Positions 1 through 64,000 of a stretch of DNA of 64,000 bases are shown in pieces. The stretch spans positions 2,728,001-2,792,000 of the forward strand of contig JACCLO010000008.1 of assembly GCA_029448655.1 (NCBI GenBank), read 5' to 3'. Under the pieces are notes generated by a model. That model saw only the letters and a list, made by a program, of their open reading frames with translations. It was not told the DNA's origin and ran no database searches. The position numbers and the translations under genes are program-made. Source of the DNA: Wolfiporia cocos. Its lineage: Eukaryota > Basidiomycota > Agaricomycetes > Polyporales > Phaeolaceae. The first letter of the stretch is position 1. Every line of letters begins with the position of its first letter.

Positions 1-160
1 ATGTATAGAATGGTAACGTACTCGATTGCCGACGCTGGTTGTTGGTGTTGCCCTTCAGGTTAGCATTTGCTGTCTGAGGTTGAGATCAACTGATGAGCTA
101 TCTGCAGATCAAATCGTGCCGTCACAATCTATGCCAGTGCTACTATTATCAAATGACAAA

Positions 161-278
161 AACCACGGCACCCAGGATTCCTGCGTAGTCCCCCACCATG
201 GTACTAACTAGGCAGCACTTTACTTAACTACACAGATCAGACAGGATGTGGTGCTTTCAGAGTCCTATGGCTGTGGAT
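161..278 (-). pseudogene. 5S rRNA pseudogene (CpG-decayed copy)
   Basis: The minus strand aligns end to end with the 5S gene at 51993-52110, including the internal control region and the GGTGGGGGACNACGC segment. Nearly all differences are C-to-T or G-to-A at former CpG sites, for example GGCGG to GGCAG and GACGGGATGCGG to GACAGGATGTGG on the plus strand. The pattern points to methylation-type decay, so I read it as a dead copy. It lies 73 bp left of a TIR element. Confidence 0.85.
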
Positions 279-351
279 GCTTTTTGATTATGCTATTAGC
301 CTACTACTGTGTTATGCCATTGTGACTTTCAATAGGTGAGCCTGTCTCCTA

Positions 352-1327
352 TGGTGCCGGCGCCCTAGTCACCACTACTTTTGTACAGTGGCCAAATCCT
401 TGGGTCAACTTCGCGTTAACCCTAAAGCAAGGTTTATATAGGTGCCGGTACTTTCTGCGCCCTGATACCAAACACTTTGGGTATGGCACAGCCCGGAGAT
501 GCGCATTTGAATGCTCGTAGTGATGTAGATACAGGGCAGGCACAATATTAATGTATCTACCAGTTCACTACATCCCATGCTTGAATAAGACACAGAAAGC
601 ATGTGAAGCCAACGCTGCTCAGTGCTGGGAAGTGACAATTGCACGCATCACAGCAAAGGATTTGTAAACAAGAAGGCTATTCAACTGATGGATCTCCTGC
701 TCAATTATATCAATCTTCCCAGAGGAATACAACAATTTCTCGTCAAGCCAAATATTTGGGTTGATGAGCTGCAAATGCCAAATCATGGGGAATGTGACCC
801 GGATGCAGCCGGTTGCTGCACCTGTTGAATGTGTACCTGAAAATCAGCCAGATTCAAAGAACAGAAACCTCCTGTTCAGGGTCATTGAGGATGCAGGCCA
901 CATGTATATTTTGCCCAAATATCACTGAGCTGAACAGTTTCATCACATTTTTCTAGAGTGCTGTCACGAAATCCCTTTGTGATTACTATGATAATATATT
1001 TCAAGCCAAATGCATTAGCATTGATGAGGATGTTGATGTGAGCTTGTCGGTACAAGTCTCACTGCCCGTCAGCTTGACTATATACCATATTTGGAGTAGT
1101 CACACGAGTATAATTATCATTACTTTCCATATACGGTACTACTTTCCCACCACTGGCCAAATCTGGACATAAAAGTTTCTCAACTTTGATTTTCAGACAA
1201 ATCCGCCTAGCCATTTTGTTCCTACCTTCAATTAGAGCATTTTGGCTAGACTGATTATTTCTAGGCACCAGTTTGAGTGAGCAGTAAGACTTGTACAAAA
1301 GTAGCGGTGACTAGGGTGCCGGCACCA
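352..1327. mobile_element. TA-flanked TIR element, about 976 bp, no transposase seen
   Basis: The ends form an inverted repeat of about 37 bp beginning TGGTGCCGGC and running through CTAGTCACC to CTACTTTTGTACA, with two mismatches. Both ends abut TA (350-351 and 1328-1329), as expected for Tc1/mariner-type integration. The TIR tip is itself near-palindromic (GGTGCCGGCACC). The interior has no reading frame I recognise. It could be a non-autonomous mariner-like element or a decayed autonomous one. Confidence 0.6.
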
Positions 1328-2003
1328 TACTAAGAAGATGCAAATAGGCTGTGCTTGAAAGCACCATGACAATGATGAACCAGACCATCCCATGTCTAGC
1401 TTGGTTTTCATTGGAGTTCTTCAGCTGATGCTGTTGTTGGTCCTAGTACTCTGGAGTTCCTTCTATAGCAATATTGCTCCCTATCTCATGATCTAAGCAG
1501 AACTTAAATTTGCTTCAATCCGCATTACCACACCTACCACAGAGATTCATTGAACTGCCTTCATGATGAATCTGAATGAACAGAAGGGCCATCCCCAAGC
1601 CAACTTGTCACAATCCTGTGATGTCCTAACCGCAGGGTTCAAGCTCGTCACATAAGACTTTATAGTAACCAAAAAGGAGGTGGCGCAGTCTATGACAAGG
1701 CCACAAAAACCTTAGAGCAAACTAAGGGGAGTGAAGTGGATGAATGCTAAGTTCAGACTGGGGTTACCAGCTGAACAAGGCCTGCTATTATACTGCAAGG
1801 CTTATTTGGTCATGTTTACACTACTTGCCTATAATGGCTATTAAGGAGTCTGGGGCATAACTAGTATAGGGGTCTAAGCCAGACTCTGAAACATAGAAGC
1901 ATAGTAAATTATCAAATATGTAGCAGTCATCATGGCCATATGAGAGCAAGACTGTACATAGTGATAGAGCCCTTCACTGATCCTTCCATGGTATGATCCA
2001 GGC
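1328..2003. other. No gene recognised; AT-rich decayed DNA
   Basis: CpG-poor sequence with stops in all frames. No recognisable domain, repeat end or RNA gene was seen before the solo LTR that starts at 2004. Confidence 0.5.
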
Positions 2004-2712
2004 TGTTATGGATATTTTGATTTTTCGAATGATCACAGAACTCACCATTGGGCGAATACAATACAGGGACTTGTTGCGCAACCAACACCCCTGGCTACTT
2101 GTGACTCCACCGGGCACAACCCCGGTTGTATTAGTGTATAGGGTCTGATTCACCTAAAGGCAGATGCAACTCTGCCTTCATTTCATATTTATCATTCCCT
2201 GATGGACAGATGGCATTCAACCACCATAACATGGCTATCTATTGTTTCAGATACATCATTACATACCTATCAAATGTTTCAACCTACGATGTAGATAGTA
2301 GCAGTGACATCTGGGATGGATAGGACTCCTAAAACCTAGCATAGTATATAAACTCATGTAACTAAGTTGAGGCTCTTCAGCTCAACCTTGTTGTACAAAC
2401 AAGAAGTCTTATACTCGTTCTCAAACGTAGGAAACTACACTCAGTATTCACTGAGCTCTCAAACCAATCAAGTCCTCGAAGTGCACACTGACTTCTCAGA
2501 CTTAGGCAAGTTCTATATTCCATAAGGCTTGCTCCAGAACAGATTATATCCTCTAACACGTATTGGGCATTGACCGATCTCCTGAAGTCGTAGACTTAGG
2601 ACCTGAAGGCTTATTTGCAATAATATTGCTTTGCACTCGCTCTCAAACCTACGTGCAGAAGAACCAATTATATTTGTGACAGAATATACGAACGGGTATA
2701 CGACCCGTAACA
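2004..2712 (+). mobile_element. Solo LTR, family X (copy X1)
   Basis: It starts TGTTATGG, ends CCGTAACA, and is flanked by a perfect 5-bp target duplication CAGGC (1999-2003 and 2713-2717). It shares with other X copies an internal segment with a TATATAAACTCATG box near 2346, followed by a CTCTTCAGCTCAACC motif. At 709 bp it matches the length of X3, X4 and X5. No internal retrotransposon domain is present, so it is a recombination remnant. Confidence 0.9.
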
Positions 2713-4710
2713 CAGGCCTGCATTGGTGGTGGTGACTGGATTTGTGTCACAAGCCAATTTCAAAGCCTAGTAAAACACGCTAGGTTGACACCCCATTCAC
2801 GCCGTACGCACGCTACAGCACTCTATCCGAGCCCAGCTGGAATCCCACGGCAACGCTAGTAGGAGCCCTCCGCTATACAGACCACTACGGGCACTAGCAG
2901 GCCACCAGCAGTCTAACCCTAAACTCAGTCCAAGTCCCGGCAGCAAGACATACGCTGCCTAGTCCCTAAACCCCGGAGTCACAAGCCGACCCCTAGAGTC
3001 CAATAGGCTACGATAGCACGACGGTACGCCTTGTACAAACCCAGGCTAAACCACCACCGTACACTACGCTATACGCCAACTAGGGGACGGTCTATACTCG
3101 CACGTGACCCAGAACACTAAACCCAACGCCTCGCGTCCCTACCGCACGAACACTCGCCATTACTGGCATAGACATTATACTATACCCCTTACGCACCCTG
3201 ACCTACGAGTACAACAGGCAGGGATAATAACCCAAGGCTCTGCACGACTGAGAACCCTACCAGTCACAGAGCGCTACACCCCGATCGCAGCCGATCACGC
3301 TCGATCAACTCACACTATACCCGGCCCGTACTGGCCAACCCCGATCGCGGCAGACCACGCCCGATCACGGACTTAGAACCCCGCCATTACCGGCGCGCCT
3401 ACGATCGACGAGAACCACCGATCGAACCCGACAGATTGGCTACTCATTAGATCCGCCCCTTATACGCTACGTCGCCATGGACATCCTCGCATACCAGCGC
3501 TCCGATGCCATTACCGGCCCGTAGCTCATAGCCAGTTAGATACCAGTACGTAGAGGCCCCAGAGCCCCCGTACCAAACATGTACAAATAGATTAGGAGTA
3601 TATATGCCAGACAGTCTTGAGCGTAAACCTCAGACTTGTCTTGGCCTTTGACGGCTAGTGTTCCCGGGACCGGGAAGGCGCCTTTGAGCGAGCCCCCTTC
3701 CCCCGGTTGAGTGCTAGTTAGTTGCGTGTGTCAATTTGGCTTGTTGTTGTTGTGGAAATACCCCACTCATGATAGTCTAGCAAGCAGGTCTCAAGCAGCT
3801 AAGGAGGTAGAAAAGAGTAGGGAAATGCCCCAGAGTCACACAGTAGCAACTTCACATAGCGACTTCACATTGTTGAGTCTAGGGAAGTAAGTCCCTAGAT
3901 GCCTGGTACTTATATACATGTAAGACCTTGTACTACTGGTAATAATGTCTACCCTAATGTAGCTGGTCTGTGTGCATATGGTGGTATCATAGTGGTGCCA
4001 TAAGGCATCATATTGTGGTGCTGTCTCTAAGTATAGCTGTGTCATAGGGGATGACTTAGCTTTGTAAGTAGGCTTTGTAGTCATAAATGTGTAGTAAGTG
4101 GGCCACTGTGTCATACCTGTCAGGTAAGTGGGCCACGCTAAGTATAGACCTATAATAATAGGTATGATGTCATAGACTGGGCCAGTATGGGCCCTGATGT
4201 CTGTCAAAAACTTTGCAGGGTCCTTCACCCAGGTTTGTGACCGGCATAAAGATTGCCTCCTGGCTGGTTCAAACCCTCGTACTGACGTATTCATGGTCAC
4301 GTGACTACAGGAAGATTAGATTATCGTTGTAGATATGGAGGGTGCCGGTACGCCCGACCCGTCGGTCCATGTGTACGCTTGTGGATGATGCCTTATAGCG
4401 TGATGATTGTGACATCGTGCATGGCCCCCTTTAGGGTGGGCCATGACTGCTTAGTTATGCCGTCTCCACATGTATATATAGTGTGCAGCACTGGGGCTTA
4501 CACCCCAGTTCCGTTGTTCTAGTCGACTGGAAAGTCCTCCCCTCTTACTTGACTTCATGCGTGATCTCTGCCTACACCTCTGAGCTCCCGGCCTCCACCT
4601 TGCTGCACTGCAGTGGCACTGTATCCTCGACCTTCGGCATGGTCTAGGAGATAGGATGGTTAGAGATATGGGGTTATGGGTATGTCACAGTCGGTTTGTG
4701 ACAATGTCAT
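2713..4710. repeat. GC-richer repeat block with LTR-like ends, unresolved
   Basis: This block keeps many CpG sites, unlike its surroundings, so it probably arrived later. At 2747 TGTCACAAGCC matches the inverted end of LTR family Y (33459-33469). From about 3834 the sequence parallels the Z-type LTRs (TATATACATGTA, then GTCTACCCTAA, then GGTCTGTG). A TTTGTGACA-like end sits near 4700. I could not find matching target duplications, so borders are uncertain. A direct repeat around CCCCGATCGC occurs at 3280-3370. The open frames here look like chance. Confidence 0.4.
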
Positions 4711-5680
4711 AAGTGATGAAATGTGGGGTCTGATAGACTAATAATATTCCTGACCTCATAGATAAGAGATTGGGTCACCTGACATGGTACCTGTGATGGT
4801 ACCTGGTGCCACTATCTAATCTGAGAGTTTAGTAAGTCATGTGACCTTCTGACCTTCAAGTTGTTGGATCAATCTCAGCCATGCGCAATAAAGGTACTGG
4901 ATATGATAAAAGGGAAAAATACTAGGTGTGCACGAAATAATCTGTGACACAACTGATGTACCTTTGTGCCAGAAACTGGTGGGTGGAGTTGTCTCTTCAT
5001 CCTGTAGCCTAGACACTACACCAACAGTGTGACTCTCCACACTCAGTGTCAATAGCTTAATCCTGATGGTGCACATATGTACATTGAATACCTCCCTACC
5101 AATCTATATAGCCACCAGCCAAGCTGAAATGCTGATACTTTGTGCCACACAGATGTGTTATATATTATAATTTGACCAACACGAGGGTGCATGGACTGCA
5201 TGCAGATGAATGGGAAACTTGAAGCTAGCAGGCAGACAATTTCAGCCAGAGCAATACTTGAGCCAGATGCAAGCATTTAGGCTCACTGGTAGTTTGCATC
5301 TTATAATACTGCTCAACTATCCTACCTGAAATCACAAACTGCAGCTAGTGCATTTCCACAGGATGATGCTCCGAGTTCTGATATGTGTCCATTTGGAATC
5401 AATACTCAGCATTTGGACATTCTCACTTATCTACAGCATGGATTGATTGCTTATATTAGCTGAACCAAGACACTGCTGTGAAGTGTTCCATTCAAGCATC
5501 ATTTTAAGTGTTGAATCTCCTGGCAAGCTGACTGATCCATCTATAAAGTGACATTACAGGTACCCAAGGGTTTCAGGCCATTGTTCTGTTTGTGATCAGT
5601 GTCTTAGGCCCTTCTCACTCCTGCATCCCCAGCATATTGTGTCTAGGCAACACAATATCTCTATATCCCATTGCGATTGA
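4711..5680. other. No gene recognised; possibly decayed coding DNA
   Basis: CpG-poor DNA. A stretch near 5560-5680 on the plus strand could be an old exon with a Cys-rich segment, continuing beyond the inserted LTR at 6233. I could not name it. Confidence 0.3.
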
Positions 5681-6232
5681 TGTTACAGATCAAATTTCTG
5701 TTCAGCTAAGTTGACTTGAACAAGTTACTTGATGTGCTGAGTAGTGCACTACTCCTGTTGACTCAAGACTGCAGTCAGAGAGTCAGAGCTTGAATATATT
5801 GGCTGAGCCTGGTTTCCCAAGTTTGAGAGTGAATTTTAGACCCTTGTTATACAACAAGGTTGAGCTGGAGAACTCAGTCAGTATGTACATTGGTTTATAT
5901 ACTGCTAACTATTGAATGGGGTCATAGTGTCCATGGTACTGCTACCACTAAGTCCATTGGGTTAGTACGCTACATAGACAAATAATAACCTGTTGCAGTT
6001 GAGCACAACAGTGGCTGAAACCTGATTGGTATCATAGTTGAATACAGAAGATATCTAGAAGTCTGAATACAAGGGTAGAGCTTTGATACTTCTGAAATGG
6101 GGCCCAGGTTGAACTGGGGTGTCAGGTACATGGAGTGCTATCAGGCGGTTGAATGCTGAGGCTCGTCATAAGCTAAGTCCTATTGCATAGGAGGCAAATT
6201 GAAAAAATACTTGACTGCACTCCATCATAACA
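5681..6232 (-). mobile_element. Solo LTR, family V (copy Ve), minus orientation
   Basis: It reads as the reverse complement of the V copies at 17208-17757 and 11538-12069, with TGTTACAG at the left and CATAACA at the right. The flanking pentamers are ATTGA (5676-5680) and ATCGA (6233-6237), differing by one transition, consistent with an old insertion. Confidence 0.85.
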
Positions 6233-7289
6233 ATCGACAGCAAAGCCACTTAGAACTTCATGCCTGTAGTTGCCTCAGCACAAGGGCCAGCCATCACTTG
6301 AGTGAGTTCTCATACCTGCCCCTGATGTGTTGTGACAAGCTCTACCAATGACTGGCCCTTTGCAGATGGTGAGCAGACTCCCTGTGGACAAAGATATTAG
6401 ACTTGCAATGATTTGGATGTCTGCAGGGCACCTGAACAGCTGCATCAATGTTGAGGACAGCTTGATGGATGAACCAACAATGAGGCAGTGGTGTAGAACT
6501 GACAGTGGAAGGCCTCACTTGTTTGGGTAATATGCAGTCAATTTTTCAACTGTCACCCATGTGATAGGACTTAGTGTACAATGAGACTTGGCATTCAACC
6601 ACCTACTAGCACACAATGTATTCGGTACCCCTGTTCAACCAGGGCCCCATTTCAGAATTGTTCAGAGTTATCAACCCTTCACCCTTATATCAGGGCTTCT
6701 AGCTACCTTCTGTATTCAACTACAGTACAGATCATGTTTCAACCACTGTTGTGCTCAACCACAACATTCTCCTTTGTCATTATATCATACTAGCCTTATG
6801 GACTTAGTGGTAGCAGTACCAAGGACACTATGACCTCAATCTATATTTGATGGTATATAACCTGATGTATATACTGGCTGAGCTCTTCAGCTCAACCTTG
6901 TTGTATAACAAGGATCTTATACCCATTCTCAAACTTGGGTGACTGTTACAGTATTTTGTTTTTTGAACACTTGCAGAACTCACCATTGGGTGAATACAAT
7001 ACAGGGACTTGTTGCGCAACCAACTCCCCTGGCTACTCATGACTCTATTGGGTACATCCCCAGTTGTACTAGTGTACAGGGCTTGTTTCAGGATTGACAG
7101 ATTCAACTCTGTCCTTGTTTCATATTTATTGATACTGATGTACAGATGGCATTCAACTGCCATCATCATTACTATCGATCATTTCAGATATATCACTACA
7201 TACCTATCATACATTTCAGACTATAGCATAGATAGTAGTGGTGATATCTGGGAATGGACAGGAATCCAGATAACCTAATGTAGTATATA

Positions 7290-8895
7290 CGGTGACTTAC
7301 AAAACTGTTGACAAGATTGCTTGACTTACATTGTTGTGGTCATATCTTGAGCTACACTGCATGGATTTTCATGAATACTTGTTGGAAAGCCATATATCTC
7401 GAGTGCTCTATGATACTGCAATGATAATATCTTGTCTCATCAAAATCAAGAATCACAATTTTCTTTAAAGGCCACCAAAATCAACAGTTTTGTAACATGC
7501 ATCCCAGACCATAAAAATCCAATATTTCTAGCACTTGGTGTATCCTCCTTTGGCTTTCAATGCTGAATCTTCCCTCTCTGGCATACTTTGGATCAGGTTC
7601 TGACATACAGACATGTCAATAGCCTCTCATTCCTTCTCCACTCTCTCCCATAGCTGGGTGATCCCATTGGGTGGTTCCTCATAATCTGCAAGTTTTCTTT
7701 TGAGGTGGCTCCATAGATGTTCTATGGGAGTAAGGTCTGAGACTGAGTAAGCCACAACATAGTCTTGATACCATGCTCTTGGAGCCATTTCTGTGCCTTC
7801 TTGCTAGTGTGCTTGGGGTCATTGTCCTGCTGAAATACCATCTCCTCCACAGTTTTCCCCCAATGCTCCAAGCTATTCTGAAGCTCATCCTTCAGAATGT
7901 TTACATAGAGGTCTGAATCCCTCTTTCCATCAATTCTGCATGCAAACTCTACTCCCTCCCAGCTCATACAGCCCCACATCATCAATGATTCACTACCAAA
8001 CTTAAGGGTACCCTGAACTGGCCTGTCACTAAGTCCTTCTCCAGGCTTCTTCTATGCCCATTGCCTCCAATCTGACCCCAAACAATTAATCTTGGTCTCA
8101 TCAGACCATATAACCTGCTTCCAGTCATCCAAAGTCCAATGTTGGTGGGCTAGAGCAAAGTCCATTCTTGCAGACTTATGATGCGCAGTAAGCTTAGGCC
8201 TTTTCCACTTCACCATAGCCTTCATCCCAGCTTTGTTTAGTGCTCTGCACACAGTCCGTGCATTGATTGTATTTCCTGTGACATGTGATAGGGCCCTAGT
8301 CACTGCAGGAGCAGTGCTTGCCTTGTCAGTTCCAATAAGATAGGTGGCATAGTGGAGGTTGGTAGTGGTGAAAATAGAAGGATGGCCTTCTTTAGCCTTT
8401 GGAAGTCCAGAGAAATGCTGTGCATGCAGTTTACTAATTGTTGAATAGTGAACACCAATCTCCTTCCCAATCTGACAACAAGATTTTCCCTGATTCAGCA
8501 AAAAGAGAATGTGTTGGGTGGTATCAGCAGAAATGGGCTGGTGCATGATGGTGGTCAGAAGCAAGTGAGTGTTTGTGCTTGTTTATGAGTCTATGAGTCT
8601 TTGATATCATCACATGACTAATATCCTCACACTACATAGCCTACAAAATGAAATAATGAAAGATATCCATAACCAGAGCTGTCAGTTACAAAACTGTTGA
8701 CAAGGGTGACCTCTAAAGAAAATGGCATATCTCTCTGACAACATTGTCAAATATTAGAGTAGAGATATCATTTTGAAGCATAGATGTATGGCTTTGGGAC
8801 TCCATTACATTTTCCCTATTTCATACAGAATAGCTTGAGATATAACCAAAGCAATGTGAATTAAGCAATCTTGTCAATGGTTTTGTAAGTCACTG
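7290..8895 (-). mobile_element. Tc1/mariner transposon with long degenerate TIRs
   Basis: The element is flanked by TA (7288-7289 and 8896-8897). Its ends read CGGTGACTTACAAAAC and, inverted, CAGTGACTTACAAAAC. The inverted similarity extends weakly for about 215 bp. An inner inverted motif, GTTACAAAACTGTTGA, occurs near 7483 and 8690, so each arm carries an outer and an inner end-like sequence. It encodes a broken Tc1 transposase on the minus strand. CpG is strongly depleted. It is the youngest insertion in the V > X > Tc1 nest. Confidence 0.9.
7570..8564 (-). pseudogene. Tc1-type DDE transposase, broken
   Basis: Cut-and-paste transposase of the Tc1 group. From the right, an N-terminal helix-turn-helix region (IGKEIGVHYSTISKLH) leads to the first catalytic Asp in VIWSDETKI. 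The second Asp lies in FQQDNDPKHTSKKAQ. The third acidic residue lies in a PIEHLWSHLK motif near 7690-7720. A stop near 8052 separates the first two blocks, and a frameshift near 7722-7750 separates the second from the third, so no active protein can be made from this copy. The three catalytic positions remain readable, which supports the Tc1 assignment. Confidence 0.88.
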
Positions 8896-9887
8896 TAAAC
8901 TTGTGTAACTAGTGTCGAGGTTCTTCAGTTCAACCTTGTCGTACAAACAAGAAGTCTTATACTCATTCTCAAACATAGGAATATGCTCAGTATATTCTGA
9001 GCCCTGAATGACTAAGTCCTCAAAGTGCACACTGACTTCTCAGACTTAGGCAAGTCCTCTATTTCAACTTGCACCCCAAACAGATATATTCTTTTACACA
9101 TACTGAATATCAAGTGACCCTTAGAGTCTTCACAACCTAGGGCTTGAAGGCTGATACAAATAGGATATTATCCAGCTTTGCACACATCCATGAGACTTAG
9201 TGCAGAAGATTAATATTCGTGATTTGAATATAACAAACAGGTATACAACCCGTAACAGTGACCAAGCTCTGCCAGTATATCATAGCTCTGACTGTACAGT
9301 AGCCACCTTGGAGTCTACAAGTAGTGTGCTACTTGATACGCTAAGTCACTCACTCAGTGGACTTAGCTGAATGGATATTTGATCCGTAACATCACTGGGC
9401 CAACATACATAGTGAGACATTTGCCAATTGCCTGACTTATCTGTACAAAGTCAGGCCACATACATTAAATAAAGCAAGAAAAAAACACACCTTAGGATAG
9501 TCCCTGCGTGCTGAGCGCAAGCATCTGCTCAGCTATCTCGTCACAGTCGAAACCTTGCCTGTTGCACAAAGGAATTTGTTTAAACCACTTCAGGTTATTG
9601 TAGTCCTTTGCAGCATTCTCTGTCATTCTACATTTGCTGCTGCCTCCAAATAGATTCTTGTATTCCACATCAAGTGTTTTCACCTCGTTGAAGTTGTCAG
9701 TGACCTGAGCTTTCAGCCAGTGCACACTTTGAGCATGGTGTGCTAAGCATTCATGTTCCTTATAATCGGTCAAGTTGTCCAGATTACTATCTTGTATGGA
9801 TATGCTGTTAAGACTTAGAGAACTACTGTATTTCTTCTCCAAGATTTCCTTGATGTCAAGGCTCTCCCTGGGAGGAAGCAGAGTAAG

Positions 9888-10622
9888 TGTTATGGGTTGT
9901 ATACCTGTTCATTATATTCGAGTCACAAATATAAATTGTCTACACCAAGTCATCTTGACTTGTTGTTCATGTAGAATCATTCAGTGTTAAGTTGAAAGAC
10001 TAATACAATATCCAATATACATTAGGGGATATGTTGGTTTGGGGTCAAGTCTGGGAGCTGTAATATCCAGTGCTCATTAAAGGATATTATTAGTTCAGTG
10101 AGCGGGTTATAGAATAACTCACCTAAGTCTGAGAGTCTGTGTGCACTTTGAAGACTTAGTCATTTCTGGACTTGAGAATACACTGAGCAAAGTTCCTTCA
10201 TCTGAGAATGAGTATAAGACTCTTGTCACTACAACAAGGTCAAGCTGGAGAGCCTCAATCAGAGTCACATGGATTTATATACTATGCTGAGTATCTAAGG
10301 TCCTATGCATCCCAGATGTCACCACTACTATGTTTTACCTAGTCTTAAATGTATGATAAGTATGTAATGATATATCTGTAACAATAGATAGCAATTATAG
10401 GGCATGGCAATTCAACACCATCAGTCAATCATATGATAAATTCAAAATGATGACAGGGTTGAATCTGTCAGTCCTGAAACAATGACACTATTCTAGTACA
10501 ATCAGGTTTACACCCAATGAGACCATGAATCCCAGGGGTGTTGGTTTCACAACAAGTCCCTGTATTGTATTCACCCAATGGTGAGTTCTGCAAGCATTTG
10601 TGAAAATAAAATAACTGTAACA
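9888..10622 (-). mobile_element. Solo LTR, family X (copy X6), minus orientation
   Basis: Reverse complement of the X family, from TGTTATGG to CTGTAACA. The flanking pentamers are GTAAG (9883-9887) and GTAGG (10623-10627), one transition apart. It splits the polymerase gamma pseudogene between its C-terminal tail and palm region. Confidence 0.85.
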
Positions 10623-11537
10623 GTAGGATGTGATGGCATAACACAGTCCATGTTGACCTCTTTCCATAGATATTTGTCAATATTGACCACTGAGAAGAAT
10701 GCTACACCCTATGGGAGGTCATTGATACCCAGCTTGAACATGAAGAGACTGTGAGTCCATAGGTTGGCAATCTGCAGTGCAAGTGTGGCCCGATACTGAT
10801 CCTCCTCTTTGACCAGATAATGCAGCTTGTCATGGATGGAGATCAGGTAATGCACATGAATAGTGTACTTCCTAATCAGATGGTCCACTGTGATGATGAG
10901 GAGATGCAGATAATTGACACTGGATGACTGGAAAACCCAGTTAATGCATGACATCATGTAATTCCCACCAAAGGTTTCAGGCAGGTATTCCTTCAACAGT
11001 GCATCCATCACTCCACATCAAAGTGCAGGCATCTGAGGCTTTCCGGACATCACAATCTCTTCAAGCTTGTTGAACACAAGCCTCTGCATTTCACCATGCC
11101 AGAACTTCTGGCCAAACCATTGATCATGCCAGATGCTCTTGCCTTTCGTTGATGCATACAACTTCTTGGACACCTTTTGTGCCTTGCCAGGAGAAAGACT
11201 CACATTTGCTTGTAGCAAAAGTAGCACTGTGCGATGCATGCCCACATCGTGGATCCATGAATAGTTGAATACCTTTGCTTGGTCACAGAATATGCCCAGG
11301 ATCTTTGCAGCCTTCAAGTGCAGGTCTGTGCCCATGGCTTTGTCCTCTCAAGGGTGTTCCACCATCACACCATCACACCATGTAGACTGAACTGAGCATT
11401 TCTCATAATACTTGCAATCCAGACCGGATAACCAGATCATGGGCACACCATCCCCTTCAGATTAGACCCAATGAATTTTGTTACATCACTGGTGGTGAGC
11501 CACCTATTTTTAATTGTGCGATGTGTTTCCTTGCTCA

Positions 11538-12069
11538 TGTTACGGTCTGCGCAGGGACTACTGAATATCTTCTGTTGATACCTCACTGGAGGAAGGGACT
11601 TAGTGTGCAACCACTTTACCATGCGTTTATTTCTAGGGATCCCCACTCAACCGGTGACCCTCATTTCATGTATAACAACCCTATGCCCATAGCCTTGCGA
11701 TGTATCAGGTTCTAGCTGATGTCCTGTGTCTAACTACAGGGTTCTTACGTTTCAGCCACTGTTGCACTCAACCGCAATGCTTTGTATTTGTTACTTTAGT
11801 ACGCTAGCCTTATGGACTTAGTGGTAGCAGTACCAAGGACACTATGACCCCGATTACAGGATCGCAGTATATAACCTGATGTAAATACCTGTCGGGTTCC
11901 TCAGCTCGGCCTTGTGGAATTACAAGGATCTTATACTCGTTCTCAAAAGCTTAAGCAATTAAGCCCGCAGCTTGTATATCAACGCTCTGACTCTGCTGAG
12001 TCTGACAAGTAGTGCGCTACTTGACATGTTGAGCAACTCGACTTAGTTATTTAGCTGAACAGATATTCG
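11538..12069 (+). mobile_element. Solo LTR, family V (copy Vc)
   Basis: TGTTACGG to CCGTAACA with a perfect GCTCA duplication (11533-11537 and 12070-12074). Removing it and one pentamer rejoins the polymerase gamma pseudogene in frame, so the target was still recognisable coding sequence when the LTR element landed. Confidence 0.92.
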
Positions 12070-12567
12070 ATCCGTAACAGCTCATAGCGATGGCCAAGGG
12101 AAGCAAGACCCCCCACTTCTCAAGACACTCAGTCAGTTCTATGTTAGGTAGGGCTGCTATAATCTGAACATTGTCCCACTGATCATCAGAAGGGCTGTAC
12201 TCATCAGCATTACACTAGCCAGATACTCACAGCTTCTAGATTGACATATCTTTGTCCTATCAGTGCCCAATCCAGCTGACTGAACCAAGGACTACTCTTC
12301 CATTCCCCTGTATGCATTTTCCCCATCACTAGTCCGGCAGGCTCAACCAGATGCAATTTTGCTGTGTTGGACAGCCTGTTGCATGTATGCTCCAGATTTT
12401 TCTCTGAGTGTTCACTGCACTGCTTGCTGACTAAGAGCAAGCTGGAGCTCATTGTAAGCATGCCAGCAAAGGAAACTGGGCTTGGGCACATTTTTAGGTA
12501 CACAGGAAACATCTTTGCCAATACAGCATGTGTGACAGCAGTGTGTGTCGCACAGTAGTTAAGGTAG

Positions 12568-13202
12568 TGTTACGGTTATTTTGATTTTTGAACAATGACA
12601 GAACTCACCATTAGGTGAATACAATACAGGGACTTGTTGCGCAACTAACCCCCCTGGCTACTCATGACTCTACTCGGCTCAACCCCAGTTGTACTAGTGT
12701 ATAGGGCACGTTTTGACTCTGACAGATCCAACTCTGTCCTTGTTTCATATTTATACTTATCAAATGTTTTGTACCATAGCATAGATAGTATCGGTGACAT
12801 CTGGGACAGACAGGACTCCTGAAACCTAGCATAGTATATAAACTGATGTACTTAACGTTGAGGCTCTTCAGCTCAACCTTGTTGTACAAACAAGAAGTCT
12901 TATACTCATTCTCAAATGTAGGAAACTATGCTCAGTATTCACCAAGCCCTGAACCAACTAAGTCCTCAAAGTGCACATTGACTTCTTGGACTTAGGCAAG
13001 TCTTATATTCTAGAAGACCTGCTCTTGAAACAATTATATTCTCTAGTGTGTATTGAATATTGAACGATCCCCTAGAGTCTTTGACTTAGGGCCAAAGGCT
13101 TATTTAGGTTATATTTTCCTTGCACTCATCTACAGGACTATGTGCAGAAGAACAATTTATATTTGCAATTCAAATATACAAACAGGTATTCAACCTGTAA
13201 CA
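12568..13202 (+). mobile_element. Solo LTR, family X (copy X2)
   Basis: TGTTACGG to CTGTAACA, perfect GGTAG duplication (12563-12567 and 13203-13207). At 635 bp it is shorter than other X copies through an internal deletion after the TTTCATATTTAT segment. It sits in the polymerase gamma pseudogene. Confidence 0.92.
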
Positions 13203-13226
13203 GGTAGTCCTGGAGATACATGTGGA

Positions 13227-13630
13227 TGACACAAAACTTGTCATATACACACTATAAACAGTCCAAGGGTCAACGCCAAGGATGAACGTCAAACAACCAC
13301 TATCAGACAAGTACACAAAGACTAAGAGATGAGGGACAAGACCCAACGTCTAGATTGAACAGTCTGAGGTTGTAAGACCTCAGACGACAGACTATATACT
13401 AGCGTTGCAGCAAAGGCCTAAGTACTTGCCCTAAAGGAGGCCTGAGCGTAGTTACTGGCAACTACAGTATGTATGACTAATCTGTCAGGTGATCGGACCA
13501 AGGGGGGTGCAACACGTAACTGTAAGGCCACTATGTACGGTGGCATAAGGATCATGTGACTAATAGACAAAAGTACCTGAGTTCGAGCCCGGCTGGGCAC
13601 AGGCGCCTCCATGCCACAGAATCTGTGACA
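13227..13630 (+). mobile_element. Solo LTR of the TGACAC...TGTGACA type
   Basis: It begins TGACACAAAAC and ends AATCTGTGACA, with a perfect GTGGA duplication (13222-13226 and 13631-13635). The ends match the gypsy LTR at 22097-22789 and solo LTR Z, so it belongs to the Ty3/gypsy-like group. It keeps more CpG than the X and V copies around it. A GTTCGAGCCCGG tract at 13578 resembles a tRNA B box. Confidence 0.88.
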
Positions 13631-13790
13631 GTGGATTGTTTTGGGTGATCTTGTGAGGAAGTCATTTCAGAAGTCCTTGTCCATCATAATGCCACAATGT
13701 AGTTTTGCAATGTCTGCAAGCAATTCCATGAAGGTGAGCTCCTCTCAGAGCACTCCAGATATGGCATGGGGCATAGCTTTGTTATTGTTG

Positions 13791-15120
13791 TAGTCAAGTC
13801 ATAGTTATGCAGCACATATACAGTACCGTGTGACTAGAGTGTGACATCTCACAGGGCTGAGGGTCACATATGCAACAGTATGTCACACATCATCACAAAC
13901 CTGTGACAATCTGATAATGCATAATGCATCATGCAAATTGGAGTGACACAGTCGTACCTGACTGTGCTACTGGCTCAGCCGGGAACCCTCATCCTCTAAG
14001 ACCACCGCCGCTGTCGGGACTAAGGCACTGCATCAACGTCGCTCAGAGCCCCCAGTCCAGCTTGTGAGAGAGTGAGAGCGTCGGCCAGCCAGCTCGCACA
14101 GAGAGAGGAGTGAAAGGGGCATCTAGCCCATCGTTGAGAATAACAAAACTGGGGGCAGTAAGGCTACCCAGTTGTGCTATAAGTACATACACTTGTAGGT
14201 ACCGTGTCTACCCTGAAGTGCAGGTCCATGCACATCACCATGTGACAACTAACTGGTAACTACTGTGACGTACTGGGCACCTGACCTAGTAAGTGCTAAT
14301 CATATAGATAACCCTGTAATCTAATCTACTGTAACGAACGTAGGCGCTAACAGGAATAAGAGGACTCCAGAGCAATACTGTGACATGGAGACAGTTATGA
14401 TGCATTATGAGATAGTTGACTGTACTCAACCAGGGGGTGTCACACTGTGACATTCATGTGTGGCAGACTAATCTGGTATGATCAGGACTTGTCTATTACA
14501 AGATATGTAAATTACAAAAACAGGATACATGCACTGTCCTGGGCATGAAAGGATCCAATCTATGTTACATTGTTCAGCTTGGCTGAGACACCTTTTGGGA
14601 TCACTCTATGACCATGATCACTATCCAAGCTGCTTGTGAGCCAGAGAGTCCCTTGTGGTATGCATCCATAAACATCTGCAAATGCATATAGAATTTATGT
14701 AAACATCAACAATTAACTCACACTATAATGAGACAGTATATCATACCTATGAATGTTCACTTTGTGGATTGTATGCATGTACTCTTGTGCAATGGTCTCT
14801 CAAGACTACATGCTGGGAGGCACAATCTGTATGTCTGAGTGTTGAGAGCATATATTCAATGAATAATGTTGTCCTCCTGAATTGTGTGATGCTGACCAAT
14901 TTGATGGGTCAGCCACATAAACAGCCATATAAGAAGGGACTGATGCACTTTATCAAAAATTGAAAACCTGAACCTTTGTGTTTACAAGAGATCTCAGATT
15001 TTAGATTTTACTCAAATGGTCTTTGTCTATTGTTATATCAAATGCAAGTTGCCCACTCTGTCAAACTTGCCTCAGCATGACAGATTTTGGTCATGTGATG
15101 TGGTTGAGAGAGAGAGAGAC
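13791..15120. repeat. Repeat-derived DNA with a further LTR-like stretch
   Basis: Between about 13952 (TGACACAGTCG) and 14449 (CTGTGACA) the sequence resembles the gypsy-type LTRs, with a TCTACCCTGAAG and GGTCCATGCACA block like those in LTR Z and the gypsy LTR. The flanking pentamers do not match. From 14450 to 15120 I see only AT-rich decayed DNA and a short GA dinucleotide run at 15107-15118. Confidence 0.4.
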
Positions 15121-15710
15121 TGTTACAGTCTGCACAGATACGCTTAATTATTTCTCCTGATGCCTCACTGTACAGAGGGACTTAGCATTCAACCACTTTA
15201 CTGCATGCTTCATTATAGGTATCCCCACTCAACTGGAGATCCTCATTTCATGTACAACAACCCTATGCCCATAGTTCCTTGTCATATCAGGTTCTAGCTG
15301 ATGTTCTGTGTCTAACCACAGGACTTCTACATTTCAGCTCTTGTTGCATTCAACCACAACACTTTGTATTTGTCTACTTAGCACACTAGCCTTACAGACT
15401 TAATGGTAGCAGTACCACAGACACTATGACCCCAGTCAATAAGTTCTAGTATATAATCCGATGTAAATATTCATTGAGTTCCTCAGCTTGACCTTGTTGA
15501 ATTACAAGGATCTTATACTCATTCTCAAAGGCTTGAGTAATTAAGCCCTCAACTTGTATATCAACACTCTGACTCTGTGGAATCTGACAAGTAGTGCACT
15601 ATTTGATATACTGAGTAAATCAACTTAGTTGTTTCAGCTGAATGGATATTCAATTGATAACAGTAACTTGCCTTAGTTATTTCAGCTGAACAGATATTTG
15701 ATCCATAACA
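15121..15710 (+). mobile_element. Solo LTR, family V (copy Vd)
   Basis: TGTTACAG to CCATAACA, perfect GAGAC duplication (15116-15120 and 15711-15715). The last 90 bp hold a tandem duplication of the 3' end (TTAGTTATTTCAGCTGAA repeated), which makes this copy about 40 bp longer than its relatives. Confidence 0.9.
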
Positions 15711-15828
15711 GAGACAACCATTTATATGGGGAGGGGCAACCATGGTGAGGCAGCAAAATCTGAGCATCCAGCATCTATCAGGCACCACAGTCCCTGCCAG
15801 ACAGGTCTGTCCCCACCATGAGCTAGAC

Positions 15829-17117
15829 TGTTACGGTTGTAACATGGGACGGAAACTGTGAGACAACATTACCTGATTAGGCAATGGGGGATGTGCATAT
15901 ATACCTGGAACCACAATGTTGCTTAGCCGTGACATTACGCCCTTTTGGTGAAGGGGGCTAAAGGCCTTGTGTTTGCACGTGACTGGTTCCCACATCCGAA
16001 CATAACAGTATGTCGGTCATTGGTTTGACTTCCACTGTCGACCTTTGGCTGAGAGCATGCCAGGTGACCGCTTTCTGGGGGGCGGTGAACGGTAGCTCAG
16101 GGGTGGGTATACGGAGCACGTTACTCCAACCCAATTGGGATATCACCCAGCTGCGAAGTGCTGAGCCCACCGGGAAGGTGGTAAGTGTGTTGGGGACAAT
16201 ACACCTTAGATGGGAGATGGTGTTACAGTTGTAACACGGGACAGAAACTGTTATGGTTATTTTGATTTTTTCGGACACTGGCAGAACTCACCATTGGGTG
16301 AATACAATACAGGGACTTGTTGCACAACCAACTCCCCTGGCTACTCATGACTCTACTGGGTGCATCCCCAGTTGTACTAGTGTATAGGGTGCATTTAACC
16401 TTTGGCAGATCCAACTCTGCCCCCATTTCATATTTATCATTTGTTAGCTGATAGATGGTGTTCAACCCACCATCATCATTCCTATCTATCGTTTTGGATA
16501 TATCACTACATACTTATCAAATGTTTCATACTATAGCGTAGATAGTATCGGTGACATCTGGGACGGACTTGACCCCTAAAACCCAACGTAGTATATAAAC
16601 TCATGTACTTATTGTCGAGGCTCTTCAGCTCAACCTTGTTGTACAAACAAGAAGTCTTATACTCATTCTCAAACATAGGAAACTACACTCAGTATTTCTC
16701 TCGAGCAACCCGAATGACTAAGTCCTCAAAGTGCACATTGACTTCTTGGACTTAGGCAAGTCTTATATTCTATTAGACTTGCACCCTGAACAGATTATAT
16801 CCTCTAACACTTATTGGATATCGAACAATCCCCTAGGAATTTCACCTAGGGCCTGAAGGCATCTAATGAGTATTTGCCTTGCACTCGTCCACAGGACTAT
16901 GTGCTGAAGAACGATCTATATTCACGACTTGAATATATGAATGGGTATTCGACCCGTAACAGAGACTGTGAGACAATGTTACCTGATTAGGCAATGGGGG
17001 ATGTACATATATACCTGGAACCACAATGTCACTTAGCCATGACATTACGCCCTTTTGGTGAAGGGGGCTAAAGGCCTTGCATTTGCACCTGACTGGTTCC
17101 CACATCTGAACGTAACA
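15829..17117 (+). mobile_element. TRIM-like miniature LTR retrotransposon W
   Basis: Two direct repeats of 179 bp, LTR1 15829-16007 and LTR2 16221-16248 plus 16967-17117 after LTR X3 is removed, enclose only 213 bp of internal DNA. The ends are TGTTACGG and CGTAACA, and the whole is flanked by a perfect TAGAC duplication (15824-15828 and 17118-17122). A purine run, GATGGGAGATGG, directly precedes LTR2, as a polypurine tract should. No protein-coding capacity. The terminal 7-8 bp match families X and V, suggesting mobilisation by their integrase. Intact LTR-internal-LTR structure is rare in this window. Confidence 0.9.
16249..16961 (+). mobile_element. Solo LTR, family X (copy X3), inside TRIM LTR2
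   Basis: TGTTATGG to CCGTAACA, 713 bp. The flanking pentamers are GAAAC (16244-16248) and GAGAC (16962-16966); the homologous TRIM LTR1 has GAAAC, so the right copy mutated. This makes a three-level nest Q > W > X3. Confidence 0.9.
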
Positions 17118-17207
17118 TAGACACACATAGTGCAATGGTATTGGTATAAAGGCTTGTTGGGGAAAAGGTTTTGCAGCTCATAATAAATTGATTAGAAATA
17201 TGTGATG

Positions 17208-17757
17208 TGTTATGGTAATATGTGGTCAGGTATTTCTTTTTACTATTTCCCTATGCAATAGGACTTAACATACAATGAGACTTGGCATTCAACTGCCTGA
17301 TAGCATGTAGTGTACTGGGCACTCCTATTCAATCAGGGCCCCATTTCAGAGGTATCAACCCTCTACCCTCATATCAAGACTTCTAGCTACCTTCTTTATT
17401 CAACTATGGTACCCATCACATTTCAGCCACTGTTGCATTCAACTGCAACATTCTTAGCTGTCAATATATTGTACTGGCCAAATGGACTTAGTGGTAACAG
17501 TACCAAGGACACTATGACCCCAATTACTAGTCAACAGTATAAAATCCCAATGTATATGCTGACTGAGCTCTTCAGCTCAACCTTGTTGTATAACAAGGAT
17601 CTTACACTCATTCTCAAACTTGGGTGACCAAGCTCTGCCAGTATATCAAAGCTCAGAGTCTATGGTAGCCACCTCCAAGTCTACAAGTAGTGCACTACTT
17701 GATACACCAAGCAACTTGTACAGTTGACTTAGCTGAATGGATATTCAATCCGTAACA
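17208..17757 (+). mobile_element. Solo LTR, family V (copy Vb)
   Basis: TGTTATGG to CCGTAACA, perfect TGATG duplication (17203-17207 and 17758-17762), inserted in transposon Q. At 550 bp it is a good reference for the family because nothing interrupts it. Confidence 0.92.
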
Positions 17758-18557
17758 TGATGAACACTTTCTTTGGGACAGAATTTCTCTAATTAAATCC
17801 CTTCATATTGATCTGAGCATCCAGTAGATGACACAGCATGCTATGAATGATTTGCCAAAATTCTGTTCCAAACATTCTTTAAGGAAATACATAGATCAGA
17901 GGTATATACATCTACTTCATGCTCTAAACAATTATCCAAGGAGGAGATGCATTGCCATCAATCAGAAGAAGTATATATCAAAGTGCCTTTTGGGCGGAAT
18001 GAAACAAGACTCAAACCATCTGAAATCAAGCAGAACAAGCTCTAAGATAGTGTGCTCCAGTTAGATATGCTCTATTATAGCCTTATCCTGAGGTATGATT
18101 TATTTCATGTGGACATTAGACACAGACGCATTTGCCTTCCTAATCGGGATGTATGCGCCACATGCACGTCCTATCACGCTTGCGATTGATGGCAAGTCAC
18201 GTCGCGTCTTGTTGAATGGCGCGTCGCGTTTGATGGCAACTAACGCTTTTTTGGTGAGCTTGAACAGACCCCCGTTAATAGCGTATGAGGCCCTCACGTA
18301 GCGTATGCCAGCGTCAATAGCGCCACAGTCATGATATCAGCGTTCAATTGCCATTAGAGGTAGGTCAGTCATACTCCGAAATAAAAAGCTCAAGACGCAA
18401 TTCTTGGCGGGATTGCCCCTCCCCAATTTATACCCCGCAGTCAGTATCCTAAGTACATGTGCGGCAGCTAACTAGTCATGTGACGTGATTGAGTATGACT
18501 CCTTGGGTCTATCTTACGCATATTGCCCTAGTCCTTCCACAATCGTGTCGCTCAACG

Positions 18558-20689
18558 ATGTCGTCCAACTCGTTCATCTTCAACGCTCCTGCTCCCAACG
18601 TCCCATATTACACGCCCGCGCAGAATCCTGCTGCCGGAACAGCAGTGGACCCACAACCCAATGGGAAGCCGATTCCAAAACTATTCCAGCCGCTCAAGAT
18701 TCGTGGAGTAGAGTTCCAAAACCGTATCTTCGTAAGTGGAGACGGCTACACAGATTGAGTTGCAACGTCTTATTCATCGTCTTTATAGCTCTCCCCGCTT
18801 TGTCTAGTGATGTGCCAGGCCCGGCTTTGGGCCATAGGCCGGGCCGGGCCAAGCCCTACTTGGGCCGGGCCAGGCCGGGCCCTACACCACGGCTTGAGAC
18901 GGCCCAGGGCCCGGCTTGTGTCTCAAGCCGGGCCGGGCCAAGCCGTGAGCCCCGGCCTGAAGCTCTAACGGATAAAATGTCTAGTAACTATGATATAAGG
19001 ATATATATAGTAGCAGTATGCCATATTCCAATGAAGTATGTCTATATTATTAAATTCAAGCAAGAGGATAGTCCCATGGATTGAATATTTGGTGCTGAAG
19101 CCTGTCGCTCACTTTTGGGCGCCTATACGATGCCCCATTTGGAAGGCGCGCCACAGAGCACCGTGCCGGTGAAATGATGATTTCACACTATAATTCACTA
19201 ATTATTGAAGATACTGGAGCTTGACTTTGTCAGAAGATAGTTGGAGAAGGTACATTATGAGTTTGTGTGGCTACAGTGATGATCATCCTCACAGTGCCAG
19301 GCCCCGGGCAAGCCCCAGGCCGGGCCGGGCCAAGCCCTGGGCCGTCAATGGGGGCCCGGCCTGAGGTTTTGAAAAGCCAAGGCCGTCCAAAGCCGGGCCA
19401 AAGCCGGGGCTTTTGAGCCGGGCCGGGCCTGGCACATCACTAGCTTTGTCAGTACTCAGCAGAGAATGGAAAGCCTACGCCGTGGCATCTCGCTCATCGT
19501 ACGTCTGTCTAGATGAAAATTCGATAAGATAAAGGTACTAACGTAGTGATTTACACAGTCGGTGGCATCCTCACCCGAGGACCCGGTCTGAGTGTCGCTG
19601 AAGCCGCCGCAGTCGTGCCCGAGGGCCGCATTACGCCGCAGGACTGCGGTATCTGGTCCGACGAGCACGTCGAGCCTTGGAAGCAGATCGTCGACTTTGC
19701 GCACTCGCAGAACCAGAAGATTGCGATCCAGCTCGCACACGCAGGGCGCAAGGCATCAACTGTCGCGCCATGGCTGCACCCTCGCCTGTCTGCGCCTGAG
19801 CTCGACGGCGGCTGGCCAGACAACGTCTGGGCTCCGAGCGCGATCCCGTATAACGAGCACCTCCCGAAGCCGAAGGAGCTCTCTGTCGCGGGCATCAAAC
19901 GCGTTGTGCAGGCGTTTGTGGATGGCGCGAAGCGCTCACTGAAGGCTGGCTTCGATGTGATTGAGATTCACAGCGCGCACGGATACCTGCTGAGCGAGTT
20001 CCTGAACCCGGCGGCTAACAAGCGCACGGACGAGTATGGAGGCAGCTTCGAGAATCGCATCCGTCTGTTGATCGAGGTCGTCGACGGTATCCGGGCAGTC
20101 ATTCCGCCTACCATGCCTCTGTTCGTCCGGTAAGTCGTCGTCATATCTTGCTGCGGCGACTGGCGTTCTGATCAATCTCACAGTGTCTCTGGGAGCGACT
20201 GGCTTGAGGAGGTTCAGCCTAACGAGTGCTGGCGAGTCGATGACACTGTCAAGCTCGCGCCGATCCTTGCCGAGCACGGTGTTGATCTGCTCGACGTATC
20301 CAGCGGCGGTATACTCCCCGCACAAAAGATCAAGATCAACCCCAACATTCCGCCACATGTGCCATTCTCCGAGGCGGTCCGGAAAGCACACGGGGACAAG
20401 ATTCTCGTCGGCGTCGTCGGGCTGATCAACACGGGCAAGCTTGCGCAGCAAGTGCTCGACACGGTATGTGTACCAGAGTCTCGTTCCACCGGCGGCCATC
20501 TGAACATCTCTCGTTTCGCAGGGCGCGGCGGATGTTATCTTCGTCGGCCGTCTCTTCCAGAAGAACCCCGGCGCTGTCTGGGCGTTCGCTGAGGATCTTG
20601 GGGTGACGATCACGGTCGCACACCAGATTGAATGGGGGTTCGCAGGTCGCGGAGGTACTGGGCGTGGTGTCGGAGGGAAGCAGTCATGA
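18558..20689 (+). CDS. Old Yellow Enzyme family NADH:flavin oxidoreductase, exon 2 split by hAT
   Basis: FMN-dependent ene-reductase of the YqjM/NamA-like class, probably cytosolic, reducing activated alkenes with NAD(P)H. Exons: 18558-18731, 18789-19498 (containing the transposon 18805-19442), 19559-20129, 20184-20463, 20522-20689. Without the transposon and one 8-bp duplicate the five exons give 418 codons in one frame. Visible motifs are [12 protein letters not shown] and TPWHLAH (flavin site), [10 protein letters not shown], then [20 protein letters not shown] and [10 protein letters not shown] (phosphate site). The hAT element sits between C and Q of LSPLCQ, in the FMN-binding loop. Skipping from donor 18732 to the AG at 19452 would keep the frame but lose six flavin-site residues. 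This allele is probably null or impaired. Confidence 0.9.
18805..19442. mobile_element. hAT-type non-autonomous element, copy 1 (inside OYE exon 2)
   Basis: The ends are TAGTGATGTGCC and inverted GGCACATCACTA with a perfect 8-bp duplication GCTTTGTC (18797-18804 and 19443-19450), diagnostic for hAT. The subterminal 150 bp on both sides are packed with GGCCGGGCC-type GC repeats, and the core is AT-rich. No transposase, so it is a MITE-like passenger. The duplication equals coding bases of the host gene, proving an exonic landing. Confidence 0.95.
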
Positions 20690-20745
20690 TGCCTACGCAT
20701 CATACCGACATTCAAATATTCATGCATTACACACTTGTAATTCAG

Positions 20746-21350
20746 TAGTGATGTGCCAGGCCCGGCTTTGGGCCATAGGCCGGGCCGGGCCAAGCCCTAC
20801 TTAGGCCGGGCCCTACACCACGGCTTGAGACGGCCCAGAGGTCTCAAGCCGGGCCGGGCCAAGCCGTGAGCCCCGGGCCTGAAAGCTCTAACAGATAAAA
20901 TGTCTAGTAACTATGATATAAGGATATATTTAGTAGCAGTATGCTATATTCCAATGTAGTATCTCTATATTTTTAAATTCAAGCTAGAGGATAGTCCCAT
21001 GGATTAAATTCTTGGTGCTGAAGCCTGTCACTCACTTTAGGGCGCCTATACGATACCCCATTTGGAAGCCACACCACAGAGCACCGTGCCGGTGACATGA
21101 TGATTTCACACTATAATTCACTAATTATTGAAGATACTGGAGCTTTGTCAGAAGATAGTTGGAGAAGGTATGTTATAAGTCTGTGTGGCTACAGTGATGA
21201 TTATCCTCACAGTGCCAGGCCCTGGGCAAGCCCCAGGCCGGGCCGGGCCAAGCTGTGGGCTGTCAATGGGGGCCCGGCTTGAGGTTTTGAAAAGCCAAGG
21301 CCGGGCCAAAGCCGGGGGCTTTCAGGCCGGGCCGGGCTGGCACATCACTA
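20746..21350. mobile_element. hAT-type non-autonomous element, copy 2 (downstream of OYE)
   Basis: Same ends and architecture as the copy in OYE exon 2, about 605 bp, with small deletions in the GC-rich arm. It starts 57 bp after the OYE stop codon, in the presumed 3' UTR or terminator region. The flanking octamers TAATTCAG and TTCCTTAG match only partly, so the duplication has decayed or one end was altered. Confidence 0.85.
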
Positions 21351-22828
21351 TTCCTTAGTGATTCCAGTGCAATTTAGACATAGAGCACAGTGTATTGTTC
21401 TTTTGACCTAGCGCTGTGCGGATCTTGTAGATCTTGGATTGTCAAGTCAACTCAGTGACATAGAGACCAGGCGTGCTTGCATGTGTATCTGCTGTTCCGT
21501 TGTGTATTTGCAATGAGCGCTGCTGCGTATCCTTCTGATGAGTGCCACAGGATTGACACTGGGGGCATTATCTAATGACTTTGTAGGAAACATTGTTACA
21601 GTTATTTCGATTTTTGAACGCTGTCGGAACTCACCATTGGGCGAATACGATACAGGGACTTGTTGCGCATCCAACTCCCCTGGCTACTCGTGACTCTACT
21701 GGGCGCATCCCCAGTTGTACTAGTGTATAGGGCACATTTCACCTTTGGCAGATCCAACTCTGCCACCGTTTCATCTTTATCATTAAATAGCTGACAGATG
21801 GTGTTCAACCCACCATCATCATTCCTATCTATCGTTTTGGATATATCACTACATACTTATCAAACGTTTGGTACTATAGCATAGATAGTAACGGTGACAT
21901 CTGGGATGGACTTGACCCCTAAAACATAACGTAGTATATAAACTCATGTACTTACCGTCGAGGCTCTTCAGCTCGACCTTGTTGTGACACAAGCAACACT
22001 TCAAGCAACTACTCAGGGGAATATGACTCACGTGAAAGCATATTCCTGATCTGAGGCTACTCAAGGCATATAAGGCCAAGACGAGTCTGGGGTGCTTGAC
22101 ACAGTCAAGCTGTGGGACTCACTTATAGACCTTGTTCAACTTGAAGGAGTTGAAAGGGCTTGTGAGGAGAGCTTAAGAGCGCAGCGGAATGGTGGTTAAC
22201 GGTGCGGATGCAGAGAACAAATCTAAGGCTTATCGGAGACGATAGTCCTACTTATATACATCTGCATAGAGCAGTCCCTACAGGGCTATCCTAAAGTAAC
22301 AGGTCCATGCATAGAAAGCATAGGAAGTGTTGAAGTCAGTATCTACAATGGCCACATGCGCCGGTAATGGCCGCACCAGTAATAGAGACTGTTTGGACGT
22401 AGGTCCGTGTTGTGAAAGTGGCTGTTGCTACGTTAGTAAGCCAGGCATGTGATAACTATATACCGGTATTGGGATATGAGTAATAACTATGCTGTTTGGC
22501 ATGTGATAACGAGTGGGCCGCTTATACATCTGTAGTGACATATACCGGTATCGGGATATGTGTAAGACATGTGACTTCAGAGGTTAGTCCGTGGAGTCAT
22601 TGACGCGTACAAGTGTGTTGTTTACGTGTTGTTATGAACAGTGGACGTGTAACGCGTTATGTATGTGTTGTTTGGTTTGGTGTACGTGTAGACAGGCGCT
22701 TAGCAGTGTAAACGTCTACGGGCTTGTAGAAATACCAAATAAATAGGTAGAAATATGGAAAAATAGTGGTATGTCCCAAATCTGTGACATTACCCCCTCT
22801 TCAGGTTTCATTGTCCCTAATGGAACAA

Positions 22829-23437
22829 TTATTTTCCTGTGGAGCCGAATCCACCAGTACCATGGTCGGATTTAATCGTTTCAAAGTACGATTTTCCATG
22901 TAAGGTCATGTGTGGGTCCTTAGCAACTTCGCAGATAAGCTGGGCGATCTTATCACCGGCCCAGATATCAATTGATATGTCCGAGTGATTCCGGAGAATG
23001 ATGATCACTTCACCTTGATAGTCGTGGTCGATTACGCCACCCATTACGTCAATGCCTTTTTGAGCAAGACTAGAGCGGGGGGCGATGTGTCTGTAAGTGC
23101 CAAAAGGGACCTGGATTTTCAGTTTGGTGTTGTATTCTGTCTGCCTGTGGGCTGGCAGAACATCGCCTGTTGCTGTAAACAGGTCGGAACCAACTGAATC
23201 CTTAGTTCCTTTTTCCGGCATTCGGCTGCCTTCTCCGACTACAATTTTCAAGTCCGAATTTTGATGAATGTCAGCTGACATCCATCCCCCTTCAGGGTGC
23301 CTAACCATGCATTGTGTAGGGTCCTTCTTATGATCTTCGCGATACTGGGGCCAGTCATCTGGCCAGGTGCATTTGTCGGCTTCCCAGTAGTCACTATCAG
23401 GGTCGAAAACGTGTACTGCTTCTTTCCTTCTAGTGGA
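22829..23437 (-). pseudogene. Retroelement dUTPase domain
   Basis: Trimeric-type dUTP pyrophosphatase, hydrolysing dUTP to dUMP so that uracil is kept out of reverse transcripts. All five family motifs are readable in order: GSDLFTA (motif 1), APRSSLAQ (2), GGVIDHDYQGEV (3), GDKIAQLI (4) and GTGGFGSTG (5) at the C-terminus. It is in the same frame as the chromodomain, joined by a linker of about 75 residues, with a TGA at 23438-23440 between them. It ends about 40 bp from the 3' LTR, so it is the last domain of Pol rather than a captured host gene beside it. Confidence 0.92.
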
Positions 23438-23563
23438 TCACCTAAGAGGTATGTCCTGCATAGGAATGGTGTGTGAAGCCTTGTATTCCTGTAACAGGTC
23501 ATATGCCGAGGTGAGATCCGGTTCCCGTATCCAAGAATCGTCGTTAATAGTAAATCCCTTCCA

Positions 23564-23900
23564 TCAGATTCTATATTCGACTCTTCCAGCGCGGAGACGG
23601 TGGTCTATGATCTTCTCAACTTCCCATTCTTCCTCGCCATCTACCTTTTCAGGTTGAGGCATTGGTAATTTCTGATGCACAGGGTCCTTGTACATAACCA
23701 GCTTAGAGGCATGAAATACAGGGTGGTAAGCCCTGTATTGTTCGTCCATGTGTACCCTAAAGGTGACCGGGGATAATTGTTCAATTATCTTAAATGGTCC
23801 CAAATAGCGTGGACTGAGACTTCTTTCGGAGTCTTGCCAGCTACGGGCATCAACGAGTACCTTGTCGCCGACTTTGAATGGAACATTACGCTTGTGCTGA
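23564..23900 (-). pseudogene. Gypsy integrase C-terminal and chromodomain region
   Basis: Contains the SH3-like GPFKIIEQLSPVTFRV block followed by a chromodomain (EWEVEKIIDHRL, then WKGFTINDDSW). Such domains steer integration to modified chromatin. A TGA at 23564-23566 lies inside the chromodomain just before WKGF, and an indel around 23900-23935 shifts the frame relative to the integrase core. Confidence 0.88.
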
Positions 23901-24941
23901 TCAAGACCAGCATTCAGCAGCGAGTTTCATTGCTGCCTTAGCCTGTTCTTGTGCTGACCATCTTTGATAAGCAATCTGATTTAAGTCCGTGTATTGAGTT
24001 GGTCTTAGATCAGTTGGTCCTGCGTTGGGATGCCTTCCTAGTTCGACAAAGAATGGACTATTCTTTGTTGTCTCACTAGCTGCATTATTGTAGGCGAATT
24101 CTGCCGTAGGAAGGTAGAATGACCAATTGTCCTTCTGGATTATGTCGATGTAACATCTTAGGTATTGTTCCAGAACTTGGTTAATTCTTTCCATCTGGCC
24201 ATCCACTTGTGGGTGATAGGCTGTCGTCATTGACTGTTGGATTCCCAATTGCTCACACCATCCTTTGAACAGAGCCGACGCGAATTGCGGGCCTCTATCC
24301 GAAACGATCTGCTTAGGAAGACCGTGGTTCGGGTATATCCGAAGATATAAGAGGTTTGCTAATTCTTTGGCCGTTAAGCCGTCGCTTGTGGGGATGAAGT
24401 GTGCTCACTTGGTTAACCAGTCCACTATTACCATAATAGCATTGAATTGTTTCAATTTGCCGCTGGGCGGTAAGTGGATGATAAGGTCAATGGTGATGGT
24501 GTCCCAAGGTGCTTCCGGGACAGGAAGCGGTTGCAGGGGTCCGTGTGGAAGTTGGTTGCGGTTCTTCATGCGTTGGCATGTGTCACAGCCTTCCACGTAT
24601 TGCTTTACCATGGTCGTCATTCCAGGCCACCAGTAATTACGCGATAGAAGTTCATACATCTTCCATCGTCCGAAATGGCTGGCAGTTACATGATCGTGAT
24701 GCAACTCCAGTATTTTTGTGCGCAATTCTGCTGGTTCCTTTGGAACGTACACTTTTCCTCTTCTGAGGAGTAATCCAGCTTCCATATTCCATTCCTGGAG
24801 ATCTTTACCAAATTCCTTAGGGCCACTTTTCAGTAGTTCCTTATAATCCTTGGTAATCTGATCGTTAAGGAGAGCTTGACGCATTTGTCGGAGTAAGTCC
24901 TTGTCACCAGATTGTATTTCCTGCTGTGTAGCCTCTAGGGC
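23901..24941 (-). pseudogene. Gypsy integrase core
   Basis: Zinc-binding region with HHDHVTASHFGR and CDTCQR, then the catalytic core with Asp in APWDTITIDLI, Asp in VSDRGPQFAS and Glu in QVDGQMERINQVLEQYLR. The catalytic triad is intact. A TGA (24405-24407) follows WLTK, where family members have a codon such as Arg, and splits the core. Confidence 0.92.
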
Positions 24942-25550
24942 TCAAACCGTAAAGTATTCCGGTTTCAGCAAGATTTGATCGTGATTATCGAGTTCCACCC
25001 CCTCCTCATGGTCTGGCCTCTGTGACAGAGGGTCGGCCATTAGCATTGTTTTCCCTGGTTTATGGCACATTTCGAAGTTAAACCTTGTCAGGTATAAACT
25101 CCAGCATGCTTGTCTCCTGGTCAGCCATTGTGCCGATTTGAAATAGATCAGATTAAGATGATCCGACCATACTTCAAATTTGTGTGGATGTCCCTCGAGG
25201 TAATGTCTCCATTCCTCGAGCACGCAGATGATTGCTAGCAGTTCCTTGTCGTAAATCTCATAGTTCCTTTCCGGAGGAGATAACGACTTTGAATAGAACA
25301 CTACCGGGTGCCAGAGCTTATCTTCTGAAGAATATTGTGATAGCACGGCGCCGGTTGCAAAATCAGATGAATCCACTTCTACGTGGAACAGGGACTCCTG
25401 ATCTGGGATCCGGAGTATTGGAGCCGAAGTGAAAGCTTCCTTAAGGGTCTGGAATGCTTCCGCTTGTTCGGGTCCCCAGTTCCATTGCATATTCTTTTTG
25501 GAAAATCCCGTTAACGGCTTAACCACTTTGGAGAAGTCCTTAATGAACCG
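24942..25550 (-). pseudogene. Gypsy RNase H
   Basis: RNase HI-like domain that removes RNA from the RNA:DNA hybrid. The stretch FHVEVDSSDFATGAVLSQ supplies the first catalytic Asp, YDKELLAI the Glu, and WSDHLNL a further Asp. It continues in the frame of the reverse transcriptase after a TGA at 25551-25553 and ends at another TGA (24942-24944) before the integrase. Confidence 0.9.
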
Positions 25551-28484
25551 TCAGTAATAGTTGGCGAAGCCAACAAAGGCTTGGACGTCCTTCACCTTTC
25601 CAGGTGTAGGCCAATCCATTACACCAGATACCTTCTTAGGGTCCATTTCGACTTTTCCCTTGGAAATGATCATTCCCAGGTACTCAATGCTGCTTTGTTC
25701 GAAAAAGCACTTTTCAGGCTTTGCGAACAAGTCATTGTCTTGCAAGCATTGTAATACTTGCTTGACCACCTTGCGGTGTTCTGCCAAGTTGTTTCCAAAT
25801 ACTAAGATGTTGTCTAGGTAGACAATGACCTTTCCTTCTCTGATAAGGTCCCCTAGAATATCGTTTATCATGTGTTGGAACGTGCTGGGTGCATTACAGA
25901 AACCAAAGTACATGACTACAGCTTCATAAAGGCCGCTAGGTGTAATGAATGTGGTCTTCCATTCATCTCCCTCTTTAATTCTGACGTTATTGTAACCCCA
26001 GCGTAAGTCGAGTTTTGTGAAGATCAAAGCCTGGCTAAGCTTATCGATTAACTCGTCTATGTGTGGGAGAGGGTACCTGTTTTTAATGGTCAGGTCATTA
26101 GCCTTTCGGTAATCGACCACCATTCGGGCTCTGCCATCCTTTTTAGGAATGAAGAAGACCGGGCTCGCGATCGGAGATTTTGAATCACGGATATAGCCCT
26201 TCTGTAATTCTTCCTGAATCCATTGATCAAGCAAGTTAGCCTCTTGGGGAGACATCTTGTATGCCTTACCCGGGGGAGGTAGTACCACGTCATCAGGGAA
26301 GTCGATGGTGTGATCATATGGTTTCCGTTTGGGCATCCTTTCAGATGTGCACTGGGAAAATACCGTGGGACCAAACTCCTGGTATTCTTCTGGAACCAAG
26401 GACTTCCATTTCAGTAAGTCCACATCTGTCAAAAATTCATCATCCGATTTGTCCTGTATCGACTGAATGGCATCGATAAGGGTTTCTGTTCCTTCATCAA
26501 GGGTGTTCACCCAAGCAACGAAAAGATTCTCAGGCTCCTCTAAGCCTAGAAAATCCATTGGAAAATCGGATATGATTTGATAGATGTTTTGGGGTTCTGT
26601 TTCCTCTTCTTCCTCAGAAATAGAAACCCGTTTGCCATGTTTGCATTGTTCCATGCATCGGTACACGAAGGTACCTTCCGACCAATTGAAGTCAGGGTTA
26701 TGCTTCAGGAACCAATCGTAGCCGAGGATAATGTCCACGTTCTGTACATCCATTATGTACAAGAACTCCGTTGATTTATGTTCCTCGTGCACCATATAAG
26801 CTTTTACACCAAGATTGATGTTACCGGCGGTATTAGAGGTACCGTCGGCGTTACGAATCTCTAATGGGGAAGGTAGTTTTTGTGTTACTAACTTTTCCTC
26901 ATGTACGAGTTTCTTGTCAATCATGCTTATTGATGCGCCGCTGTCGATTAATGCCATGGCGTTGATTTTCTTTCCATATACCCACAATTCCACTTCGATT
27001 GTAAATGATTTATTATCGTCTTGAGAATCATTTCCGTGTACATTATACAAAGTGAAAAACTTGGTCGCGGTGGAGTCAGGGTAGAAAGTTTTTACAGGAG
27101 GGGCACGTGTAGCTAGTGTCCGAATCCTCCGAGCATAGTCCGTAGCGGAACTGCTGAATATACCGAGATGGGATACCGTGTGACGTGAGACCGGCTTTGC
27201 TTCCCACAAGCAGAGCGGTCCTTGTAAAGCCTCTTCGCAGAGGTGCGCTTCTTCAGGGTGCTGTATGCTCCCAGCCACTGCGGGGCTGGTGCATTCTTCA
27301 CAAGACATCTTCGAGACACGTTGTTGGGGCGAGGGGAACCAAGATGGTTCCGACGGTGGTGGTGGTTGCGGGGGCCAAAGGTCCTGCTGAACTAGAGTCA
27401 GCCATGACTTCTTCCCAGATCGTTCGGGCTTGGTAGATCTTGCCATCCGCGGGGGCGCCGAGTACGTCTTCTTTGCAGAAGACTGTCCCTTTCCACTACC
27501 CGAAGGGGCAGCCGGCTTCTTGGCAGAAGCGGCTGCTTCCTTCGCCCTTTCCATTTTGCGCCGCTTTTCAGCGGGCACAAAGGTACCTGCTGCCTTGTCA
27601 GCTGCCAGCTTTGGACACTTGTTGAAGTAGTGTCCCATCTGCTTGCAGTAGGTGCAGATGGCAGCGGCGGTGGACTCAGCGGTGGCTTTGGCGGGCACCT
27701 TTCCCTTGTCCTTCTTTTTCTCCGACTTCTTCGCAGAAGCCGAAGATGACGTGTCCTTCTTTTCGGCAGTTACCGAATCCTTCTTGGCGGCTTTTTCAAA
27801 GATCGAACCCTTGATCTTGTCTGGATATGATGTTTGGTACATTTCCAGAGCGAAGTTGATGAGGGGCTCGATGTTGGTTGGGGCCTTGAAGAATGGGGTT
27901 TTGCCGAGGATGTTCAAGGTGTCCTTAACCTTTTCTGGCAGTGTTTCCGTGAATTCCCGCACCAGGGTCTCGTTGGCGGTTTCCGATAGGCATCCGAGGG
28001 TGCGGAACCGTTCGCAGTAGTTGAAGTAGTTTCCTTCTGCAAGTTCCTTTCCTTTGGTGCCATAGTATCCGCGGATTTCCTTCTTTGCGATTTCCTTGTC
28101 CGTCATCTTTCTGTATTGGACCATTACCGATTTGGTAAATTCGTCCCAGGTACCGAGTGCCTCTCCTGCTCCTGCCTTTTTGATTAGGGGGGAGAAGAAT
28201 TTGTAGGCATCACCAGTTACCCTGAATAGGGCGGTAGTGATGTGGTTGTGATCATCATAAATCCGGAGGGTCCCAAAATAGAGACCCATTTTTTCCACCC
28301 ATTCCTGAGTGGTCACCTTCCCAGATGACCCCGAGAATTCGGGTGGAGGTGGAATTTTGAGATTGGTGGGGAGTACCGGGGGTGCTGCCGCTGGTGGTGC
28401 CAGAGGTGCGGGTGCTGCAGGTGCGGGTGCTGCAGGTGGAGTGCGGACTCCTGGGAGGTTCGGGACGGATGGATTCTTGCGGAT
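25551..28484 (-). pseudogene. Gypsy gag C-terminal half, protease and reverse transcriptase
   Basis: A proline/alanine-rich linker and capsid-like region (TTQEWVEKMGLYFG) is followed by a CCHC zinc knuckle (CTYCKQMGHYFNKC, near 27600-27660), an aspartic protease site (MALIDSGASISMID, near 26930) and a reverse transcriptase (VVDYRKANDLTIKNRYPLP, FTKLDLRWGYNNVRI). The catalytic box reads YLDNI instead of YLDDI, a G-to-A change that should abolish polymerisation. It is preceded by an in-frame TGA (28485-28487) and ends at TGA 25551-25553. Confidence 0.93.
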
Positions 28485-29198
28485 TCATCGTAGTTCGTCA
28501 TCCACCTTTTCCATGCGTTCTGCGAAGGCGTCCTCAAGATCATCGATCTGAGTGCGATAGTCCTCCTGCAGCCATTTCTCCATTTCGTCGAACTTGGTGG
28601 TGTACTCATTTCTGAGTTCCTTGCCCAAGTCCACGAGCGCCAAGAGGATCTCATTTCGGAGATCCCAAACCTCATCTTGTGCAATTTTTTCAATTGCACT
28701 GGCTTGCCCAACCAGGGAATCCACCTTGTTGTGGATTTGGCCTAGCCGGACGTTGAGTACCTGTGTGAGGGTCTCATTTTGGTCGAAGCTGATAGCCGCG
28801 CTCTGTTGAACGGCTGCATCCAGAATTGTGCCGTGGATGTCGGCTTGTACCTTGGCGTGATCAGCCTCAGGCAGGTACGACTTGAGGCCGAGTTCGACTT
28901 CAGCAGCGGTGCAACGGATCAGGGCCGTGTATTCCATGTGGATAGGTACAAGCTCCCCAATTGGCCAGGTGTACCGCGCCGGGCGGTGTCCGGGGATGGG
29001 GGAACCGGGTCGGCTCCCTAATGGGTTGGAGGGCGAGTCGGATGGGCCCATCTCGTACTCCAATTCTTCTTCTCCTTCCTCTTCCAGTGCCTCGAGAGGT
29101 ACTGGAGGCGCGCCTGCCGGCGTTCCAAGGCCCTGAGACCTAAGTCTCATGGTGCGGCGTGGAGTGGGTGGCGGGCTGGTGGAGGAGACGGACGACAT
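28485..29198 (-). CDS. Gypsy gag N-terminal part
   Basis: 237 residues: a disordered Pro/Ser-rich start, an acidic stretch (EEEGEEELEYEMG), and a long helical region with heptad spacing likely to be a coiled coil (residues about 130-235). It ends at a TGA but the same frame runs straight on into the capsid/zinc-knuckle part, so gag and pol were one frame. The stop may be decay or, less likely, a programmed readthrough site. Confidence 0.75.
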   Translation of the reverse strand: MSSVSSTSPPPTPRRTMRLRSQGLGTPAGAPPVPLEALEEEGEEELEYEMGPSDSPSNPLGSRPGSPIPGHRPARYTWPIGELVPIHMEYTALIRCTAAEVELGLKSYLPEADHAKVQADIHGTILDAAVQQSAAISFDQNETLTQVLNVRLGQIHNKVDSLVGQASAIEKIAQDEVWDLRNEILLALVDLGKELRNEYTTKFDEMEKWLQEDYRTQIDDLEDAFAERMEKVDDELR

Positions 29199-29339
29199 TT
29201 GTAGAACCTGTATAGATGATGTTAGTTTCTTTATTGTCTCAGATTCTGGTAAGAAGGAATGAAGTGTTTTGAAAGCTGCGACTTTCTTATGATCAAACTA
29301 GCACTCTATTTCAGAGTTTAAAAGATGATAGTATTGCTA

Positions 29340-30239
29340 CTATACAATCGCTAGTATATCCTCTTCAACCGAAGTCGTTGAGGGCCCAGGAACCTTATCA
29401 GGTTCTGTTACACCATATGCAAAAGTTATGTGTAGCGCTATGCATTCTGCTACTATACGAGCTAACTCCGTACGCCAGTCTAGGAATGATATTTTTCCTA
29501 AGTCCTTACAGGACTTCTTCATATTTCTCCACATCTTGTTGGTGATCCTTCCCCGTCTCGCTCTGTCCTTCACATTGTCTACCAAATCTTCTAATTCTAC
29601 TACCATCCGGTGAAACCAGATATCCATTTCCATATGGAAGTTGGGATACGTAGGAGGGTGATTGGCGAGAGGCGTGAGGCGAGTGAGGGTGCCTTCCAGC
29701 ATGGGTATGACTTGGTCACATGCTTGGAGGGGCTTCTTTTTCCCAAAGACGAGGGAAGGGTCGAGGATCGAGTGATTGGCTGGCACTGAAGGGCCGGCCA
29801 TTGGGCTGGAGAGGCGGAGGGCCAGAGAAGAAGTGTCCTGCTTGGCGGCCTTGGCGGCGACTTTGGCGGCGATGCGCTTATTCAGCTTATCACGGGCAAG
29901 TTTGAGTTTGTTGAGTTCCCGGAGTTCCAGGATGTTCTCCATGGCGGATATGTGTTGCACGAGGCGCTCCTCTTCCGACCAGATGTGCTTTTCCAGCGGA
30001 ACTGGCTTGGGAGGTCGAGGGGCGGGTTTCCCAGCCTGCGCGATGTGCTTAGGCATGTGGACGGGAATCTCCCAAAGATGGAGCTTCCCTGTATAATCTT
30101 CCTTTACAGGAAGGGTATACGTAGGGGCGGTATTGATGTCAGCGGGGTCAGGGGCGATGTGGCTGAGAAGGGACCACTTTGCCGGTTTGACGTAGGGCAC
30201 TGTCGAAGAACCGCGGGTGTGACATGTGATGTGGGGCAT
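29340..30239 (-). CDS. Extra 5' ORF of the gypsy element (ORF0), unknown function
   Basis: 299 codons without a stop upstream of gag, same strand, 141 bp before the gag start. It has a Lys/Ala-rich helical segment (KLKLARDKLNKRIAAK and on) near residues 125-165 and a conserved-looking C-terminal half (MDIWFHRMVVELEDLVDNV, WRNMKKSCKDLGK). I recognise no known domain; no zinc knuckle or protease. Intact length next to a broken pol suggests it is short enough to have escaped decay or has been selected. Confidence 0.7.
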   Translation of the reverse strand: MPHITCHTRGSSTVPYVKPAKWSLLSHIAPDPADINTAPTYTLPVKEDYTGKLHLWEIPVHMPKHIAQAGKPAPRPPKPVPLEKHIWSEEERLVQHISAMENILELRELNKLKLARDKLNKRIAAKVAAKAAKQDTSSLALRLSSPMAGPSVPANHSILDPSLVFGKKKPLQACDQVIPMLEGTLTRLTPLANHPPTYPNFHMEMDIWFHRMVVELEDLVDNVKDRARRGRITNKMWRNMKKSCKDLGKISFLDWRTELARIVAECIALHITFAYGVTEPDKVPGPSTTSVEEDILAIV

Positions 30240-31261
30240 GATCTAGAAGGTGCAGCTTTCATGAGAAACCGGAGTTTCCCAGTGATTGTCCAAGAATGGA
30301 AATATAAGGGATTACATAAGGTAGGGTAGTGGATTCCTTTTCAGGAATAAAAAGGTGTACTACGGGGCATAATTACTCTTATGTTGCACGCAAACCCAGT
30401 GGCAAATGCCGAGGATATTCGCATGACCCTGATGGTCAGAGGCGCCTACTCCTGGGGTAGAGTTGCTGACTGCCAGGCCTGCCTGGGTCAGATGATTGGG
30501 AGGAGGATACACGACACCGACCCGGAGGATCAGTGCCAGAAAGTGGCTGGGGTTTTACACCCTGTGCCTGTCCATGCTTCAACAATGAGGTTGCCATCTG
30601 CAGCCCTCTGGGTGTCACATCAGGGCAACTCCTACTGTCGATTGAAGATCACGAGACACCGACACTTCCCTTTGCAGGGGGCTACGCGGTTCTCTTCCAG
30701 AGGGACCCCAAATCCGTTTGACCCAAAGTGAGCACACTGAGCTGCCCAGAGGACTTATGCTGTTGGCTACCGCTCATGACCTTGGCCAGTATGACCCATG
30801 AGTCACACCCCTCACTGCTTTCCCCATAACGGGTACAAAGCAGGGCCCTTACACCTGGGCGGCGGCTTTGGAAAATTCCCATACTGGCATAGTGCCGATC
30901 CATCTGGTAGCGATGGGTCCCTGAACAGGGATTGCCATGGCAGGGGGTTGGGTGCACACAGGCAGACCGTCCCTTATTCCCAAATGGTGGGTTTTAACCA
31001 CGCACAGTCTGAGCTTGTCAGCAAGGAACGCGTCTCCTTGACCCTGGAGTTCGGGTTAGGAAAACCTCCTGCCTAAAAAGGCAGTGTGGCTTATCCTGGG
31101 TGGTCCCCTACCACAGTAGGTTCCCTGTATCCCCCTGATCCCAATGAGTCCCTAATCCTTGTCAGGATGTAGGGGCATGCAACGAGTAAAAACCCCTGTA
31201 GGAAGAAACCCAGGGCCAAGCGCAAGCGCAAGGCCGGGGGTATGGGGCAGATTTGTTCTTA
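30240..31261 (-). other. Gypsy leader between 5' LTR and ORF0
   Basis: About 1 kb of untranslated leader, unusually long for a gypsy element. It has no long frame on the element's strand. Near 31210-31245 there is an AAGCGCAAGCGCAAGGCCGGGG tract. It might carry packaging or internal ribosome functions; I see no specific structure. Confidence 0.5.
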
Positions 31262-31786
31262 TGACACAGTCAAGCTGTGGGACTCACTTATAGACCTTGT
31301 TCAACTTGAAGGAGTTGAAAGGGCTTGTGAGGAGAGCTTAAGAGCGCAGCGGAATGGTGGTTAACGGTGCGGATGCAGAGAACAAATCTAAGGCTTATCG
31401 GAGACGATAGTCCTACTTATATACATCTGCATAGAGCAGTCCCTACAGGGCTATCCTAAAGTAACAGGTCCATGCATAGAAAGCATAGGAAGTGTTGAAG
31501 TCAGTATCTACAATGGCCACATGCGCCGGTAATGGCCGCACCAGTAATAGAGACTGTTTGGACGTAGGTCCGTGTTGTGAAAGTGGCTGTTGCTACGTTA
31601 GTAAGCCAGGCATGTGATAACTATATACCGGTATTGGGATATGAGTAATAACTATGCTGTTTGGCATGTGATAACGAGTGGGCCGCTTATACATCTGTAG
31701 TGACATATACCGGTATCGGGATATGTGTAAGACGTGTGACTTCGGAGGTTAGTCCGCGGAGTCATTGACATGTACAAGTGTGTTGT

Positions 31787-33020
31787 TGACACAAACTACT
31801 CACTTATACTTCTTGAGGGGTTGACGAGAGAGGCTAAGGTGGCAGCAAGGTAGTTGAGTGCTTAGGTCGATGTACGATTCAGCAGGAGTCAAGAGGTGAT
31901 TAGTTCCGAGTGGTACGCTCAGAGGGTTACGGGTTATATACATGTATCGGCAACAGTGTAGCTAGGTCTACCCTAAAGCCGAGGGGTCTGTGCACCGGCA
32001 GTAATGCCAGGCACGTGATACGGGGTGCGGCGGGGAGCCACGTAGCCATGCCAATACAGGCGGCTACAGGGGACGTGTCAGCATGCGCCTACTGGTGTCA
32101 CAGATTATTCGGTGATGGTTCCTATATATAATGTTTTGGCTTTACCGGGAGTCGAACCCTCGACTTCACGACTATAGGGCACGTGACGTCCTTATTGGCG
32201 TCACAGTACTTACTGGAGATAACGCGCATCTCTTACAGATAAGATAGTACATATAAGATAGTACATTAGATAAGCGTTCTAGGCTATGACTCGTAGGCGC
32301 GCGCACACAGGCCACGTTGCTTTAGGATAGACAATATGGCCTTTGGTTCAGCGCTCCTGATGTACATATAAGCTTGGGTCTGGCGGCGTTCTTGCCTCAG
32401 ACCTTTTAATCTCGACTTAGGGGCTTAGGCCCCCTTACTCGTAACTCCTCCTCTGCTTGCGTGATAGCCTGTCTACTAGCTGCCACCACCTCGACCACAC
32501 TGTAGTGCCTTTGGCCTACCCCTCGACCAGCCTTCAGCACCCTGGGGACCTCTGGTATCTGAAAGGTGGCGTGTAGGGGAAGTAGGGCTAGGGGAGATAG
32601 GGCGCGGGCGGTTGTAGGATGACACTTGTCTGTGTCAACTGGGAGGGCCGCGTCAGCATGTGTCAAAGGGAGGCGCTTGGTATAGGCGCCAGTCGAGGCC
32701 GCGTCAGCGTGCGTCTAAGGACGGTAGCTGCCGGGCAAGGTTCCACGGTCATGTGTTGTGGTTGAGGCAACGGCCGAGGAGGATTTGGGATGTGCCGTAG
32801 TCATGTGTCTAGACGTAGGCGCGGGTTCGGGGTCACGTGACTGTACGAGGACAGGTGCGTGAGATAAGTACATAGGTTAGGGGTACTAACTATGTATAAG
32901 GTATTCGACGTAGGTAACATGGTAGTTAACTATGGTTCAATGCCTAATAACTACGTGTAGCTCCGTAGGAAGGCGGGAAATTCATGTAGAAATAGGGTAT
33001 GCCCTAGGAAATCTGTGACA
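31787..33020. mobile_element. Solo LTR, family Z (1234 bp), inside the gypsy 5' LTR
   Basis: Starts TGACACAAACTACTC and ends GGAAATCTGTGACA with a perfect GTTGT duplication (31782-31786 and 33021-33025). Comparison with the intact LTR at 22097-22789 shows the exact pre-insertion sequence. It is the innermost and youngest member of the five-level nest. On the minus strand around 32143-32165 it carries a GAGGGTTCGACTCCCGG tract that matches a tRNA B box, but the flanking arms do not fold as a tRNA. Confidence 0.92.
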
Positions 33021-34013
33021 GTTGTTTACGTGTTGTTATGAACAGTGGACATGTAACGCATTATGTATGTGTTGTTTGGTTTGGTGTACGTGTAGATGGG
33101 TGCTTAGCAGCGTAAACGTCTATGGGCTTGTAGAAATACCAAATAAATAGGTAAAAATGTGGAAAAATAGTGGTATGTCCCAAATCTGTGACAGTGCTAC
33201 CCTGCTCGTCAGCCAGTATATATGCTATTCTACTGTTTGTACATTGTTTGGTCAACTGTATAGTTATTACATAAGCTGATAGTCCGTTTTGTAAGGTAAA
33301 CCCTATAATGGGTGTAAGTACACGGCACAGAGTGTCCGGGGGCCTGGCAACACGTGATAGGGTGTTTGGGGTCTTGGCACGTGACTGCATAGGCGTGCGC
33401 TTAGATAAGATAAGGGTTTAGGCTCTAGTCACTAGTTGCTGGCTAGGCGAAAGAAATCGGCTTGTGACATGTTGTACAAACAAGAAGTCTTATACTCATT
33501 CTCAAACATAGGAAACTATGCTCAGTATTTCTCACTCGACCAACCAAACGACTAAGTCCTCGAAGTGCACACTGACTTCTCGGACTTAGGCGAGTCTTAT
33601 ACTCTATCAGACTCACACTCGAACAGATTATATCCTCTAACATGTATTAGATATTACACAATCTCCTAGGAACTTCACATAGGACTTGAAGGCATCTAAC
33701 GAGTATTTGCCTTGCATACAGCGATGTGCCTACGTGCAGAAGAACGATCTATATTCGCGACTCGAATATATGAACGGGTATTCAACCCGTAACAAACATG
33801 TTGGTATCATTTAAATAAGTGATCAAATGTGAACATAATGCATTGATGGCTTATATAATATCTTCATTAGATAATGCCCCCGGTGTCTGGATCTTTACGC
33901 AGCCTATGGCTAGCTGAGGTCCTGTGTTTCTCACAATGTTATCAACTAATGCATTATGTTTGCATTTGATCACTTATTTAAATGATACAAACATGTTTCC
34001 GACAAAGTCATTA

Positions 34014-34272
34014 CACCGGGGGCATTATCTAATGACTTTGTCGGAAACATGTTGGTATCATTTAAATAAGTGATCAAATGCGAACATAATACATTGATTG
34101 CTTTTATAATATCTTCATTAGATAATGTCCCTGGTGTCTGGATCGCCCATGGCCAGCTGAGGTCCTGTGTTTCTCACGATGTTATCAACCAATGCATTAT
34201 GTTTGCATTTGATCACTTATTTAAATGATACCAACATGTTTCTGACAGAGTCATTAGATATTGCCCCCGGTG
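34014..34272. mobile_element. MITE copy B with about 80-bp inverted arms
   Basis: Complete element: CACCGGGGGCATTATCTAATGAC... to inverted ...GATATTGCCCCCGGTG, flanked by TTA (34011-34013 and 34273-34275). The 3-bp TTA target suggests the PIF/Harbinger group. The core contains an internal near-copy of the arm tip (TTCATTAGATAATGTCCCTGG at about 34114-34134), so the whole can fold in more than one way. Confidence 0.8.
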
Positions 34273-34417
34273 TTAGATGCCCCCAGTGTGATCGGCTGGC
34301 TAAGCGCTCACTGTTCTTACTTCAATCACTCATCTGTGCTTGTGTAAAATCATGTTCTTCGCGAATTTGGAAAAATCTACCCGCCCGTTCGTATTTTGCT
34401 TGAGCTATTTGGGAGCT

Positions 34418-35222
34418 ATGACTATGCGGCGCTCGTCTACCGCGTACATCTTGCGCTCGCCACCGCCGTCTGCCCCGCGAGAAGTCCCCACGCCGTTGGT
34501 GTTCGTCTCAGCAAGTAAATGGGATTCGCGTACGCAGCAAGGGTATGTTGCCGAACATAAATACGCAACCTCAAATAATCGACTTTCTCAAGGTTGAGAA
34601 CATTAGCATCCATGTTCGCTGAGCGGGGATTCACATGTCTCGAGGTCGACCTTGCTCCTCCAGAGAGCATATCTACGTCAGAGTCCCTTATGCAACACTT
34701 CGAGGACGGTGAGTACGTGCGAACTATGATAGAAGAGGGTTGGAGCACTGCCTAGAGTGTCGAATATTATCCCGAAAATCCACTGGATGATGTAGCGCGC
34801 GCATTTCCGAAGCGGCGCTGCAACGGACGTGGCAGGCCAATTGAGATGTCATCTCACCCCCATGAACGAATCAACAGCATTCTAGAGCTCTCTTCACACA
34901 TACGCCTGACTGCAATACCATTCGCTCCGATCATTCTCGCCCGCGGCACCGGAGCGCTCATCGCCCAAACCTACATTTCTTCTCACCCCGCGTCGGGCCT
35001 GCTGCTCATTTCTCCTCCCCAATCCCCTTGCGCGAATTTTGCTTCGAGCCGAAGTTCCCCTGTGCAGTCATGTGCGCGCAAGATGAGGCCGCTACGATGC
35101 AGGACAACAGACTGTGGAAGGACGCGTGTGTCGACAAGCTTATTGTGCTAGACCAGAAAGGGGTGGACGGACAGGAAGGCTTTTCGAAGATCGAGCAATG
35201 GCTAGACGACATTGACGTGTGA
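34418..35222 (+). pseudogene. Alpha/beta-hydrolase-like mitochondrial protein, frameshifted
   Basis: Exons 34418-34542, 34593-34708 and about 34892-35222. The N-terminus (MTMRRSSTAYILRS) looks like a mitochondrial presequence. The fold signature includes TPLVFVSASKWD, FTCLEVDLAPP and APIILARGTGALIAQTYISS. The nucleophile elbow reads ARGTG, without the Ser of GXSXG. A one-base shift in the C-run near 35015-35028 is needed to pass from SGLLLISPP into LREFCFEPKFP and on to the stop. Either a real frameshift or a sequence error. Two introns are about 50 and 183 nt. Function in vivo is unknown. Confidence 0.6.
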
Positions 35223-35703
35223 CTGTACTGGATGTTACGTATCCGATCCTCGCGCGTTTAACGTGCTGCTGCTTAGCATGCCTCCAGAGATGATCTCTGC
35301 TCATACCTGCCCAATGGTTGAGTCTTTTTCTTTGTTGGATGACGGCTATGGTCAAGCACTTGCAGTTGCTTCCTCCCGGTCATTATCCTCCAGATACCGC
35401 GATTATCCTCCGACATCGCTTGCTCTTTACATTCCCCTTGTCCCGGGTGTAATGATCGCTTGTTGGCTTGTGCGGTCATATGGTGAAATGGCTTCTATGA
35501 GGCACACCGCGCAGCCTTCGACAACAAACCGGCCAAACTGGCTCGCACAGAAGCACACTGGCCCATATGCAGATCGGTCCAGCTACTTGGATAGTGCCTT
35601 CCTGGCCCGTCGATCGCGCTCGATGTCCCCTTCATTGGTGCGTAGATCTGACGCCGGTGATGATGAAGCCCCCAAAAATTACAGGACAAGGAGAAAAATC
35701 AAG
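35223..35703. other. No gene recognised
   Basis: A long plus-strand frame spans 35212-35769 but runs into the 5S copy on the other strand and shows no domain. I do not call it a gene. Confidence 0.4.
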
Positions 35704-35820
35704 AACCACAGCACCCAGGATTCCCGCGTGGTCCCCACCGTGGTACTAACTGGGCGGCACTCTGCTTAACTGCACAGATCGGACGGGATGCGGTGTTTTC
35801 AAAGTCCTATGGCCGTGGAT
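35704..35820 (-). rRNA. 5S rRNA gene copy, possibly a pseudogene
   Basis: Aligns over its full length with the 5S gene at 51993-52110, starting ATCCACGGCCATAGG. It lacks one G of the GGTGGGGGACC run and has a few substitutions. A T5 run follows within about ten bases on the minus strand, as needed for Pol III termination. It may still be transcribed. CpG sites are kept. Confidence 0.75.
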
Positions 35821-36559
35821 GCTTGCAGTTGCCATATTATCATGTCAATAGATTATATTGAGTCCTAACTATTATTTCTACATCTAGACCACATTCACTT
35901 CCCACTGCTATCAAAGCGTAAATATTCTGGGCTTGAAAGCTCCATAGCAATGTTGCCACCAATGAAATACATTGCAAACAACAACCCCAATACAAGGGAG
36001 GGTCGCTAGATTGATTGTGTCATGATAGTGCGAGATATATGCCTGCGGCGGCGCTGAGCGCTGAGCCTCCACAAAACTCTGTGTAGCTGATATCTGTGAG
36101 CCAAATACTTGATAGGTCGAATAAGTTACGAACATGAGCCTGCAGAGATTGCCTGGTCAGAACCAGTCAGATGGATGCAGTCAAGCACTCACTAAAAGCT
36201 GATGAACCCGAAGTCTCCATGGATTTCTACATCGACCATCGACGAGCTCTGATGGTAGCCAACAACCGTATAACATTCATGATGTACGTGCGAGCCCATA
36301 GAAAGCATGGTAGAAGTCCGTGAGCTCATGCTTGCCGGCCCCCGACTTAAGTCATCGGATGCAAAGTCCTCATCTTGTGGTAGAGAATCAGAATGCAAGT
36401 GACGGCGATGGTAGTGGTGATGACGTTGATGGTGATGACGTTGATATTGTTGTTCACTGTCCTGACGAGGGTCAAGGCGCACAATTTCCTCGTGGTGATG
36501 ACCTATTGACTATGTGGAAGGCGCAGTTCGTGAATTGCATGGTGGATGACTATGAGATA
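35821..36559. other. No gene recognised; short GAT/GAC repeat
   Basis: A 15-bp unit GATGGTGATGACGTT repeats imperfectly at about 36403-36450. Otherwise no features were seen before the oxidase pseudogene. Confidence 0.4.
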
Positions 36560-38815
36560 AGGGCGAGGAACGGGCACCAGGGAATGGTGCAGGTGAACTT
36601 CCATACGCTGACCCAGGACGCATAGGTTGGTCGCTGTATGGCGGCGGTGGGTTGCAGTAGCGATGCTTGTATAGGTCTGGAACTCGGGTGAGGATGCCGC
36701 ATATGAGAGGGGAGCGGAATCTTGAAACCAGAGCAAAGGTTCATCACATTGTCTGGATCGTACTTGGCGCGAACCTTCATCAGCCTAGGGAGATTATCGC
36801 GATAGATCTCCTCCACAGGCATAGTATCGAGGAAAGTATTGCAATATGCGGGGAAGTCCAATCTTGTGCACCGTTCCTGTAGCGCGACTTCTTGGATCGC
36901 AGCTAACGCGCGCGCCATCTCTCTGAGCTAGAATTGCGTGTCCTTCTCGTCCTCCCACAGGAAGTAAGCAAGACACGGGAACCACACTTCGCCTCTGGGA
37001 TGTGGCCATGCTGAAGGTGTACTCTTCTCGAAGATATATGGAAGAAACGGTCACACATCAATAATGACCATTCGCCCTCCATTGTCTGCCATTTTGGACC
37101 CAGAGATCTGCAAAGCGTCAAACAGAGAGCTGAGTGCTTGAGATCGCAGCTCACTTTAGATTGTTTGGAGATTTCTTTAACCAACCGTCTGGTATACCTT
37201 GACACCATGATACAGCCAAAGCGGCCACTGAGCATGGCCAATTAGTCGGACCATATCAGTACAAAGCTTGAACTCACCAGCCCTTCACCTCTCCGATCCC
37301 AGACATCCCAGCCGACTTTGCAGAGCTCGAAGACACATTGGTCAGACGGCTGACAGACCGACCGGCACGAGCAGACTCTGGCATGGGCGACGTATAGCTG
37401 CCATGCTCCTGCCGTTCAGGAACATTGAAACGGCTGGCAGCGAGATTATCGAGCTCCAGGTAGCCCATTTCGCAGAAGCCCATCGCCGCGGCGCAAGCAT
37501 CACTCTCTCGGTTAAAATCATTATTGCAAGCGCAATCCGCCTTGTAATCACGAATGTCAGCTCCTCGGCGCATGGGACCCGTTGTCGCCGCACGCGCACC
37601 CCAACCGGCGGCATCGGGTACATAGTTGTCGCCCTTAATGGCCTGAAATCTCCTGAACGGATCATATTCGCGCTTGTCTCCGTCGTATATGCAAATGAGG
37701 CTGATAACGGACTACCAAATAATGACATCAGCGCGATCGTCAGTCAGTGATCTCGGATTTGACCAACCTCCGGTTGTCGTCTGCCTGGTACAAGGGTATG
37801 TCTGAAGGCAGCAACGTTGGCTGCGCGTCGCTTAGTCTCATTCTCCGCAAAGTCAGCAATTGCAGCCTCAGCCTTTGTGAAGTCATGCTCCTGGAAAGTG
37901 AGCCTAGCACCCTTACAAAAGACATCAGCCACAGCATATTGGGAAACAAGACCAAAGCCTTACATAGGTCTTCCTCTGTGGATATGTCTTGAGTGTGAAT
38001 CTTGTCACGACACCAAGATTGTTGCCTCCGCCCTACATCGTAAAAGCAGTTTGTGTGAGCAGATCATATACATGCTAGATAGATCTCTCTTGCTTACCTT
38101 GGGCGCAGCGAAGAGTTCTCTGTTCTCTTTTTCGTTGGCATCGACGATTTGCCCATCTGGGAGGACGACCTCGAAAGCAACAATACTATCAATGCCTAGA
38201 CCGTAGCTGTTGGTCTTGAGAGAATAGCCACCACCCAAACACCACCCCGCCACACCTGCACAGCATTGCTTCAGTTGACAGCCTCCGTTGCCGAATCTAA
38301 CAGCGCACGCACCTACGCCTTCCGAGCTAGCGCCACTGACAATGTTACGCTCCAATGGTGCCAGCTCCCTGTAGATGCGGTCCCATAGGCAGCCCGCGCC
38401 AATCTCGACGGTCTTTGTTCGGTGATTGTACCGTACAGACTCAAAACGGCCCATATAAATCTGGATGCCGCGCATAGAACTGAGGTTGGGGCTTGTGGCG
38501 TGTCCCCCGCCCTTGACCTACAAGACTTCATCAGCAATTACAGACATTATTCTCTAGCAGTCAAATACGGCAAAGGGAGTTCTCCAACGTGTTAGGATCC
38601 GGATCTATGACAAATATATAAGGTGAAGGCTACAGATGAGAGATGAGAGCACGAACAATTCCTGAAAGATCTGATGCATCGCCAGGCTGTACAGCAGCCT
38701 CAGCGATATCGCTGCTACTTTGCAACCAGTGGCGTCTGCTATCTTTGTATCCCTGTGAGCCTTGTAAACTGTGAGAACCTAAGGATCGTAGTACTACTGA
38801 TAGAGCCCATGCCAA
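36560..38815 (-). pseudogene. Berberine-bridge-type FAD-linked oxidase, decayed
   Basis: Remains of a secreted-type flavoprotein oxidase. In order: HWLQSSSDIAEAAVQPGDASDL (38640-38740, FAD domain start); VKGGGHATSPN (about 38500-38530, the covalent-His loop); CLWDRIYRELA; AGWCLGGGYSLKTNSYGLGID; NLGVVTRF-like region about 38010; a C-terminal substrate domain; and the BBE tail YDPDNVMNLCSGFKIP near 36760-36800. A TAG (36928-36930) replaces the expected Trp codon after KDTQF, and a frame break with stop lies near 37740-37745. Normal genes of this family have several introns, some of which can still be placed here. The C-terminal catalytic core is therefore not translatable as one protein. Confidence 0.75.
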
Positions 38816-38889
38816 AGGGGAAGAATTGGCTCGTGGAACCCGGCCTTTGACAAAATTCCTCTAGTTCTCGCAGCGCACCTGACATGGCG

Positions 38890-39084
38890 TTATTTCGGAT
38901 CGCTCACCAGTCTAGGAAATTCAAGATGCGCGATGATAGTGATGGCGATGCCTCCGCTTTGTTGAACATTTAAAGTGCAAGCAAGGCCGTAGTCACTAGG
39001 ATTAAAAGTTAGGAACCACCATCTACTTGCAACGCCATAAGCGCGTGCAATGTCCTCGCGAAATCGCAAGCGAGAACACGGCAA
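38890..39084 (-). pseudogene. Possible Helitron helicase-like fragment
   Basis: A 64-codon frame contains REDIARAYGVASRWWFLTFNPSDYGL. The FLTFNPSD core resembles the Rep-side Helitron helicase-like domain, where a T(F/L/I)NP(A/S)D motif is typical. The piece is short and isolated, next to the oxidase pseudogene. The assignment rests on this one motif. Confidence 0.3.
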
Positions 39085-40114
39085 ACGTGGATCAAGGATG
39101 TTAACTTGACATCGGCTACGATCACACTAACAGCTCTCGTTTGATTGTTGAGCATCTATGAGATATCTGGCTCGTTGCGGTGGCATCATCTTGCCGATTG
39201 TATCAAGGTGAAATCTACAAGAGGACAAGCTCCCTTCGACGACCTTATTCTATCTGTTGAGGTGCGAATGGCCGTGGCAAGATGTCCGTTAGTCTCACTG
39301 GATGCCGAATCGAGCGGTGGGCGGTGATTGCTGAGCACCAGAGAGCTAATGCACAATAGGAAAACAGTAGATAAGATCTCACCGGAGAAGACGTCGTGCT
39401 CATGGAACGCCTGCATAGCTGATGGGCTGATGTCAGCTGCTTGGTTTCTCATGATGAATGCGTGTGCAAGCACGCGACAAATGTTCACGACTATGATCAA
39501 GCTAGGAAGTTGCAGACTGGAAGGCCTAAGTAATGAATGCTCCTCTTGTAGCCGCATATTATTCTGAGCAGAGATTATGCATTTATATTGGGCAATGCGA
39601 TCTACGCATCCCAGTCATCGAGTCTTCAGATCAACAGGACACTCACAGACATTCGATCACCTCATATTGAGATGCCCGTTGGATGTTTAGCTGGAAATCA
39701 ACGCGGCATCATGCGAGGTGCGAGGTGTGTATTGGACGTGTATCGAGACACATCCGCAGCATGCGAGACATAGAGGCCGACGCTGAATCTGTTAACGTTG
39801 TTCATCTGCTATAACAAACTGATATGGTGTGAGCAGAGCTTATATACAGTCGAGACACCGCATGGTGTCTCCTGGCAAGTCGTTTTGAACCTGACCCGAT
39901 TATCATCAGGCTATGCCGTCACTACGAGATTGTGACAGACACGAGAATGCAGGCCAGAGCAAGCCCAAGGTGAATCAAGGCTGGCTGAGGGCTGTGGAGA
40001 CGCACTCTGCCGTAGACTGTACCGGGACCTGTTATTGCTGGATATTTTATATCCTATCGTCGATTAGGAGCGGAAAGCTGCAGACTTCATGTTGTCCCAG
40101 GAAAACTTACAGTC
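39085..40114. other. No gene recognised
   Basis: A 123-codon minus-strand frame (39186-39557) shows no domain. The segment probably includes the upstream region of the RNA-binding protein gene. Confidence 0.4.
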
Positions 40115-40392
40115 ATGGCATATTCGGCCCAGGGAATGTCTCGGCCAAAGTATGTAACGGTGAACGAAGCTGCGAACGAGGGCAGGGCGGAGGAGAATTT
40201 CCTAATGCGGACCCGACGAGTGGCTCTCATGAGAATTGTAAGTCCGACTGACGCTCATTGGCCCGTGAACAGGAGTTCGAAAAATACAGCCGTCCTGAGC
40301 CTTTGACTCCAACCACAATCTTGTCTGCTTTATCTGCTCTACACGGTCTCATCGTCAGCAAGACAGCACCAGCAAGATGGATGTTGACATGA
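40115..40392 (+). other. Spliced upstream ORF / 5' leader with intron
   Basis: An ATG at 40115 opens a frame of 41 codons to a GTAAGT donor at 40238; after an acceptor at 40272 it continues for 38 codons to TGA 40390-40392. This stop lies 13 bases past the start codon (40377) of the RNA-binding protein, in another frame. A leader intron is plausible; an overlapping uORF of 80 codons could repress the main start. It could instead be a separate small gene; I recognise no family. Confidence 0.4.
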
Positions 40393-42774
40393 AAATCAAA
40401 GACGACGTAGAGGAGAAAAGAGAGCGTGAAAGGGAGCGCGATGCTGACCGCGACAGGGAGCGCGACAGGGAAAGAGATAGAGACAGAGAACGGCGGGACC
40501 GTGATAGAGATCGTGACCGCGAAAAGGACCGTGATCGCGACCGGGACCGCGACATGCGTTCTGGTGGGTCATTCTGAAGGATGAAGACGAGACGCACATC
40601 AGATATTGATTCATTCTTCAGGCCGTAGTCGCAGGAGCGACCACTGGGAGCCTGATGACAGAAGAGAGGTGAGTACCGCACAGGTTGTCTGCACAAATAT
40701 TCGGCTAATGGGGACCCTTTCAGCGTCGGAGGTCGCGCAGCCGTTCGCGTTCTCGCTCTCACAGACGCTCTCGGTCTCCCCGTCGTCGCTCGCGTCGTTC
40801 TCACTCGCATTCCAAATCCCGCAGCCACTCTCGAAGCCGCTCGCGCAGCCGTGACCGCCGCCCTGCCGATCCCTTCTCCCGTTCGCTCGGTGGACCCATG
40901 AATGCTCCACACGAAGAGGCCGTCGAGTTCGCTAAAGTCAGCAAGAGAGAAAACCGGGTCTACGTCGGCAACCTCAGCTACGACGTCAAGTACAGGGACC
41001 TGATGGAATTCATGAGGGGAGGTGGGTGGGGGAATCTCAGACTAGTTCTTCAACTTGTTCAGGCAGGAGGCGTGGTTGGCGAGCGATTGTGTGAAAGGCC
41101 GTTGAGAAGAGACGCGGTTTGCACCACGGGCGATCTGACGAGAGTCTGTTCGGGGCGAGAGGTGTTTCTTCGAGGCCATGGTTGTGGCGAAGTTTTCGGT
41201 TTACTGACGGAATGGCGAGCTGAGAGGATTGGTATTGATGGGAGCCTTTCTTTTGGGATTGTTAGCTGGTGAGGTGCTATTCGCCGAAGTACTCGTCACG
41301 CCGACTGGCGTCTCCAAAGGATGCGGGTAGGTTCCTCATTGCCATTCATTGAAATGATGCGCTGACGTAGTCGCCCAGGATCGTCGAGTTTGCCTCGCCA
41401 GAAGATGCGCAACGATCGATCCGCGAGCTGTCGGAACAACCCTTGCTGGGCCGACCCGTCTTCATTCGCGAAGTAAGCGTACCCTCGGTCTTGTCTTTTT
41501 CGGTCCTCACATGGCTTCAGGATCGTGAACACGAATCTCGCTTTGGTGCCACGCCTGTTCCAGGTAAGATCGGTATGGCAATGGCGGGTCAGGGCTTGCA
41601 CGCGGCGCCGCCGCCTCGTCCCCCGCACCACAACATTTGGAGCACGTCAGGTTCAAACCCCGGCAACCAGCTCTACGTCGGCAATGTAAATTTTCTTCCC
41701 GTCTGCTTCATCTCAGCTGGCTGAAGTTGATATCCTGTGCAGTTACCGTACCAGGCTGGATGGCAAGACCTGAAGGATCTGTTCCGTTCGGCTGGTAACA
41801 TCATTCGTGCGGACATCAACATTGGCTCGGATGGTCGTCCCAAGGGATCTGGGACCGTCATCTTCGAGACATCGAAAGATGCACAGCAAGCCATTAGTGA
41901 GTTGTTCGAGCCTGGCGGTCCTGATGCTTGACTCATGGTCAATAGGCATGTACAACGGCTTTGATTGGTATGGCCGTACCCTCGAAGTCCGCGAGGTAGT
42001 TACTATCATTGCAGCGAAATGAAATGAAACTTATGTTGTCTGTGCAGGATCGTTTCGCTGGTCTCTCAGGTCCAGGTGCTTTCCGCGGCGGTTTGCGGGG
42101 TGGTCTGCGCGGTCTCCGTGGAGGTCTCCGTGGCGGCTACCGAGGCGGCATCCGCGGAGGATACGCCGGCGCGGCAGGCAGAGACTTTTCAAGTGAGAAT
42201 CTGTACGCCGACTACTCTGGACCCGACCAGTCCGGTGGCGGCCTGAGGATGGATGGCTACGGAGGTGGCGCGTATGGTGGCTACGGTGGCTTCGAACCCG
42301 AGCCCAGCCAACAGATTATGGTTCGCAACGTAAGTTTGTTCAAATTGACATGTTAAGTTGCCTCGGCTTACAGCCCTGGCTCAATGCAGCTGCCGTGGTC
42401 AACTGCCAACGAGGACCTCGTGGAACTCTTTGAGACCACTGGTCAGGTTGAGCTGGCAGAGATCCTCTTTGAAGGAACTCGGTCGAAGGGCTGCGGTGTT
42501 GTCCAGTTCAGCCAGGTTGCCGAGGCGGAAACAGCCATTGGTATGTCGTATACTGCGTGAACCAGTCATTCGGCTGATTCCTTTCCCCTTAGCGAAATTC
42601 CAACAGTACATGTACGGTGGACGGCCACTTGGTGGGTTTCATTGCCCGTACCGATTGTGCGCATGCTGATGCTGATATCGTTCAGACGTCCGTTTCAACG
42701 ACCGCTGGCACACATTCACCCCTAGCGCTGCTAAGGGTGGCCAAACCATTCCCATGCAGGCCGATGGTGTCTAA
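40377..42774 (+). CDS. SR/RGG RNA-binding protein with three RRMs, Gbp2/Hrb1-like
   Basis: Nuclear shuttling mRNA-binding protein, family linked to mRNA export and surveillance. Twelve exons: 40377-40563, 40622-40668, 40724-41021, 41266-41326, 41379-41472, 41521-41685, 41743-41896, 41946-41995, 42048-42329, 42390-42540, 42593-42631, 42686-42774; all phases agree, giving 538 residues. An N-terminal RD/RE-dipeptide run (residues about 14-60) is followed by an RS domain (about 79-125). RRM1 (about 154-235) has RNP2 VYVGNLSY and RNP1 KGCGIVEF. RRM2 (about 278-352) has LYVGNLPY and KGSGTVIF. An RGG/GGL-rich linker spans about 360-400. RRM3 (about 440-515) has IMVRNLPW and KGCGVVQF. Intron 3 is 244 nt, longer than the rest. 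Tail-to-tail with tps2. Confidence 0.93.
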
Positions 42775-43075
42775 ACTCGATGATCTCCTGGTACTCGTGT
42801 TGTTTGCCTCCCAATGTAATGCAATACGCTTCCGACGTCTGTAGCGCCTCACTCTGTGCTTGTGTAGAAACGTCTAAAATTGGCTCTACCTCTATTTCTT
42901 GTGCTATGCGAGTAAGTCCCGTAAGGGGGGAGATTACAAGATACTTCTTTGCTGCCCATTACATTCGTACAACCCAGTCCGTACGCGGAAGCACGCGCAG
43001 CCCGTGTATCAGTTGCAAAAAGATGAAAATAAAACGAGCGTCGTGAAGGTCGTGAGTGTAGGATAGTTAATACGA
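42775..43075. other. Shared 3' intergenic region of two convergent genes
   Basis: About 300 bp between the stop codons of the RNA-binding protein (+) and tps2 (-). An AATAAAA-like signal (43029-43033, read on the plus strand) may serve the plus gene. No other feature seen. Confidence 0.5.
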
Positions 43076-46000
43076 TCACAGCTTGTTTTCCAGAGCAGCG
43101 CCGGAGATACGGCCCAGGTCGAGGAGATGGCTGATGACCTCCTCCGGGCTAGTGACGTGCCACGCTGCGAGGGTGCGCTTGGTGCTGTGGCCGACGGCAG
43201 TGGTGAAGATGCCCTCGCGGCTGAGGGCGAGGTCGACGGGCTCGAAGTGGGTCGCGGGCTCCTTTGCGACGAGGGTGACAGATAGCGGGGGCTCCAGTTT
43301 CGTCTTCTCAGCGTCACCCTGGAACAGCAGCAGGGCGCGGAACATGTCTTCGTCGGTCTGATCGATGCAACACAGTCAGCGTCTACGGCTGGGACGGTAT
43401 TATGCCAGACATACCTTGTCATCTCCCGCGCAGAAGACGAACTCCGCGTCAGGGTTGTAGTACAAGATCCGCTTGACAATCTCGCCCTATAACGTGATCG
43501 GGTAAGTAGCCGATAGAGTGAGACGATTTATCTTGCACACCTTGTTGACGGCCAGAGGACGGACCTCGAGGTTCTTCTTGCCAACGAGGACTGCAGCTCG
43601 AGTGAGCACCTGCGCACGATCTCGAACAAGCCTACTAACCTTCGATGGGCCGCTTTCGTGCAAGGTTGTTCTCGAGGAGGTCCTGGCATTGACGGCATTG
43701 GAAGAGACTGGCCAATAGTGAGAACTCGGTGGACGTTTGGCAGCGTACGTCACTCACCCCCACTCAGGGTCACTCGCGCGGTAGTGCCACGTAATCGAGC
43801 TCTTCTTGACCTCGATGTGGCTACCAGTTGTGCGCTAACACGAAATCGAAGTAAGCCTTCCAGGCCCTTCCATGTGTGGACAGTAAAATACGCACCTCGG
43901 TGTAGTACTTGAAGATCTCGAGCACCTCGCCCATCCAGTCCATGTCGAGCGATTCGGTGAAGTTCGTCCACTCCCTGTGGCCGGGCTCGCGCACGAACCC
44001 GCCATGCTCGGCGGACATGCCGAGGTTCTTGATGTGGCCAAGGTGCTGCTCGAGGAACGCGCCGTCGCGTCCGGAGATGATGAACACAACGTTCTGCGGG
44101 TCGTTCGAGAGCCGCTCGAGCGCCTCGAGGGTCTCGGGCGATGGCACGGCCGCACTGGGGACACGCACGATCGGGGCGAGCGTACCCTGCAGGTTGCCGT
44201 CTGTTAGCCAAATCGAGTCACGTTCGAACATTCGAGAACGTACATCGTAATCGAGCAAGAACAGCCGCTTCTTCGCGCTGACGTACCGGCTCTCCAGACG
44301 GTCCTTGGGCATCGGCGGGGTCATGCGCGCGAAGTTCTGTCCGCCGATCTGTGCCAGGAGCATCTTCGCGAGCATCGCCGCCCACGTGTGCGACGTGTGC
44401 GTCGTGACGGTCTTGTACAGCTGCTTGTGGCGGTTCAGCTTCTCCTCATCCGTCATCATCAGCCCACGGTGCATCGCAGCGGCAACTTCCTGATAATCAA
44501 ATTCCGAACATTAGCCTTAAAGAGGAATTGTGGCGCAGACGACTACGTACCCCAAGGTTCCAAGGGTTCACCTGGAGCGCATCGGCCATGTTGCTCGAGA
44601 TGCCCATGAACTCGGAGAGAACGAGTGGGCTGCGCTTCGAGCGCTCCTGAGCGATGACGAACTCCATGGACGTCGTGTTCATACCATCACGGAGGGGCGT
44701 GATGACACCGAGGTCCGCCACCGACAGCAGGGCGTAGAACTCGTCCTTCTTGATCGTCTGGTGGCTGCACATGTCGCGCTCAGTATACGTCTCATGGCAT
44801 GTTACAACGAGATGACCCACTAGTGGTGAACAGGAATGAAGTCGAGCGAGCCGTATTCGCCATTGATGTGCGCGACAAGCTCAGACACCTGGCGCTCGAG
44901 CTTCGGCGAGTCCGACAGAGCAGGGGACGTCACCTGGATGAGGACGACGTTGCCGATCCACTGCGGGTAGTCCTGCAGCAGCTTCTCGAATGCGCGCAGC
45001 TTCTGCACGACACCCTTGACAGCGTCGAGCTTGTCCCGCCCGACGATGATCTTCTTGCCCTCGTACAGCGCACGGATCGCCTCCGCCTTGGGTTCGATAC
45101 CAGGGCGCAGCCTGATTAGGTGTAAATAGCACTGTCTTTCGAGCTGGAATAGTGACTTACGTGTCCTTCTCGACGCGCTCGGCGTCTACGCCTACGGGGC
45201 AGTACGCGATCGCCGCGACATGTCCCTGGACGTCGATTCCGCCCGTGGAGGTGATCTCGTAGCCGCACACACGCACACACGTCGACGTGAAGTGGCGTGA
45301 GTATGAGTAAGTCTGCGAACGCCCATCAATATCTTGTACAGCGAGACCATAGAAATTGTAAGATGCGTACTTGGAAGCAAATGAGGTTCGCGCCCAGCAT
45401 CCCGTCGAGGATCTCCTTCCTGCGCGGCAGGCAGCGGAAGATCTCCGAGCTCGGGAACGGCGTGTGCACGAACAAGCCGACGGACGCCTCGGGCAGCGCC
45501 TGGCGCAGCAGCGACGGCAGCAGCAGCAGGTGGTAGTCATGAATCCAGATCAGGTCGCCTGGACGGTACACCTCCGCGACGCGCTGTGCGAACGCCGCGT
45601 TCACCGCCGCATACGACGGCCAGTGCGCATCCGCAGACGCGTACTCCGTCGCGACATCCTGCCAAAGTAGGTAGTGGAACAGCGGCCAGAGGGCTGTGGA
45701 GCGCAACAGAGCGGTCAGTATCTATTCTGGGCATTCGGATAAACAGATGGTCGATGATCGACGCCAAATCCCTCAAGGGTGTTTGTGAGGCCGTCTGTCC
45801 CGTCCATCACCTCGCCTGCAATACCAAGGTGGCCAAGACGCCCAAGTCCCTGCCCAGTTCCTTGGACGATCACCGACCTGTCCGAAGATAACGCGGGACA
45901 CCGACATGAGGCTGCGATAAGCATTCCTATTGCGAGCGCAGCGAGTGCACTGCCCAGCTACTGCCCGAGACGCATCCTCGCCTAGCGTGCAGACCGCCGG

Positions 46001-47800
46001 CGTCCCCGCAGACAGCATACGAACGCACATCACACGGCCCGCCGTGCCCTAGGTCATAGGCGAGAACGAAACGAAAGCCACGCGCAGGCACATCAGCAGC
46101 TCGATCGTCACCGCCCATTCCGGCACGCCCAGATCCCCATTACGCAGAAGCCAAGCCATAGTCCAGGTCCCAAAATCAAATCCCCCGCACGCTGGCCAAA
46201 TGTGGACGCGGGGGTGAGAAACTGCGGAACGCACCCCGAACGGGACGAGGGCCCGCGTCCGCGCGATGGATGCGCAGATAAGGCAAGCGCACGCGGCGGA
46301 CGCAATGACGACAGGAAATACAAATTGCGGACTCACTCTGCTTGCAGTACCCTTCATAGTGCCCGTGCGCCTCGCGGTCGTCCAGCCATACGGGAACATA
46401 TGCCGTCCCACGGCCCTCCTCGAGGCCCATGCCGATGTCTTCGCGGCTCCGGTATGTCTTGAGCATCCCTTCAAGCTCCCCGCGCGCTTCCGGGGCGATG
46501 TCCTTCACGGGCACCTTCCCCGGCGCGCCATACGCGGACTCAGATGCTGTTGACGTGTTAGGCGCACCATACGCCGCCGGCGGTAGCGAAATGGGTGCGG
46601 TCGTGATGTCGCCCGTCCAGCCAATTACGAGCTGTGAGACGAAGATAATGTTAGCACTCGCGCGCGCCACATGTTGGAGAAAACATCGAATTTGAAAACA
46701 TTATCAATTTCAGGCTGAGCTGAGAATGTCGGAGACACATGCGGCTGGTTTCAGCGTCCAGCCGTCCCCTGCCACGCCGGAGCCCCGCATGCCACAACTC
46801 TTCTGTGGCTTGCGGCACCCCGGCAGCCTGAGCGCTGAGCGTCGGACATTATCCCGAAGCCCGAAATGGAACTTCCCGGCCGGTGGCAGACGCCCGGATC
46901 AAGTCCCTCGCCTAATGCATGCGGGGGACGAGACCGAGACCCGCGCAAGACGGAGGCGCGAGAGCCCACGGAGGGGGGGGAGCCCCGTTGCCAGGATGAG
47001 CGGCTCGGGTGTCGCGTATGCCACCCGGAGCTGTGCTCTGGCAACCGAGGGGGCGTGCTGCGGGAGGGGATTCTAGCATTGGAGCGCACGACGGCAAGGG
47101 AGGCCGCTCCAACGCTTGCGAAAGAAGATGATAGACGATGCACGGGGCGCGCTCGTGGGGGCACCGTGCAGCGTCTGAGTCGGCGTGGTCAAATGAAGAG
47201 CCGGGGGACGCTTCATGACCGGTGTGATGCGTGCTGAGCTAGCCACGAAATGAAGCTGCGCGCAGCACAAGCACCGTCCGGTAAGAAGGCACCCCATTAA
47301 CGCGTACGAAGCCACACCCGCTCGCTCAGCGCGAAACCGGAACACGGCTCGTGCATGGGGGTTCTTAGAACGAGGGGACACTGACGTACCTGCTCGTGGG
47401 TTGCAGCGAGGGACGCAATGCCAGAGACCATCGCCGAGTGCCCATAGCGCACGCCGAGCGTCCACTGGCTGCTCTTCTCTTTCGCGGGCTGCGGCACGGG
47501 CTGCTCAATCGAGCTTGCGCTTGCGTCGCCAGCGCCCGATGACGAGGCCTCGACGGGGCTCTCGGGGATGTCGGATGACTTGGCAGGCGGTGTCTGAGGT
47601 GGGCTGGGGAGGTCGGCGCGGGACTTGCGCGCGAAGGAGGCGACGACGGGGAGGTAGTGGCAGACGTGAATGATGCGGCCAGAGAGCGGGATGCCCGACG
47701 CGCGGTGGTCCGCCTCGAGCTTATGCACTTGCTCGCGCACTGCTGCGAGCGAGATGTCATCCGTGTTCGACGGCCGGCGGTGCTCTGCGAAGCTGTCCAT
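43076..47800 (-). CDS. tps2: Trehalose-6-phosphate phosphatase with TPS-like N-domain
   Basis: Converts trehalose-6-phosphate to trehalose in the cytosolic TPS complex. Thirteen exons, from 47390-47800, 46337-46631, 45371-45693, 45161-45312, 44821-45111, 44551-44764, 44244-44489, 43896-44186, 43758-43834, 43640-43707, 43541-43590, 43415-43486 to 43076-43357; phases all agree, 923 residues. The GT20 domain (about 20-560) has IIHVCHYLPV, WIHDYHLLLLP, IIVGRDKLDAVKGV and PLRDGMNTTSMEFV; the last motif is the Tps2 form, so this half is probably structural. The phosphatase (about 635-915) has the HAD nucleophile box DYDGT (642-646), FIISGRDG and AGDDKTDEDMF (about 826-836), all intact. Introns 1 and 2 are 758 and 643 nt, while the other eleven are about 50-75 nt. 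Confidence 0.96.
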
Positions 47801-48103
47801 GATGTTGTGTGACTCGATGGGAAGTGGGTGGTTAGCTGTAGTGAGATAGTGGAGGCAGAGGAAGGAACGGAGAGGAGGGTAGAGGATATGAGAATTAGCA
47901 GGAGGTATTTATGTGTCCGTGGCGGTCTGGTCTGGGCTGGCAATCGCTTTTGACCGTCGCCGTCTGCTTTCCCAATCGGGGTGTACTCCTCCTCCCTCCC
48001 ACGTGATAACACGTCATTGTGCGCGTCGCGCGTCGCGTCGCGTCAGTCCAATGCGTTCTCCGACATTCCATACTGCTCTGTTTGACCACCACCTCTTACT
48101 TTC
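47801..48103 (-). promoter_or_regulatory. Probable tps2 promoter
   Basis: On the minus strand, a CT-rich tract (47845-47890) precedes the start codon by 45-90 bp, as is common for fungal initiation sites, and an ATAAATAC box lies near 47905. A CACGTG palindrome occurs at about 47999-48004. The role is inferred from position only. Confidence 0.4.
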
Positions 48104-48245
48104 TTGCCAGATCCACGAATAGAGTAAGCAAACCTGAATTGCCATCCCACGTGTAAGCTTCCATCAACTGGCGTACCGCGGGGACAATATCCAGTGCGCG
48201 GGTCTGGTCCTCCTCCATGCGCGCGTTCTTGCCACTCTCGTCCAT
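48104..48245 (-). pseudogene. Orphan short coding-like piece, unknown
   Basis: A frame of about 47 codons starts MDESGKNARMEEDQTRALD and continues IVPAVRQLMEAYTW before reaching the tps2 promoter. Composition is protein-like, but nothing follows it. Perhaps the 5' exon of a gene truncated by rearrangement. Confidence 0.25.
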
Positions 48246-49946
48246 CGTCCTAGATCTCTCTTCCTCGCACTCTATCGCTGCTTCCTCTTCAGGCTATGCG
48301 GATTGAACGAAATCCTGGCCCATCTGCACCCGAGAGCGGCTATCTCGTCGCCTTCTCGCAGTCATAGCAAATGTTCGCTGCACTTCTCCTGAGAATTCGA
48401 ACCCCGGTGATCACGAACTTCGCAGACATTACAGCTTGCAAACCTCGTCTAGATCCGGCTCAGTTGCACCCCGATCCTCTCCAGCCCCCAGTGATCATCG
48501 ATCGTCCCCAAGTCGGTCTTGGATCTGCGCGGCAGAATATCTCAGGGGTATGACATTGCGCAGGATCGACGGGCGCACGTTCCTTACGCTGACCGCTGAC
48601 GGTCTATTCTCGGCCCCTGTTACAGTCACCGCTTCATAGCTTCCGCAGTAATTTGTATAATGCATATTGAGACCAGAATACTTGCATCGCGAAGTTCGTA
48701 TGCACCCCTTTCCTCTTTACGTGAATGTCTGTTATTTTTGTAGGCAAGGGCTCAGCTCCTCCGTTGCTGGCGGTTTGAAACGTAACGCCCCATCACTTGT
48801 CATTGCTGGCAGCCTATTATATTTTGACGGCAGGTTTATCTCTTGGTCCTTGTCGATTAGTGGTTAGATCATCACGTTGTGGTTTATGTTGACCTGATCC
48901 GTGAAGACGGAGGCTTGAATCCTCCCTGGGACAGAAATTATGATTGTTCACAGTTTCTTTTTGCCTTTCTCGCCATGAAAGCGATTCGAAGTCATGGCAA
49001 AGGAGGGGGTTTCGCGGTCCGCAACTACATGCAGCCGCGTCAGGCGTCCATGATATGGGCGTCGTTGTATATGCGCTTCCGTTGTTAGTATTCCCGGCCG
49101 GAAGCACAAGAAACCTTAGATCTGTGCTATCTGTACTAGACTACAGCCGACGGAAAACTTCTCTTCTAAGTGAAACGGGGCATGCGCATCGCACTCCCGC
49201 TTGTATCAAAAATACTCTGTAAGCGGCCGCTATATTAAATTTTACTCACACAACAGCCGGGTCATCGGAGGTACGAACCATGTTAGTGAAAAGGGTCGAT
49301 TACTGCACAAGATGTTCGTTCACTACAAACCGAAATAACAAGAAAAAAGACATTCTAACACTACGGATGCAGTGGGGCATGTCCGATACAGCGCCTGGCC
49401 AAAGTGCTGTGTCAGACATGCCTCAAAGCACATCGAGTGCTATGCGTCCAATATCAGCCACTGACTACAAAGGAATGGAAACACAATTCTAGGAGTACGA
49501 AGGCTCGAGGAAGACGTCATAACTGATAGAGACCAAGACATTTCCGCGACCTGCGCGTCTCCAATTGATTGCGGTCGTCGAGCGGACCTATGGTGGGTCT
49601 GGTAGAAAATAAGCATAGGTAACTAGCGACAGGGAGGCAGAAACATGCCTCAGGCGATGTGTAAGTCGATATCAATCAATATGCGGTTTCTGGTCGGAGT
49701 TGCTGCTTGACCGGTGGAGCATAGATACAATCGGCACTGTCGACGTACGTTGGATGCTGATGGATTTTAGTTGAGCCATGATTATCAGCAACGAATGACA
49801 GCGAACATACCTCGAGTGAGACCAGCTCTGCACGTGGATTGACTCAAACCAGATGCATAGACCAGGGTACGCTGTCTACGAATACTATAGGACAAATGGC
49901 AACGGCACCCTGCAGGGCTGTTGACAGAGTGTCAGGCGCGTTCAAC
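48246..49946. other. No gene recognised
   Basis: Frames up to 92 codons occur but show no domains. A block at 49376-49440 (GGGGCATGTCCGATACAGCGCCTGGCC) recurs in diverged form at 52272-52340, indicating a dispersed repeat. Confidence 0.4.
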
Positions 49947-50366
49947 ATGAACACTGACCTTGTAGACTTCACCGACGACCAGCGTCGGCGAACGAATGAT
50001 CATCACGCATCCATCGTTCCCTCCGCAGAAAGTCTCTCTAGTGACACTATTATCCGGGTTGCGTTGGCGTAATGCGAGCTGTTGATGGCACGTTAGCCGA
50101 GCTCAATCTCAAACGCAGCAATAAACGCTAACCTGAGGGGGCAACACCGACGACCGGCGTCGGCGAGTAAGTGCGTTATCATCCTACGCGCCGGACGAAA
50201 GATCTTTGCATCGAATTTGTTTGCTTGCATGGGCCGTCTAGTATCGCGCGAATTGCGACGGCGTCATGGCGCTGCCCATGAACCATTAGTCAAGCTCAAA
50301 CAAGATGTACTCCAATGAGCACCGACCTAGAGGACAGCGCCGACGACCTGCGTCGGCGAGTGAGTG
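49947..50366 (+). repeat. Three copies of a first-exon-like 45-bp module
   Basis: Copies at 49947-49991, 50121-50166 and 50315-50359 share CCGACGACCNGCGTCGGCGA. Copies 1 and 3 open with ATG and translate to similar peptides (MNTDLVDFTDDQRRR and MSTDLEDSADDLRRR). Copies 2 and 3 are followed at once by a splice-donor sequence (GTAAGTGCG, GTGAGTGCG). Spacing is 174 and 194 bp with weaker similarity between, so this looks like a local triplication of a promoter-plus-first-exon unit. The parent gene is not present. The core is also a hairpin (CCGACG...CGTCGG). Confidence 0.55.
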
Positions 50367-50652
50367 CGTACACGACGTGCACACAAGCCGAATATCGCAA
50401 AAGGCTGACATGCACGGCGAAGGGAAGATAAGGCGCATGGTGAGTGCGAGGGGGCTCAACTCAGAGAGGAGCAGAAGACTGGGTGGATTGCAGTGAAGCG
50501 TGTTTCTGGGGAATGAGGGAGAAACGGCCCTCCTTATATACCTGAGCGATGGGTCCTCCGTCAGCCTCTGACAGAACTTTGTTTTGTTGAACATACTCAC
50601 GTGAGGACGCGTCGGCGTCGAGACATGAGGCGGCGCATCAGTTGATGCGCCC

Positions 50653-51009
50653 TCATTGGCTCGTTCGTCCGTGCGTTTTAATTGGATCGCTATGTTGCTC
50701 ACGTTCAACCATCATCAACCCAGGGAGCGAGGTAGGCGGGGGGCATCCAGCATATACAGGCTCTTTAAAGACTCGATCCGCGAAGGCAGCTATCGCATCA
50801 AAGCTCTCCGACAGCTCTATATGAGTAGCAACGGGTTCGATAATTGGACGGACGAAGACCTCATGCAAGACATCTGTGACGATAGGATGCAATCTTTGCG
50901 TTTTGCACTGGTAGATGCCTGTCAGAAGCGCATATAAAGCGCACGGACTACGTGTTTCCTGGATGTTCATGTATAGCATTGTATAGTTTGGAGTTAGGAG
51001 CATGGACAT
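50653..51009 (-). other. Possible hypothetical ORF, 118 codons
   Basis: The central part (RLHPIVTDVLHEVFVRPIIEP, then SESFDAIAAFADRVFKEP) looks protein-like and helical. No known domain, no obvious introns, and an overlapping plus-strand frame exists. A promoter-like repeat (50530-50630), with TTATATACCTGAGCGA and ACTTTGTTTTGTT, recurs at 52374-52470. Status uncertain. Confidence 0.25.
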
Positions 51010-51992
51010 GAAGAGAGCCTATAACAATGACCACGAACCAAAACGATAGTCAGCAACGGAAGAGACACAATGAACTTGATAAGCTGCTGACTCCTATCGA
51101 TACGCTATCCACTCAGCTTACAAGGCCAGTGGAGTCCATGTTCATGATGACGTGGATGGCAGACCATGTACAGGCAAATAATGAGCGTCATAGAAGAACA
51201 AGGGTATTCAAAAGGTGAGGATCGGATCAAGTAGACGCGTAGTAGGACAGCGCCTTACAACGTGTCAGCACTTTGGTCAGGCGGCTGCATAGAGATCGAT
51301 AAGGAGCGTGCTTGCTCCAGGATGAGGGACAATGTCGTCGAACCGATTTCCAGCACAAGAGTACATCAGAATACATTGCCTTGCTTGATTATCTGCTCCA
51401 GAATCACCGCGGCAGAACACCGCCAAGTACCTTGTAGCTGTTGTCAATTGAAATCGAGGCGCATCGATATGAGGCAGCAGGTTGCCCCGTGTCGACGATA
51501 TGAACAGGACCAGAGCCATCTCAGAAGAACTCCGGGATAGGATGGACAATAGCATGAGCTGAAAAGCTCACAGAAGCAATCAAGCTCTATATTTGAATGT
51601 AGATATCATCCTGAGGCTGTTTTGAGAGCAGTGCATGTGATGTAGCGGTTGAGATTGGTCCAGGGGTCCGCTTCAAGTTCGAAAACTATTGGCATCAGTG
51701 GCAAGGAGCCAGAGCAATGTCGCTAGATGTGGTACCTTTGTGAGCAAACAAGATAGCCGTGTGTTTTGTCGCATTAAGCTGGGGCAATGCAAGGTAGTAC
51801 ATATTACTTGTAGGGCTGGGCAGACGAAACTTCGACCCGGATGTGCGGGCGATTGTCGCTTGCAGTTCAAGTCACATATCATGCAGTTTGTGACATACCG
51901 CGTCCGCGTAGTACCGACGCGTGGATCAACGCTAATCAATCAAAATCGCTATGCGCTACGGTTGGAATATACAATTAGCATAGGCAACAACC
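51010..51992. other. No gene recognised
   Basis: Short frames only; no repeats or domains identified. Confidence 0.4.
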
Positions 51993-52110
51993 ATGCACGG
52001 CCATAGGACTCTGAAAACACCGCATCCCGTCCGATCTGCGTAGTTAAGCAGAGTGCCGCCCAGTTAGTACCACGGTGGGGGACCACGCGGGAATCCTAGG
52101 TGCTGTGGTT
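51993..52110 (+). rRNA. 5S ribosomal RNA gene
   Basis: 118-nt sequence with the basidiomycete 5S pattern: near-canonical start ATGCACGGCCATAGGACT, the loop A/internal control region GTTAAGCAGAGTGCCGCCCAGTTAGTACC, and 3' strand GGGAATCCTAGGTGCTGTGGTT. The 5' and 3' ends pair (CACGGC with GCTGTG). A T5 Pol III terminator overlaps the end (GTGGTTTTTG). One of three dispersed copies in the window and the best preserved. Confidence 0.93.
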
Positions 52111-52548
52111 TTTGTACATGTATTTCTTTCAGTTAACGTGAGTTGGCGAATTTCTGGCGGACTTGAAACTGTGCAGGCGAGTACTTCCTTTCATGATTTG
52201 ATTGCATGTACGAGATGCAGAACTACAAACAGTAACCGGCACAGGCTCTGATATCTAGTCTAACGCATGTAGCGGGGCATGTCTGACAAAACACCTGGCC
52301 GCGATACTGTGACGCGCATGCCTCAGAAACGTGTTGAGTACTACACAAATATAAGAGTACACCATCCCTTCCTTATATACCTGAGCGACGTGTCTTCCGT
52401 CTATCTCTGCTAGAACTTTGTTTTGCTAAAGATATTCATGTGAGGAGGTGTCGGCGTCGAGACATGTGCATTAGGCATCGCGTGGTTGCCGCTGATATTT
52501 TAAATATATGATTAGTTGACCACAAGCACACCATGGCAGAACGCATGC
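52111..52548. repeat. Dispersed promoter-like repeat copy
   Basis: 52272-52470 resembles 49376-49440 and 50520-50640 in blocks, including TATATACCTGAGCGA, CTTTGTTTTG and GTCGGCGTCGAGACATG. No gene start was found behind it. Confidence 0.4.
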
Positions 52549-53322
52549 TCAGGTCCAAGTCTCCATAACCTGCTTGATCTCCTCTTCGTGGGTGGAGAAA
52601 GACTGCATATGTCGCACCGCCGTAATCCCTATATAGCTGAACCACCGAGCAGCGGGGTGGCTCATGTTCAACTCAACCGTGCACGTAAGGGCGTCGCATT
52701 CGCCCGAAACGTACTTCCTGAGCGGCTCAGGGTGGATTGTGCCTGCCAGCCAGTGGTGCGCGTATCGGCGGGCAGCACAGAAGAGGATGAGCTCGATATG
52801 CCACATGCAGTTCCGGGAAAAGAGGTCGTAGCGAGGGGTGCGCGCGTAGATGATATCAAGGAGGCTAGCGAACTCCCTCAGCGTCGGCCCGCCTTCGCAC
52901 AACCCCACTGGTGCGGCGAGCCGCCCGACTTCGCTCGCCTCCTTCGTCAGCTCCGTGACTTTGTCCGACATCGTCACCGTCTGTGCAATCGAGTAGTCCC
53001 TGAAATGCCCCTCTCCCCAAAAGTCGACGCGAATGTAGGTATCGATGCCGTCTGGGTGCTGGTCGTCGCGAGAGAAGATCGCGGCGACGATAAATTGGTG
53101 CCCAAAGGCGCCATTTGTAGCCGTCACGACCGGGCTCTCGCGCGACTCAGATTTGTATGATGCGACGGAAGTGATCCAGTGTCCCTTCAACTTCTCCTCG
53201 GATACGCAAACATGCCGCGAGAAATCGCTAACGTGTTCTAGCTGTTGCAGGATGAGCAAGGAAGCGAGGGATGATCTCGCGATACCGGAGATCAGTACCA
53301 ACTCCTTGGACGACGACGACAT
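52549..53322 (-). CDS. Hypothetical protein, 257 residues, single exon
   Basis: Start chosen at 53322 (MSSSSKELVLISG); an upstream in-frame ATG at 53436 would add 38 residues of low-complexity character. A mixed beta segment (residues 30-110, with DTYIRVDFWGEG) leads to an LREFASLLDIIYARTPRYDLFSRNCMWHIELILF block, whose RNC..H pattern resembles proteins where a Cys/His pair follows a YxLxxNNC motif. I know similar multi-copy fungal hypotheticals but no function. Codon use and an unbroken frame support a real gene. Confidence 0.6.
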   Translation of the reverse strand: MSSSSKELVLISGIARSSLASLLILQQLEHVSDFSRHVCVSEEKLKGHWITSVASYKSESRESPVVTATNGAFGHQFIVAAIFSRDDQHPDGIDTYIRVDFWGEGHFRDYSIAQTVTMSDKVTELTKEASEVGRLAAPVGLCEGGPTLREFASLLDIIYARTPRYDLFSRNCMWHIELILFCAARRYAHHWLAGTIHPEPLRKYVSGECDALTCTVELNMSHPAARWFSYIGITAVRHMQSFSTHEEEIKQVMETWT

Positions 53323-54055
53323 AGGCGGAGAATGAGCTTTAGGCCTGAGGTTCAGGGGGCCAAGAGTGCTGGGGTGCTGAGGACAAAGGCCAGCACAGGT
53401 CGAACTCTTAAATCGGCACAACAGTGGGAATATCATTCAGCTGACAGCGCTGAGAACGATGCTTCCTTATGCTGCGCCGCGATTTAGTTTCGGCTCCCCC
53501 CAATGCACAGTTTAGGAAAGTGCTAGGTCACATTGCAGCAAAAGAACCAACAGAAGTGCTACAACGCAATCGTAAAAGGTAAGTACTGATTGACCGCGGT
53601 AAGTATTATTTGCAGTGATCGCAGAAACAATGGTTGCTTCCGACGATTGTGACTTTGGGTGCCAATGCAACTATAGGGTGTTGTAATCGCTGACTGCCAT
53701 ATTGGAATGCCGTTGACAGCGGGACTTGGAAATCTACGACACATTTTACACAGGGCTTGGCAAACGGAGAGTGCAGTACTTGTTCCTATATACGACCATC
53801 AATTGCCCTGAAATTGCGTACGTGAAGAGGCCCAGGCAGTTGATCACGGGCGCCTATCTGAGCCATCCTTCCCATCGTCCACTTCGCTCATAACCTAGTG
53901 CTATGGCTTTGGGATCCAGTGAGCACAATCATGTTGTAATCCGTGGCATACTGGTCTTGCAAGATCGAAGTTATGAATCGCATCAACTTGCCGCATTGCA
54001 GGTGTTCATCGGGATGCGAAGTGCCTCTTTTCCGGTAAGCGGAGACTTGAGGTTA
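53323..54055. other. No gene recognised
   Basis: Upstream region of the minus-strand hypothetical gene, then non-coding DNA up to the MITE. Confidence 0.4.
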
Positions 54056-54597
54056 CAGTCGTTCCCGAAAATAATGTCAAAGTCACGTTTTTTTGCGCGT
54101 CGTCTCGACGCGCCAAAGTTCCGAGCCAAAGTTCCGAGCCATCTTCCGACTCGTAAGCGCCCGTTGCTCGCACCTACTTGCATTTGTGTACTGCACTGTT
54201 TTCTACAGCTATGGGTAATAGAAGAATCAACAAATATATGAAACTGTGTACTCTTCGTCCATGGCAAGCGGTTGGGTCCAACATGGTATTTGTGAGATTC
54301 TAATCATCTCCCGCTAGTCTACCCTTGGGACTCGGAGCACATCTTCGAGGGCTTCGGAAATTCCTGTTCTGACTGGCTAATATTATGATATCATCACATT
54401 CCAAATTGCGCTGCAATAAGCCCTGTAGGAAATGCGACATGTTTGAGCTCAAGAGAAAGGCTCGAAACGATGGCATACAGGTGCGCTTACGGGCGCTTAC
54501 GAGTCGGAAGATGGCTCGGAACTTTGGCTCGGAACTTTGGCGCGTCGAGACGACGCGCAAAAAAACGTGACTTTGACATTATTTTCGGGAACGACTG
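54056..54597. mobile_element. Mariner-type MITE with 109-bp perfect TIRs
   Basis: The first 109 bp (CAGTCGTTCCCGAAAATAATG and on) are repeated inverted at 54489-54597 without a mismatch. TA flanks both ends (54054-54055 and 54598-54599). Each arm holds a tandem CCAAAGTTCCGAG pair and a GCGCGTCG...CGACGCGC palindrome. No coding capacity. Perfect arms suggest recent activity or conversion. Confidence 0.88.
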
Positions 54598-54601
54598 TAA
54601 T

Positions 54602-55645
54602 TGGGGAGGGGCAACCCCGCCAAAAATTGCGTCCAGAGCTTATCACTTCGGAGTCTGAATGACCTACCTCAAACGGTAATTAAACGCTGAAATCATGATT
54701 GCGGTGCTATTGACGCTGGTATCAGTGCATGAGGGCCTCATACGTTATTACTAGATATTAGCGGTGGCCCATGCTAGGTGGTATACACTACCAAGAAGTA
54801 GTCGTACATACTATACATGTCCAAGATATTGTTAATGCAATGATTGTCTCTATCTCGAAGGTCAATCTCTCACTCGGATTCGTTGCTGATATCATTGAAT
54901 GACATCATGCTTTCAGTATCTGAGCCAGCCTCGTCAACAGAATGACATATTGCCTGGGTCTTTGCCATCAAATGTGATGCGCTGTTAAACAAGACGCGAC
55001 GTGACTTGCCATGAAGTGTGATGCGATTCAGATGCGACGTGCCTGTGGCGCGTGCATCCCAATTAGGAAGGGAAATCCATCTGTGTCGTGTCCACACGAA
55101 ATAATCTATACCTCAGAATGAGGTTGGAATGGGGCATATATAACTGAACTTCACTAATGTCTAGCTCTTTCTACTTGATCTCAAATGGTTTGAGTCTTTT
55201 CTTGCTTGCTTGATTCCGTCCAAAAAGCATTCTATAATGTACTTCTATCAATTGATGGGAATGCATCTCCTCCTGGAGTAATGAGTTATAGCATGAAGTA
55301 GGTGCATATACCTCTGATCTCTGCATTTCTTCGAAGAACGTTTGGGACAGAATTTCGTTAAATTACTCATAGCGTGCTGTGTCATACCCCGGATGCGCAG
55401 ATTAACATGAAGCGATTTAATTAAAAGAATTCTGTCCCAAAGAAAGTATTCATTTTGTAGTTCTCATAAATCTACTTCACTATAATGAGGCGCGAAACTT
55501 TTTTCCTGGCGAGCCTTTACACTGATACCATCGCGCTATGCGCGTCTAGCTCATGCCGGGGAGAGACCTGTCCGGCAGGGGCTGTGGCGCATGATAGACG
55601 CTTGCCGCTCGGATTTTGCCGCCCCGCTACGGTTGCCCCTCCCCA
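54602..55645 (-). mobile_element. TIR transposon Q, copy 2
   Basis: The ends are TGGGGAGGGGCAACC and inverted GGTTGCCCCTCCCCA, with a perfect 7-bp duplication CTGTAAT (54595-54601 and 55646-55652). The duplication is formed from the terminal bases of the neighbouring MITE, so Q landed later, exactly at the MITE end. It is colinear but inverted with Q copy 1. CpG sites are kept here. No transposase recognised. Confidence 0.88.
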
Positions 55646-55849
55646 CTGTAATTACCCAGCGGGTTTGCGTAGCACCAAGCGCCGATGGTCACGTGCACAC
55701 TGCCACATTGGGCTGCAGCGGGCGTCTCTGCGCAATTTTTGACAGACGTTGAATGTTTTGGCCGACCCCATCGACTGAACTGATGATATATGCATTATAG
55801 GATTACAATAAAACAACTACTTAGATCATTGTATGTATGTAGGAGTGTC

Positions 55850-56110
55850 ACAAATTTCAAATCTAGCTTGCAAGCGCTTGCAAGCGATCGCAATGATCAG
55901 GTCTTGTGATACGATTTCGATCATTGCAATGGGAACGATTTGGTTGCAATGCCATCACAATGCCCATCACAATGCCATCGCAAGGGCATCGCAATCGCAT
56001 TGCAGCCGCATTGCAAGGGATTGTAATGTTTACGTAATGCTCGTATGCGCTATTGACGCTGCGCCAGTCACATTGTGACTAATCGCATTCAGATTGCCAT
56101 CCAATCCTTG
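55850..56110. repeat. Degenerate GCAATG/CATTGC motif cluster
   Basis: About 20 occurrences of GCAATG, CATTGC, CATCGCAA or TTGCAA variants within 180 bp (for example TTGCAAGCGCTTGCAAGCGATCG and CATTGCAGCCGCATTGCAA). The motif is self-complementary, so both strands carry it. It is not a clean tandem repeat. Confidence 0.6.
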
Positions 56111-56863
56111 GATTGCAACCGTTTTAGGAAATTTCTGACAGAGGGTGCTGGTGCATATGATGCCGATGCCTAAGTACCAAACACTATTACACTAAGTCCA
56201 CGCCCGATCTACAGCTTGACAACGAAGATGAATCCGACGTGTCGATGACTTGAACACAGTGCTACGATAACTATAATCATTGCATATCCTTGAGAACCAA
56301 CAAGACCGCGTGGAGTCATGCTGGCTCAAGAGTGCAGCACGTATAAATGAATCCACTCATCTCATGAACAGCGTCGTACATTGTCTATAACGAATTCGAC
56401 CAATACTTTCTATTGTTATTTTGCCTTCATAAGCTACCACAGCTTTGGGGTCTTCAACGCAGCAGCGTCAGAGCGCCCTGGAACACACGTGATACTCGGC
56501 GCTTGGTGCTACGCAAACCCGCTGGGTAATTAACCTCAACTCAAGTGTAAGCGGAGTCACATATGGATCGATGATGGAACCAGACACGAGGCGAGCGAAC
56601 TCTAACGATTTCTGGCCCTCGACGGTGCATACCTTGATAAGGACAGCAGCACACATAATTCATCTTCGATTGCAGGCGGTGCAAAATTCACACTTCTGGG
56701 TGTCGTCAACTCATGCTTGTGTCCACTCCTCGACCTTTGTCGCACTAATCCGTCTCACACCATATCAACTGGCAAGAATTTTGGTCAGCACGCAGAGTCA
56801 GACTAAAGACATATCTACTAGCGCAACGTAGGGCGGCTTTGTCCTGCGAAACGAGGCCCAGCT
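56111..56863. other. Intergenic region upstream of the polymerase-gamma-like gene
   Basis: No gene recognised. The proximal 200 bp before 56864 are the likely promoter; no TATA box is obvious. Confidence 0.4.
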
Positions 56864-59800
56864 ATGATTGCTGGGATGTCACCCAGAAGCTTCGCAGCAA
56901 TTGGTAGCGCGCGGTCATTCCACTCTAGCGGACCGGCGTGGCAGAAACAGCGGTTGTTTGCTCGCTGGAGACAGTGGATTCTTGATGCTGCCAAATCGGT
57001 ATTTTTCTTCAAAAAACGCACAAAAGGCGTGGGCGGTCCTGAGGCGACTAGTGAGACGAGCAACGCCACACCTACAGGTGAGTACGCTGCTTTATTCAGC
57101 GAACGCGGCCCACCAACATAATCCTAGTGAGACGCAACGAACTTGGCATACAGCTGCTTTCGCGAAATCTCCATTCCCAGATCTTCCGCAATGCTTCTAT
57201 ACCTGCACCGCCGGAGTCGTACGTGCGCATCGCGGAAGACCACTTGTGCATGCATGGGCTTGAGCCATCGAAGCATGGTGCAGACCAATCCGATGTTTCG
57301 TTCACCCTTCCACCACTTCACGGCGACAACATTGATCAACACTTCTACTCGATTGGTATGGCTGCCGCGCAACCTTGGCTCGGGTTTGCACAAGAGCTTG
57401 CAGGCGCTGAATTGCCTCCCAGGCCGGAAACTTGGAGTGTGGCACCGGGCTGGACACGGTACGTTCACCAGGCAGATGGCCGCTTTTCCTTCGAATCGGT
57501 TGAGTATCCGATGTTCAACGGAAACCCGGAGCAAACGCTCGTCTTTGACGTGGAGACACTGCCAGAATACACGACCTATTCCGTCATGGCTTGCGCAGTC
57601 TCCCCAAACGCATGGTACTCTTGGGTGTCACCCTGGCTGCTTGACCAGACGGAAAACTTGCAGCAGTTGATTCCGATGGGCGATCCTTCTGTACCGCGGC
57701 TCATCGTGGGACATAACGTGTCCTATGACAGGCTTAGAATTAGAGAGGAGTACAGTGTCGATACTACACAGACTCGCTTCCTCGATACGATGGCATTGCA
57801 CATCGCAGTGAATGGTTTTTCCGACGACCAGCGAATTGCATGGCTCGGCTACCGCAAATATAATGTGGCCGCACAAGAACCCTTCCACGATACCGAGACG
57901 GAGGACGGCAAGCAGAGAGCCAAGCGCTGGGAACAAGTCACTTCCGCGAACTCTCTTGCAGAAGTTGCAAGACTGCATTGTGGCATCGAGATGGACAAGG
58001 AGACGCGGGAGGATTTCCTCGAGTGCACACCTGCACAGATTCTTGACCGGATACAGCACTATCTAAGCTACTGCGCTAAAGATACGGCGGTTACTCAAGC
58101 TGTTCTCGCGAGGACGTGGCGTGCATTTCGCCACCAATGCCCTAGTCCGGTGTCCTTCGCCGCCGTGTTAACGATCGGCTCGAGTTTCCTCACGGTCAAT
58201 GAACAGTGGGAGCAATATCCGGAATATGCGAAGTGTACTTCCGACAAGATGTATGGGCAAGTAACACAGCGCCTCGCGGATCTCGCAGAGCAAGCCAGGG
58301 AAATGATGCATTCTAAGGAATGGAAGAACGATGTTTGGTTAAGCCAGCTGGACTGGACGCCTCGACAGGTTACGAAGACGAAGGGTGGGAACTCCGATTC
58401 AAAAGACGTAGGTACTCGAACTGTGACTTGTTGGAAAGTTCGATGATTTGAAACATGATTATGGTTATAGGCAGTGATGCCGAATTGGTACAAGGAGCTA
58501 ACGAAACCAAAAAAGGATCTGCCTCCGGGCACAGTGGACATCTCACTAGGCATTCGCATCTCACCTATTCTACTTCGATTGTCCTGGCGGGACTGGCCTC
58601 TATATTACTCGCGCGAGCACGGCTGGGTGTTTCGTGTGCCTCACAAAGCCAAGTTCGGGGCGACTCACAAGGCATTGCAGTTTGCCCTGCAAGAGGACAA
58701 TGCCTTGAATGCGCTCAGCGAATGCAGTTATTCCTTTTATCCGGTACCGCGATTTGATGGTTCAACGGCAAAGCTAGCAAGCCCACTCTCGAAGTCATTT
58801 ATGCTTACCGCGCCAAAGGGGGCGTTAACAAGCGCTGGGGACGAAGCACAGACCTTGTTTAACTTGAATGCACAGGGTGACTATTGGAAGTCCGTCCACG
58901 ACTCTGCGCGCGAACAAATAGTGGTGTGGCAAGACATGAACGGCAACTCTGGTGAGCCGTCCACGCAGAAGAATGGTAGGAGACTGGGAATCATCCTACC
59001 GATGATGAGCACCATGAGTACGGTAACACGGCATGCGAGCGACAGGACATGGGTCCCGGCGAGGAACGCCACGGGTGATTGGATCGGGTCCGAGCTCCAG
59101 ACCACGGTATGCGCACCGCCAGGATATTCAATCGTAGGCGCCAGTATTCCATCGCTGAATCTCTGGATTTCGAGTATGCTGGGCGATGCCCAGTTCGGAG
59201 TGCATGGAGCCACAGCCCTCGGATGGATGCTTTTGCAGGGCAATGAGGCCGAAAGCACGGACCTGCATACAAGGACCGCTGCTCTCTTGGGTATTTCCCG
59301 CGATGCGGCTGAGGAGTTCAATTGTTCTCGCATCAATGGCGTGGAATTACGTAAGGAGCCGCAGGGTTTGAGCAAGGCTAGCGCCACTCGCAGTCTCATA
59401 GGGGAGCTCGGCAAAGTCACGAACGCCTCTCAGTTCGGCACCTTCACACATAATGATAGGCTGTCCAGGCAAACCTATCGGTGTGGTGGGCTGGAGAGCT
59501 TCATCCACAACAAGTTGAAGAGTATTTCAAAGTCTAGGAAGCCGCAGACGGTGGCTCTCGAATGCTCGATTACGCATGCACTGCGAAACATGTTCAGCTC
59601 AAAGGATGACAAATATGAGATCATACGAATGGAATGGATCATTCAATCGTCTGGCGTTGACTATCTGCATCTCCTCATCGTTGCGATGGATCGTCTCATC
59701 AAGGGCTACGGTATCCGTGCGCGTTACATGATCTCGTCGCACGATGAGGTGCGATATCTTGTCGAGGACCAAGATCGCTACCGAGCTGCCTTGGCACTGC

Positions 59801-60342
59801 AGATTGCCAATTTATGGACACAAGGTTTATTCGCATTCAGATTGGGCATGGACGATCTGCCGCGTGGCACGGCGTTCCTCTCAGCCATTGATATCGACAA
59901 GGTGCTGCGGAGAGCGGTCGATGAGACTTCTACGCCTCCGAAATTCCAGCCTAGCCATGAGACCATTAAGGAGAGCCTAGATATCGCACAGGTTTTGGCT
60001 AAAACCAACGGCGGCTCGTTATGGCCAGATGGTGCCTTCATGCATGCGGCTAGCCAGTTCGAAGCTGGGATTAATCTGACCAACTACAAAGCACCCGAGA
60101 TCCTGAAGCACCGGGCGGAGAGCGAAGCTTGGCTGCGTGCGCAGGTGTCTTCCAAAGCTGGTCTCGGTGCCGCAGCACAGCGCACGAATGCCACCAGCAC
60201 GAGTATCAGCAGCAATTCTCGCGTTAGTGATCGCATGAATGGCCCCAATAAACCAAAAACGTCGACCTCGAGAAAAAGGGACCAACACGATCGGGACAAG
60301 GTCATTGAACAAGCATTCACAGCCAGGCGTAAAGTAGAATAG
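56864..60342 (+). CDS. Polymerase gamma (Mip1) family protein with lost polymerase site
   Basis: Exons 56864-57077, 57128-58407 and 58471-60342 give 1121 residues in one frame. The N-terminus is a mitochondrial presequence with an ARSFHSS cleavage-type motif. 3'-5' exonuclease motifs are intact: DVETLPEY (D212, E214), GHNVSYDR (D272) and YCAKD (Y386, D390). The polymerase half is recognisable to its end (WLSQLDWTP, SMLGDAQFGVHGATALGW, IIQSSGVDYLHLL, SSHDEVRYLV with D923). However, motif A reads GASIPSLNLW where the family has GADVDSxELW, and motif B reads RDAAEEFNCSRING where it has RDxAKxFNYGRIYG: the catalytic Asp, the Lys and both Tyr are gone. The region after motif B (about 790-830) is also diverged. 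Probably a mitochondrial pseudo-polymerase with possible exonuclease or DNA-binding function; the active Mip1 must be elsewhere. Confidence 0.9.
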
Positions 60343-60731
60343 GTGCAATCTGAATTCTGTATAAATGTACGACAGCGGGCTGCCGTGCCATCTACACAGG
60401 ATCATCTTGAAGCGGCAGTACAACGCGTGAGCTGACTGCAGCGTTCGCAATAGGATGTCTAGTATAAGTGGATCTTCTGGCGGCTGTCGTCGATAGACCA
60501 GACCAGAGCCCTGACGGTGAAGCTCTGTTCCTGACTCGGATCGCACATAGTCCGGTGATAAAACTGTAGATGATGCAATTGTAATACTGTTACATCTATG
60601 TAGTGCTGCTGTGCTGCTGTGGTTTATCGGTATGAATACATGCGTATGAGCTGTGATTGTCGTGGCGTGCATTAATTTAGTGCTATTGTATCAACCCATA
60701 ACTGTCCGTTCCAAGATTCCTTTGTTCATCT
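60343..60731. other. Convergent 3' intergenic region
   Basis: Separates the polymerase-gamma-like gene (+) from a small minus-strand gene. No features seen beyond AT-rich 3' UTR-like sequence. Confidence 0.4.
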
Positions 60732-61371
60732 TCAAGCACTGATGGCCGTAACGGAGGCGTGTCGCCAGCTCTCCTCGGCGGGTGCATGCACCTGCCAGCC
60801 CCAGTTGCCGTGGCGCTGCCTACGAGTCTCAACATCAGCAGTCGCGACAACTGTGAGCTTCTTCGAGCTCGTGGTCCTGCGGCCGGGACGGCGGCAGCGA
60901 GTGGCCTTCTCTGTCGCGGGTGCCGGTTGCGAGGCGGTGAATTTGAGGATGGCCTCGAGGGAATCCCGCTGAGCGGAAGTGACGCCGACGAGCGGCGAGA
61001 ATGAGAGCGTAAGGAGGTCGTTCACGTCATACACGCGGGGTAGCTTGTGGCTGGTGGGTATAGGAGTAGGGGTATGGTCTAACAGACTACGTCAGGATAC
61101 CTATATATCTTAGCAAGCTAAAGTACGACTTACGGGCCACTAGTGAAGATGCATCGTCCCGCGGGGGTGTCGACCGCGAACGCGAGCGGTGCTCGGAACG
61201 CTTGGTACGCTTGGTACGCGGGGGCGTGACGTCGCGCGGAGATTGCGGCGACGCTGAAGCTGCTGAGCCGCTGCGCTTATGGATCGGAACATACAAGCCC
61301 GTCGGCGACCCAGAGGAGGTCTCGGAGGAGTCGCGGTGAGCACGCTGAGGGATGGCGACCGGGCTAGACAT
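60732..61371 (-). CDS. Hypothetical basic Ser/Arg-rich protein, 194 residues
   Basis: Two exons, 61134-61371 and 60732-61078, joined across a 55-nt intron (GTAAGT...TTAG) in phase 1. The start is the ATG at 61371 (MSSPVAIPQRAHRDSSE). Residues 20-78 are Ser/Pro/Arg-rich with RTKRTKRSEHRSRSRS, typical of nuclear proteins. The C-terminal half has a VYDVNDLLTLSFSP motif and a basic tail with RRQRHGNWGWQ. No catalytic domain recognised. Conserved-looking motifs in exon 2 suggest a real protein, perhaps in transcription or RNA handling; that is inference. Confidence 0.65.
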
Positions 61372-62165
61372 GATGATATGACTGGGAGGACGAGAGCGAG
61401 GATCGAGTAATATCAACGATGTCGGAGGAGTCCACTGCGACACTGGCTGGGTCAGCTGCGATGGGAGACGACGGGAGGGAGAGCAGACCTTAAATACACA
61501 GGATCGCGCGCGCGGCCGCGGAGCTGACGTGTCCGACACGCCATTTGGTTGGGGACACTGCGTCAGTGCGAGGGAGCGCAGTTCCGAATTGCCGTGACTC
61601 AGGGCCTGCGTGCGCAGTGGCCGGACAGCATACGCAAGAATGTCCGAGACCGAGAGCATTCAGGAGCTTTCGGGCTCGCGCGTTCGGGAGTTGACCCGAC
61701 CGCGATGATGCCATGACGCCCCGCAAGGAGCGAATCGGGTGCAATAGCGCCTCGGCGTTCTAGGGCGTTCGAGCAACGCCGAGGGTCTTCGAGCTTCGAG
61801 GAGCGTCGGGGAGCGTCGGGGACCTTCGAAGCTCAATGGCATGCTGAAGCTCAATGGCATGCTGGGAGAATGCCGTTCAACCTTGGAGTGGTTCCGCAAT
61901 CTGAAGGATAGAGCCCGGTCAGCTTGAAGTACAATCACCGCACCGGCCACAGAAAAGGAGGTACATCGATGGCATCTAATCTTATCTACCAGGACTAAGC
62001 ACGCGGGCCATGGCTTATACTTGCAGACAGGAGCCAGATGTTGCGAATTACGGCACGACTGCATAAGGAGTGGTGAGTGCAGTACTGCACAGAGGTTTTG
62101 GGGTGTACCAAGTACAAGACTGAAGCTGTCCTATGAAGGGTCTACCAGGTACTAGTGCTACAGGT
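61372..62165. other. Intergenic region with short tandem repeats
   Basis: GAGCGTCGGG occurs twice at about 61801-61820 and GAAGCTCAATGGCATGCT twice at about 61828-61863. CpG-rich. The 61372-61500 part is probably the promoter of the minus-strand hypothetical gene. Confidence 0.5.
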
Positions 62166-63252
62166 CTAGGCCTCGATGAACGTCTTGACGTTCTTCAGCC
62201 AGCTGACATACTCCTGCATAATGGGCAAGTGTAAGCATGCGTTGAAGTCATAGAATAGGCAGGTTCCGACCTTCTGCTCCTTGTACTCGGCATACTCGGG
62301 CACAAACAATGCAAGCTGCTCAGAGATGCCGCGCTCGTGAAGGAACTTCTCGAATCCTTCCTGCACAGAGACATCGAGCGTATCAAACTGCGGGCCGATG
62401 TAGAGCCCGCGGCGCTTCCAGTCAGCTTCTGCGGTGAGCTCCGTGCCGAGCTTCGCGTCATTGTAGAAGGACATGTTGTCAACAATGAACTCGCCCTCCT
62501 GGCACATTGCGTCCACGGTAATAGCACCATTCGCGCCAGCCTAGCATCATGCGTGTCAACATGGGGAATCGAAGTGGTCGGCGAGACTGAGTTTACGTTT
62601 ACCTTCGTGATCGAGAAGGAGCAGCGGATGGGGTAGGAGCGGCTCAACTCCTCGGGGTCCACATCACTCTCCTCCTGCTCAAACTCCTGCTCCGGCTCGT
62701 TCTGGATGTCGGCAATGGAGAACATCAAGCGGATGCTGCATATAGGGACAAAAAGTCAGTAAGGAGCTTGAGGTAGACTAAAACAGACGACGTCATACGT
62801 CTCGTTCCCGAACTTCCGCGTAATTGCGACCTCGTCGTTTCCGGGGACGTCCTCAATCTACACGCATATATCCAGCTGAGTAGAGTGAGACGTATTGATA
62901 AGATATATGCGCACCTCCCAAACACCCTGCGCCTTGAACGTCTTCAAGAACTCAGGCTCCTCAGCAGCAAAACTTGACTGCTCATACTGGAGCTCCTCGC
63001 CGAGCTTTTGCGAGAGGTAAGGGTCAACTGCATGGGTTACAAATCACCGCTCATATTGCACCGAAGCGTACGAAACTCACCAGAACCCTCGCCAAAAACG
63101 CGAGCAGACACCGAGAACGCTCTTGATGCAGGCGCGGCGCGAGCGGCAAATACGGGGAGCGCAGAGCGCGTCAACGAGCGTGACGCCGTGCGGGCAGCAA
63201 GTGCTCTGGTTGAAGAAAGAGAGACTTGACGGAACGCACGAATGGCGGACAT
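62166..63252 (-). CDS. mam33: Mitochondrial matrix acidic protein, MAM33/p32 family
   Basis: Trimeric acidic ring protein of the mitochondrial matrix (yeast Mam33, human C1QBP/p32), involved in mitochondrial translation and respiratory assembly. Five exons: 63081-63252, 62915-63027, 62799-62857, 62603-62735, 62166-62540; phases agree, 283 residues. The first 50 residues are Arg/Ser/Ala-rich without acids, a clear presequence (ending RAFSVSARVFGEG). The mature part has the acidic linker EPEQEFEQEESDVDPEE and the family C-terminus (GLYIGPQFDTLDVSVQEGF, then FLHERGI and YVSWLKNVKTFIE). Start chosen at 63252 because the presequence begins there. Confidence 0.93.
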
Positions 63253-64000
63253 GGTTTTGGACGATGATGGTGAGCAAAGCTGGAGGGTTAGCGCCACAAG
63301 TGTGCCAAAATGCGCGCGGTCCCCCGGGTCTTTGTTTGGCATGGTGCCTCGGAAAGGGCAAATGCTTCCTACCGTGGCGTTTCCTACCGTGGCGTACTAC
63401 GGGTGACATTACCGTAGTCATGCGTTCGGTTTGATTCGACGGATGTGATAACTTAGTTCATGACATCTGCTTTTCGAGTTTTCTGCTCATGTGTATGAAG
63501 GGGCACCATATCACGCGCTGTCGTGAGAACCCAATAACGATGCTCAGCCGTAATGTTGCAATAACCATTGCGCCAAAAGGGCAGAAATATGCCAACTCTG
63601 TTGGCATCTGTGGGTCTCAGTACTTAAGCTATTACGGCACATGGTCGTGACGTGCTCGTGACACACCAGTACCCGTTGTGTGCGTATAATCACGCACATC
63701 GCCACTGCTTGATGAAATGGATTATGTAGAACGATGGTCATAGAAGGAATGAGAACTCTCGTGTCCTTCTCACTGCTCTACATACATAATATTATATCAA
63801 GTGTTGTCCATTGAACTGAGCCTTGGCAAGAATATGTCCAGATGTGACGTGAATTACGTGTCAATGTTTACGCAAAAGTATAGAATCCATGCAGCTTAGA
63901 CTGGCGAGCGAGCACATCCTTGATAGTAGATAGAAGGGCTTTGCAGCTTCTAAATATCGATACTAAGTACAGCACTCATTCATGACCGCAAAATCTGCCT
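63253..64000. other. Upstream region of mam33; no further gene seen
   Basis: Includes a TTCCTACCGTGGCG tandem pair at about 63366-63392. No domain-bearing frame to the window end. Confidence 0.45.

Follow-up and report, generated by a model that had tools for sequence, protein, structure and literature searches.

What becomes of a mitochondrial DNA polymerase gene when the signature residues of its polymerase site have been replaced and those of its proofreading exonuclease have stayed in place, and is such a gene still maintained by selection? This question is raised by a locus, here called B, in a 64,000-nucleotide stretch of the Wolfiporia genome assembly GCA_029448655.1 (contig JACCLO010000008.1, positions 2,728,001 to 2,792,000; hereafter the window). 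Splicing and translation of the window yield a polymerase gamma paralogue encoded by an uninterrupted open reading frame of 1121 residues over three exons (Table 1).

Table 1. Features of locus B and of the decayed copy C, in positions of the window
Feature	Position	Strand	Detail or basis
Copy C, decayed pseudogene of A type	9501..13744	-	pieces 13744-13631, 12566-12267, 11538-10622, 9902-9501
B exons	56864-57077, 57128-58407, 58471-60342	+	two GT-AG introns, 50 nt and 63 nt long
Exon 1, with a predicted mitochondrial presequence (residues 1-71)	56864..57077	+	charge, RSFHSS motif
Exon 2: N-terminal and 3'-5' exonuclease domain	57128..58407	+	PF18136, 321.5 bits
Exo motif I, D212 and E214 intact	57547..57555	+	same in 134/134 other rows
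Exo motif II, D272 intact	57727..57729	+	alignment
Exo motif III, Y386 and D390 intact	58069..58083	+	alignment
Exon 3: polymerase half	58471..60342	+	PF00476, 24.4 bits
Motif A, both Asp and the Glu substituted (S723, P725, N728)	59134..59160	+	alignment
Motif B (O helix), R775 retained; Lys, Tyr, Tyr replaced by E779, C783, N787	59299..59337	+	alignment
Rewritten fingers segment, residues 789-836	59341..59484	+	six-frame comparison
Motif C His-Asp-Glu (H922, D923, E924) intact	59740..59748	+	alignment

Splice sites were picked to preserve the frame and to agree with those of a canonical sister gene, copy A, and both junctions are identical in a deposited W. cocos protein, P0001. As a preliminary description of this DNA had stated, the full frame and its splice sites survive, GT-AG splicing giving an uninterrupted protein. 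The first 50 residues of B carry a net charge of +7 and an RSFHSS motif; the corresponding pattern (R.[FLI]H[ST][ST] within the first 60 residues) occurs in 28 of 136 aligned rows, including B and P0001, and is absent from A and its W. cocos orthologue, P0022. Based on what is known of the family, we predict a mitochondrial location for B. The mitochondrial polymerase exonuclease domain (PF18136) is matched far above its cut-off of 26.7 bits, and the match to PF00476 lies under the curated cut-off of 34.3 bits. The spacer of B comprises 18 residues versus 209 in A; this ~200-residue spacer is also missing from some canonical rows. Loss of the spacer was considered as the inactivating event and rejected, given that eight other rows with spacers of 17-47 residues (P0107, P0065, P0091, P0041, P0035, P0048, P0052 and P0045; Suillus where named), some of which may reflect gene-model gaps, keep every catalytic residue. 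Codons of B have a GC3 of 0.60 (0.66 for A), compared with 0.47 in the flanking intergenic DNA.

Catalytic motifs were compared across the 136-row alignment, drawn from the best 120 of 589 and the best 120 of 1501 matches of two protein searches; it holds 134 comparison rows, A and P0022 included, besides B and P0001. The signature of a DEDD-type 3'-5' proofreading exonuclease (Exo I D-E, Exo II D, Exo III Y-D) is complete in B, and its five residues are kept in all 134 comparison rows. The Asp pair of motif A and the Arg, Lys, Tyr and Tyr of motif B are likewise invariant in these rows, as is the motif A Glu (134/134), which is N728 in B. Every substitution listed in the preliminary description (S723, P725, E779, C783 and N787), the retained R775 and the intact exonuclease residues D212, E214, D272, Y386 and D390 were recovered under the same residue numbers. 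In enzymes of family A, losing the first Asp of motif A suffices to abolish synthesis. From such knowledge of the family, B is predicted to have lost polymerase activity and to possess exonuclease activity.

Just after motif B, the fingers of B contain a segment of 48 codons (residues 789-836) for which none of the six frames gave a clear match to the family, and which shows zero differences between B and P0001. Frameshift and inversion were examined as its source and rejected: across six protein frames and both DNA strands nothing stood clearly above shuffled sequences, the best candidates being frame +2 against A (equalled by 33 of 500 shuffles) and the reverse DNA strand (49 of 300). At the level of the whole protein, P0001 aligns with yeast Mip1 over residues 68 to 1015, and in Foldseek its AlphaFold model is matched best by structure 9c52 of the same yeast protein (TM-score 0.56 by query length). 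The model, generated from 48 input rows with P0022 entered twice, has low confidence in the palm and fingers, rewritten segment included, and that of a canonical control, P0065, built from nearly the same rows, has similarly low confidence in the palm. A collapsed palm was consequently dropped as an interpretation, the control being equally poor, and the model was used solely to place the whole protein in the Mip1 fold. The N-terminal half, thumb and exonuclease site of B are those of Mip1.

A profile search with a family A polymerase model, together with six-frame searches using both halves of B, across the 64,431,438-base and possibly incomplete genome, identified polymerase gamma loci at three places (B, A and C), all on one contig. 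Copy A (C75:2672199-2667990, minus strand, where the window is C75:2728001-2792000) lies ~113 kb from B and encodes 1363 residues, its DVDS and R/K/Y/Y motifs being canonical and its exonuclease site intact; it is the second Mip1, with DVDS and RxxxKxxxY motifs, for which the preliminary description had proposed a search. Given that a canonical sister is present, B is free to specialise. Copy C, ~43 kb from B, possesses stops, a deletion spanning motif A and repeat insertions, and its best piece has 76% identity to A and 40% to B; it is an internal control showing how a decayed copy looks at this locus. The observed/expected CpG ratio is ~1.0 around B and 0.18-0.30 in the bins holding C; of the nine 2-kb bins that cover positions 1-18000, eight have values of 0.09-0.36 and the remaining one has 0.80. 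Methylation in W. hoelen is reported to be mostly CG and to track transposons (PMC9503964), and the low ratio at C fits CG methylation following transposons as reported there.

The source of the window is very likely W. hoelen and was read as such in between-species comparisons. P0001, from W. cocos MD-104 SS10, is the closest protein to B among the matches listed and represents its orthologue, with 97.4% identity (29 differences over 1120 aligned residues), two additional residues near the start and one fewer at the end. Residues at every dead position of B are identical in P0001, such that, among the best 120 of 589 and the best 120 of 1501 matches, the dead paralogue was found in two close species. 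P0022, from MD-104, is the orthologue of A (112 differences over 1355 residues), and both proteins are listed on one MD-104 contig of 1,924,473 bases. Since MD-104 was sequenced separately and shares the dead residues, sequence error is excluded; the possibility of a lone polymerase gamma whose motifs A and B were mis-sequenced or misassembled, which the preliminary description had raised against its own reading, is further countered by the canonical A in the same genome, and is hardly credible.

Phylogenetic reconstruction placed B inside the fungal polymerase gamma tree as sister to A. In a quick LG+G4 tree of 38 proteins, A, B and their W. cocos orthologues form one clade within Polyporales (SH-aLRT 99), and the same grouping of A with B was recovered at 93/91, below the star mark, in a careful tree of 31 proteins based on N-terminal and exonuclease columns. 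A loop of the exonuclease domain is shortened in both genes, to 21-22 residues; the median is 67 and the next shortest row, 26. Furthermore, their intron pairs match in place and in phase, and B therefore arose by DNA duplication rather than by retroposition. Beyond a repeat element, nothing was found to be shared between the flanks of A and those of B (comparison of the window with two 10-kb pieces, L004 and L005), and no row named Laetiporus, a genus of the same family, was found among the best 120 of either protein search (589 and 1501 matches). A and B are Wolfiporia sisters, and the duplication probably took place in the Wolfiporia lineage.

Is B then a slowly dying gene, unselected since the loss of its polymerase, with two Wolfiporia copies that are alike through recent divergence of the locus (introgression or low local divergence)? 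Four lines of evidence point to purifying selection instead: stops, dN/dS between A and B, and the rates of the whole protein and of the polymerase half relative to a neighbouring gene, the last two depending on that one neighbour. B contains no stop or frameshift in 1121 codons, although its stem in the quick tree is 1.83 changes per site long. Neutral simulations (substitutions only, starting from the codons of A and continuing until near-invariant sites had changed as often as in B) predicted 7.7-7.9 stops in the 482 codons of the polymerase half, where B has 0, and 0/600 runs were stop-free under each of the three transition biases simulated. With palm/fingers considered separately, the expectation was 4.3-5.0 stops and 0.5% of runs were stop-free. 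The earlier argument was that random decay would have brought stops, of which about eight were expected here. For the polymerase half with the rewritten segment excluded, dN between A and B is 0.36 and dS 3.4 (dN/dS ~0.11); the corresponding values are 0.26 and 1.9 in the exonuclease domain (~0.13), and 0.26 and 2.7 in the N-terminal and exonuclease part (~0.09), where dS is near saturation such that only the inequality is safe (for residues 501-1121, C-tail included, dS is not computable) and the ratio also covers the time before polymerase inactivation. Rather than lying near 1 across the gene, an outcome that the preliminary description would have taken as contradicting it, the ratio is ~0.1 in both halves as measured against paralogue A. 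At four-fold sites of the polymerase half, 56/85 differ, versus a fraction of 0.46-0.52 expected under neutrality (P = 2e-4 to 7e-3; expectation calculated with the polymerase half of B neutral and dS equal on both branches); these sites are near saturation, yet dN has reached only 0.36. The neighbouring gene lies 3.4 kb upstream; relative to its MD-104 orthologue it has changed at 18/242 residues before an indel and 25/257 overall (7.4-9.7%). Compared at the protein level with this single gene as reference, B has changed more slowly (P = 7e-4 and 2e-6, respectively), as has its polymerase half (13/485; P = 0.005 or 7e-5). What favours the dying gene is that the 29 differences are spread evenly across domains (presequence 1/72, C-tail 6/135), whereas those of A are uneven (presequence 10/36, C-tail 12/109, palm/fingers 3/313). 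Such evenness is unusual for domain-specific constraint and could reflect shallower divergence at the B locus, although the divergence of the upstream neighbour appears to speak against this. Exonuclease distances between species are 0.019 for B and 0.020 for A, and palm/fingers differences (8/315 in B versus 3/313 in A) do not differ significantly (P = 0.22). Pseudogene C, with its closer resemblance to A, already carries stops and insertions, and B, unlike this broken copy, was rejected as a pseudogene given its unbroken frame and low dN/dS against A. We therefore regard a slow death of B as improbable. The conserved dead motifs, the low dN/dS and the identity to P0001 all agree with the earlier proposal of selection for something other than DNA synthesis.

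For what, then, might B be kept? Sequence change along its stem was unequal among domains: on a fixed tree, palm/fingers accumulated 3.0 changes per site in B versus 0.25 in A (~12-fold), and the exonuclease domain 0.56 versus 0.22 (2.5-fold). Correspondingly, where 118 other rows are at least 97% invariant, B departs from them in 5/71 columns of the exonuclease domain and 71/205 of palm/fingers (P = 2e-6), and A in 1 and 4, respectively. These patterns bear on the proposal that B is a decoy or regulator, kept to bind DNA ends or replisome partners while competing with or scaffolding A, with the exonuclease not being the selected function. Such a role would be consistent with constraint that seems to extend over the whole length between species, polymerase half included, and with some dominant-negative effects reported for the human pol- H1134A protein in competition assays (PMC4773887). 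However, a decoy would have no need of the catalytic Asp and Glu, and B keeps all five catalytic residues together with 66/71 near-invariant exonuclease columns after losing 71/205 in palm/fingers; we consider this reading unlikely, and among the roles named in the preliminary description (exonuclease, decoy, regulator) the exonuclease is favoured. It might also be supposed that the rewritten fingers gained a new function, e.g. as a surface binding A or a replisome protein, the exonuclease then acting as part of a heteromeric complex and labour being split between A and B. Although the segment is unlike the family in six frames and identical in both species, the AlphaFold model is of low confidence in this region, as it is in the canonical control, and we hold a gain of function by the fingers to be very doubtful.

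The reading that we favour, with moderate confidence, is that B is a Wolfiporia Mip1 paralogue that has lost polymerisation and has been selectively kept as a mitochondrial, DNA-end-binding 3'-5' degrader. Under this model, a normal gene A would have been duplicated at the DNA level in the Wolfiporia lineage, and polymerisation by the copy would have been lost through replacement of the metal-binding Asp residues of motif A and of the nucleotide-binding residues of motif B, with a fingers segment rewritten. B would bind DNA ends by way of the parts it has retained (thumb, exonuclease and the motif C portion of the palm), and its intact exonuclease site would degrade 3' ends; given that re-extension would be lacking, the balance would be fixed at degradation. 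It might thereby serve A in trans by removing mismatched or blocked 3' ends, or clear mtDNA that is broken, stalled or surplus. We infer the cellular task of B purely by analogy with known enzymes, from which trans proofreading or mtDNA clearance would be most likely. A retains an exonuclease of its own, so the need for a second one is not obvious, and this counts against our favoured explanation, as does the finding of the dead paralogue in no more than two close species among the best 120 matches of each protein search. A further, tentative possibility is that polymerase gamma has been divided between A, as an all-purpose replicase, and a polymerase-dead B that permanently degrades, with the rewritten fingers as a new contact surface. 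Were this the case, a separate protein would supply proofreading or mtDNA clearance; B would parallel, in nature, the exo+/pol- allele of flies and would represent, as far as the open-licence literature searched extends, the first exo+/pol- polymerase gamma described.

Polymerase gamma toggles between copying and degrading mtDNA, and work in yeast and mammals argues for a role of its exonuclease in clearing mtDNA that is broken or damaged. The exonuclease of yeast Mip1 is reported to drive the loss of damaged mtDNA (PMC11894172), and rapid degradation of linear mtDNA fragments is reported to need that of polymerase gamma (PMC6021392). A natural protein locked in the degrading state would let this role be studied apart from replication, and B can be compared with an intact sister gene, with a pseudogene sister and with a sister species. 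No description of a natural exo+/pol- mitochondrial family A polymerase was found in the open-licence papers searched. The preliminary description knew of no fungal counterpart to B; for the literature searched this held, but the W. cocos protein had already been deposited. That protein, P0001, an orthologue with the same dead motifs, carries only the database name 'DNA/RNA polymerase', and no description of it was found in the same literature.

Among known systems, B most directly recalls Mip1/POLG of family A (yeast Mip1 structures 9c51 and 9c52), with which it shares the PF18136 exonuclease domain and, through its orthologue P0001, the alignment and the fold match; it differs in lacking the Asp, Asp and Glu of motif A and the Lys, Tyr and Tyr of motif B, in its rewritten fingers and in its sub-cut-off PF00476 match. 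B is polymerase gamma by descent, and by function should not be classed as a DNA polymerase. In its predicted activities it resembles the engineered pol- POLG-A proteins of fly and human (Q1102A and H1134A in the human protein), in which polymerase activity is reported as lowered or lost and exonuclease activity as kept (PMC4773887). A protein able to degrade and unable to extend, as B is predicted to be, is expected to act like such an engineered exo+/pol- polymerase gamma. Fly pol- and exo- alleles are reported to complement in trans, and human H1134A to have wild-type-like DNA binding and a stronger exonuclease and to complement an exo- enzyme on a mismatched primer in vitro (PMC4773887). 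Those proteins are laboratory point mutants altered at other positions, and alone are developmentally lethal in flies (PMC4773887), whereas B is a natural paralogue beside an intact gene. The same exo+/pol- logic is described for a subset of prokaryotic PolX enzymes with an inactivated polymerase site and a retained PHP 3'-5' exonuclease, which differ from B in polymerase family, in exonuclease domain and in being prokaryotic (PMC12926913). Long retention of a dead polymerase, as in B, is also described for the inactivated C-terminal exonuclease-polymerase module of Pol epsilon and for inactivated archaeal B polymerases; these belong to family B, have both sites dead and are proposed to act in replication-complex assembly (PMC2669801). 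B extends the inactivated polymerases kept by selection, known from Pol epsilon, archaeal PolB and bacterial PolX, to mitochondrial family A.

Strong CpG depletion was identified at the left end of the window (positions 1-18000), where all but one of the nine 2-kb bins have observed/expected ratios of 0.09-0.36. Repeats are also abundant across this region, within which lies pseudogene C, the broken copy of the A-type polymerase gamma gene. The retroelement frame (listed below with the other features) additionally possesses a weak match to a Ty3 capsid.

Features identified in the window
Feature	Position	Strand	Description
Retroelement frame	25554-28484	-	977 codons; protease and reverse transcriptase domains
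Trehalose-phosphatase-matching frame	43824-44510	-	PF02358, 100.8 bits
Gene upstream of B	52549-53436	-	~257 residues
MITE-like element	54053-54602		Terminal inverted repeats of ~110 bp
Probable MAM33-type mitochondrial glycoprotein gene	~62166-63251	-	1.8 kb downstream of B

Downstream of gene B, the paralogue that has lost key residues of polymerase motifs A and B, one exon of the probable MAM33-type mitochondrial glycoprotein gene matched PF02330 at 19.5 bits, under the cut-off of 21.9. For the gene upstream of B, database searches returned only two relatives, Mycena crocata P0122 and W. cocos MD-104 P0121, the latter labelled as a DUF862-domain protein in one source. P0121 is nine residues longer near the C-terminus, perhaps reflecting a difference in gene models. 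A two-piece copy of the MITE-like element (~93% identity; L004 8608-9256) also precedes the start of gene A, the canonical sister of B, by ~400 bp, and a related fragment occurs at 9869-9991 of the DNA piece L006.

Overall, gene A has changed more than B between the two Wolfiporia species. Outside the polymerase core, A and its W. cocos MD-104 orthologue P0022 are quickly diverging in the presequence, the spacer and the N-terminal domain, where 15 of 132 residues are changed. The spacer comprises ~200 residues in gene A (C75:2670593-2667990), and inspection by eye of aligned polypore rows suggests that the A-type spacer is an internal repeat, with WLSQLDW and PxWY each occurring twice, of which B appears to retain one unit. 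The B orthologue, P0001, can be aligned with yeast Mip1 without the ~200-residue A-type spacer.
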